Part shown: piece by piece, positions 1 through 64,000 of the stretch
Layout: each line of letters opens with the position of its first letter
Numbering within the stretch: the first letter of the stretch is position 1
Assembly: GCF_040054535.1 (NCBI RefSeq)
Contig: NC_090794.1
Span: 1,983,501-2,047,500 of the forward strand
From: Antennarius striatus
Taxonomy: Eukaryota > Chordata > Actinopteri > Lophiiformes > Antennariidae
Direction of reading: 5' to 3'
Length of the DNA stretch: 64,000 bases
Program-made: the position numbers and the translations under genes
Notes under the pieces: generated by a model
Told to the model about the DNA's origin: nothing
What the model saw: only the letters and a program-made list of their open reading frames with translations
The model's database searches: none

Positions 1-1343
1 ATGATGTGGTGGAGCTCAACCCGTCCAACTTCAACCGGGAGGTGATCCAGAGTGACGGTCTGTGGCTGGTGGAGTTCTACGCTCCCTGGTGAGTCCACAC
101 CTGTGTGTTGGAGCCACCTGTTCAAAAGTTCTGGTCCCATCTTTCTCCTGGTTCCTCCTCCTGGAGGAGGTGATTTTGTGGAGCTCAGACTTATGCAGGT
201 GATCACGTGGTGTGTTGGAATGTAAAATCTGGTGGTTCTACTTCTTGTTTGGCTGAATTGTTTTATATATGAGGAGTGAAGGCGGTTCTGTTGTCGTAGA
301 AGCTGTGAAAATATTCCTTCTTCTGCAGCCTCGAACTGAAAACGCTGCTGGAATGTCTGTTAGAATTCTCCACAATAAAAACAACCCATTGTTTCCTCTC
401 TCGTTTATCTCCGCAGGTGTGGTCACTGTCAGAACCTGACTCCTGATTGGAAGAAGGCAGCCACCGCCCTGAAGGTAACCACGACCTCTCTGCTCCGAGT
501 TTGAGACGCGTGATGAAGGAAATACGTAGCACATCAGCCGTTAAACGTCTGATTTGCAACCCCTTCAGGGCATCGTGAAGGTCGGGGCAGTCGACGCCGA
601 TCAGCACAAGTCCCTAGGGGGTCAGTATGGCGTCAGAGGTTTCCCCACCATCAAGATCTTCGGCGCCAATAAGAACAAGCCAGAGGACTACCAGGGTACG
701 CTTTTTTTTTTGTTGCCGCTTCTGCTGCCCAATAAAGTTTTGATTGTTGTATTTAAATTGATTTTCTTCCCAATGTCTCCGCCCCCCCCCCCAGGCGGGC
801 GCAGCAGCCAGGCCATCGTAGACGGAGCCATGAACGCGTTACGCGCTCTGGTGAAGGACAGGCTGAGCGGTAACTCCGGCGGCTCCGGCTACAGCAGACA
901 GCAGCAGGGCGGCGGCGGCGGAGACAAGAAGGACGTGGTGGAGCTCACCGACGACAACTTCGACAAGCTGGTGCTGGGGGGCGACGACGTGTGGATGGTG
1001 GAGTTCTTCGCCCCCTGGTGTGGGCACTGCAAGAAGTGAGTTTGGCGCCACGGGCGGTCCAGAGAATCCACCAACATCCGTTCAGATGGTTTCCTCGGCT
1101 GAAGCAGGAAGTCACCGCTTGATTTTTTTTGTCGTCCGTAGCCTGGAGCCGGAGTGGGCGGCCGCCGCCACCGCCGTCAAGGAGCAGACGAAGGGCAAAG
1201 TTCGGCTGGGGGCCGTGGACGCCACCGTGCATCAGGCCGTGTCCAGCCGCTACGGGGTGAGTGCTGGCGTGTAAACGCCACGCCTGTTTGTAAATAAAGA
1301 TGAACATACGATCGGCTTTGACGCGGTGTGTGTGTGTGTGTGT

Positions 1344-1392
<49 letters not shown>

Positions 1393-2807
1393 TGTAGATC
1401 CGAGGTTTTCCCACCATCAAGATTTTCCGCAAAGGCGAGGAGCCCGAAGATTTCCAGGGAGGGCGTTCCCGCGGCGACATCATCGAGAAAGCTATGGATC
1501 TGTTCTCCGATAACATCCCTCCCCCCCAGCTGCTGGAGGTCAGTGCGTCGTCACGACGACACGCGCGTCCCCCCCTCCTCCCAAAAAAAACTAAGTTCAT
1601 CTGACGGATTTTGGGGATAAACTTGATAAAATAATGTCGGTGAGCGTTGCGTTCAAGTTGCGTGGGAAATGTCTGCTTCTCAGATCCTGAACGAAGACAT
1701 CGTGAAGAACACGTGCGAGGACAGTCAGCTGTGTGTGATCGCCGTGCTGCCGCACATCCTGGACACAGGTGAGACAGGCCACGCCCACTTAGGTTGAAAC
1801 GTGTTAGCGGTAGCGAGCTAGCATCGTTGCTCGACTGAGAGTGACGTGTGTGAGTTTACACACACACACACACACACACACCTTATGCTTGATACAGTGC
1901 AGTAAATATCCCTCACACCGCTTAGATTCAAGAGAAGGCAGCCGTCGCCATGGTAACTCACCTCAAATCGAAGGAGAGAACACGTCAGCGTGATTTTTTT
2001 TCTTTTTTCTTTTCGCTTCTTTTGAACAAACAATCAGCTTCCTGTCGTTTTAAGAGCTCAGGCTCCACCTGAAGCCGTTCGCCGGTTAATGGTACGTTAC
2101 CGACGGCGACCAGTCACTCACCGTCACGCTGTGGTTCGTATCCTAGGCGCCGCCGGCAGGAACAGCTACCTGGAGGTGATGACGGCGATGGCAGAGAAGT
2201 ACAAGAAGAAGATGTGGGGGTACGGATGAGTCACGCTGTGCGTTTGTGACTAATCCTGCTTCTGACTAACACCCCACCCCTCCCTGCCTGTCCCCCCCCC
2301 CCCCCATCAGCTGGCTGTGGACTGAAGCCGGGGCTCAGATGGACCTGGAGGCCTCTCTGGGCATCGGGGGGTTCGGGTACCCCGCCATGGCCGCCATCAA
2401 CTCCCGCAAGATGAAGTTCGCTCTGCTCAGAGGTTCCTTCAGCGAAACTGGCATCCACGAGTTCCTTAGGTAGGGGGGGGGCGCCGTTGGCCCCACCTTC
2501 ATTTCCTTTCAAAATAAAAGCATTTTGACGTTTCTTCCCCCCCCTCCCAGGGAGCTGTCGGTGCGCCGCGGCGCCTACGACACGTTCGGAAGCGGATCCA
2601 TGCCCAAGATCCACGCGGTGGAGCCGTGGGACGGCAAAGACGGACAGGTGGGGAGGAAACTGTTGGTTTGGTTTGGTTTGGGGGGGGGGTCGCCATCTCG
2701 TCATGACGCGTCCATTTTTAACTCTTTGTCCGTCGCAGCTTCCTGTGGAGGAGGAGTACGACCTCAGCGACGTCGACCTGGACGACTACAAGAATACGGA
2801 GCTGTGA
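1..2807 (+). CDS. pdia6: Protein disulfide isomerase A6 (P5), 5'-truncated by window edge
   Basis: This is an ER-lumen thiol oxidoreductase that forms and isomerises disulfides in secretory proteins. Exons read by eye: 1-88 (continues upstream), 417-474, 569-695, 795-1035, 1142-1256, 1398-1538, 1684-1768, 2147-2219, 2311-2469, 2551-2647, 2739-2807. They join to 416 codons plus stop with every junction in phase. Two thioredoxin domains are visible, each with an APWCGHC active site. The first is split by the intron between Trp and Cys (88/417); the second lies at about 1006-1029. Both carry the GFPTIKIF strand. A redox-inactive b-type domain follows, with KKMWGWLWTEAG and [14 protein letters not shown], then an acidic tail. 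The signal peptide exon lies before the window. Human P5 has 440 residues, so about 25-30 are missing. The last four residues are NTEL instead of KDEL. Several acceptors use pure poly-C tracts. Confidence 0.96.
1327..1388 (+). repeat. (TG)n microsatellite at a pdia6 3' splice site
   Basis: There are about 31 TG dinucleotides with one TA interruption, followed directly by T5, G and the TAG acceptor of the exon at 1398. The tract takes the place of an ordinary polypyrimidine tract. A shorter (CA)n run lies at about 1858-1881 in a later intron of the same gene. Confidence 0.95.
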
Positions 2808-3335
2808 GCTCCCCCCCCCTGGGGTGGGAATGGGATCCGGTCGATCGCCGCGTCGGTCGGACGCCGCCTCGCCCCCCCCCCCCAACACCTCCCCACCCCC
2901 ATCACCTCTCCTGTGGATGAATGGGAGACCCTCCGGTCGCCCGGTTACTGAGATACTCCAGAGACTCCTGCGGTTATTTTTTTGTTTGTCACTCAGACGG
3001 AAACAGGAAGTGAAGGTGGGGGGGGGGTCATTTTCCTGTTGAATATTTATAAGAGCACCCCCCAGCGAGGAGGTGGCCCGGGGGGCCTATTTTCAGATAA
3101 TTCTTCAACCCTCCACCCTGATGTGACTTTTATTTCTTTTCTAAATCGTGAATCTTGGGGGGGGGTGAATCTGCGTCCAGGACACACACTTGTGGCGGGG
3201 GGGGGGGGGACCGGCGCGGATGACTTGTGTAGATTTTTCTTACACGACTTTATTTGCAATTCTGTGAAAACAAAATGACAATTTTTTTTTTTTTTTGTTA
3301 CAAAAATAAAAAGGAATAAAAACGATCACGGCCTC
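2808..3335 (+). other. pdia6: pdia6 3' UTR with two poly(A) signals
   Basis: Non-coding sequence after the TGA, rich in G and C homopolymers. AATAAA occurs at 3305-3310 and 3315-3320, so cleavage is expected near 3330-3340. No other gene is seen here on the + strand. Confidence 0.6.
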
Positions 3336-3853
3336 CTGATTCACACAAACTGGTTTTTTTTGTTGTTTTTTTTTTTTGTTTGTTTTTTTTGACGACAACT
3401 CGTCGGCGGTCGCATGCAACACCGACGGCGTGCGGAGTTTAAGGACGGCGGCGCGTCGGCGTCCCCCGAAAAACATCAAGAAGCCACTTTTTAACACGGT
3501 TTTAGTCCAATCAGATGACAGCAAATAACGCACGTGGATCGGTCCTGGGGAGGGGGGGGGCAGGATGGGAGTCTGTAATACTTGTGAGCACATGATCCAG
3601 TCAGTATAAATAGATGATATGGCACTTCACTTATGGGGTGGTAGGAGTGGGGGGGGGCAACAAGCATGGGCAGAACACGTCGAGTGAAAGCACGCCAGAG
3701 TGAGACGCATCCGTTAATGTAAACATTAAGACATGGAGTGTTTGCTGGAATGAGAGGATTGTCTGTTGAAGGGGGGGTGAGGTTGAGTGGGGGGGGGGGG
3801 GGTGAGCAGCAGGAAGCTGGACGGTGGTGGGCGTGTCCTTGTCTCTGTCCTCA
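3230..3853 (-). other. hpcal1: hpcal1 3' UTR (candidate)
   Basis: Sequence 3' of the hpcal1 stop on the minus strand. TTTATT at 3249-3254 (AATAAA on the minus strand) is the best poly(A) signal seen, placing the transcript end near 3230. That would overlap the end of the convergent pdia6 transcript by about 100 bp. The + strand here has G-runs at 3768-3802, so the hpcal1 mRNA would be C-rich there. Confidence 0.5.
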
Positions 3854-6291
3854 TCAGAACTGGCGGGACGTCCCCTGATCGGACTGCAGCAGCCTCACGA
3901 TGGACGGGTCGCTCTTGGCACCTTTGATGAACTCCTCCAGAGACAACCGACCTGCGAGGAAGAGGAGGGTGAGTTTACGGCATCCGGCCAGCAGGGGGCG
4001 CCGCTGTGTTATTTTTAATACAACATTTGACTAGACTGTCTGAATAGACGTTACATTCCTGTATCATTTTAAATCTTTATTTTATACTTAAGTTTTTTTT
4101 CTGAGCAACAACAAACAGAAACTTTGTCTTAAAATAAATTTTACGATAAAATAGACAATTTTTGGTGAATTTGCCCCTCCCTCCTGCCCCGCCCCCTGCA
4201 CCTATCTATGTCTGTACACTCTGACCTTCTGCTTCTCTAACATCTGGGCGTCCCCTGAACGGTTTCTAAACATCCAGATGTGACACACCCCCCCCCTCCC
4301 CGTCCCCAAGACCGGGCCAGGTAGTCGGCCGTCGTCGCCACCTCACCTTTTCACACTAAATGTCAAAGCACTCGTGTTGAAGTGTTCCCACCGCAGACGG
4401 CTGATAATGATCTGGTGACTCATGTTGGTTCATGTTGTTTTCAGAAACCCCCCCGCACCCCCCCCACCCCCACTTCTCCCAGCAGACCCTGCTTCCATCC
4501 GGTTCTTAGAAGGAATCTGAACACGTCGGGGGTCACAAAAACTCCCTAAACTCCCATAAACCACAATTTGTTTGAAGGGGAGGCTGCCCACCCCCCCACC
4601 TTGAGTCTCTTCTGAAGTGGACAAACGAGGATAACGAGAAACCAGACGAGGGGGGTGGGGGTCCTCCTCTTCCTCTTGATGCATCTGGATCCAGACGGGT
4701 TTTAATGGCGGCAGTAAACGCCCCACCCCCCCTCTTCCTGCCCCCCGCCCCTAACTGGTCTGATGTGGTTGCTCAAATCAGGTCAGACACTTACATAACT
4801 CACGTTTTATCATATTTATGTATTTTTGACTCTCTTGATGTGAAAGTTTTTTTCGTCCTGATCGAGGATGGTTCTATTTTTATTTCTGTCTCCGCTCTAA
4901 AATCTTAATTCTAGCCGAGTCATGTTAGTTTATTCATCAGCGCAACTATAAATACGACACTTTGTGACTCTTTAAAGCTTCCAGACGCTGCCTGCTGGGC
5001 TCCCCTATGGAGCTTTTATTGTATTTGAAGTGCTTTATAAAGTATATTTATAAGCAGCCTCCACTCATGGGCTGTTCATTAAAGATCTGATCTGATTGGA
5101 TCTGATTTCATCTGATCTGATCTGATCGGATCTGATCTGGATGGAACCATCAATCTTACCGTCGTTGTCGATGTCCATCTGTCTGAAGATCTTGTCCGTC
5201 CTCTTCTCGGGTGTCGATTCATCCTCGGGCATCTTCATCACCGATGACACCATCTTGTAAATGGCCTGTAAAGGACAGCCGGAGCTATTTCTGTTAAGCG
5301 TAAATTTACTTCCTTTTGTTGTCTGTGAAGCTTCTTTGAAGAACTTCATTTCATCTGATCGCTCTGACCCGTTTTCCCCGTTGCTACCCGGTGACTTTCT
5401 GACAGACGAAGCTCGTCCAGCTTTTATTTATTTATTTATTTATTCCCTCTCCGTTTGCATCTTTTAAAAGACGTGTGGTTCTAGAGGCTGAAGCAACAGA
5501 AGCGCTGCTGCTTTTCCTTTCTTTTCTTTTTTTTTTTTTGCATTCATTTGTATCCACAAACACAAAGGGACTGAGCCAATATTGATATGGCCCTGCAGGC
5601 TGCTCAGCTCTCCATATTGGAAGAATAAATATAGCCCCGGTGATAAGAAAAAAAGGGAAAGGGCAGCCAGCATCTGTGATGGGAGGTGAAAATATTCTGA
5701 CTGCTACGCCTGAAAATAGAAATGTACAGAATAAAATGTGAGTTTTCCCAGTTTCCGCAGCTAAATGTGAGGATTTACTTCTGATTTGGGGAGTTGAGAC
5801 GTAAAAGAGACCTGAAACTAGCAAATCCAGACGATAAAATCCGACATGAATCTGTAGCGTCGGCGCTATCTAACGCTAACGCCTCATCAGGTCACGCCGG
5901 GTCGCGTCCTCACCTGCACGATCTCCAGCATCTCCGCCCGGCTGATGTAGCCGTTCCCGTCCAGGTCGTACATGCTGAACGCCCAGCGCAGCTTCTGCTC
6001 CAGGCCGCCGCGCGACGTCACGCTCAGGGCGATGATGAACTCCCTGAAGTCGATGGTGGCGTCGCCGTTGGTGTCGAACGTGCGGAAGACGTGCTCGGCG
6101 AACTTGGAGGCGTCTCCGTAAGGGAAGAAGTTGGCGTAGATCTTCTTGAACTCCTCCACCGTCAGGTGTCCGGTGGGGCAGTCCTTCAGGAAGCCGCGGT
6201 ACCACTCCTGCAGCTCGTGGTCGGTGAACTCCGTGTTCTCCCGCAGGTCGTTCAGGACCTCGGGACGCAGCTTGCTGTTCTGCTTCCCCAT
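3854..6291 (-). CDS. hpcal1: Hippocalcin-like protein 1 (neuronal calcium sensor, VILIP-3)
   Basis: This is a calcium-myristoyl switch protein of the visinin/recoverin family that moves to membranes on calcium binding. Three coding exons on the minus strand: 5914-6291, 5160-5265 and 3854-3951, joining to 193 codons plus stop, the usual family length. The N-terminus MGKQNSK gives the Gly2 myristoylation site. EF1 is the usual non-binding Cys-Pro form (KDCPTG). EF2 (residues 73-84) reads [12 protein letters not shown], with Ala where the loop normally has Gly. EF3 (109-120) and EF4 look canonical. The segment [13 protein letters not shown] and the CPTGHLTV stretch match HPCAL1 better than HPCA. 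The C-terminus ends RQF, with Ser replacing the usual Cys after VRLLQ. The start is the only in-frame Met with a myristoylation context. The gene converges on pdia6. Confidence 0.95.
3988..4001 (+). promoter_or_regulatory. CTCF-type motif in hpcal1 last intron
   Basis: CCAGCAGGGGGCGC matches the CTCF core consensus CCASYAGRKGGCRS at all 14 positions. It lies 37 bp from the last coding exon of hpcal1, between the hpcal1 and pdia6 3' ends. Motif match only; occupancy is unknown. Confidence 0.45.
5083..5143 (+). repeat. Degenerate pentanucleotide (GATCT/TGATC) tandem repeat
   Basis: About a dozen imperfect 5-bp units such as TCTGA. The block starts about 15 bp inside the intron from the minus-strand splice donor at 5158-5159. 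Confidence 0.85.
5266..5913 (-). other. hpcal1: hpcal1 intron between coding exons 1 and 2
   Basis: 648-bp intron with consensus donor and acceptor on the minus strand. It holds a short TTTA repeat near 5426-5442 and a T-rich tract near 5515-5540. No other feature is seen. Confidence 0.7.
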
Positions 6292-6375
6292 GACAGGAAC
6301 GCGGTAGAAGGAATCGCTGAGATGTTTCCTGTGCTCTCGCTCCCCACGCCACCGGCTGCTTGGCGTCTTCTGCTC
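6292..6375 (-). other. hpcal1: hpcal1 5' UTR part of first coding exon
   Basis: Minus-strand sequence from the ATG back to a CTGTAG acceptor (CTACAG at 6376-6381 on the + strand). The acceptor implies at least one upstream non-coding exon. The pyrimidine tract before it is weak, so this boundary is tentative. Confidence 0.45.
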
Positions 6376-6381
6376 CTACAG

Positions 6382-9300
6382 GGAGACCAACATCCCTCAT
6401 TAACAACCCGTGTTTGGCTTTCATAAATGATTCAACGGCTCGATATTTCCTCTCAGCTTGCGGTGTATTTATTATAAAACACGTGTTGATGGTGGCGCCC
6501 GAGTCCAAACACAGGAGACAAACAGAGATGAGATTACAACTCGGTCTCTGTGGAGACGCCGTGAAGCCTCTGGCACTTCCTGGTTTTTGCTGTCCTCAGC
6601 CGGTACCGACGGTCGCTTCGCCAACAATCCCCCACGTTTATGCGAAAATGACTTCTGCGAGGTTTTCAGCAGGTGCACGACGTACAACGACTGAAAGGAA
6701 ACCAAACAAAGACGTTTGAAGCGTCTGACCACCTGTGCCTATTCACCTTCAGGTTGCCTGTTTTGGTCTGAATTCTGTTTCCATGGTTCTATTCTGCACA
6801 ATCCATTTATTCATCATGGGGCGCAGAAAAATAAACGGTTAGGGCAGTAACGATATTACATGTCAAGGACACAAATAAAGTGTATTCCTAAAAGAAGTAC
6901 AAATTTATGGCTGATTGATCGTTTTTCAGGAATCCGTGCGACAGGAGAGGTTCGAAGGAGTCTGGGGAAGAAACGACAGAAGAATAGGGTGGATGTAAGA
7001 AAGGCAAAGAACACACGATGGCTGCGCTCATCTTCATCTTTTTACAACGTGTATCTGGTAAAGCGTGTGTGGGAGGGACAGAAACGGAGAGGTGTGGGGG
7101 CAGGGAGGAGGAAAGAATGGAGAAGTGTGACACATAGAAGGAAGAAACTATTTCCAGCGATACTATGAGCTGCTTTCCTGAAAGCTGCGCTTCAATTACA
7201 TAATAGCCCCCCCCCCCCCCAAATGACACCCACCCCTTATAATGAATTTATATGGGAGGAAGACACACATTATCCCCCCCTGTTCTTTCAATTATTGAAC
7301 TCCCATCACTCCTGCCGGCGCCGGCACCGGAGCGAATCCCTCTGGATGTGAACCAAGGCGAGCGGTGTGACTTCAGATGAGGGCTCCTCCGCCCACGGAC
7401 GCCCCCTTTTTTTCATAATTGTCAAACGTGTGTAATTTCCTGTGGTTTTATGAATCGGAGACGCGGAGGAAAATGACGAGCAGCAAACGCCGGAGACACG
7501 ACGCGGCGTTCTATCCTCGTTTGGGCTCAGGTGACAGTGAAATCAGCCGCTCAGCACAAGGGATTGGCACACATGACTGGAGGATGAGGCCTCATTTGTG
7601 TCTGGAAATAGAACGGATTTCATTTGGTTTTTGTTTTATTCATTTTTTAATTTATTATATAACTTAAATAAAGAATTAAGTATAAAAAAAACCCGCCTTC
7701 CGACAAGTTCCCCTGCAAAAATCTTCCCTAGTCTTCCACTTGTAACGTGATGTCCTAGTGGTCATCTGAGGGTACTGCAGCACAGCGTGTTTTGGAAACT
7801 TTGCATGAGCTTTAATAACAATGTCATAACAACTCGTATCTCCTGCCCCGCCTTTGTTAGCTTAACTTAGCTCCATGCTTCGCTCCACTATAACGTTCCA
7901 AAAACATTTAATTTTCTTTTTCATTCGACTTGACCCTCGTTTGACCCTCATTACATAAGAATGAATTTAAAAAAAAAGGTGGCGTCAGTGTAATCTGCTC
8001 TTGACACGTTTAGATGGGATCCTTATCGCCAGCTTGGGCAACACTATAAACACAACGTCAGACGCGAACAGTTTTATAAATGACAGTCCGGGCTCTTCCG
8101 TTCTAGCGTACAACAGGATGAGGAAGCGGCAGCGCCGCCTCAACCCCAGGGTCACATGGACTCAGCAGAGGCTGAGCAGACGCTTGGGCGTCGCTCTTTA
8201 TTCCCTTCGAACGCACAAAAGCCACATGGAATCCAGAAGATTCCAGCCTGTTGAGGTTCCAAGGAGGCTAAATCAAGGGCTAACATTTGGAAAGAAAAAA
8301 ACAACTGTAAAACCAGCCTGTAAACTGTTCAAATAATCAACACACTCGGATGAAGATTGAGGGTTGCAAAACTGTTTTAGAAACTCCCTCAACTGAGCCT
8401 AGAATCCCGTGGATTGCTCCTCAGGTGTCTTTCATATATTTTAGGTACAGAAAGTCGTAATAAATGTTAAATTCCCTAAACGTGCACGCAGAACATTCCA
8501 GCCTCTTCAGCTGTCACTTCTTAAACTTTGGACCCAAAGTGGAAAATGTTGAGAAATGTGGTCAGAAATAACTTCTAGATGTCTCTCTGCGCTGACATCT
8601 TCGTGACCCTCCTCCGAGCAGAGGAACAGACGCGGGGAAACGTTAGCCGGCGAGTCGTTTGATGCACAACAGCCCCGCGAGATTGTCATTCCACGTCCAG
8701 TGTTTGCAATTCCCCTCGATTACACAGCAACAGTTTCCCTCCGTGTCCCCAACCCCCATCGGCCATCCCTGCTCTGTATGGTCCAGTTTTTCCACTGGCT
8801 TCCCCGCCTAATGAGACTGTTTCACACAGCAGCTCCCCCGACCCCCCCCTTCCTAAGGCATCCTGTAAACCTCTGACCAAGTTTCGCTGCTTGTTTGCCG
8901 ATCTCAGGCCCACCTCTTTTCCTGGTTAAGGGCTTGTCACAACAAAGAGAGCCATTATTCTTTTCCCAGATGCTCGTTACGTCTGGCGAAGCCAAAGAGG
9001 ACAAGGAGAGAAGAAGTGGATCCATAAAGTGTGACACGGCTCAGATGGAGCTCATTACGCTTCTGACATCAGTGGCAGAGGACAGGAAACGAGACGCTGA
9101 CGGAGGTAAAGATATAGAAAAGATAAAGCCGGGTTATTTTTATCTCAGTTTTAAAACAAGCAAAGGCCGAGCAAAGGGAGGAACGCACTGAAACACACGG
9201 ATGTTGTCAGCCAATAGCGTGGCTACCTTCCAAAAATCTGCGATGTAGTAAAGCCGTGTATCTTGAAGCGCGAATAAGCGAGGGATGACTGTAACAGCAC

Positions 9301-11943
9301 AGAGAGAATAAGAAAAAATAGAGTAAATGAGAAGAAGAAGAAAACATAAATAAATGAAGATTTTAACGGTCTGATTTGAAAATAAATAATCTTTTGCACA
9401 TAAACTGTTTTCTGTGCATATCAAATTGGTTTTGTGTTGGTTAGACAAAATTAAAAATTTAACAGCAAACCAAAATTTGTGAATTCCCCAGTTTGGGATC
9501 ATTAAAGTATATCTAATCTAATCTGTTTCCCCTCCGCTACAAACATCACGTGTAGGGAATCTTCTTCTCGCCGTCTGCCTCTCAACGCTTTGGAGCGGAA
9601 AGCGCGTGAAACGAACCGACGTGGTTCGGCGCGCAGAAAGAAAGGCAGACTGAAGCCCGCTGCGCTGAAGTGGAGCTGAGAGAAACCGAAGTTCAGCTGC
9701 TTCAGGAGGACGAGGAGTCGGTCCAGGGTGAGAGGAGGAGGAGGAAGAAGAAGACTAAATGAGCTCTCCAGTTATTCTGGCTTCCAGCGCTGCTCTGTGC
9801 CAGCCTCTCTGAACTAGTGTCAGAGAATATCATGCATTGGATCAGGATGAAGTCCCCTGACACACCAGTCGTCAAGGCAACAGGATAGTAGTGCTTAGGC
9901 TTATGAGAGGGAGGCGGTGTAACTATCAATCTGGGGCGCCGGCAGGACAGGAGATGTAACAAGACTCAGGAGAAACGAGAACAGTTTTTAACTGCGCATT
10001 TCAAGCCGAGCAGCTGAACGGCGTCGGCTGGTTCTCGGATCTCCAAATGAAATTCGCGTTTTGTTTTTATCGAACGGTATTTCTGAGAGGACGAGGGCGT
10101 GATTCAGTTTCAGAAACAGACGCTTCACATGGTTTTTGCATCAGAAAAAAAAAAGAACAAGATTCTTCACAATGTGAATATTTCATGAGAATTATGTTTT
10201 CCTGACAGGAAGTTGTGATAATATAATTTTGTGAATTACTATTAGCTAGTTTAGTGTGTAATATTTATTTATCAAGTAGATCAAGCTCTCTTTAGCAAGA
10301 TGCAAGATGATGACACACGACTAGAGTGTTTATAATTCTATTAATGAGCTATTTAAGTCTGTATTTATGTGATTCGCACAAATGGTTGTCTCCATGGAGG
10401 TTACCGGCTTCCGTTGTTTTGACTTTTGTTTGCTATCAGAAGATTAACGATCACAGTTTACCTGAAAGAGGTTTTATCGTAAAAATATTTTAATATTTTG
10501 GAGCAGATTCAAAGAAAAAATGTTTTTTCCTATTAATTATTTGTGACTGATTAATTCTAAAACTCCGCTCACAAAATGTGTTATGTGTATGAATCACAGA
10601 TTTTCAAGTGCTGAATAAAGTTTCATAAAATGTTTTTATCAGGATGCTGTTTGCATAAATGTACCAAAAGCAGAGTGTTTGTAAATGTATTTTTCTAATT
10701 TGCTTGAATTTCCTATTTTCATCCGCGTGCTAAATTTACTTCCATCATGGAAAATGTGTTTCCTGCATCTGTTTATTTTGCTGCTTGCCTGATATTTCGG
10801 TGACACAACTAAAACAGAGAAACTCTTATCAGCCGGTTATGAGCGGAATAATTTTATTCCAGTGGCTCAATAAGTGGAATTTGGTTTCAGGCTGGTCTTG
10901 ATGGACGGATGTACCAAATTTCATCCACTTAATTCCTGCAGCCAAGATTATTGCTTTGCATGTTGTGATCAAGGAGTGTCAAGAATCTGACTTTCCAGTT
11001 TTGGCAAGCAGATTTTCTTAACTGTGGATTAATTCAGATGGATTATTTTAATCCATAATGTCGAATAAAAGCATGAAATGCCAAAAAAAAAAGTGTCTTA
11101 CAATTTCCTTTATTATGAAATTGTTATTATGCAAACGTTTAACCATTAAATGTGTTGAGAAAGTTAAAAAGAAAAAAAAAGTCGAGATTTTAAAAGTATG
11201 ATGACTATTACATTGACCGAGAGTGTTACTGATTCAGCAGCAGTAATAACATCATATGTAAGCACATAATTTAAAAAAAAACGCAGCATGGATTCAATAA
11301 AAAGATGTGATCTGAGTGGAGGGGGCCTGTGGGGGCCCTCGGGGGCCCCCCGGCTCGGCTTTATGTCTAGAGACGCCCCTGCTGCTTCGTATTATGAGCC
11401 ACGATGGCATTTAACTGACATCTGTGCAGCAATTAAAAAGGTACTAATGACGTCATAATCAGTGTTAACACCTCAGGGTAACTTAGGTGAGGGTCTGACG
11501 TGGGTGTGACCCCCCCCACCCCACCCCCTCCTCTGCTTTGTAGAGGGAAAGTAACAGCAGATGTAACATGACATCACTTTCCAACCAACATTTGTATTTT
11601 GATAAAGTGATGAACACTCACCTCTTTCGGTGCGGGACGGGGGGCCGGGGGGGTGGGGGGGGAGGATGTAAATAAATTGGGAGTCCAATTTATTTAAACC
11701 CACTTTTCCTCTTCTGACGTCACCACCAGCCGAACTTAACCGTTACGGGAGTCTTTATCATAACACCTCTGGGGAGGGGAAAAAAAAATCTGGAATAAAA
11801 TAAAAAAATAAAAAAAACACAAACAGGAGAGTAATTATATATATATATATATTTGACACGTAAAGATAAACAAATAAAGTTTTATCGTAAATGTCGCGTT
11901 TTTTTTTTTTAAGCTAGCTTCTGGTTAAGCTAGCCGCGCCTAC
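6382..11943. other. Non-coding: hpcal1 5' intron or upstream DNA
   Basis: I see no supported coding gene in these 5.5 kb; the short open frames lack family similarity and splice context. A GC palindrome TGCCGGCGCCGGCA lies at 7313-7326. Around 9480-9525 the sequence TTTGGGATCATTAAAGTATATC followed by short ATCT-type units resembles the 3' tails of fish LINE/SINE elements. A GC-richer stretch is at 9540-9730. A G/C-run block at 11318-11375 looks like repeat debris. Confidence 0.5.
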
Positions 11944-12080
11944 CTTCTCCTCCTCGGCTCGCGGCTCTGTGTAGTGGAAGATGTGGCTCAGAGCTCGGCT
12001 TTCATCCGGCCGTACCAAATCACCCCGGAGGGGTGTCCCGCCCTCTTTGGATCCCGTCAAACCCGCATTCTCTGTTTGTT
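11944..12080 (-). other. Candidate non-coding first exon of hpcal1
   Basis: On the minus strand the sequence GAGGAGAAG is followed by GTAGGCGCG, a good splice donor, at the edge of a locally GC-rich stretch. Position and strand would suit a 5' UTR exon of hpcal1 about 5.6 kb upstream of its coding start. The 5' limit is a guess and no transcript evidence is available. Confidence 0.25.
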
Positions 12081-14518
12081 CAAGTTGCAATTTCACTTTT
12101 AAACAATAAAACATATATTAAAATTCATGAAGCGTTACATATAAGTATTAAATAACGTGTTTCAATCGCTACTCTAAAGCTGGTTCATCGCATCCCCCCC
12201 CCACGCTCACGGAATGGATCCGTCCACACTCGCCGCTTCCATCGCAGAAGCAGTCGCAGCAGCGTCCTGTGGAAAATTGTCACTGGAAGACTATTAATAG
12301 CGCCATATCTTAAATAAATGGTTAACATTTGAGTGAAAATGTTGATACTACGTGACGCATTAAAAAAAAACCTGACAACCAGTGTTAAAGTTTCATATAA
12401 GAACAACGCATTTGTTTCTGAGATATTTATTTTAACAAGCAGAACACTCAGGATTCCTTCTAAGGATGCATTTCTCTGACCAGAGATCATTGCTGAGGGA
12501 CAAAATCAAATGCACCTCTTGTGTTTTCTAGTATTTAGTAATATTACACCTAGTTAATTATCATAAAAAGAAAACAGAAGCAAGAGGCTTTTTCATACTT
12601 GCATGTCTGAAAAAGAAGCTCAAAGAAATCACTTCGTGTTATTATAGATGCATGTTCAAAGTTTACTGAAAGGAAGAACAGAGTTATGGTAGAAATGGAT
12701 GAGATGGATGGGACAGAACCCATTCCCGTGCCCCCACTCCCACTCTGTGGGAGGCGGTGGATAATAATGTCTTGAAAAAGTCAACTTCACTCCATCCTCC
12801 ATCAGTTTCTGTCACACTAAATCACAATACATCAGTAAAACGTTTTACTTGTGATGTTTTTATTTAATATTTCATAGCTCCTGCCACAAACGTGTTTGAA
12901 ATCTGTTGCTGGCATCAATTTCTGAATTCATAGTTATTGAACAACAACAAAAAAATCTAATAAGTAAAGTTTATAAGTATTTAAAAAAAAGAGATATAAT
13001 TTGTTTGGAGCATTATGTTGCATTAACCTCTCTGTATGCTGACAGGCCGTGTCCATCCGCACCCATCAATACCTATGACCGTCTCCCATGTGAGCCATAG
13101 TGACACTGCAGGCAGGATGGTGTGTATGTCAGCATTTCAGTAAGTGGATCAATAATTAACCATGTGTATGTGTGTGTGTCTGAGTGTGTGTGTGTCTGAG
13201 TGTGTGTGTCTGCCTGAAGCCTGACACCTGTTTCTATAAGCACATGGAGGGCTTATCTCTGCCTGGGAGTGAGGACAATGCTGGCCTGGAGCGTGGGGGT
13301 GGGGGGGTGGGGGGGTCTCTGGGCAGTGATAAAGCAGTCTGAGGTTGCTTTTGTTGTTATGGCCAAAATGCAACTTAATACCGTCACAGGTCTGTCGGTG
13401 CTGGAGTAAAGCAGATCAAAAGCACCGTATCACAAAAGGGGCATTGCTTTATTAAATTATTGAAGGTTAATTTGCCTTATAAATAATGAGGCCCAGCAGC
13501 GTCGGACTGAGAAGCAGCAGGCAGAGAATAAAACGATCACATGCACAAGCAAACAGGACGCTGTCATGCATTTATGATGAAACAGTCCCAGACCCCGGGT
13601 GGGAATTAAATTGTCTTATTGTGTGATTTATATGCTGACTACTGTGCTGAGCTGGAGACCCACAGGGAGCTATCATGAGTCTTACATATACTTGGGGGAC
13701 AATTTATTTTTGAGCATGTGGGCCAACATTTACTCAGCAGTTCTCCTCCCTAGAGGGAGCTCCATCATGTTTTCTATAGGGCTAATCTACAAGTATATCT
13801 CCACTGAAAAGCACCCTGGAGGGTGTTTTATCATACTTGTGTGTACTATGAAAGCATCTGTTTCAAAACTTAGCTGTAACAAAAGAAAAGGAAATACTAT
13901 CTGTGATTTGTCAAATCCACAATCTATGGACAAATGCAGTTGAGTGAATGTTGATTGTTAAAATGTTAATTTCTAATCATTTCCCACTGGTATGATGTTA
14001 TATATTAAATTCATTTCATGTAAATATATATTTTTTTGTTAATAAAGCAACTTTCATGCTAAATAAGCAAACAATCGGCTCCGTTTTCTGTACAGTTCCA
14101 CTATCGACCACCAGGGGCGCTGTTCTACCATCTACACCGCTGCAACGCACAAATCATTCATATTTTAAACTTTAAACACTTTATACTACAAAAATCGACA
14201 TTTAAATTAATCTTCTGTGACATTTTGCGTGTTGTACTTCCCTCATGAAAATTAATTCGTAATATAAGATACATATTTCAATCAAAAATGTACATCAAAA
14301 GCAGATTAGGAACAAAAGTGATGTACAGGGTACTTTTTTATTTTCTTGTGAGCCCATTACTAATCAAAGGTAATTATTTTTTTCACTATATTTCACTATA
14401 TTTGTTTTGTTATCCAAAAGCGACAGCTTCTCTAAGTGCCTCGACAGTTGAAGCAAAACATTTCTGAATAGTCCAGCGTCGGCAGTAGAATTATTTCTAC
14501 CTGCAGTAACGTGAATGT

Positions 14519-14532
14519 ACACTAGATGGCGC
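14519..14532 (+). promoter_or_regulatory. CTCF-like motif
   Basis: ACACTAGATGGCGC matches the CTCF core CCASYAGRKGGCRS at 13 of 14 positions. A shorter, one-G-deleted relative (CCACCAGGGGCGC) lies at about 14109-14121. Both are motif matches only. Confidence 0.35.
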
Positions 14533-15131
14533 TGCAGCGCTCCGCTCCGTTAATTGTTTGGTGATGAAGAAGTAAATTGTGTTTCCTTGAACCGGGAATA
14601 TTCCGGGAATGTCGAGGGAGAAGCATGACCGTCCTCCGACCTGAATACAGGTAAAAAAAATACGAGGGTGACCCCTCCACCCTCCAAATTAAGAGGTTGT
14701 GTGTGTGTGTGTGTGTGTGGGGGGGGTGTCTATTGAAACTTGAAAACATGAAATTGAAATTGAAACATGTGTTTAAATATCTTACGAAGATATATTAAAT
14801 TAGTAGTCGTGACGTCACACACTATGAGCCAATTTACGTCAGTAATTGTAGGTAGAATACTTCTATCTATCGTCTACGACTCTTTTCCAAAAGAATTTAA
14901 TTAATCACAGTTTTATTACAAAAGACCCCAAAAATAATTAGTAGATTTGATGCTAAGTCTTCCAAAAAAATTGTTAAAAATGTAAAAAAAAATAAAAATT
15001 AAAGTTGATCCATTTTCATGGTCATATTAGTGAAATATTGATATTTATCTGATCAACATGTGAAAACACTTCACGTCATGTAGATCTGAACTGGAAAATC
15101 ACTATGTTTATTTATTTAGTACAGTAAAGTG

Positions 15132-15155
15132 TAGAATTTAGAATTCTAAATTCTA
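15132..15155. repeat. 24-bp perfect palindrome centred on GAATTC
   Basis: The half-sites TAGAATTTAGAA and TTCTAAATTCTA are exact reverse complements with no spacer, in AT-rich DNA. No flanking duplication or open frame is visible. Confidence 0.9.
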
Positions 15156-16149
15156 AGCTGGTAAATATTAGAAATATTTCAGAGCTAATTCTTGCTCACA
15201 CCCTCCTGTGTTTTAAGGGTGGCGCCGTGGTTTCCTGATCAGCTTTACATTAACCTTTAAGTTTAATTAAACATTACGATTAGACGCTTCATGACATACA
15301 TACATATTTCATTTTCCACATGATTAGTGAGATGCACTTCCTGCGTCTGTAAAAGCAGCACATGCTCCTGGAATATCGATCTGCCTGCCTGTACATCACC
15401 CAGAGTGAGGCCATGCCCCCCCACCCTCACCCCTCTATAGATCAGGTCAATATTTATAGAACACATGGGACTCAAATCAAGGTTTTACTGGAGTGGAGGA
15501 CAAAAACTGTTTCGATTTTAAATGTGAACTTCGCGTCGGTTTGTGTCCACACCATGATTAAGAAGAAGATAAAGAAAAGAGCTTCTTTAAAGTCGATGTT
15601 TTTGGGTTCGTTTGATGATTCTTGACTGTTTGGTTCAGTCTTTCTGAGAAAAGTCGAGAAAATGCAGAAATAAATGAGCTGAAGAAAGGTTTAGCATTTA
15701 GCCTGCACCATACCCAAAACCAGGGACTTTCACCTTCTGTACTTTTGCAGCCTTATGGTCGTGCTGCAAAGGAACATGTCCTATATATACTCCAGACAAT
15801 GTAATCATGTGGACGCGCTGATATGCTGATAAGCTCCAATGTGCTGCAACCCCATCATTGATTCTTTATTGTGCTGTGCTGCTAATAGCAACGGCCGGCC
15901 AGAAGTTTCTGGACGATTGTGGGCTCTGATCGATCCAACGGCTGCAGGGCTTGAATGCATTTACATTTTAATGTGGTTGTTTTGTGTCTATGAACAGATT
16001 TCTGCTTGATAGTAAAAGTAAAAGTTGAATAGTTGTGTTTGTTTAATGGAATAACAAGAAAATGGAATTGATTTTTCTCATGAGGGTGCAGATATTAACA
16101 GTAAATAATGCTCTAAATTGGCAGTATTGATCACGTGACTTTAAAAAAA

Positions 16150-16310
16150 AGCCTTTAATTTTCTCAAAAACCATAAGTGCACCTTATAATCCAGTGCGCC
16201 TTATATGTGAAAAACACTTTTGATTTTACCAATCTGGCCAGAAACCCTGACAGCCATTATTTGAAGGTGCGCCTTATAGTCCAGTGCGCCTTATAGTGCA
16301 GAAAATACTG
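16150..16310. repeat. Dispersed repeat with GTGCGCCTTATAGT subrepeats, copy A
   Basis: The block starts with AAGCCTTTAATTTTCTCAAA and carries four GTGC(G/A)CCTTATA units, paired as GTGCGCCTTATAGTCCA plus GTGCGCCTTATAGTGC. The same leader and units recur at 61835-62318, so this is a dispersed family. Family name not established here. Confidence 0.75.
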
Positions 16311-16683
16311 TCATTAAAGCCACTAATCGAGGAAGGGGCGATAAATCCTGCAAAGTTCTGCTCGTCTCTGAGGTTTTAAAGGAATCCTGAGGGAATAACT
16401 GGATGATTTATGCTTTTCACAAAATAAAACACAGAAAAAAATCTAAATTAATGCCATTAAAATTCCTGCAGCTTGCAGGCAGTCATGTCTTAAACTGAGA
16501 ACTCAGGTTTTATCCAGTTCTGTTTCACAAGGTCCACATGATGTCGGCCGACATGCATGTCCCATATGTGTTTTGGGAGGGAGCCAGGTGTACCGTACTG
16601 CATGTTCCGTGTCAGCGTGTCCTGAAAGACAGCACCAGGGACTCACTAGAGGCGATAGGGAAGGGACTTTCAACGTGAAACGC

Positions 16684-16686
<3 letters not shown>

Positions 16687-16761
<75 letters not shown>

Positions 16762-16770
16762 GTGTGTGTG
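16687..16770 (+). repeat. (TG)n microsatellite, about 42 units
   Basis: Nearly pure TG run with one CG interruption near 16756. The poly-His and poly-Val/Cys open frames over it are artefacts of the repeat. Confidence 0.97.
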
Positions 16771-17624
16771 TACATATCTGCAAAGCATAAAGAAATTCAA
16801 TGCATAATCTGATATCAAACATGTACACATTCAGCAAATCTTTTATTTTTTTATTGCAATTACATAAGAATGAAATAAAATGCAGTCTCATCGTATTGTG
16901 TCACGAAATTTTAAAAGGTGTGAATTAATAAAAATATAAATTATTAATGCACGAGTACATGCATACGTGCTGTGGGCATGTGATAAACTTTGATCGTTCT
17001 TCATCGCTCGTCTGATTGGGGTTTTTTTTATCAGGTCTGGTCTGAAGTGCGATCTATCAGCTCCAGATAAAGATGAAGAGCAATAAAACACGATGGTTTA
17101 TGACACAATGATATCCAGGACTTCAATTTGTCTGGACTTTCGCCCAATATTTGCTCAATCAGTTTGACAGATAGGTCAGTAAACTGCAGGAAAATGTATG
17201 GCAGGTGTAGGAAAAAATTGCAAAAAGAAAAAGAAAAAGGCATTGATTTGTAATTTATACTTTATACTTTGTAATTTATACTTTCTGAGAATAAATTAAA
17301 TTTAAGCCTTTTAGAAACCAGGAGGTGCAGAAGTGATACGTAATCAGTATTTTCATCAAGACGGCTAAGAGACTTTTTTTTTTAAACCTCAAAACGTTTC
17401 ATTCAAACGATGCATTCAAATGATTGCGGAAGCAAACTCTGAAATGTGAAAGTGAAAAAAAGAAATGCACACTCGTGATGTCACCATGATGATGTCACTT
17501 TCTTGGAATCTGCCTCATGCCAAATCAAGAAACCTGCTCCTGGGATGTCATTGTTAGTTTATGGGTTTCCGATAGAAAGATGATTGAATCTATTTCATGT
17601 CTAGGTTCAACTCCTTGTGTTTCA

Positions 17625-17692
17625 CTGGTAGAGAATCTGGATCTGGATCTGGATCCAAATGCTGGTAGAGAATCTGGATCTGGATCCAAATG
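17625..17692. repeat. Tandem duplication (37 bp + 31 bp)
   Basis: Two adjacent units start with CTGGTAGAGAATCTGGATCT and end with GGATCCAAATG. The first has one extra CTGGAT hexamer. Confidence 0.9.
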
Positions 17693-19552
17693 TGAACAGC
17701 GGTGGAACACTACAAGACCAGTGTAACAATCTTCTCTTGCAGCTGAAGTTTGCTGGATATGTGATTAATAAGTATGTTTGTGTGGGTTTGGGACACACAC
17801 CAGTGAAAGGAACAACTCAAAGGCAAATCGCTTTTTTTTTTTTTTTTTTTTTCAAAAAAGCGTTCTTCAATTTTCAGGCAATTATTGGGCCCACAGGAAG
17901 TGAGTCAGCGACTCAAACAGATCCAGAAGGGAGGAGGAGGTTAAGTCTGAGAAATAAAAGTCAAACACTGGGAAGCTTTCGATAGGGATTGGTAAAATCG
18001 AGTGCATCTCTCAGAGACCAGCTGGCTAGACAGTCTAAATGAGGCACAGGCGCAACACTTAAGGGCGGGGCAGTTTATCGCACAGGCGGGAAACTTGACT
18101 TGAAGTAAACTTGATCAAGAAGAAACACAGACAAAACAGCACAAATGTATGATCTGACATGTTAACGCATGACGAGACGTCAGCAGATGAACAGCGTTAG
18201 CCCCTGCGCCGCTGCCCCACCGTTGAATCGTCGCGTCCTGGCGTCAGGAAGCGATGTGTAGCCTTCAGGCTACACTTTAACAGCAGCAAAGAAATGGAAC
18301 AGCCTGGTACTCAATGTATGTATCAACCAGAGGACCTTTACACCTGCGACTGATTGGGTAAGAGTGTTTACGGATGAACGTCTGTCTCCTGCAATGTGGG
18401 TGACAGGTCATCATCAGGCGGACGGACGGCAGGATGGAGGTTAATACTCTTCGTTAAAACCACCATCAGAACCAAATTAATGGGTTCACATACAGTTTAA
18501 AACACATTAAATCCAGTATTTAAAAGGCATTTTTCAGTATTCTGTTAGTGTTTTGCAAACTGTGTGAAGAAACTGTTGAATAAAATTTTACAAACTGATT
18601 TGTTTTTAATGTTTTTCCCACTGAGATCATGGAGATGCGTCGGTACTGCGATGACGAGTTGCCATTGTGTAGTGGATGCTCTGTGTTCAGAAAGAAGGTA
18701 ATGTCTGCATAGTAACAAAAAAAAAAGAAAATTAAATTCCAGCCAATAAAGGAGAGTTAATAGAAAGCACTGTTTATTTATTACTGTTTACTGCCTTGCA
18801 GGAAATAGACTGCTGTTTGTTATCAGACGCAGTATTAACTGTCTTTTTTAAGATTAGCTTCATTCTAAATTGCATTAAATATAGTTTGTGTTTCATAATT
18901 TAGATATTATTAAGTAGAAAATAAATCTAACTAGAACGGAAGAAAAGTATCTTTGATGTTTTTTTGCAGAAACTTTATCAAAAATCTGAAAATAAAGCGT
19001 TGAAAACCAACATTAATATTAATGTCCGTACTTGATGCAGGAGATGCTGTTTTACAGTGTGTTTCTTTGTGGTTATTAACAGCTGATAAAGCATATAAGT
19101 TTATCGTCCTCTCATCTTGAGGGACTTTGTGTCTGGAGCAGGTCTTTATCTTCCCTCATTGATTTAAATGGGTTTTTTTTGCAGCAGTTACAGCAAGAAC
19201 ATGAAGTCCTGCAACATAACGGACCTTTAAACCCTCATTTTAGTCCGTATGATATTTGATCCAACAATAAAAGTCTGTAAAGGCAAACCCCTTTAGCTTA
19301 TCACCATAAATCAATACATAGTAATAATAAATTATAAGTGAAAATGTCTTATTTATCAAAAATCACCTTTTTTAAAAATTATTTTATTACATTAAAAAGA
19401 CTAAAATTATCACAATCACACAACTGCCCATCACTATCATAAAAACAGTCATTATCACCTCCATCTGATAATAAATTTAATTGCACTTTAACTGATTAAC
19501 CATATGGGCCATATGTGCATTAAAATATCTATACCATGCAGACATGGTATGG

Positions 19553-19690
19553 AAACCTTTTGCCTTTGTCCCGCCACACAGTGGGGCTAGTTGGACTTTG
19601 AGCGTTCAAACCTCCGTCGGCGCCTCCCGGTGGTCTGACAGACCACAGATGAGAGTATAAAAGTCCTCACCTGACGCCCAGGACTCAGTC
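19553..19690 (+). promoter_or_regulatory. apob: apob copy 1 proximal promoter
   Basis: TATAAAA at 19656-19662 predicts transcription start near 19685-19690 and a 5' UTR of about 50 nt. TGGACTTTG at 19592-19600 is the exact complement of CAAAGTCCA, the HNF4-selective motif, 64 bp upstream of the TATA box. AACCTTTTGCC at 19554 upstream resembles the copy 2 promoter at the same relative place. HNF4 control is well known for mammalian APOB; its use here is inferred from sequence. Confidence 0.65.
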
Positions 19691-19739
19691 TCATCTGAGT
19701 ACTCACCAACTGTAGGGAGAGAGCTCCAACAAACCCGTC

Positions 19740-22700
19740 ATGGGGAATTCGAAGCTCTGCCTTCTGTTGCTCCTCAGCACCTCTGCCCTGGCTTGTGAGT
19801 ATTTAAGTTTAAAGACATAAAGAGTCTGTATTTGAGTTGTATTTGAGAAAGAATTACTAAAAATAAATCTTTTCCGTTACAGTTGCCCAAGATGACGACC
19901 AGCCAACCTGCCTCCGTAAGTTCTTCTCACATTAGGCTTGAGTTTGGGTTGACATCTGTCTCTGCAATAATTTAATTATAAAGAGTGAATATATTGCTTT
20001 AAAGTGCATCAATTTTTAACCCGAATCTTCTTTTAGTGGCCAAACGATACAAGACCCTGCACAAATACGAATACCGATACAACGCTGCGTCTTTGAATGC
20101 CATCAATGGAGCCTCACCGCTCCAGAACGGACCCAGTGTGTCTTGCAAGGTACGAGAAAGATTCTTCAGAATCATCTTTAGTCGATTCCATTGATTTTCC
20201 CCAAATGGGATCAAAAGTGCATCATGCGTCTCCTCTGATAGGTTGAAATCGCAGTGCCCCAGACGTGTAGCTTCATCCTCCGCACCACCGGCTGCAGCCT
20301 GATCGACGTGGTGGACATGGACGCAGAGGGAAACCCTGTGTTCGCTCCTGCACCCACTTCTGAGGCTTTTGCTGCTGAGATGGAGAAGTATGTTACCCAA
20401 TGAGAGCTACCTTCTTCACACGTTTAAGTATTATTTATATGATTATTTAATTTAAATATTGTGCATTTTCTTTTAGGAACCTTCTGAAGTTTGTGGTTGA
20501 GGATGGGTACAAGGTGAAACTGTTCCCTGAAGAAGGTGAGACACCAACAATCCTGAACGCCAAGAGAGGTATCATCTCTGCCCTGGCTGTGCCCTTGATG
20601 GAGGAAGACAGGAAGAGCTACATGGTATGCCAATATACAAAGAAAACAAGTTGCATATTTTATATATTTGAGGATATATTCAAGGTAAAATCTGAGAAGC
20701 CCTCATCTTTTTCCTTCTTTATCTTCTTTAGCCCACCATCCACGGTGAATGCAGGACCCAATACGTGGTCAACGCTGCAGAGGACATTGAAACTGACATC
20801 ACCCTCAACAGGGATCTTTCAGCATGTGACAAATTTGTTCCCATCAGAGATAACACCAGCCCCTTGGCACTCGTCTCTGGCTCGGTAAGAAATCCCAACA
20901 GAGTGGTTTGTAGAGTGAGATAAACTGTTTAAATCAGTCTTATAATGTGGATTCACTGTGAAATATGAGACAGCATATGTGGAAGTGTTGCACTATAGTA
21001 CAAAATCCTAATTTGACATGGACAAAGTGTAATGAAAGCCCTTTCTATCGTCAGCCAAACCTCCTCACCCGCCTTGTCAGAAGCTCACAGACCTGCAACT
21101 ACAAGTTTGACAATGAGAAGAAACACATGACCTCCGGAGGTTGCGTGGAGAAGCACATCCTCATTCCCTTCTCTCGCAAGTGAGTCTGACTTTATGCTCC
21201 ATGAAAAGCTCAGCTATTAAAGGGAATATTCTGGTATGTCTTGTGCATGAGACTCTTTTGAACCATCTGTCTTCTTCTTGTTCCAGGGGAGAATATGGGG
21301 TCACCAACGTTGGAAAGCAAGAACTGACTCTGGTTCAGGTTTCTCCTCTCAATGACAGAATCTTTGAGCACAGTAAGCCCCGTTTTCAGCTATTGTTCTA
21401 TTTCACGATTGATTGGTCTGAAAATCTAACTCCTGAACGTGACTTTGGTGTATCCTAGGCAACATCATCAAGGGTCTTCACATGGATGTTGTTGAGGACA
21501 AGAGTGCCATCCAGGATAAAGATGCAGCACTGGCTCTCCTGACTAAACTGGCCACTTTACCTGAGACCGAAGGCGAGAGGAGGGCCAACCTCTTCCGCTC
21601 TCTTGTCACCATGGTCCGTGGAATGAGGATCGAGACCCTGAGTCCCGCTATTCCCAAGGCTCTTGCTCTGTCCCCCGTCCTGACCTACCAGGTTCTGGCC
21701 CAGTGTGGAACCCCTGAGTGCAGCAGTGCCATCATGCAGATCCTTAGAACCTTCGACAGCTCCGCAGTTGAGGTTGACGCTGCCGTGTTTGCTATGGGTC
21801 TCGTTTCCAATCCCTCTGCCATCCTGATCAGTGACATGTTGGAAATGGCCAAGTACAAGCCCAGCAAGCCCATCATGTATGCCCTGAGCAATGCTGTTAA
21901 GAGGTGAGCAAAGATACCCCCAACTATAACTACACTCCTAAGCATTTTCTCCTGGGTGCAATACAAGATCCACAAGCCTTGAATTCTTAATATCTGCTTG
22001 TTGTCAACAGGTTTTACAAAACTGAAGGAAAACTGATCCCAGAGATCCACTCTGTTGCTGAGTTCATGGCTGCACATTTGGGTGACTGTTCAGAGCAGAA
22101 GGACACCACTTTTTTGACACTTAGGGTAGGCATCTCAATAAATACCAGTATTTCTAAGAAGAACCGCATCTTATACATTCACAATCACAGTAAAAGATGT
22201 TTTCTATTAAAATTTAAGTCCACATACTTGCGTATACTCCAGTAATTACCATATTAATGGATGCGTAAACCAGGAGTTGTCGTTTGATCACAACCAAGAC
22301 AAAAATTGCTAAACACTTCGGCCAATTGAGGAGCACGCTATGCTCAATTTGGGTGTGATGTTGTAGGTCATTGGAAACATGGCTCCCGCTGTGATTCCTG
22401 CCAGTCCTGCCCTCAGAGCCGCTGTGACCCAGTGTGTGAACCAACCTGCAGCTTCTCCAGCTGTGCAGCAGGCTGCCATTCAAGTGTACCGGCTGACTCC
22501 AGTCCCTGAGGAGGCAAGCACTATTTTATTCTTCAATTCTTACACGGTTCTCAAATAAATCTACTCACTGCTCATCTAGAATGATTTTATGTGGTCGCAG
22601 GGCAGAGAAGTTCTTCTCCAGGTGCTTTTGGACAGTGCCAGACCCATGCAGAAGCGTATTGCTGCTTTTCTGGTACTGATGAAGGACCCCCAGGCCACTG

Positions 22701-25700
22701 AACTGGCCCAGTTGGTTGCTGTTTTGCCCCTGGAACAGGACAAACAATTCAAGAGCTTTGTGAACTCCTACATTGCCAACATACTGTCCTCAACTGAGGC
22801 AGAGACCATTGTGTGAGTGGAGAGCAACATATTCATATTTCCTTTCTGTTCTGCTTGTACTATTTTATAGGTATACAGGTGTTTAACTTTTTTTTCTTTC
22901 TTTCAGAATCAGACAGACCATTCGTGATGCCCTGCAGGAAAATGAGATTGGGCCCATTATGGACCCCACTATGTACTCCCGCAACTACAAGCTCGGATCC
23001 GTTCAGGGCAACATGATCTTTGAGGGCAGCAGCTACATGCCCAAGGAAGTCATGCTTGAAATGACTCTGAGGTCCTTTGGTTTTGACATTGACATGATGG
23101 AGGTAAATAATTTGAGCCGTTTTATTCTATACTTGGATTTGAGATGACATTTTTCCAGATACTGGAGTGTGACCATGAAAATGTTGTCTCCACTACCAGA
23201 TTGGTATGGAAGGTGTAGGATTTGAGCCAACTGTCGAAGCCCTGTTTGGACAGAATGGATTTCTTCCCGACACTGTCCTGAAGACAATGTACTTTGTCTC
23301 TGACAATGTACCAATCAAAGTTAGAGAGATCCTGAAGGTCCTGGTGCCCTCTATGAATGGGGACAAAAACAGACAGGTACTCAGAACCATCTGTTTAGTG
23401 CATCGACTAAAAAACCAATAAGAATAATGACTGACCAACTTCTCCACAAGAGAATAATCTTATAACAAAGTGTCCTGCTCCATTTCTAGGCCTCCCAGAG
23501 CCTGATTAGAGACATCGGACGCAACTTCAACAAGCTTGTAAGGGACCTGAAGGTGGCAGAGTCTCCTGATGCCATGGTTTACCTGAGACTTTTGGGAAAT
23601 GAGCTGGGTTTTATGAGGACCAATGATTTGGAGGAGGTGGCCTACTCTGCTGTCATGATGATTGATAGCATGCTCAAGATGTTCCCATCCAATGTAAGTT
23701 AGTTCTAACAATTAAATTCAACAAGATTTGACTTGTTTATGATACTGAGGTTTGTTTCTTGGTCCCAGCTGATAAAGGCACTCATGACCAAGGCTGACAA
23801 CACAATCTTTGCTCACTACATCTTCATGGACACTGAATTTTTCCTGCCTACAAGCACTGGAGTTCCTCTGAGGATTTCTCTGTCTGGTACCTTTGCCCCT
23901 GGAATCAAGGGTGGACTCAAGATTGCCCCTGACATGGTAACTATCTGTATTTTAAGTGTAAATAACGTCCTGGTTGTCAAGAACACAGAATCAACCTCTC
24001 TATTTTGTTTCCTCAGAGTGAAGTTTCCTTCATGCCATCTGCTGGTGTTGAGTTCATAACTCAGATTGGCTCGCACATCCCTGAATTTATGGACTCTGGA
24101 TTGGAGATGCACACCAACATTTATCATGAAAGTGGGCTCAGAGCCAAGATCACATTTGACAGCAGCAATGTCAGGTTGATAATACCCGCTCCAACAAGTC
24201 CTACAAAGCTCATAACAATGGCGTAAGTCCTAGCAGATTTTCAGATGTTATCCAAATGTAAATACAGGACAAATCTCTTCACCTGAAAGAAAGAGACAAA
24301 CATGGGTGGGAATTTACAAGTAACTTTGCTCTATACTAAAAAAATAGAAACACCCTGGTTGCAAGGGCTGGATCAGAGCTGAAGACCATCCCCTCTATGG
24401 TTGTGGACAAGGTTGATGTTCGTGAGTGCACTCCTTTCTTTGCTGGAATGAAATACTGCACTGCCCTGGAATACCCTGATGCTGTCTCTATGGACAATGC
24501 ACCTTACTTCCCCTTCACCGGTGACAGCAGGTAAGGATGTCTACCGAGAACTGCCAGCAAATAGTTTGGACTTGTAAGATTGCTAACTAACTGATGTATA
24601 TGAATAGACTCGCTGTGGAACTCCACCCAACCGGTGAGGTCACTGAGTACACTGTCACTGCTGCCTACGAGCTCCTCCTGGAGGGAGAAGGGGGCAAGCA
24701 GAAGGTGGACTCTGTGAAAATCCTCCTGAGAGCAGAAGGTAATGCTTGATACTGAAATACATTTCTGATTTGTCATTAAATTATTTGTAGAAGTTTTGAG
24801 AAGTTTTTATAACTCTATTTTTATTGTGGAGGAGTAGTAATCCATTTATTTGCGAACAACAGCTGAGAATCCCAGCGAAGCCAGAGCAATCTTGAAATAC
24901 AACAGGAAGAGGAGCATCGTCACAGCTGACATCCAGATCCCCGACTTCGATGTGGAGGCTGGAGTCAGGCTGGGTGTTGTCGACGCCAAAACGAAGGGCA
25001 GAGGAACTCACTCCATCTCTCTTGACTTGATCAATAAGAATGTTCCTCAGCTGTCCCTGGTTGCCCGTGCCAAGTAAGAAATCTGTAATTCCTCATGATG
25101 CAACTTCAATGTCCCGCTAACAATTTTGATTTCGCTAACTCACTGTTGTTTTTTTAGTCTGAAGGCTATGATGGAAGGTATGCTGGAAGTCCAGCTTCTT
25201 GTCCCTGCAATCAGTGCTGATGCCACTGTCACTGCTAGCATGAGCCGCAGTGACCAATTGGAACTGAAGCTGAAGAGTGACATCAAGGTCCTGGAAGCAG
25301 TGTCTTTGCAGACTGTTGCATTGAAATACGGTAATGAAATTACATCCTTTATTTTGGAATATTACATCAGTACTGTGCAAATAAACCTGGGTCAACTGGG
25401 TTTGTTTGTCTTCCTGGGGAAATGTGTTCAAATAGTGTCAGGTACTTCTGGATGTTGAAAGGTTATTCCAAGAAACTGTTAGGACTATAGTTCTGTTTTA
25501 ATATTCGGAAAATTCCTGTTAAAAATTGAATGTTGATTCGTGTTTGAAATGATAACTACTTTAAGCATGTGTACGGTGTCCGTTGACTTGATTTCCATTT
25601 CCTGGCCCAGTCATGAAATGTTTTGACAGTTGGGAACTTTTTTATTTAATTTTATCATAAGTCCATTACTGATGGCTCGATATATATTTTGTTTTTGGCT

Positions 25701-28700
25701 ATCCTGACCCGAAGTTAAGAAGAATTTTTCCAAATATATTGTATTCTACCATTGCAGATGCCAACAAGGTTGAGGTTGAGTTCAAGTCTGATGTCAACGC
25801 AGACACCAAAGACTTGCCTTATTATGATGTGGCCGTACTGTATGGCAAAGCTCTCCTTGACTCTCAGTGGGGTGAGACTGAAATGCAGGTCCGTGATATC
25901 CTCATGAAACTTGTAGAGGTATGTCACTTGGATTTAATCAAATATTCAGATTTTCTGCAGTGAAACATCCTTAAAACTTTTAATTTCTTTTTTAGATAGC
26001 AAACACCTATGTAAAACTGCCTGAAATGTCAATTCCAGAGACCCTGTTTCTGCAGAGGTAAGTGTGAGGTTGATGATATGTTAACTTTATTCTAATTACA
26101 GTCACCGTTTCTTTTTGACCTTACTACTTATGTTTGATGTAAGGGGTCACGTTTTTGCAAAGTTTTTTTTGGGGGGGGGAACAAAATATCTACTGTACAT
26201 TTCAACAAAAAATAAGTCCCACTTTATTTAATTAACACTTCATTAACTTTTTTTTAACAGTGAGGCTAAGGCTGTCTACCTGTTCAACAACGAGCGCTTT
26301 ACCATCACTATCCCAATCCCTCTTGGAGGAAAGACAACGGAAGATCTTAACTTCCCACCTGCTTTAACCACACCTTACGTGTCTCTGCCCCAGTTGGGAC
26401 TGGAGATTGCTTCCTGGAAGATTCCAGTTCCTGAACTTGTTGTGCCTGAGAGTCTTACTTTGGCCATTCCTCTTGGCAAAGCTGAAATTTCAGCTCTGGT
26501 GAACACTAACCTGTACAACCTGAAGGCCTCAATGGCTGTTGGCAAAGATGTTGTTGAGGCACCAAGTTACTCGGCCAAGTTTGACGTGACAGGAACGTCT
26601 CCAATTGACATTCTGTCAGTGCAGATTGGAGGTATTCAAATTTTATTATTCAGGAAGTCATAATGTAAATTGCCTTTACCTTTTCTCATTCCCTGCGCAC
26701 TCAGGTTATATGTTTATGGAATTTTCAGTTATCAATCAATTTTATTTTTTTGGCTTATTTAGGGTCTGGACTGTTGGCCGCAGATGATTCCATCAAGGCT
26801 GAATGGAAAACCACTCTGGCCCATAAACTCATTTCTGCCAGTTTAAGCATTGCTGAAGACATAACAATGACAGACAGAGTCGGTTTGAAATCCATCAGCA
26901 AGATTGTAGTCAGAAGCCCGCTTGGCCTCATCGTTGAAGTGGACCATACTGGTATGGCTGGGGCCAACACTGAGGATATCTCTGTTGATAGCAACTTCCT
27001 TGGAAAGATCAAGGCTGGATCCATCTATGGCAACTTGGGTTCAACCCAGTCATTCATCATCTACCCATTCAGGCCAGAGGCAAAGATCGATTCAACTCTT
27101 TCTCTCGACTCCAGCATCCTTGCTGCCAGGAATGTAATCGCCGGTAGCCTTGTCAATGGTGAACTGTCAGTTGTGTCCAACACTAAAGTTAATGAAGATG
27201 TCTTGACCCATGTTGCTGAGCTTACTTTCAAAGAGAACAAGCTGTCGATGAAATGGGATGCCAATGCCCTTGGTTTTGGTATGAAGATTAACAACAAAGC
27301 TGATGCCTCTGTTGGTGCCGGCGCCATTCTCATGAGAATTGAAACAAGTACAGACAACAGCGAAAACAGAGTTTATTCTCTGCTGACCGCCTCTCTTGAT
27401 GGCGCTGGCCTGGCTGTAAATAGCGATGCCATTCTGAAGCTCCTTGAGAATGAAGTCAATCACAAGGCTACTCTGAAAATGGACAAGGATGGATTGGCCG
27501 TAAGTGGAAAGAACATCATCAAGAGCCCACTTGTCTTGGACAACACCTTCAGTGCTGGACTTGATGCTACAAGAGCTACTCTGTCCATTAGCAACAAGGG
27601 TGCATTCCGTGACTTCACAGTTGATAATGCCAACACATTGACCATTACTCTTGCTAGCCTTGACTTCAACTCAAAGGCTGATGTCACAGCAAGTGAATAT
27701 GCCTCTTACACTCATGTTATCACCGTTGATGTGAAACCTTACACTGCATCTGCAAATATTAACAACAACTTGAAGCTTCTTTCGGCTGAAATCATTAATG
27801 ATGCTCAGCTGCTGGCAGCGCTTTACAAGGTGGACTTAACTGGAAATCTAAAAGCCACTTATGGAAAGGAAGAGATCAAGCACACCTACCTGATAAGTTA
27901 TGCTGATTTGACTGCCAATGCAAAATGCGGCACCACTGGAAAAGTCTTAGGAACAAAAATGGACCAAAGCACAGAGATTGAAATCATTGGTCTTGCTGCC
28001 AGGATCACCAATAATGCTAACTTCAACTCACAACCAGTGCGCTTTAACCATGCCATCCTTTGCAGTATTGTGCCTTTCGACATTAATCTTGATGCTGTTT
28101 TCAATGCTGATGGAGACTTGACCTGGTATGGAGACCACCATGCCCAGCTCTATGGCAAGGCCCTACTTAAAGCACAGCCTCTGGCCTTTGCTAACTCACT
28201 TGAAGGCAGAGCTTCAGTCACCCAACAGCTAGCGAATGGGCTTTCCCTTAAAACCACATTTGACAGCAAGTTGGACTCTGTTCTGTCTCTTCAAGAGCAG
28301 AAGAGCACTCTCAGGCTGAGGTCTAAAGTAAATGAGCATGCTTTCAATCAGGACTTGAGTGTTTACAACACTCTTGAGAAAACTGGAATTGAGATGTCTG
28401 GCACCATCCTGACAAACATCCTCAACGGAGACTCCGCAGACAACCAGGAATTTGCTCTCTCTGGCTTTGTAAAGTATGACAAGAACACAGAAGGTCACTT
28501 GATTCAGCTCCCTTCCTTGGAAAATCTGCCCATCATCTTGGAAAGCATCAAGGACACCATTGTGCAAATTGCAGAGGTACTGAAAGATTACCTCAACAAT
28601 GAAGAGATGAGGGCTAGACTTCAGGCTCTTCCCCAGTATGTAAGTGACATTGTTTCTAAACTTAACATTGAAGGCAAGTTAATTTGGCTGAAGGACTATG

Positions 28701-31700
28701 TCAGTGATGTTACACAAAACCTAGTCATCTCTGCTGAGGATCTGAATGCCGCTTTGGCTAATCTGAGAGTTGCTGTCGAAAAGCTGTGGGCTGATCTCTC
28801 TGTTTACATCCGAAGCTTTGTTAAAATGGTGAAGGAGATTGTTCTTAGTGCCACGTTGCCTGACGCCCTCATTCAGAAGATCAAGCAACAGCTGATTGCA
28901 ATTGATGAGGCATTTGAAGTCAAGGCTACAGTTCTGTCTCTGATTGATACCCTCAAAACGTTTGTCCATGAGGCTAACTTAGAAAGGCTGGGAGGCACCA
29001 GCATCGAGTTCCTGTACCATTTGGATGTAAAGTATGATCTGAAGGGTTTACTGGAGGGAATCTTGACAGAAATGAAAAGGTTAATTGAGACCTTTGACAT
29101 ACAGAAATTTGTCACTGAGCTGAAAGAATTCATTTTATCTATTGAATGGATTCGCCTGTCCAGATGGATTCCCACAGAGTTTATCAGCAATTCAGCAGAT
29201 TACGTACTGGAAATGATTCAGGAGCTTGACATTGCAGGAAAGATCAATGCATTTGCTGCCAAGATGAGAGAGTGGATCGGGATGCTTGAGGTTAAAGATC
29301 TCTTGAAAAAAGCTGTGGAACTTGTCAGGCAGTTGAGGATTGAGGAAACCATCAGAACTGTGATGAAGATGGTGACGGAAGCAGATATTCCTACCAAGAT
29401 GATTCGAATCTTCCAGAATGCTATAGAATACTTGAAAACAACTGAGGTTACTGATATAATTCAACAGCTGAATTGGTATCTTGATGCTATGGTGACCAAT
29501 CTGAAGTCATGGGAATACAATGACTTTGTGGATTCTGCCAATCGCGTTATTACTAAGTACACAATCTATGTGAACGACCTGATCAAGTCTCTCAAAATCC
29601 AAGAGAAGATCGCAGCAGCAAGGGAATTGGTCAACACTGTCTTAGCCACCGGTAGAGGCATTGTGGAACGCCTGAGAGAAATGAAAGTTGCAGAGATCAT
29701 TAAATCTCTCAAGGATATTGCTAACCAGTTTGTGCTCGAGAACCTCAAGGTATTAGTTCGCTTCGTTCAAGAGAAAATCAGAGCTCTTGATGTCAATGCC
29801 ATGATCACCTCTGGTGTGGACACTGTGAAGGTATGGTACCAGCGTGCCATAAAGATTCCCAAAGTTATGATAACACTCGTGGTTGAGGTCTTTAACTTTG
29901 TGACTGAACAAGAAATCTTTACAGAGGTTCTGCAGATGATTGATGGACTTTATAACGCTCTCAAAACAGCTGAGTTGAAAACACCATCCTTCACTGTTCC
30001 TTTCACTGATCTCATCATGCCCTCAGTGACGCTCAACATGGACATGTTTGAAAAGTGGGAAATCCCGACACAGCTGGACATTCCTGAATTCACCATCATG
30101 GGTTCCCTCACCATTCCAGCCACCGCTCTTTCCATTGACAACATCAAGATGAAAATCATCGAGCTGATTGATTACATTGTCAACTGGGAAATCAAAATGT
30201 TTGATGTGGATGCTGTCTTTGGAGACTTGACTTTAAGCTTCCTTCCCTCCATGCCTGAGATAAGCTTGCCAGAAATTACTATTCCTGAGATCTCATTGCC
30301 TGTCATCCCACAAGTTCCTGTAGAAAAGCTTGTTAAGTCTCTTCCAGTTCCCGAGATCGAGCTGCCAACCATTGCACGTGGAATATTCCCATGCTTTGGT
30401 AACCTGAATGGGGAGGTCAAATTCCTCACACCATTCTACACCACCATGACAACTGTCGAGCTCCTGAACTCTACTAACAATGAAGTGTCACCTACATTCA
30501 TTGTATCTCTCAGTTCCCAGGCCACATGTCCTATTATTGACTTTCTTAATTACAAACTTGATGCCACCGCTCGCCTTGCAATCCCAAAAATGAGCCGTAT
30601 TGTCATTGCTGAATCTGGGGCGTTTGTACACAAACTGCTTGACATTCAACAACAGGGATCTCTAAGTATCTATGGGCTATCAGGTCAGGCTCAAACCAAG
30701 ACAACAATCAAGGTTTCCACCCTGCCTTACTCTGCTGAGTTTGTGAACAATGGCTTTATCGCTATGGAAGAAGGTATGTCTGCCTCTCTTGATGCATCTT
30801 ACGTGCATTTGGTTGACCTCCCAATGTTCGATATCAGAAATGAGGTCAACGTAAGCCACAAAGCCGTCGTTCGTCAAACTGGATTGGCTCTCACATTAAC
30901 AGTTGACAATTCTGGTCTTTTGAATGGTGATGGCAAACATGTGAGCCATCTATATTTGTCAGCCACTCCCAAGAGCGTCATTTTGACTTTCACTGGTGAC
31001 ACAGACTGTAGTGCCTTGAAGATGAAGCAGCAGATCACTGCTGAATCTGGAATCTTTTCCTTTTTAAAGTTTAACATCCGCAATGTGGTTGAGGCACCAC
31101 TTGTTAAGAACAGTCTGTTTTTGGCCTCTGGACATGCCAACCTGTACGATCTGAAGGTTGAGGTGAAAGCAAACCATGACGCAGAATTAATTGGTCCACT
31201 TAGTGGAGTAATGTCCAATGCAGTCGTTTTTGTAGTCCGTCCATTTGAGATTAACTTTGAATTCCAGAACAAAGGAAATGCTAAGATCAGCATTTTTGAA
31301 ACTCTGATGGCTAAGATGGATTTGCAGAATGATTACTTAGTCTTTGTCAAACCTGGTGCCCAGCAGATAAACACCATGCTTTTGGCTAATCTCAATCAGA
31401 ACAAGATGTTCTACAACTTCACTGTTGACAATAGTGAAAATGAGGCTGTTGTCCTTGTTGCCTCTGATGTTGTGGCCAATTTCGACTTCCTGACCTCCCC
31501 CATCAGCATTCCTGAGATCGATCTGCCTTTTGTTGACTTCCGTACCCCAGCTATCAGTGACCTCAACCTGTACGAGCAGACTGGATTGATGAATATTTTG
31601 ACTACCACTGAGCAGATTGTGAATGTGGATGGCAAGATTATTTATAAGAAATCCCAAGATGGACCCCTTATTGATTTGGGTCTCATTTGGATTCCCTCTC

Positions 31701-34430
31701 TGGGCAACGTGATCGCAGAGCTGTCCGTCAAGTCTCAAGTCATTAATCTGAATCTAAATGCTGGAGTCTCCACTGAGGATGATATTGTCTTCCGTTTGGC
31801 AGCTACAACAGTCTCTGTGTTTGAAGTTCTCAAAGCCAAGCTTGATGGCACCACCAGGCTGACCATGCAAAGAGGAATCAAGTTAGCTAATTCCTTGTCC
31901 CTTGAAAACAGTTGCATTGAAGGCACTCACGACAGCAGCATCATTGTGAACCCTGCCGCCCTTGAAGCTGCCATATCTATGAATTCTGTTGGAAAGATTG
32001 CTCTAACAATTCTCAACCTGCAAGTCAACCACAATCTGGTTGCCGACACCAAAACCAAAGCAAATGCTGTCTCCACCTTGAGGGTGAACGGTGATCTCAA
32101 CATCCCTCTCAGGGTCTTCGCAAAGGGTGACGCAGTCCACATTCTGAAGCTGGAAGGAAGCTTTTACGATGCTTCCATGGAGACATCCATCAAGGCAAAC
32201 ATGGATGGAAAGGTGCTTGAAGACTATTTACTTTTTGCAGTTGTGGACAACAGCTGGAATCTGTATCTGAACGGCGATGGCCTGCGCTCTACCTCTAAGA
32301 TTATTCTTGATGGCAAGATCGATGATGGCACTAACAAAATCCTTGGCATGGATGTCAACCAGAGTCTAGATGTCCAGGCCGACCTGAGCCGTGTGTATGC
32401 ACTGCTGAAGTTCAATGGTAACAATGAGGCAAACCTGTTCAATTTCAACACCAAAGGCAAACAACTTGTCCAGGCAACCATTGACGTGACTCCAATCTCC
32501 TCTTGGACTCATGATATCACAATTGATATTTCCCAACCAAGCGACATTGGGGACCTCTCTCTCTTTGCCAAGACTGTTGCCGATGTGTCTGCCGCCAAGC
32601 AGAAGATCTCTGCTGATGTCAAGTTGATCAGCCCTCTGTACACCACAAACCTTCTAGGTGGTCTGGATGGCATCGCTCCTGTTTACAAAGTCACCTTCAA
32701 GTCCTCTGCCACCTCCTTCATTGTGCTCCTCAACCATGACATTGATGGTGAGTTGATGAAATTCCAAATCCATCTCTATTTGTTTAAAGTCATGTGTCAT
32801 TGTTCAGCCCTAACTCTGTCGAAAATATTTTTTCACTAGCTTCTTCCACTATTAACGTGGAAAATGAAGTTCTGAACATCATCAACAAGATTGCGCTAGT
32901 GCATGCTGACTGTAACGTAGATGTCAACCACGTCTTCGCTCTAGGCTTGAGGTAACCTGTTTGATTTATTTTATATATTAAAGGATTTCTTCTTTTATTC
33001 TGTATTTAGTCTGAATATCTGTTTCTGTTGTGTTTTTTTAGTTGGGGGCCACTGCCTGATGACAGGTAAACATCAAATATTTCATCAGATTCCTTCGACA
33101 TTAAGCATCAAATGTGTGTTTTTCATTTGAAATGCGTTCTTTCTCTTCCAGTTCTCGCCACACTCTGAATGTGGACATCACCAGTCCCATTTTCACTGAT
33201 CTTAACCTGCGTTATGCTTCCAACAAAGATGCCATCAGCGCTTCAGTATCTGTTCCCACCGCAGGCTTTCTGGGCCTGAAGCTTATCGGCAGAGTCCCAT
33301 CCCAAATGAGTGCAAGACTCTACGGTCGTTACGCTGTGAGTCTCGTCACATCACCTACGCCTTCTTGACGCAACTGTAAAGAAAATTCTATATTGTCAAA
33401 TATAAAACAAAATTGACTTTCTTCTATTCAACAGTCTGCCCCGGATGTCGACGTTGATGTGCTGGCCATTAGATCATCTTCTAAGGGAGACGATAAGACC
33501 AGCCTGTTGGTAGCCTACAACATGGAGGTACCAAAGGAAATGCTGACAGCCTTGAAGACCAGACTTCCTTCAATCATCATTGCAGTCACAACGTTTGCTG
33601 ACAAGTACCAGATCATGAGCACCCTTGTGGACTTCAAGAACTTTGTGGTCAACAGAATCAGTGAGGCCTATAACGCAGCCATCAACTACGACTTCAAAAT
33701 GAGCCCACTGTCAGTCTTCTACAGGAGCGTCATTGTCCAGTACCAGAGGACCGTCCAGGTCTTCATTGATGCTGCCGTCAAGGTCTTGAGGGAGACTCAG
33801 TTCAAACTGCCTGGATCTGAAGAGATGACCACTCTCCCCGAGGTCCTGAAAAGGCTGACCAGCAGCATTGCTACTCTTCTGAAGTCGGTCATCCAGATTG
33901 TCTCTGATACTGTGGATATCTACTATAACATTTTCGTAGACAAAATTAGCAATGTGAAGCTGCGCATGCCAATTGGTGATGTAATCACTGGAAACCAGAT
34001 CCTTGAGCAGGTGAAAATGAGCTTAAGGGCCATCAGCGATGTCGTGGTGGACTTTGTGAATAGTATTGAGAGCCTTGACACCATGCTGGTGAAGATTGGC
34101 GAGACCTTCAAGGCTATTGTTGAGAAAACTCAGGTGTTCGTTGACTCCATCAAGTCTGACTACTTAGATGCCGTGTTCGAATGGGTTAATGCCCTCTACA
34201 TCAGAGTCATCACAGTCATATACAGTGTTGTTGACGCCGTCGCTGCCTTCAATGTGGAGCAGCTCAACAGTGCATTGGATTACATCATGGACTGGTGCAT
34301 TTACATCGTAGACCTGCTCAATACAACCGTTTATGGTGTTGTGCAGGAGGCTTCAGACGACGTTAAGGTCCTGATGAAAGTTAACGAAGGAAGGCTTGAA
34401 ATCGACCTTCCTTTTACTTTCCAACTGTGA
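19740..34430 (+). CDS. apob: Apolipoprotein B, tandem copy 1 (3,773 aa, 29 exons)
   Basis: Structural protein of lipoproteins secreted from liver and gut. Exons: 19740-19794, 19883-19915, 20037-20149, 20242-20387, 20477-20624, 20732-20884, 21055-21179, 21287-21372, 21459-21903, 22011-22125, 22367-22513, 22601-22812, 22907-23102, 23200-23376, 23490-23693, 23769-23936, 24017-24222, 24348-24530, 24608-24738, 24863-25073, 25158-25330, 25758-25918, 25996-26057, 26261-26631, 26763-32747, 32840-32951, 33042-33065, 33152-33335, 33435-34430. They total 11,322 nt, in frame throughout. A signal peptide ([12 protein letters not shown]...) is followed by the cysteine-rich vitellogenin/MTP-like lipid-transfer module (to about residue 1000), then amphipathic beta sheet, a helical block (about 1923-2550) and a second beta/helix region. 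Human apoB-100 has 4,563 residues. Exon 11 uses a GC donor (22514). Exon 27 is only 24 nt. The exon 18 acceptor follows an A-run. Probably apobb.1 or apobb.2 of teleost naming; which one is not decided here. Confidence 0.95.
28510..30390 (+). other. apob: apob copy 1 alpha2 amphipathic-helix block and proline-rich end
   Basis: Within the giant exon, residues about 1923-2550 have heptad-like patterns of Leu/Ile/Val with Lys/Glu and few prolines, matching the alpha2 domain of apoB. It ends in a run of PEI(S/T)(L/I)P units (about 30250-30372, residues 2503-2543) before a CFG motif. In copy 2 the same place is about 395 residues shorter. Confidence 0.75.
31634..31666 (+). other. apob: apob copy 1 segment matching LDL-receptor site A
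   Basis: The 11 residues [11 protein letters not shown] align with human site A, KAQYKKNKHRH. The first Lys and the YKK core remain; the downstream basic cluster is gone. Confidence 0.6.
31856..31882 (+). other. apob: apob copy 1 segment matching LDL-receptor site B
   Basis: Residues 3039-3047 read RLTMQRGIK against human RLTRKRGLK, inside a well conserved stretch (GTTRLT before, then LSL and EG after). Three of five basic residues are kept. Binding strength cannot be judged from sequence alone. Confidence 0.8.
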
Positions 34431-34588
34431 GCGCCGCTACATGTCATGCTTCAAGGACAATCAGTCCCATTAACATATTTATAACAACAAGTTGAACAAA
34501 AATACCCGCTGTATCAGTTTAATTCAATGGTTTACCATGTACAAAGATATAAAAATGTTGTTGGAGCAAAACTCTTCCTACAAGCATC

Positions 34589-34594
34589 AATAAA
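34589..34594 (+). terminator. apob: apob copy 1 poly(A) signal
   Basis: AATAAA about 160 nt after the TGA at 34428-34430; cleavage is expected near 34610. Confidence 0.7.
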
Positions 34595-34614
34595 ATCTAT
34601 CAATGCAAATTTTC

Positions 34615-37600
34615 AATGCCTGCTTTTCCTTTTTTAACACTAACTAAATATCTTTTGTGGTGGAAATGTACATTTTTTTTCATCCTTCCATGGTTATACT
34701 ACCATTATTTTCCATACAAATACACTTATATTGTTTAAAAAATGCTAGAAAACCTAATTTGGAGAAGCTTCTACTAAACATGCAAATCAAGTCATCATAA
34801 TGCATCAAAATCTACTTAGACACGACCACAGACAAGAGTCATTAATAATTTATTCGATACATGTTCTTGGGAGAAAATTATAGCATCTTTAATCCCAAGA
34901 TTGAGGAATATTCTAATTTGGAGTTCATTGGAATTGACTGGTAAAGATTTCCTGTGGCGTTTCCAACCTCTTGCTGGTTTCTTGGAAACTTTCCCAGCTG
35001 GCACTGGGTAAGATCACTGTAGATTAGATATTAGCTAAACTCAAGCCTCGGAAATGATTCCAAAATACAAAATGCTGACTCTCAAGATCAGTGTTTTTGT
35101 TTGTCCATCCTGGGTTACTGTAGTAACAACGCTGTGTAAATATAAAAGAACCATTCAGAATCAGGTGATCTTAACCAAATGAATAAACAGCTGTGATGTT
35201 ATAGGAGAGAATAAAATACATCCATTCTTCTGCAATGCATAAAACTGTACGAAACTAAAATAAATATGCCTGACTCTCTTTAAGGTTAGCGTTTGGTTGT
35301 TTTTAGCATCAGTTCGGGAACAAATTCCAAAATTTCTGGCCTGTGCTTTTGAATCCGTACACATTACAGTATTATATAATGTAAGATTCTCAGTTTTGTA
35401 CATCAAGTAATCAAGTGTTCTCAATCTTCTTGCATTAGACCACCGTGCATCTGTGACTTTTGTTGATCTCTAAGGGCAGGCCTCATCCAAGGCCCTCGTA
35501 ACCATGGCAACTAAACGTTTTCTTAACGGCCAGGAGTGTTTTAGCAGCAGCTATTGACACTTCTTACAGACATGCGGTCAGCCTCCCCGCAATGGGCCTC
35601 GCTGACGACACAAAGGTTTAAATGCTATTTCTAGATTACCTATAGCGCCATCCAACATGAAGCAATCGAATTTTGAATTGCATTCAAGAAAATAAGTGGA
35701 GAAATTCGAGGCAAACGCAAAATATGTGGCTCATTTTTATTCATAAATGGGCAGAAAAGCTGTGGATGAGGGCATAACTTCAGAGACAATACCAAATAAA
35801 AACGTGTTGTTTGCCAAAATTTTATATCTCATGTTGTAAAATGTGTTGTTGTGTTTTTTTAAATAAAATACAGCAGTTCTGCTGGTGGATGGACTTTGTC
35901 ATGCATGTCTATAAATGCGTGATACCTGAATTGATTTGAGGTCATTAATTTTGTTTATTTAAGTGATGTAGTGATGGAAATACACTGATTCTTGCTGACA
36001 TGGGTGCAAAATTGCATTTACTACTCAAAATATATAATAAACCTATATAATATATAATAAAAAAGTAGAATTAAATGTTAATATTGTAAAAACAAGGAAC
36101 TTAACGAAAACAGGAGAGCAGATCATAAAATACATTATAAAGATATGAGATTTATGTCCACTGATAAAAATGTAGTGTCTGTTTGCAGCCACAGGGAGTC
36201 ACTGGAACATTTACTTTATATAATACCTCTGTTATGTGACTGTCCACATGTTTGTGGGTCTTATCAGCAGCAGAAACAGATTCGGTTCATCTTGTGATCC
36301 TGTAGCTGCAGACAAACATCCCCTCGTGTTGGTTCCACGGGCAGCGTCTCGCTCAGGCTTCACAGCACATCGATTATCAGCAGATTTGGTTCCACATGAC
36401 ATCTTTGAGGTTCTATTTTTTTTTGTAGGACACATATATAGAGGTGTTTTTATACTTTATAAACATGCAATAGAGAAATAACTGCATTTTAAATACTTCA
36501 GAGCCAAGTAAGTAAATTCATGAAACAGATAAATGGGTCACTAGAATAATACGCCCTTCCTGATGTTGTGACTCATCGGGTATCTGCTCCACACAGAGGA
36601 TGACCTTGTTGATTCGGAGCTGAACTCATTCCATGAACTTCTTTTTTGCTGAAGCGTACTTGGCCCTAAAAGCAACACATTGTGTTCCAGCATGTGTTTA
36701 GTTCATTAAATAGACAGTTAGTTATATAAAATAAATCAGCTGGATCCCGTCTGAGGAACTCTGTCAGAAACTGGAACCTTTGATCCGTGACCGTCTCTCC
36801 TTAACAGCGCTGGAACATGTTATGACAGAGTTCCTGAAATTAGTAGAAGATATGAGTCAGGGAAACGTCAACCGGTGTTTTCGGAGCGCTGGCCTCTGCC
36901 CCGAAAAATGATGAAGAAAGGAAAAAGTTATATTTAAACAATTGCACAGAGTTCTTTTATTCTCCCTGTAGACACAGCTGCTCGGTGGATTTAGTTCAGA
37001 TAAACCACTTCAAATTGTTCTGTTCTCAGCAAGTTTACAAGTTTGGATCTGGAAACAAGAGATTAAGGTTCAATCTGGTTTTAAAAGTTATTTATTAGGG
37101 GTTTTTTTTTTTAGGACTTATTTTAAAAAACTTGTACTGTTTGTACAGATTTCACTGCTATTAACAGACTTAACTCAGTATTATTTTTACAGTGTTCCAT
37201 CTCTCACCAGTGACACACACACACACACACACACACTTACACACATACACACACTCAGAAGTTATGCCTGACATCTGGCCCTTCTGCTCGTCGCTCTAAT
37301 GAGGCTGTGATCCATCCCATCCGGGGCCGCAGATCAAAGTAAGATTCAAATTAGGGTGCGGGACCCACCTGGACTGGGTTTACCCCTCACAGGTGAGCCA
37401 GAACTTCACCCCGTCTGGGTCTGATCTCCTCACCTCCCCCTGGGTCAACAGGGTAACACCTGAGAGCCACAGTCTCTCTCCAGACTCCTCCAAGGGGCTC
37501 GTTTGCCTCATTTTTTTCCCTTCACGTCCATAATTTACAGCGAAAAACACACAATTCTTGGTTTACATCACATCATACACAAAGAAGTACAGTATATTTA

Positions 37601-40040
37601 AATAACTGCACAGGTGAAGCTTGTTTAGTTTGTTTCATAAAATGTAAACAGGAGACACCCTCCGTATGTATAGGTCAGTTTTGATGATGCAAATGATGCA
37701 ATTTTGACCTTTAAATTAAATTATTGTTATTATTATTATTATGTTGTGTTTGGGTCGTATTTTAGTGTTTCATCAGTTAGGGTGGATTTTATTACCCCCT
37801 TTTTTTTTTTTAAATATTTACCCTCTTCAAAAGCTGCTGGAGTTGGATGTAGAGTCTCCTAAGACAAATGAATCAATCAGTCAATATTACATTCATAGTA
37901 AATGTCATTATTCAATAAAGCACAGGGCAAACCAGTGACTTCTTTGTGACTCGGTGGCCCCTGGAGCAGCTCAGTGATAGCAGATGGGGGTAAGAGGTCA
38001 ACACTGTGTAAAAACACTGTACAGATGACGTTCAGAAATAACAGGTGGTTTAACTTTCTCTCCATGTCACCCTTCATCTCCATTGTTGAGACATTAGCAT
38101 ATAGAGACAAGGTGCTTTTTTCTACCCTGACATGTGTTTTAGCATGGCTCTGGGTTTGTTAGCATGGTAAACAACTGATCAGAGCTGGAAAACAGGAACA
38201 CGTTCAGTCGTTATCTTCATGCACGCTGGGTTCATTTCTCTATTGTCACAAGTGTTTGTTTTTCTACTTCTTGCCTTGTCAGAAGAATCTTATCTCTAAC
38301 TTCTATTAAACCTGAATCCTGTTGCATCAACCTGATGAAACACCAATATGAAATCCATCAAACCAATGCAGAAACACATAATAATATTCATTCTTATGTT
38401 TTTCTGTGCTATCTTGGATTAAATACATCTTATATTTTATGTCCTGTGAACACTTGTCTTCATAAAGGTGATAAAAACAGGGATTCATCAATACAAAGTC
38501 CATCAAATACATATAGTAGTCCTGTAACTAATCCCTATTTGTTTGAGTTATCATTTTCAGACCCCCCCCCCACGTCCCTCCCCACTGCAATATTTTCTGT
38601 AATCACTGTATTTAGCACTGCTGTCATCCTTATGCAACATCCAATCGCTGTCTTCTGCCTGATTAAGTTATCTCGGGTTCAGCTCCGCAGTAATCCTGAA
38701 CCAAAAGTTGTCTTCTTTAAAGGTGAAAGGTCATCATAGAGTGTGAAGCCAAACAACAAAGTTCAACATAATTTCATTTCAGTAGATTTCAGATAATCCT
38801 CAATCTGATTTTTTTTATTTCTGGGCCTTAAATACTTTAACCTGGTGGGGAGGGCAGATTCAGAACATCAGAGGACCGGGGAAACTTTGCGTTTGCCCCA
38901 TGTTTCGTGCAGTTGAGGTGAAACAGTGGCTTTAATGAGACCACAGGTGTGATTAGTTGTTAGTCATTCCATGTAGCCCTATGATGAACTGGCGCCTTCT
39001 CCAGGATGTACCCCGCCTCCAACTGGGGTAGTGTTTTTCTATCCAATAGGAACAGAAGCTGCTTTTAGTTGGTGCAGCACAGACACCTCTGCAAACGTTT
39101 GAGGCTACTGTTCCAGGTCTTTCCAGGTCTTTCCAGGTCTTACCATGGATCATGTGTTCAGCCAATCAGGGCAGACTGTCTGAACCAATCACAGTATGTT
39201 TTCAAACTCAGCTTCTCTCAACACCAAAGTAAATGTTTTTCCCCTACTTCTTCTAGACACCGATGAGCTGCTGTGATATCATACGACATGGAATGCAGCC
39301 ATTACTAATGTAACACGATGGGATCATATTGCTGTGAATTCAAAAATGCGTATTCTGCATTATAATCAACACAAACAACACGATGCATGTGTGTGCAGGT
39401 GATTAAAGAGCAGGTACAGCTTTAAACCTCGATCTGATACGCGCTGATAACAGCAGGTACAGGTAACCCGAGTTTCACCTGTACATCAGTGTGATTCATG
39501 TTGTTCACCTGTCGGGGGGGGGGGGGGCAAAGGTAGGAGGTTTTCATGTATTTGTGGACACCAGTGTCACCTTTGTCCTAAAAACCTTCAGGGGAGGGCT
39601 GCAGCTTATTGACTTCATGCTCAGTCGCTTGGATCGGCGTCTGTCAACATGACATCACTCGTTTCACTTCATCAGATCCCGAAAAAAACACTTCAATACC
39701 CTGAAACAAAAACTCCACACAGCCGCAGTTTCTAGAACAAATTACAACCCTTTGCTTTTTTTTAATATCGCTAAATTAGTGCACTTAATCGAGCTGCCCT
39801 TTGATCAAGCAATCAAAGTTACTGACTCAGGGTCTGTGAGACGCTTTATGACACTGATATGATAACGGGCATTATTTTATTGGGTAAACAGGATTTATTT
39901 TAGAGAGTTTTTCCTATAAAATACAAGCTTTAAAATGTAAAAAAAAAAACCCAACTCTTAATAATAAAGTGGGGGCTGAGGAGGTGATCTGACATCAGGA
40001 CGGAGCCCCCTCCCATTGTGACGGGCTCATCTTGGTTTGT
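34615..40040. other. Intergenic DNA between the apob copies
   Basis: No coding gene or apob exon remnant is recognised in these 5.4 kb. Contents include (CA)n at 37213-37236, a TTA run near 37726-37741, and a CCAGGTCTTT unit in about three tandem copies at 39112-39139. A GC-richer stretch at 37260-37500 could be regulatory; nothing specific is identified. Confidence 0.55.
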
Positions 40041-40049
40041 GAAATGTTA

Positions 40050-40150
40050 TAACCTTTGCTCTGCCACAAGGACTGCTCAGACTTTGAAACCGGGGCGACA
40101 CAACTGCACGTCGTGCTAATCTCATACCGTAAGATTTGAGAACTATAAAA
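40050..40150 (+). promoter_or_regulatory. apob: apob copy 2 proximal promoter
   Basis: TATAAAA is at 40144-40150. CAGACTTTG at 40078-40086 is a two-mismatch relative of the HNF4-type TGGACTTTG, 66 bp upstream of the TATA box, nearly the same spacing as in copy 1. AACCTTTGCTCTGCCACA at about 40051-40068 parallels the copy 1 sequence at 19554-19577. The duplication therefore probably included the promoter. Confidence 0.6.
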
Positions 40151-40240
40151 GCAAGCGGGGCGAGTCTTGAGAATTAGTCTTCACGGAAAGAGGAGGACTC
40201 TCCTTACGTCCAGGCTTCCAGGAGCTTTACTGATCCCATC

Positions 40241-43200
40241 ATGGGGGGTACCAAGCTCTGCCTTCTGCTGCTGTTAGGCACATACACACTAGCTCGTGAG
40301 TATCACTCAACTGAAAACCACAGTTAAATTATTGTCAATAGCATGGAAATCTATTTTTTGTGCTTTTTTTTTTTGCTTTTACTTGAAGAGTGTCTAAAAA
40401 TAAGTGATCATTGTAGAAACTTGCATTTTAGGTTATTGATCTCCATTCGTAACCAGCTAACATCTGACACTGATCTTTTAATGGAAAATATAACTCTAAA
40501 TAATGAGAAGAAATTAGAGTGAGAACACTAAAATTTCAGTCATAAAAAAATTTTTCATTTGGAGAAATCTGTTCCATAAAACACTATCAGGTCTTTAATT
40601 CTTTTTCATCATTCCAGTTGTTGCTCAAATTAGTTCAGGATTACACAAAACAGTGTTCTTGCTCATGAAGCAACTCGAACAAATTCCTGATCCTTGATTC
40701 AAATGTGCTCAGCGATGATTCAGTAAAATAAAAATGTCAACCAAACAATGACTTTCTTTCCCTACAGAGCAAGATGTGGGAAATGTCGACGAACAAGGTT
40801 GCTTATGTAAGTTGTGCTCAAATTTGACCATTGTTTTCTTTGTTCTGCACTTTATGCACAGACATCAATTGAATTTTTAAACCATTACCATTAGCGCTTT
40901 AACAGATGTGTGAAATACCTTTTAGTGGCCAAAAGATTCAAGAACTTCAGACGCTTTGTGTACGACTATCAAGCTGAATCCTTCAATGGCGTGAATACAC
41001 CAACAGACAACAAAAGCGGCCCCAAGATCTCCTGCAAAGTAGGTTTCAAACATGTAAACACAACAGTCTTGTGATTTCAAAGGAAAACAGCTGTGCTCAG
41101 CCATATTGAATTTGCTGCACAGGTAGAGGTTGAAGTTCCCCAGACCTGCAGCTTCGTCCTCCGCACTACAGAATGTTCTCTGAATGAGATCTCTGGTGTG
41201 GACAGGGAAGGAACCCTAGAGTACCGTCCCGCTGATGGAGCTATGGCTTTCAAGTCCGCCATGGCCAAGTAAGTCACCTTATCAGAGCAACAACTGAGTG
41301 CTCATCTTTAATTTCTCAGCTGTAAAATATGAAACCATGATTAGAAAGGTGGATTCAATAGTCTATGATCTGTCCGTGTCAAAAGGAACACCCTGAAGTT
41401 CACAGTGGAAGGACTGACGGATGTCAAAGTCTTCCCAGAGGATGATGAGCCCATCAACATCTTGAACATCAAGAGGGGAATCATCTCTGCCCTCATCGTG
41501 CCAGTTATGGAGGAGGAGAAGCGCAAAATGATGGTAGATATCGTGTTTTATTGTTTTTACAGCAATGACTGATCAATTGAGGTCATATAGCGAGCAGAGA
41601 TACCGAGCGGAGTCTGATTCTGTTTGTGACAGTCTCATGCAAAGATAAACAAGTTACACAATGAGCAGATAAGTTGGCTATCTGAGGCGCGGGTCGAAGT
41701 CCTAGATAAGTTTATCTCACTAACGACATCGCCCTCTGTCGTGATGGGGGGAATGATTCTTGCTGATCACTCGATAGTCAGATCCAGAGAGATTGCAATC
41801 GGACCAAAAAACATGTTTACCACACTTGAAGATGCTTCATCTTTGATAACCATGTCTTCGTTTCCAGGCCACCGTGCATGGAATTTGCCCCACCGACATC
41901 ACCATCAACACCAGGAAGGACATCGCCACCGATGTGACCGTCAACAGGGATCTTTCAGAATGCGACTCCTTTTTTGCTCACGAGCAGACCACCAGTCCCC
42001 TGGCCCTCATCACTGGCATGGTGAGGGGATTAAGAATCTGTTGCCATAATGACCGCCAACCAACACATTATCTACAGGGAGCAAAAATTTGATTTGTCTC
42101 TTCCAACAGAACCTCCCTCTGTCCACGATGATTAGCAGCACCCAGACCTGCAACTACAAGTTTGACAACCAGAAGAAGCACATGACCAGTGGAGTCTGCA
42201 TAGAGAAACACGTCTTCCAGCCCCTCAGCCAAAAGTGAGTTCTAAAGCAATCTTAATTGTCTTCACCAATCCGATTAGAGATTTAAATATAACTTACCTC
42301 CACCTCCAGGAATGAATATGGAATTGCCACAATGGTGAAGCAGACTGTGACTCTGAGGGACACCGCCAAGATCAACGACAGAGTCTTTGACCGCAGTTAG
42401 TACTTTTATAATAACTTCTAAAACTTCAAATGTGTTCAGTATGTCACATGTCAGCTTTTCCTCACCTCCTGTGCTGAAATCTACGCAGATGAGGACAACC
42501 TCAAGTTCTTGCCCATGGAGGTTGCTGATGACAAGTCCCCTGTGCAGACCCAGGACGCTGCCCTGAACATTTTGAAGGAGATGAACAACCTGGAGCAGTC
42601 CATAGACAAGGAGCGGCGCCCTGCCCTCTTCCACAAGCTGGTGTCCGAGCTGCGTGGCCTGAAAGCCGACGTCTTGGGATCGGCCTTGACTGACATGATG
42701 GTCGAGTCGACCCCTCTGACATGGCAGGCTCTATTTCAGTGCGGCACCCCAGAGTGCACCAGTGCCATGCTGACGTACCTCAGGACCTTCGATAGATCAG
42801 CCATGGAGGTAGATGCAACGGTCTATGCATTGGGAATGCTGCCTAACCCCTCCCGCCTCATGGTCAAAGACATGCTGGCTATGGCTCAGTTCAAGCAGAG
42901 CAAGCCCATCATGTATGCTCTGAGCAACGTAGCTAGGAAGTGAGTAAAGGACTATTTCATGTTTTATAATTTGACAAACGTAGCAATGATTGTTGTTGTC
43001 TTTAAGACACTAATGTCAAACTTTGTCTCTAGGCTGTACCAGGCTGAAGGCGTCACCCCAGAGATTATGGCTGTCTATGACTTCATTTCTACCCTCCTGG
43101 GTGCAGACTGTGCTGGCGAGAAAGAGCTCACCTTCCTGACCTTGAGGGTAGGTAACCAGCAGTGCAAGTAGACCGTTTACAAAACTGGAAGTTTCTCAGG

Positions 43201-46200
43201 GAGCTCATACCTCTGCCCAGCGCTGTCACTAAAATAGCAGCAACTGGAAAATCTTTCACACAGGCAAAATTTGCAAGAGTGAATCAACTATTCCTTGAGC
43301 CGAGATCCATCCTCTTATTTTTCTATTGCAGGTTATTGGCAATATGGGAAAAGCAATGGAGGCTGCTGACCCTACTATAAAGACCACCCTGCTGAAATGC
43401 ATGAGACAGCCTGTAACCACACTGTCTGTGCAGCTGGCTGCCATCCAGGCTTTCAGGCGCATGAGTGTGACAGATGAGGTGACCAACAAACGACTATACG
43501 GACAAGCAACGTCTTTGTTTCCTTGTTCTTTAGTGAGGAGTTTCCCAAACAGAGTGACAACAAGCTAATTTTTTTTTAAACATCCAGGTCCGCTCCAACC
43601 TTCAGAGGGTCTGCCAGTATTCCAAGGGCGCAGTCCAGAAGCGCCTGGCAGCTTATCTATTGCTGATGAAGGATCCCCAGGACAGTGACATCGAGATGGT
43701 GAAGAAGATCTATAAGCAGGAGCAGAACGTCCAGGTCAAGTCCTTCGTGACCTCCCACATCTTCAACATCGTTTCCTCCCCTGACGAAGATAGCCAGAAG
43801 TAAGACCAGACCAACTGACACATTTATCCTTCTTTTCATTAAAATACTGCCAAAATTCAACAATTAAACTGCTTGCAATCACCTAATTCTTCTCCGTAAT
43901 CGCCCCAGGCTTGCTAGGAGGCTAGTGGATTCCATTGGCATTGACGCACTCATGTACAACTTTGATGCCACTAAGTCTCGCAGCTACAAGTTGGACATGT
44001 CACAAGGGAACTCAGTGCTTGACGTTCACGGCAACGTTATCTTTGATCCCAGCAGCCAGCTGCCAAGGGAGGTCATGCTGGAAAGCACCCTAAAAATTTT
44101 TGGTTTCAGTATGGATATTTGGGAGGTATGTAATACAGTAGTTCCATGTACTTTACTGTTCATTCAAATTCACGAGTTGATATCATTGTTCTGACTTCTT
44201 TATAAACCTATCCATCCAAAGTTAAATAATAATTTTAGAGGAGTTATTGGAATCTGTTTTATTTTTTCCGATAGTTTGGAATGCAAGGAAAGGGCTTTGA
44301 GCCAACCGTTGAGGCTCTGTTCGGAAAGAACGGATTCTTCCCTGACACACTGTCCAAAACTCTTTACTGGACTGTGGACAAGATCCCACAGCTGGATAAC
44401 TGGGTTACCCCTTCTCAATCAGAAGGAAGAAAGGTATATCCACATGTCACTGCTATTACCCTTAATATGCTTTGTCTGAATAATCATATCATTTCCACAT
44501 ACACTAAAATAAACTTGACATCTTTTCCTGTCAGATTCCCGAAAATCTTGGGAAAGAAATTCTTCGTAACTTCAACAAACTGATGAAAGATCTACAGAGT
44601 CAGGAGTTCCCAGAGGCCATGGCCTACCTGAGGATCAAGGGAGAGGAACTGGGCTATATGAAAGGCAGTGAAGTGAAGTCTGTTCTCGAGAATGTAATGA
44701 TGTTTGCAGAAAAATTCTCAATGCTCATTCCCAGACAGGTACCTTTCTGTGCTCCTGTTATCCATTTATTGTTTCACGCAACTTACATGTCATTTACTTG
44801 ACTGCAGAGTTTTAAAAATTGTTCTTTTTTGGTTCCAGGTTATGGCTAAGCTGATGTCTGGCACTGACAATGACATCTTTGCCCATTACATCTTCATGGA
44901 CAACAAATTTGTCATGCCAACAGCATCTGGATTGCCCCTGACATTTGCTCTGTCAGGTACCTTTACTCCTGGTGCAAGGGGTGGTTTTAAAATCTCCCCC
45001 AAAACGGTATGTTTTCTATTTTCCAATCGCAACTCAGTTATAATTGTTCATAAAATTTCACCTGGTTTTTTTTTTGACTCTTGCTATTTTATGGAAAAAC
45101 CTAATTAAGTGTCCTTGAGAGCATTGAGAAAACCCATAATAATAATCAAGTTGTAGTAGTTCTTATTGTTGTAGATCGTCACTGTGTGGTTGAGTACGAC
45201 TGATTTATATCATCCATATTTCGTTCACAGAAGGAACTCATGTTCATGCCCTCTCTTGGAGTTGAGTTTCTGACTCAGATGGGAGTCCACCTCCCTGAGT
45301 TTGTCTCTTCCACTGTAGAGATGCACACCAACATGTACCACGACAGCATCCTCAACGCCAAGATCACCATGGAACAGAACCAGCTCAAGCTTTCCATCCC
45401 CAACCCACAAACCCTTGCTAAGTTTGCCATCAGGTACAATAAGACAAAATATTCATGTAATATATTTTAATTGGTTTGATTATGTTGCAAAAATATAGTA
45501 GAAGAGTGCTCAATCAATAGAGGAAAATTTTCCTGCAGAGGCAGAAACATATCCTTCATTTAATGGGATTTTGATTTTGGCATGTTTAAAAAAATATAGA
45601 GGCGAGAACTAATTCTGTTGATTTCTGTTTGAAATAGCAACAAAGTGCAGATTATGGCCGCGGGTCATGAAGTAAGGAGCGCACTCCTGCATCACGACAG
45701 GAAATGCTCCCCTGTCTACTCTACAATCAATTTCTGCTCTGACAGAACTTATGGCAAAATGGGAGATGATTCATTCTTCCCCATGACTGGAAAGGGGAGG
45801 TAAGTTGTTTTATCTGTAATTGTTGTGTCTAATTGCAAAACACATTGTACAATATCAATAGTTCTGATCATTGATCTTTTCACCCAAGGTACTTTGTGCA
45901 AATCCAGCCACCATCACACATCTCTGAATATACAGCTACCATCTCCTACAACCTCCTCAGCGAAGGAAAGGATGGTCGTCAGAAGGTTGATTCCTTGAAG
46001 CTGGCCCTGAGAACAGAGAGTACGAACGTCTTCTTCAGAACAAAAAAAGATACACCATAACCTTGTTACGTTGATAACCAAACTACTTGTCTTCGTTGTT
46101 GGATTTAGGTGCTCAGCCCTCGGAGGCTACAGTCACCATGAAATACAACAGGAACAGGAATATTTTCACTACCCAAATCCAGATACCTGATTTTAATGTT

Positions 46201-49200
46201 GAGTCTGGCATTAAGATTGGCATGACCGACAGCAGCACCAAAGGAAAAGCCATTACTCTTGAGTTGTCTGACAACAATGTACCTCAACTCTCTCTCATCG
46301 GCCGTGCCAAGTGAGTCAACACTGTCTTTAATCACACTTATAAAAAGTAGTATATTTGACCTAAAGCTATTTATTTAACTGACTTCTAAATTTCTGGTAC
46401 GCAAGCATTTATAAATAATGTTTTATCATTCACAGGGTTCAGGGAATGTCTGATGGCATGCTGCAGCTGCAGATGTTAGTCCCCTCATTGGAATCTGACG
46501 CTGCTATCACCGCAACCATGACCAAAGACGACGGACTCACAATGGAACTCAAGAGCGATGTCAAGTTCAGAGAGACCTTCTCTAATAAGGCAGTCACAAT
46601 CAAATATAGTAAGTGTTGTTTAACCAAATGGTGCTCATGTATTTCGGTAATTGATGAATTCAAACATTTGTAGTAACAGTCCTGATGTAAATCACGTCTT
46701 CCTTTGTGCATCAGATGAGAAAGAGGCTGAGGTTCAACTGGTATCCAAGACAAACGTTGACACTCGTATCCTGGAGCCATACTTTGCCCTCGTCCGCTTC
46801 TACGTCATGCACTTCACAGAGTTGGCCATGGACCAGCAGGTTGTCAACACTGACATGAAACTGCGTCATATCTTCAACAAGGCAGTTGAGGTGAAATGGA
46901 TTTGCTCATTGCAGCTGTTTTTGCAGATTCTGACTTCTGGATTTGCAGACTAAAACTGGAGAAATGTGTTGTTGTTTTTTATCACCAGGCCAGCAATATC
47001 TGGATAGAAAAGATATCAAATGATGTTCCGTACGTTGACAGACTGAGATACATGATGAATGATGTGGAAATGCCTGAAAACTTATTCATGAACTTGTAAG
47101 TACTTTAAAAAAAAGAGAACAGTTTGTCACCAGTTGAGTGTGAATTGTACATGTCAATTAAAAACACATCTCGCTGTCACCCTTCCACCAGTGAAAGCTC
47201 AATCAAGTACCATTTCAACAAGAACCAAATGACCTTCACTGTTCCTCTGCCTTATGGAGGCAAATCATCTGAGGAACTAAGAATACCTCGAATGATCACT
47301 TCCCCAGAGATCTCCATGCCTCAACTGGGCATGGAGTTCACCTCAAATGAGATTGAAATCCCTACCTTTACCGTTCCTCGTGAGTATGATGTCACCCTGC
47401 CTCTGATGGGAAGGATGGAAGCGTCTGCCAAGGTCAACAGCAACTATTATAACTGGGAAGCAACAGTATCCGCTGGTAACAACACTGAGGATGCTCCAAG
47501 CTATATGGCTAAGTTCAACATGCTAGCTGACAGTCCAATCAAGCTTCTCTGCTTCTCCACTATTGGTAATTAAATCTTAATGGTTTTTATCAATCAGATT
47601 AATAATACGATTGTTGAGTTGACATTTTTTGCTCTTATTAATGTTGCTCTGCGTTGTCTGTTACTTAGGCACAATGGAAGTCGCTGACACAGAAGAGGAG
47701 TTGATGACATTGACCGTTGACGGTTCCCTGAACCACATGCTCATGAAGACAAATTTCAATTATATGGAAACTTTGGCATTCACCGATGATGTGAAGTCGA
47801 CAGCAAAGTACAATCTGTATGCCTTTACCCCCATGGGTTTGGAGACTTCTCTGACTGCCACTGCCCAGCTTGTTCTAGATTCAAACACGCTCTCTGGAGA
47901 TCTTAATGCAGATGGAAGTTTGACTGTTGGATCCATGACTGGTACCACCACATATCTCCACACTTACTCTTTTGAGCCACTGAAGAGAGAAGCAAGATTG
48001 GAAAGCACACTGAGGGTAAACTCAGAAATCTTGAAGTTTGGAAGCAAGACCAAGGCATCATATGCCAATGAGGAGCTTTTGATTGACTCAAACACCAACA
48101 TGAACATGGAACCCATCAAGCATACCACCAAAATGGCCCTGAATTACAATGGTCGCAAACTGACCATGCATTCTGAATCGGTGACCAAGGCTGATGAGAG
48201 CATGCTCCGTAGCATGATGGACTTCTCTTCCACTGGTGGACAGGCTAACCTCAGGATAGAGCATCAAGCTGATGACACAGTGAACCGTGGTTCCTCTGTG
48301 TTCGTTGCTTCCATGAACCCTACCAGCTTGGAGATCAATACAGATGCCTCCTTGAACATCTTCTCAAGCATTGCTTCCAACAAGGCCACCTTGTCCCTCA
48401 ATGTGAATGGCCTCACCACCAGCTGTACAACCACTGCTCAGCACAGCCAAATGACCTTAGAGAACATTTTTCATGGTGGCGTTGATACCTCTGGTGCAAC
48501 CATGTCTCTCACTACTAAGGGAGCCATTGAAGAGAACAAAGCTGAGCTCACTGTTGATGGCAAACTTGCAACCACAGAAGTGTATCTCAACGGCATCTTA
48601 AAGGGCAACCTTTTTGACATGAACACCCGAAACAGAGTGAACCTCAGGCTAAATGAAGATGGCTTGGTCTTCTCCAATGGCATTGTTGGATCTCTCAATG
48701 AGATGAGGACCGAAAACACTAACTCACTGTCTCTTACACTGAAGTCTTTTATCCTCCACTCCAAGACCGACAATGTCCTTAACGAGAAGAACTCCTACAT
48801 GCATGATGTCACTGTTACCGTGAAGGATTTTACTGCCTCAGTCATTGTAAAAAATGGCCTAAAAATCATGGAAGTTAACTTTGTGAATGATGCCCAATTC
48901 AAATTGCAGCCTTACAACATGGAGCTGACTGGAACCACAATGGGAAGTTGTTCAAAGGAAGAGCTGAAGCACACCTATGAAGTCAAATTTGTCAACATGG
49001 TTCTGTCTGCAAAATGCAATACCAACGGTATCCTCCTGGGAACTCAGATGACACATGCAACTGATATGGAGGTTGATGGCTTGAACATTAAGTTTAACAA
49101 CATGGCTAATTTCAACTCAGCGGATCTTCATCTGGACAGCAAAGTAAAGATTGTTGCTGCTCCTTTTACTCTGGACGTCGATGCTCTTTTCAAGTCAGAT

Positions 49201-52200
49201 GGTACACTGTATCTGTACGGACAACAGACTGGTGATGTATACAGCAAATTTCTCCTGAAAGCAGAACCCTTGATGATCACAAACTCATTTGAGTGCAGAG
49301 CCTCAACCACCCATGAGCTGGAAGACGGTTCTCTCAAGACCAATATGGACAGCAAGTTCAACAGCCTGCTGAGCCTCCAGGAGCAAAGCATTATGCTGAA
49401 GATGTCATCCAAGGTAGATGAGCATACTTTTGATCAAGATATGAGTGCCTATAACAATGAAGATAGAATTGGTATTGAGATGAGAACAGCTGCCTCAACC
49501 TCACTCTTCAGTGATGAAAGCGAAGATTATGAAATCTCTGGATTTGTGAAATATGACAAGAACAGTGACAGCTACCACATCGAGGTCCCATTCATTGAGT
49601 ATCTGCCTGAAGTTATTGAAAATGTGAAAATTACAATGATGAGGTTGATGGACAGTACCATTGAGACACTGAATGACATTGACATGAAGTATGAGATCAG
49701 TGGCACATTCAAGAACAAAGTATCAGAACTGAAGGAAGTCATTGACAACTTTGACTTCAACAACTTTGTCCTAGACCTGAAAGACTATATGAGATCAGTG
49801 GAAGAGTTTGTTTTCAAGCTGGCAGCCAAGTTCCCAACTGAAGAAGTCATTGACATGTTGAGATCAGTGATAGATGCTATTATGACTTGGATCAAAGAGT
49901 ATGGCATTGCTCAAAAGTACAATGCAATTTATGACAAATTAGAGGATTTCCTCTCCAGCTATGAAGTTGAGAACATGATTGGGGCCATCATGGATGAAAT
50001 TGTTAAACTTATGAAGCAGTTCCGTGTGAGGGAAAGGATTCAATCTATAGTTGCCGGTCTCAGATCAATTGACATCCAGCCTCTGATCAAAAAAGTGATG
50101 GCCCCCATTGAGGAGGTTGTTAATGAACTGTACTCTTTTGATTATGAACAACTGGTTGAAGGCATGAGCAATTATTTCATGAGAATTTTGCAGAAAATCC
50201 GATCTTTTGATTATGACACATTCACTATGGAGTTGAAAGAAAAAGTGGCAGATATGAACAAGATTCCCTGTTTTGGAAAACTCTACGGAGAGTTCAAAAT
50301 TACATCGCCTCATTACAAGCTCACTACCACCGCTGACATGGAGAACACAACAACTTCAAGGGACACACCAGAGCTCACGATGAACTTTAAGTCACAGGCT
50401 GTATCTACTTTGAAAGTCCTTGAGTTCACCGTGGATAGCAGTGCCCATTTGGAAACACCTGAGATGAGAATTATATCCCTCTCTGAGAACATTAAAATTG
50501 ATCATTCATGTTTCACACTTAACCACAAAGGAACAATGTCTCTGGACTCGGATCTGTTAGCTCAAGGTTCTGGTGAAACTACCGCTACTGCCAAAACTGA
50601 GAGTTACATTGCAGATCTGGTCAATAATGTATCATTTCGCATGGATTCAGGACTTTCTGCCAATGTCGATGCCACAAACACATTGAAACAGAATGTCAAT
50701 ATACCAACTCTTGATATTTTCAGTGAAACAACAATGAATCAAAAGGCTGTTTTCCTTCTTGAAGACGGTACTGCCCATCTGACCATTAATAATCTGGCCA
50801 ATGGAAAATATGCAGTTCAGGATTCCTCAGATGAGGAAAGCTATCAGAGTGACTTTGACATGGTAATGGATCTGCACACAACTAAAGTGACTTTCAACAG
50901 TAAAACAGACAGCACCAACCTCAAAATGAAAGAACATGTTGTTGTGGACATTTGCATTTTCCGCCATATTATTGTAGATGCCAAGGTTGAGACAGACGCA
51001 GCGATGATGAAGAACAGTGTTGCAGAGCTGAAGTTCCAAGCTAAGACTGAAGAATTGAAAATTGATTTCTCTGCCTCTCACAAGGCAGATTTTGTTGGAC
51101 CTGTTGAGGGACCTGTCTTAAACTATGTAGCTACTTCAGTCAAACCTGGTGATTTCGTGTTTGACACCAAGAACAAGGCAAATGTCAAGGTTGCCCTTCC
51201 ATTCACCCTGTATGGAAAAATTGATCTACAGAATGACATCTTGGTCACCCTGAACTCTGAGGTGCAGCAAGCTGTCTTCACAGGTTTGGCAAGATACAAC
51301 CAGTTTAAGTATTCCCATTTAATCACCGTGGACAATAATGATAGAGAAATAATCTTAGCTACCCAAATTAATGGAGAGGCAAATCTGGATGTCCTGATGG
51401 ACCGTGTCACTATTCCTGAAATGACTATGCCATTTTTCGGTACAAAGACGCGAAGAATCGATGACATTTCATTGTGGGAAGACACTGGCTTGAGCGAACT
51501 CCTGATCACAACTCAGCAGACACTTGACATGAACTACAAGTTGAAATACATGAAGAACCCAAAAATGATCACCATTGACATTGATATGGAACCACTTATT
51601 AATGCTATTAATACCAACTTCAAGACTATGCACAAGAATATGCTCATCAGAAAGGATGAGGCTGTTTCCATGATGACCAACTCTTTTGATACAGCAAAGG
51701 CAGAATTTTACAAAAATAACAAGATGCCCAAAACAGTCACGGTCCCTGCCTACAAAGTCCCAGTGTTGAATATAGAGATGTCTACGTTCACTATTCCCCT
51801 GCCTGATTTCGGTGCCATCGAACTGCCTTACATTTATGTCCCCGCTGCCCTTCACAAGCTCACCCTTCCAAAGATCACTCTGCCCAAAATTAGAACCATC
51901 ATGATCCCAGTAATGGGTGATCTGACTAGTGAGCTCACAATGAAAACAGCAATGCTCACATTCAAAACTGACACCAGCATCCTCAACCAGGACAACTTCG
52001 TCATCAAATTTGATGCCTCTACAACCTCTGAACGCAAGTTTCTCAATGGAAAGATTGAGGGAAACATCAACTTGGACACAGAGGACGGTTTTGAAATGAC
52101 ATCTCTTCTGTCTGTAAAACATGCCTTGTTCGAGGGAAAACACGACGGCACCATCACTGCAGGTGATAAAAATGTTGCTGTCTCTATCACCAACTCAGCA

Positions 52201-53583
52201 CAGCATAGGATATACAGAAGGAGTACGGAGGTAGTCCAACAAATCAAAGGAAATCCAGAGGACGGGCTCCTCGTGTCGTTGTACTCTCCATCTACAGGAT
52301 TCCTTGGATTTGAGATGCAGACTAAGCATCCAGCACAAGTGAAAGGAAGACTCTATGGTCGCTTTGTGGTAAGAGAACTTTTGCTCACTCTTCTTTGATA
52401 GCAATTTTAATATAAATTATGTATTTATAGTTTACTAAAATGTATTTCTGTCATTTTTACCCTTTCCCAGTCTGAGCCAAATACTGATGTTGACATCTTA
52501 GCTGTAAAGATGTCTGTGAAGAACTCTGAGAAGCTCAACATTCAGACAACCTGGAACATGGAGATTATTAATGAAGCTATGCTGCAAACAAAGAAAGTAG
52601 CACCCAAAGTTGCAGAATATGCCTTTATTCCTGTTATTGTAACATTTGATGTAATTCATAGAAATGCTAGATACATTGAGAATTCTGTTATGTGGGCTAG
52701 AAACCAGGGTGAAGTGATGTTAGCTTCAACTTTTGACCATGCCGCAGCAGTACAACCTTCCGAGTTGGTGAAAACTCTCACAGATTCCTCCATTGCAATC
52801 TTAAAAGAATACCAAAAGACGGTTGAGATTGTTTTTGATGCCGTTGTTACTTTCCTGAGAGAGACCAAGTTCCAGATCCCTGGTTACGAACGTAAACTGT
52901 CTGGGCTTGAGGTCTACCAGAAGTTCAGTGCCTTCGTTGCCGACTTTTCTGAGGAGGTTATTCAAAAGATTCCAATGTACTTTTCCTCCATGTTTTCAGA
53001 AGTCATTGATTATTTCAGTTCCTTGGAATTCGTCCTCCCTGGCTCTGATTACATCCTAAGCGGAAGAGAAATTCTTGATGACTTGTTTGACACTTTGAAG
53101 GAAATTCAGCACAAAGTGATTGCAAATGTGAGAAAACTGGGTGACATCCAGCTGGAAGATATCCTTGACAAGCTCTCAGAATTCACACAGTATATTGTAG
53201 AGAAGAATGAGATTTTCCTTCAAACCCTAAGATCTGCGAATCTAGAGAGATTGAATACCTTTACGAATGAACTTTACAATGATATCGTCAACTCCCCCTT
53301 CGTGGAGGATGTCATGAAACAGGTTGACGAGATCTCAAGAATTATTAGAAAATATGTGAGAGATCTGTCAAGGAAACTTGATTACATGGTACCTCGACCT
53401 AGCCAGCTTGAAAAAGAAATCCAGTCCAGGTTTGACTTCATGGTGAAAAGTCTAAATACTTTCCAAAACGATGTCATGACAACACTTAAAAACCAAACCA
53501 AACAATTTGAACCATATCTGAAAGTAGAAGACAGACAGGTGGAAGTGGAGATCCCTTTACCTTTTGTAGCAAGATTTAACTAA
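40241..53583 (+). CDS. apob: Apolipoprotein B, tandem copy 2 (3,292 aa, 26 exons)
   Basis: Second lipoprotein scaffold gene, same orientation. Exons: 40241-40295, 40768-40806, 40926-41038, 41123-41268, 41386-41533, 41868-42020, 42110-42234, 42310-42395, 42489-42939, 43033-43147, 43332-43478, 43588-43799, 43909-44125, 44275-44433, 44535-44738, 44839-45006, 45231-45433, 45638-45799, 45889-46019, 46109-46310, 46436-46608, 46715-46890, 46989-47095, 47192-47565, 47669-52368, 52471-53583. They total 9,879 nt with no frame break and GT-AG introns. Signal peptide [12 protein letters not shown] and the lipid-transfer module are intact. Fourteen of the first 24 exons equal copy 1 in length. The giant exon runs directly into sequence matching copy 1 exon 28 (GRLYGRF), so three introns and about 330 codons are missing. 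The helical block is short and site B is acidic. Intact splice sites and frame argue against a pseudogene. Confidence 0.95.
49570..50275 (+). other. apob: apob copy 2 shortened alpha2 helix block
   Basis: Residues about 1990-2223 are amphipathic helical sequence leading directly to the [12 protein letters not shown] motif. Copy 1 has about 630 residues in the same interval, so most of the block and the PEIxLP run are absent here. Confidence 0.75.
51538..51570 (+). other. apob: apob copy 2 segment matching LDL-receptor site A
   Basis: [11 protein letters not shown] aligns with human KAQYKKNKHRH. Four lysines remain but the contiguous basic cluster is broken up. Confidence 0.55.
52069..52095 (+). 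other. apob: apob copy 2 segment at the LDL-receptor site B position, acidic
   Basis: Residues 2823-2831 read NLDTEDGFE, aligned without gaps to copy 1 RLTMQRGIK through the flanking Leu, Gly, L-S and EG-x-HD anchors. No basic residue remains and four acidic ones are present. Confidence 0.75.
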
Positions 53584-53823
53584 TTGATCATGTCTGCCAG
53601 TGTTTATGTTGACTGTTTGTTGTGTTGTTACCATTTAAGGCAACAGAAGGAGTGTTCTACCAAAAAATATAAAGTTGCATGCTAACAAGTGTTCTTTATA
53701 TCCATAATGCAGGTCTTTCTACTCTGTTTTTCAAATTATTAATCTAGTTTACTTCACAGTGGACTCTGGCTTTTTTCATCATACTGTACTCACTTTGTCA
53801 TACTATTTAAAAATGTCTCACTC

Positions 53824-53829
53824 AATAAA
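53824..53829 (+). terminator. apob: apob copy 2 poly(A) signal
   Basis: AATAAA about 240 nt after the TAA at 53581-53583, giving an expected transcript end near 53850. Confidence 0.7.
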
Positions 53830-53854
53830 GACAGTTTGTAATGCACATATATCT

Positions 53855-55190
53855 CATTCTTTATCATCTGACAACTAGGTGCCTTTGCAGGTTAATGGTT
53901 GTTAATGGTTGAATTTTAGATATTAGGATATATACATATTTACACAGCATTTCATGAGTGATTCTTTACAAAATTCTGTATTAATATGTATAAATTGACA
54001 TTTACTTGGCCTGAAGCAATTTGTCACAGTACTCCTCCTTAAAAAACAAATAGATTTTACATTATAATAAATTATACTACTGTATTATTATTATTATTAT
54101 TGAAGCATTTATGTGTCAAGAGTAATTTTAAATTATAGCTTCCCAAAGATTAACTTAAGCATTTCTAACATTAAATAAGGTGAACATTTATTTTGGACAT
54201 ATAATAATTAGCTAAGGATCCACTAAATGTATTAGTCTTGATTAAATACATTGGAAGCCAATCAAATAAAAAACACAAATAAATAAAACAACATTGAAAC
54301 ACTCATATGCAAGAACAATTTGCTATTTCACTATGTGCAACAAGAATTAAGCAACTAATTTGTAATACTTTATTCGTAGTTTTAAACTATCCCTGACATT
54401 TTCCTTTTTCTGTGCACCTTGAATGGAGGTAATTTTTGTAGTTAAAGCTAAATGTTTCCTGTCTAAGACAATAAATGTCACAAATCACTGGTTGTATGGT
54501 TTGCAATAAAGCAACAACACATGTATTTGTAAAGAATTCAATACTATTAATATGATTTCAACTAAACAGTGATGCTGCCTGAAACACATTAAGTTAGTCA
54601 TTTGTTTTCAGCAAGAAAATAAAGCAAAAAGAGTAAAAAACTACAGACAGATGATTCTTTTTAGGACTTTTCCTAAAAGAATCACTTTTTCCTCTAACTC
54701 GGTAGTTTTTTTCCTCGCAACAAATTTTCTTTGCTCCCAATAAACTAACATGCAGTGAAAAACATCCCTATCTGATCAGGGAATAATAACCTAACAGCAT
54801 TGGAAATCAGAGGCACATGAGGGGGGCCAGTGTGGGAAAATTAACCAGTCCAGCACAATGCATTCCAGTCCGGTAAGTCAGCAAAAAACCCAGCAACAGA
54901 AGGCAGGGAGGAATGTGACTTTTACTCCATTGTAACTCTGCTCGGCTTTCGAAAAGATACTCCTTTAAACTGATTTACTTCGCTGTGGTTTTCTTTCCGA
55001 ACGACACATTTAAAGAGAGACGTTTGTGTCCGGTGATCGGTTCAAAAGCGAGTTTCTGGTTCCAGCCTGGGTTCCCAGCATGGCGACGGCCTCCTAATCG
55101 ATGTTCATAGCTGTCATTTCAAAACTTGAGGCTCTGTCACGGTTGTGTAAGAGCAGAGAAACACGTTTGTGGAGACGCGGATCAAACATG
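53855..55190. other. Intergenic DNA between apob copy 2 and rhob
   Basis: AT-rich sequence with short TTA runs (54080-54100). No gene, RNA or mobile element is recognised. Confidence 0.6.
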
Positions 55191-56364
55191 AGCTGAATTT
55201 ATTACACAAGTATGAAAATAAGCTCAAATACATTTCTCTCTTTTTTGCAAACTTCCAATATCTTTAACCACATAAATTTGAGGTACATTTACAATCATAC
55301 TGGAAGACATTGAGTGTTTTTAGTGTATTCAAACAATCACAAACTTTCTGGTGTAAACAGTTTCTTTAATGACTAATTTACATGTAGTTTTTTTTTATTT
55401 ATGTAACGACTTAGTCAAAAATCCTACCCTTTTGTTTAACTTTCTGTAATTGTCATTCAGCATTTCCTGTGAAGATTTTCAATCGCCATCTTATGGCTGA
55501 ACCAATATCAGTGTGTAACAGGCTCCAACAAAGACCACACTTGTTTTCAAGACTCGTGCACTTCCAATCCTCGGAATATCGTTCACTTTAGCGTCAATGA
55601 ATCAACGTCTTTAACAGAAACACGTCAAGCAGGTCTTTTTGAGACGAGTAGCTGGACCTGGATGTCAGAGATGAGAAACATCACGAGACTCCGTGTGCGT
55701 CGAACGATTCGGTTCCAGGAAGAATCACTTCCTCTCCCCTTGCGTGATTGTACTAGTCACACGTCATAACTTGTATTCAAAATACACCTCTCTCATTATG
55801 ACCATCTGTTAAAATGTTTTTAACGTCAGCCTGATAAAAACATCTTCCTGTAAAATCTGCAAACTACACACAACAATGTGGTTAGCCCTTCTCAAGCCTG
55901 GACAATGTGTAGTCTTGCAAACCTTTGGCCTGCTGCATTAAGAACTAGTAAATTACACATTTAATACTGTGGAGTCAAGAAAAAAAAACACACACACTTT
56001 TAAACACAGGTTTTCAACTTGAAGAGACAAAAACAAATAAGTGGAAACGTTTCAGAAAGCGCTTGTACTGAACACCGTGAGCATTCTGGTACTACTTCGT
56101 ACCCTGCTCTGGATAAAACCTGCGAATTCATGTAGTGTCCAGAATCTGTGCGATTCCCCCCCCCCAAATTAAATAGTCTTTTTTTTTTTTTTACAATACA
56201 TAAATAATTAGTGCATTTCTTTGTTTTTGTTTTTTTTTGCTGCTTAGTTAAAACCTTGGCAGTGAGGCCTGTGTGAACACAAAAGGTGACCAATTAAAAA
56301 TCTCGACTGGAAAACAGGCCTGAAGAAAAGCCATGCCTGTACTGGGAAAGAGAGGAAGGAGGCT

Positions 56365-56398
56365 TGGGTGGGGGTGGGTGGGTGGGGGTGGGTTGGGG
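56365..56398 (+). other. G-quadruplex-type tract
   Basis: At least six G-runs of three to five bases separated by single T or TT on the + strand, antisense to the presumed rhob 3' UTR. It fits the classic G3+N1-7 quadruplex pattern; the rhob mRNA would carry the C-rich complement. Confidence 0.7.
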
Positions 56399-56463
56399 AG
56401 AGAAGAAGTCCTTTCTTTTAAAAAAAGTCCATCCAGACTGTGGCATCACGTGACCCTCGTTTT

Positions 56464-56465
<2 letters not shown>

Positions 56466-56498
<33 letters not shown>
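56466..56498 (+). repeat. (CA)n microsatellite
   Basis: About 16 uninterrupted CA units. They read as GU repeats in the presumed rhob 3' UTR. Confidence 0.95.
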
Positions 56499-56502
<4 letters not shown>

Positions 56503-56666
56503 ATATCAGGTGGATTCTGTTAAAAAAAAACCGACCCGGCTCGTCCGTGTTCAACGCGGCCTTCAATGACGCGTCGGTGCGTCATGGGGGTGTTTTTTTT
56601 AATTTATTTTCATTTTTATTCCCACACTGCGTGGAGTTGATTGATGGTGGGGTCGGGGGGGGGTAT

Positions 56667-57257
56667 TCACATCAAAACGCAGCAATCGGCGCAGTTCCCC
56701 GATGGCGTTTTCCGTTTCTGCAAGGCCGCCCGTGTGGCCGTCTCGAATACCTCCCAGATGCCCTCCTTGGTCTTGGCCGAACACTCCAGGTAGTCGTAGG
56801 CGCCGATGCGCATGGCCATGGCGCGGCCGTCCTCCGTCTTCACGGGCTCCAGCTTCAGCCGGGACAGCTCGTTCTTCACGTTCTCGTCGTTGCGCAGGTC
56901 CTTCTTGTTGGCCACTAATATAATGGGCACGTTCGGACAAAAATGTTTCACTTCGGGGACCCACTTCTCCGGGATGTTCTCCAACGAATCCGGGCTGTCC
57001 ACGGAGAAGCACATGAGAATGACGTCCGTGTCCGGGTAGGAGAGGGGCCGCAGGCGGTCGTAGTCCTCCTGTCCGGCCGTGTCCCATAAGGCCAGCTGAA
57101 CCTGCTTGTTGTCCACCTCTATGTCCGCCACGTACGTCTCGAACACCGTGGGGACGTACACCTCCGGAAACTCGTCTTTGCTGAAGAGAATCAGGAGACA
57201 CGTCTTCCCACACGCACCGTCCCCGACCACCACCAGTTTTTTGCGTATGTCCGTCAT
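56667..57257 (-). CDS. rhob: Rho-family small GTPase, RhoB
   Basis: GTP-switch protein of actin regulation and endosomal traffic. A single uninterrupted frame of 196 codons, the usual RhoA/B/C length; intronlessness and the neighbour pum2 point to RHOB. Seen: P-loop GDGACGKT (12-19), switch [12 protein letters not shown] with Gln63, VANKKDL and SAKTKEG nucleotide motifs, all intact. The tail NCADCC-VLM has cysteines before the CAAX cysteine, as in palmitoylated RhoB. Oddities: Thr at position 41 in the effector loop (FETY), where RhoA, B and C have Asn, and CAAX box CVLM with Met last instead of Leu. It could be a lineage-specific RhoA/B-like paralogue, but synteny favours rhob. Confidence 0.93.
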
Positions 57258-57379
57258 TTTCGCCTTATTTCCGAGCTCTACTTACTGTTAAACATACAAA
57301 ACATTTAACGTGGAGCCTCCCGCTGCTCTTGATCTCTAAAAAGAGACGCGCTGGAAAAGCCGCTCCCTTCTTCCGATTC

Positions 57380-57505
57380 CATAAAATTACCCGTAACTCC
57401 AGCGCTCTCTTTATAAAGCGCAGTGTGGTTTCCTAAATATAGCCGTCCAATCAGCTGCGAGGAGGTGAGCTCATCTTCAACAACGAAGCCGCTGATTGGC
57501 TGTGG
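57380..57505 (-). promoter_or_regulatory. rhob: rhob promoter: TATA and CCAAT boxes
   Basis: TTTATAAA at 57410-57417 reads the same on both strands and lies about 150 bp upstream of the ATG, so transcription should start near 57385. CCAAT elements occur at 57447-57451 (inverted relative to rhob) and 57495-57499 (forward relative to rhob). A TATA plus inverted CCAAT layout is known for mammalian RHOB. Confidence 0.6.
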
Positions 57506-57989
57506 TTGTAGTTCCTGATGTGGAGGCGGGGTTTGCACCACGAGGATCCACCCGACCCAGGATCAGCCCCACAAATCAACCAAATTTAACCGCTGATGCG
57601 CTACGCGACATGTTTTAATTCCTAACGAAGGGCTTCTCCTCTTACTCCACAAACAAAACATAGTTTATTATTTTTGTACCTGGCTCAATATTTTAGATGC
57701 AAGCGAATTAGCTTGATTTAATTACACATTCATTCAAAAATAAGCCAGCCCATGTGTTATACAGCGGTAATACAGCAGCAATTGAGATACACGTAACGCT
57801 GCCAAAAATCTAAGATGTCGGATGGAGGGTTATTAAGCGTGATAAAAACACCCTAAAGAAGATATACTTTACTTTCACATGGTGTACAAAAGGTACGTTT
57901 TGGAAGGCTAAAATTTCATTGACATTGTACGCATGTCTACGTAGTTCACGCTATTTACAGGGAGGGGGCACTAGCGTAGGCAAACTCTT

Positions 57990-58184
57990 AGCCCTGACTA
58001 TCAAGTCTCGCTAAATCACCGCTCTCTCTCCAAGGAAACAAAACAATATAGAATTGGGTAGACGGCTTGCAACAAGCGTAGACCGTCTCTCGACACGAAA
58101 ACGCGTGAGTACCTCCTTTGAATTTATCCACATCCAAAGCGAAACCTTTTGCGAAGCTTGTGATTTGAACGCGGCTGCCGTGCA
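57990..58184 (+). other. pum2: Candidate non-coding first exon of pum2
   Basis: Two good donors follow GC-rich sequence: ACGC|GTGAGT with GT at 58105, and TGCA|GTGAGT with GT at 58185. Either could end the 5' UTR exon that joins the acceptor at 60433. The 5' end is not determined. The exon lies about 600 bp from the divergent rhob start. Confidence 0.4.
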
Positions 58185-60433
58185 GTGAGTATTTCCCCTT
58201 TTGTTTAGCGGTTAAGGGCCCTCTGTTTGGAACTTGAAGGGGGGCCATGTTGTTTAGCCACTCGGTGCTCTGCCTGCTGTCTCGGCTAACAACACTAACT
58301 TAGCCGTTAGCATCTGCTAGCTCCCACCGTACCTGTGTTGTGTGAGTTATATGTCTTATTACATACAACCAGTGGGATATTCGGAGGCACGAAACATCTC
58401 GTTTGTCGTGTTTTACGGAGAACTTACATCTTATTTTGTAATAATAGCAAATTTTTCACTTCAACTTTCATGTCTTTCATCGCCAACCCCATAACAAATA
58501 GACCTGCTAGCGGCCTGCTTGCTGTTAGCATCAGCTAAGGACGTCGCTAACGCTCACATACGCGATGCGATCTGACGCTAAAAGCTTTCGCTGTACATTC
58601 GTGCATGAAATTTATTTAAATGAACGAAATTTAAAACGCAAAGACAGTCAGCTGGAGAATCGAGTGCTGAACGTTGTCCGCTGAGACCGACATTTTCCTT
58701 AAATGCCGTGAACACCGATGAGTTAGTTCGCCTAGCAAGCGGACTCGCTCGGCAGGTTAAGCTAGTTAGCTAGCTGTTTAGCCTGTGCTGAATGTCGGCG
58801 CGGCTGTTAGCCTTCTCGAAACACCGACAGCAGCTTTTATCACAACTAATAAAATGTAAAACGTTGTGTAATAACGTTCAATATGTCTTTGATCGCTTAA
58901 ACTTAAATATTAGTGTTGCGCTAGCTGTGATCATCACCTAGCGCTAACATCAAGCTAACGACGAGGCTACCTAGCATTGTTAGTGTGACAAGCTATTCAC
59001 GTTCATGTCGAACACTTGATTTATTCTCACCTGGTTTATTCTTATCTTGCAAAAAAAATAAAATAAAAAAAAGCAAACTTTGGGAAATATTAATATTATC
59101 GTATCTAACAATAGATTAGCCAACCAATCAACTTTAATTTTTTTTTTTTTTTGGTATTCCGATCGAAAGAGTGAGGTTGTATTATTTTATTAATGTAAGA
59201 TTATTTCAGGATTATTTCAGATTTAAACGTCAACGTTACGGACGTCCTGTGTTTGTAATCTGTCGTTATAAAACAGGACACACACAAGTTGTTGTTATAA
59301 CGTGCTACGTTGACTTTATGCCATTGTAGTAAGCAGCCTAAACACGTAGTTACTCATTTCAACACGGAAGCCTTCTAAGCAGGGATATTTGTTGAGATGA
59401 CAAAGGCTGGAAGTTTAATTTTGTCCAGATTGGGTCCATAATCACAGTATATTTCATTGTTACTTGTATACAACATGAAAGTCTAACTTAATGTAAAGAT
59501 TCTGTCCCATTCCCTTCCTCTATTGACCAGAAAATTCATCAATGTTTAATTATTGAGGAGAATCCCCGTCACACATGTGTGGAATAATCCTGGTGTGACT
59601 ATTGCACTTTGTGCACCGGGTCATGAAAATTAATGTCCTCATTAACAGCTGATGGTTGAAATAGTGCATCTTTAAGTCATCAAGTACTGAATATGTTACC
59701 CGTAGCAACTGCACAAGTGGCTTGTCATTATTCACAGAAATGTTGTACACAGGGTCCAGTTGTTTGTGTTGATTTAATGTTAAAGTGTATTGATAGGCAG
59801 AGCGGATTGGTCAGGATCTTTTTGTGTTGTTATGTTGGGGTTTACACCCAAAAGGCCACACACACAGCTCAGGTTTATATAATAATTTTTATAAACCCCC
59901 AGAGGTACTGATTGGATGTTCAACAAAGTGTCCGTAATGCTTTGTTCATTATTAAGACAGGAGGTCAGTGCAAAGCAAAGGTTAGACATGGATTTGCTTT
60001 GTTTGTCCATGTTGTGAAATTTCAGCATAGGCAAGAAAAATGTACGACATAAGAAGCCATCAGATTTGAGTTTCTCCAGACGTCACTGGAGGACATTATG
60101 TCTACGAGGGCTTCCTAATAACGTTATGAACTCAGACACACCAGAGGTTTATTTTATGCTTATATATCTGTGATTTTCACAATAAAGGACAAGCAGTTAT
60201 TTGTTAACTTTGGTCATGGTTGGTTGGCGGAAAGTAATTGTATAAATAAACACAGTAATCTCAAACTATCCCACGGTGAGAGTTGCTCAAGTAAAATGAG
60301 TCAACTGATGCAATAATAACACATTATTTAGAAAGTGAACACAGTAATAAGCCACAGGTAGTTGATGATTCCAGGGATTTATTTTAAAAAAACGTGATTA
60401 ACAAACCAAATCCCAAATTTCTGTCCCGTTCAG
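58185..60433 (+). other. pum2: pum2 first intron (presumed)
   Basis: About 2.2 kb without coding sequence. Its first 800 bp are dense in GCTAGC/GCTAAC/GTTAGC-type words; a poly-T run lies near 59138-59152. Confidence 0.5.
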
Positions 60434-60446
60434 ACTTTCCCGTGGA

Positions 60447-64000
<3,554 letters not shown>

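What the first reader, a model, noticed from the sequence alone, without database searches (positions are those of the whole stretch)
52069..52095. LDL-receptor site B turned acidic in apob copy 2
At the position of the main receptor-binding motif (human RLTRKRGLK), copy 1 has RLTMQRGIK and copy 2 has NLDTEDGFE. The alignment is ungapped and anchored on both sides. Net charge at the site goes from about +5 (human) to +3 (copy 1) to -4 (copy 2). Copy 2 particles are then unlikely to be cleared through classical site B binding, which suggests the two copies may make lipoproteins with different fates in the same fish. The charge change is seen; the functional split is inferred.
Basis: partly seen in the sequence, partly recalled or inferred. 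Interest (0 to 1): 0.8.

Follow-up and report, generated by a model that had tools for sequence, protein, structure and literature searches.

The report
ApoB copy with reversed receptor-site charge
This fish carries at least three genes for apolipoprotein B, the backbone protein of LDL-type fat particles, and in one of them the patch that grips the LDL receptor has switched from positive to negative charge while the other two keep it positive, so the fish may make fat particles that the usual receptor cannot catch by that patch.

Summary
Window 52069-52095 encodes NLDTEDGFE (net -4), aligned without gaps to human apoB site B (RLTRKRGLK, +5) and copy 1 (RLTMQRGIK, +3); this register ranks first of 441 offsets on the human segment and of 2,018 on copy 1. 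The genome holds at least one more apoB gene, on contig C17, with site B SLTKKRGIK, +4. Copies 1 and 2 are sisters (94% bootstrap), so a basic site was most simply lost on the copy 2 branch. Over 2,521 columns shared by the three fish copies, site B is copy 2's largest negative charge shift (-7.5; next separate window -4.0); 21 of 5,000 column shuffles and 5 of 1,000 simulations reach it anywhere. Copy 2 also lacks the segment with the human R3500 position but keeps a basic site A. The stretches checked are free of stops. Copy 2 has very probably lost site B receptor and proteoglycan binding; different particle fates remain inference. No other fish sequence was within reach, so a change confined to this species is not excluded. 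A zebrafish paper calls the LDL-receptor binding domain of ApoB well conserved.

The parts
52069..52095 (+). copy 2, position of LDL-receptor site [10 protein letters not shown], net -4
31856..31882 (+). copy 1, site [10 protein letters not shown], net +3
47669..52368 (+). copy 2 large coding exon (equivalent of human exon 26 fused to the end of exon 28); start and end are predicted splice sites
   Evidence: open frame; predicted acceptor and donor; human homology
26763..32747 (+). copy 1 large coding exon; start predicted, end read from the DNA (donor GTGAGT)
52230..52300 (+). approximate junction in copy 2 where the site B region meets exon-28-like sequence; the intervening segment with the human R3500 equivalent and two introns is missing
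   Evidence: 33225-33338 matches 52258-52371; homology to human runs out near here; the corresponding copy 1 exons are separate
51538..51564 (+). copy 2, site A equivalent: KLKYMKNPK, net +4, one of two 9-mers at +4 in the exon
52207..52221 (+). copy 2, basic cluster RIYRR, 46 residues after the start of the acidic motif; candidate replacement contact
40223..53565 (+). copy 2 gene, extent of the stretches homologous to copy 1
19722..34421 (+). copy 1 gene, extent of the stretches homologous to copy 2

Best explanation
The window holds two tandem apoB genes of a fish, both open in the stretches checked. Shown: compared with human R3359, R3362, K3363, R3364 and K3367, copy 2 has N, T, E, D, E, plus D at T3361; it keeps the Leu at position 2, the Gly at position 7 and a hydrophobic residue at position 8; and it lacks the segment that holds the human R3500 equivalent. 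Copy 1 and a third gene on another contig keep site B basic. Inferred: on the copy 2 branch the site was turned acidic while the backbone was kept. Because LDL-receptor ligand modules and glycosaminoglycans are acidic and bind basic patches (established knowledge), copy 2 particles are not captured through site B by either. They would then be cleared by other routes (apoE, other basic patches of copy 2) or stay longer in circulation, which would divide labour between the copies. Loss of site B binding: likely. A selected division of labour: possible, not shown.
For: Register and ungapped homology. Third paralogue basic. Tree ((copy1,copy2) 94, C17, human) on 840 columns; alternatives AU p 0.008 and 0.056. 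Of 34 columns basic in human and C17, copy 2 is basic in 20, neutral in 11, acidic in 3, and all 3 are in site B, which holds 4 of the 34 (hypergeometric 0.0007); copy 1: 23, 11, 0. Of 23 columns basic in human, C17 and copy 1, copy 2 is acidic at 2, both in site B; with the other sequences as target, 0 of 27 (human), 0 of 21 (C17), 0 of 20 (copy 1). Largest negative shift among the fish copies: -7.5, next separate window -4.0; reached by 21 of 5000 shuffles and 5 of 1000 simulations on a tree whose branch lengths I set by hand close to those. Simulated from basic 9-mers under LG+G4, net -4 or lower in at most 1 of 20000 at 0.67 substitutions per site and at most 0.41% at 3.0. Site identity: human-copy 1 6/9 (flanks 36/97), human-C17 6/9 (43/97), human-copy 2 2/9 (26/97). 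R3500 position: Arg in copy 1, segment absent from copy 2. No stop in 16 of 16 copy 2 stretches used; open frame of 1591 codons around the site.
Against: A single change in human apoB is reported to harm proteoglycan binding severely without affecting LDL-receptor binding (title seen in a reference list), so charge alone does not predict receptor loss. Copy 2 keeps a +4 site A and has a new RIYRR cluster after site B. With only C17 and copy 1 as reference, over all 16 stretches, copy 2 has 8 basic-to-acidic changes in 119 columns, of which only 2 are in site B; copy 1 has 4 of 120 and C17 4 of 124, so reversals occur elsewhere. The opposite reversal also occurs: of columns acidic in the other three, 2 of 36 are basic in human, 1 of 29 in C17, 0 of 24 in copy 1, 1 of 23 in copy 2. 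A human window elsewhere shifts by +5.67 against the three fish copies. The C17 copy too has no Arg at the aligned R3500 column. No expression, binding or clearance data. No orthologue from another fish.
Confidence: 0.72

Rival explanations
1. Relaxed constraint only (a rival on the cause, not on the loss): copy 2 no longer needs site B, the basic residues drifted away, and the acidic outcome is chance in an acidic protein.
For: Copy 2's site B is no better conserved than its flanks (33rd percentile of 98 windows against human). Copy 2's large exon is net acidic (-3.8 per 100 residues; copy 1 -2.7) and 26 of its 1561 9-mers reach -4. The adjoining segment is missing. The zebrafish minor paralogue apoBb.2 is scarce (0.6% and 2.4% of larval ApoB protein) and said, as data not shown, to carry numerous deletions (passages of PMC4348566): a possible but unproven parallel.
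Against: All 3 reversals at positions basic in human and C17 fall in site B; the shift is the largest negative one of the aligned columns; in simulation net -4 stays rare even at 3 substitutions per site. These models ignore local composition, so this is not decisive.
Confidence: 0.4
2. Receptor binding was moved, not lost: site A (KLKYMKNPK) and/or the new RIYRR cluster serve as the receptor or heparan sulphate contact of copy 2.
For: Site A at +4 and RIYRR, 46 residues after the start of the motif, are present in copy 2.
Against: By recall, human site A is not needed for LDL-receptor binding. No tested register puts the new cluster at site B.
Confidence: 0.15
3. The apparent site B of copy 2 is really another internal repeat of apoB (near the end of exon 26), brought next to the upstream part by the deletion.
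For: apoB has internally similar stretches (weak extra matches) and a junction lies about 55 residues downstream; I held this view first.
Against: The stretch at human 3849-3929 scores 1.3 bits against 70.5 for site B; the homologous register ranks first on all three references; homology with human continues about 55 residues past the motif.
Confidence: 0.02
4. Sequencing or assembly error at the 27 bases.
For: Reads were not available.
Against: In frame, no long homopolymer, differences spread over most codons, flanks and internal Leu and Gly intact.
Confidence: 0.02

Closest known systems
Human apoB100 site B (3359-3369 of the mature protein, 3386-3396 of the precursor), main LDL-receptor and proteoglycan site
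   Same: Same position in an ungapped block; Leu 2, Gly 7 and a hydrophobic residue at 8 kept
   Different: No basic residue of the motif is kept; net -4 instead of +5; R3500 segment missing
Engineered human proteoglycan-binding-defective LDL (single change in site B; K3363E by recall)
   Same: Copy 2 has Glu at the position of K3363
   Different: Copy 2 has lost the other four basic residues too; a natural paralogue, not an engineered allele
Familial defective apoB-100 (R3500Q = R3527Q)
   Same: Impaired receptor binding through the same region of apoB (passages of PMC5792649)
   Different: A point allele of the single human gene; here a whole segment is absent from one of at least three paralogues
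Zebrafish apoBb.1 / apoBb.2 / apoBa
   Same: Three genes; one a local duplicate with deletions (passages); the LDL-receptor binding domain is called well conserved in zebrafish ApoB (passages)
   Different: Orthology of copy 2 to apoBb.2 was not established (inconclusive); I saw no site B sequence of any zebrafish paralogue
ApoB48
   Same: Mammalian apoB particle without site B (passages of PMC12183174), cleared by other ligands (general knowledge)
   Different: ApoB48 is a C-terminal truncation of one gene's product; copy 2 is a separate gene that keeps a C-terminal exon

Membership tests
Apolipoprotein B | N-terminal lipid-transfer (Vitellogenin_N) domain | tested here: met
   PF01347 in one N-terminal exon of copy 2, E 1.2e-08, 34.5 bits, above the cut-off of 24; the copy 1 exon is below it at 21.7 bits, though it matches human apoB 307-450 at 69.8 bits
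Apolipoprotein B | Large exon homologous to the human beta belt | tested here: met
   copy 2 against human 1416-2010 255.5 bits, 2749-3152 168.3 bits, 3274-3450 70.5 bits; Pfam gave no family for this exon of either copy
Apolipoprotein B | Multi-exon gene with stretches in the same order in both copies | tested here: met
   homologous stretches collinear from first to last. Predicted intron phases agree at 21 of the 21 junctions predicted in both copies, but the exon list was coarse: 15-16 was not resolved in either copy, 22-23 not in copy 1 and spurious in copy 2, some predicted sites are weak, and a few junctions skip an exon seen
Apolipoprotein B | C-terminal exon related to human apoB | tested here: inconclusive
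   the last exons of the two copies match each other but gave no human apoB match in a single-sequence search
LDL-receptor site B bearing apoB | Basic cluster at the site B position | tested here: not met
   copy 2 NLDTEDGFE, net -4, against +5 (human), +4 (C17), +3 (copy 1)
LDL-receptor site B bearing apoB | Segment with the R3500 equivalent | tested here: not met
   absent from copy 2, Arg present in copy 1; no Arg at that column in C17
LDL-receptor site B bearing apoB | Receptor and proteoglycan binding of the particle | not testable with these tools
   needs a binding assay
Zebrafish-type apoBb.1/apoBb.2 tandem pair | Orthology of copy 1 to apoBb.1 and copy 2 to apoBb.2 | tested here: inconclusive
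   translations of primers taken from PMC8410079 do not separate the copies: apoBb.1 forward 6/7 copy 1, 5/7 copy 2; reverse 5/8 copy 1, 6/8 copy 2; apoBb.2 primers match neither well

The most novel reading that the evidence does not exclude
Fish of this lineage run two lines of apoB lipoproteins with opposite receptor addresses: copy 1 (and perhaps the C17 copy) for LDL-receptor clearance, and copy 2 as a selected, receptor- and proteoglycan-blind carrier whose acidic hairpin is itself a new docking surface for a basic partner such as a lipase or another receptor.
Probability: 0.2. Interest if true: 0.8.

Novelty: new variant of a known kind. Interest (0 to 1): 0.58.

Why it matters
Site B is a textbook receptor-binding patch of LDL, and apoB variants that impair receptor binding raise cholesterol in people. 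A natural apoB paralogue with the patch reversed, in an animal that also keeps basic versions, would be a natural experiment separating particle assembly from receptor clearance and from matrix retention. It can be tested in fish where apoB particles can be tagged. I found no report of it: five searches of the open-access library, for the motif, apoB paralogues in fish and receptor binding of fish apoB, showed none in the titles and abstract starts listed, nor in the passages I saw of nine papers. Supplements and subscription papers were not searched, so this is weak evidence of novelty.

Tried and rejected
Internal-repeat hypothesis: I first suspected that the acidic motif belonged to a later internal repeat of apoB; one search gives that 1.3 bits, and reject it.

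Orthology by zebrafish primers: inconclusive. Structure prediction of the copy 2 segment with copy 1 as the only relative: mean pLDDT 37, not used; no fold search was run. The last exons of both copies gave no human apoB match, so human sites in the C-terminus could not be mapped. The 2025 apoB-LDL receptor structure papers and the 1998 site B paper are not held; I used no contact list from them. A search for K3363E papers found none, one for R3527 with cryo-EM terms none. Branch-site selection tests were not run: the copies are too diverged (about 0.67 substitutions per site on the copy 2 branch) and no orthologues were at hand. Whether this fish has an LDL receptor or apoE was not looked for.

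Limits of the counts: the 840-column set covers 3 stretches, those for which human letters were printed; gapped columns were dropped. The fish set covers 16 stretches with a three-way match, gapped columns dropped; other exons were left out. One search gave 2,524 columns because two copy 2 stretches were set a few codons too long and took in one stop each; one search trimmed these and gave 2,521 columns without stops. The -4.0 runner-up, the 119/120/124 counts and the positions are, the shuffles and simulations. At least three apoB genes: this rests on one N-terminal exon (3 matches) and the site B region, and the tool calls such counts lower bounds; a search with the copy 2 region did not complete.

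Full report
What was checked. The stretch 52069-52095 reads NLDTEDGFE in a frame open over 1591 codons. Searched against the sequences of solved structures, the surrounding 300 residues match human apoB-100 at E 4e-34, the next match being at 0.27, and site B falls inside a stretch aligned at 70.5 bits. Copy 1 does the same at 136 bits. A block of 106 residues is compared ungapped in all three. I had suspected a mix-up with a later internal repeat; that alignment scores 1.3 bits.

The whole genome adds a third copy. The window lies at C19:1983501-2047500 of a 548 Mb assembly. A search with copy 1's site B region finds a further apoB large exon on C17, and an N-terminal exon finds 3 places: copy 1, copy 2 and C17 (a lower bound). 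In the fetched C17 region there are matches to many exons of the other two, but not to the first five stretches (copy 1 19722-20911), so its 5' end is not mapped. Its site B reads SLTKKRGIK, net +4. On 840 gap-free columns the tree groups copy 1 with copy 2 (94% of 200 bootstraps); of the two alternatives one is excluded (AU p 0.008) and one only marginally disfavoured (0.056). In any of these trees human, C17 and copy 1 are basic, so loss on the copy 2 branch is the simplest history.

How unusual is it. An acidic 9-mer by itself is not very rare in copy 2: 26 of 1561 9-mers of its large exon are at -4 or lower. The comparison with the paralogues is what stands out. Of 34 columns that are basic in human and C17, copy 2 is basic in 20, neutral in 11 and acidic in 3, and all 3 acidic ones lie in site B, which supplies 4 of the 34; copy 1 is acidic in 0 of 34. 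With 16 stretches and only the fish copies, copy 2 is acidic in 8 of 119 columns basic in the other two, 2 of them in site B, while copy 1 is acidic in 4 of 120 and C17 in 4 of 124; this wider count is weaker. The charge of a nine-column window in copy 2 minus the mean of the other two falls to -7.5 at site B; the next separate windows are at -4.0. Shuffling columns reaches -7.5 somewhere in 21 of 5000 trials; simulated evolution, on a three-branch tree with lengths set by hand near those, in 5 of 1000. With human included, copy 2's shift at site B is -8.0, the largest negative one of 832 windows; against that, human itself has a window at +5.67 elsewhere. The site had been named beforehand by its function in human apoB. 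Starting from basic 9-mers, simulated evolution gives net -4 or lower in at most 1 of 20000 cases at the branch's own length and at most 0.41% at 3 substitutions per site. The simulations ignore local composition and selection, so they argue against plain drift without excluding it.

Anatomy around the site. Copy 2 keeps Leu at position 2, Gly at position 7 and a hydrophobic residue at 8, as in the other three sequences; this would fit a kept strand-turn-strand with changed solvent residues, but the structure model was too poor to show it. About 55 residues after the motif, homology with human stops and copy 2 continues with sequence that in copy 1 belongs to a separate exon (33225-33338 matches 52258-52371). 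The simplest reading is one in-frame genomic deletion from inside the large exon to inside the exon equivalent to human exon 28 (exon numbers by recall), removing two introns and the segment that holds the human R3500 equivalent. Copy 1 has Arg at that column; C17 does not. Copy 1 in turn lacks the segment between sites A and B that human, C17 and copy 2 have, in whole or in part. Copy 2 keeps a basic site [10 protein letters not shown], +4, and has a basic cluster, RIYRR, 46 residues after the start of the motif, where human, C17 and copy 1 have none. No stop lies in 16 of 16 homologous stretches of copy 2. Intron phases agree at 21 of 21 junctions predicted in both copies, but several predicted sites are weak and the coarse exon list skips some exons, so this is only supportive.

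What it most likely means. Site B binds the LDL receptor and proteoglycans, the latter by ionic contact of Lys and Arg with acidic sugars (passages of PMC8540246). A variant in site B and the R3500 change are linked with inherited high cholesterol (passages of PMC5792649). With no basic residue left and three acidic ones in their place, copy 2 very probably does not bind through this site. Caution: a paper title reports a single apoB change that spoils proteoglycan binding but not receptor binding (reference list of PMC12183174), so the receptor part is less certain than the proteoglycan part. In zebrafish the LDL-receptor binding domain of ApoB is called well conserved and apoBb.1 makes up about 95% of larval apoB (passages of PMC6668417), and apoBb.2 is described as the shortest paralogue, with numerous deletions, data not shown (passages of PMC4348566). 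Copy 2 may be its counterpart, but the test made here was inconclusive. Whether copy 2 particles live longer, go elsewhere or are cleared by apoE is open. If the frame change in the C17 gene is real, copy 1 would be the only one of the three copies found to make a protein with a basic site B.

Verdict. Confirmed observation, partly supported interpretation. New variant of a known kind: an apoB paralogue with a reversed receptor site beside basic paralogues. The largest gap is the absence of other fish: nothing here shows that the acidic site is conserved.

Noticed in passing
G000 contig C17, 6134334-6183244 (minus strand): A third, dispersed apoB gene. Its large exon changes reading frame near 6142092-6142120, about 735 residues before site B: either an assembly error or a real lesion that would cut the protein short of site B.
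   Followed up: partly
window 52230-52371 against 32747-33335: Copy 2 has lost two introns and the coding segment between them, apparently by one in-frame genomic deletion.
   Followed up: partly
window about 31640-31700: Copy 1 lacks the segment between sites A and B (roughly human 3182-3322) that human, C17 and copy 2 keep at least in part, so the two tandem copies have complementary deletions around the receptor region.
   Followed up: partly
window 33420-34430 and 52462-53583: The last exons of both copies match each other but gave no match to human apoB in a single-sequence search of solved structures.
   Followed up: no
window 56667-57281 (minus), 5887-6375 (minus), 545-1039 (plus): Neighbours with Ras-family GTPase, EF-hand and thioredoxin domains; the names rhob, hpcal1 and pdia6 are recalled guesses.
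   Followed up: partly
window 51469-52194 (minus): An open frame of 241 codons runs antisense to the site B region; probably a by-product of codon usage.
   Followed up: no
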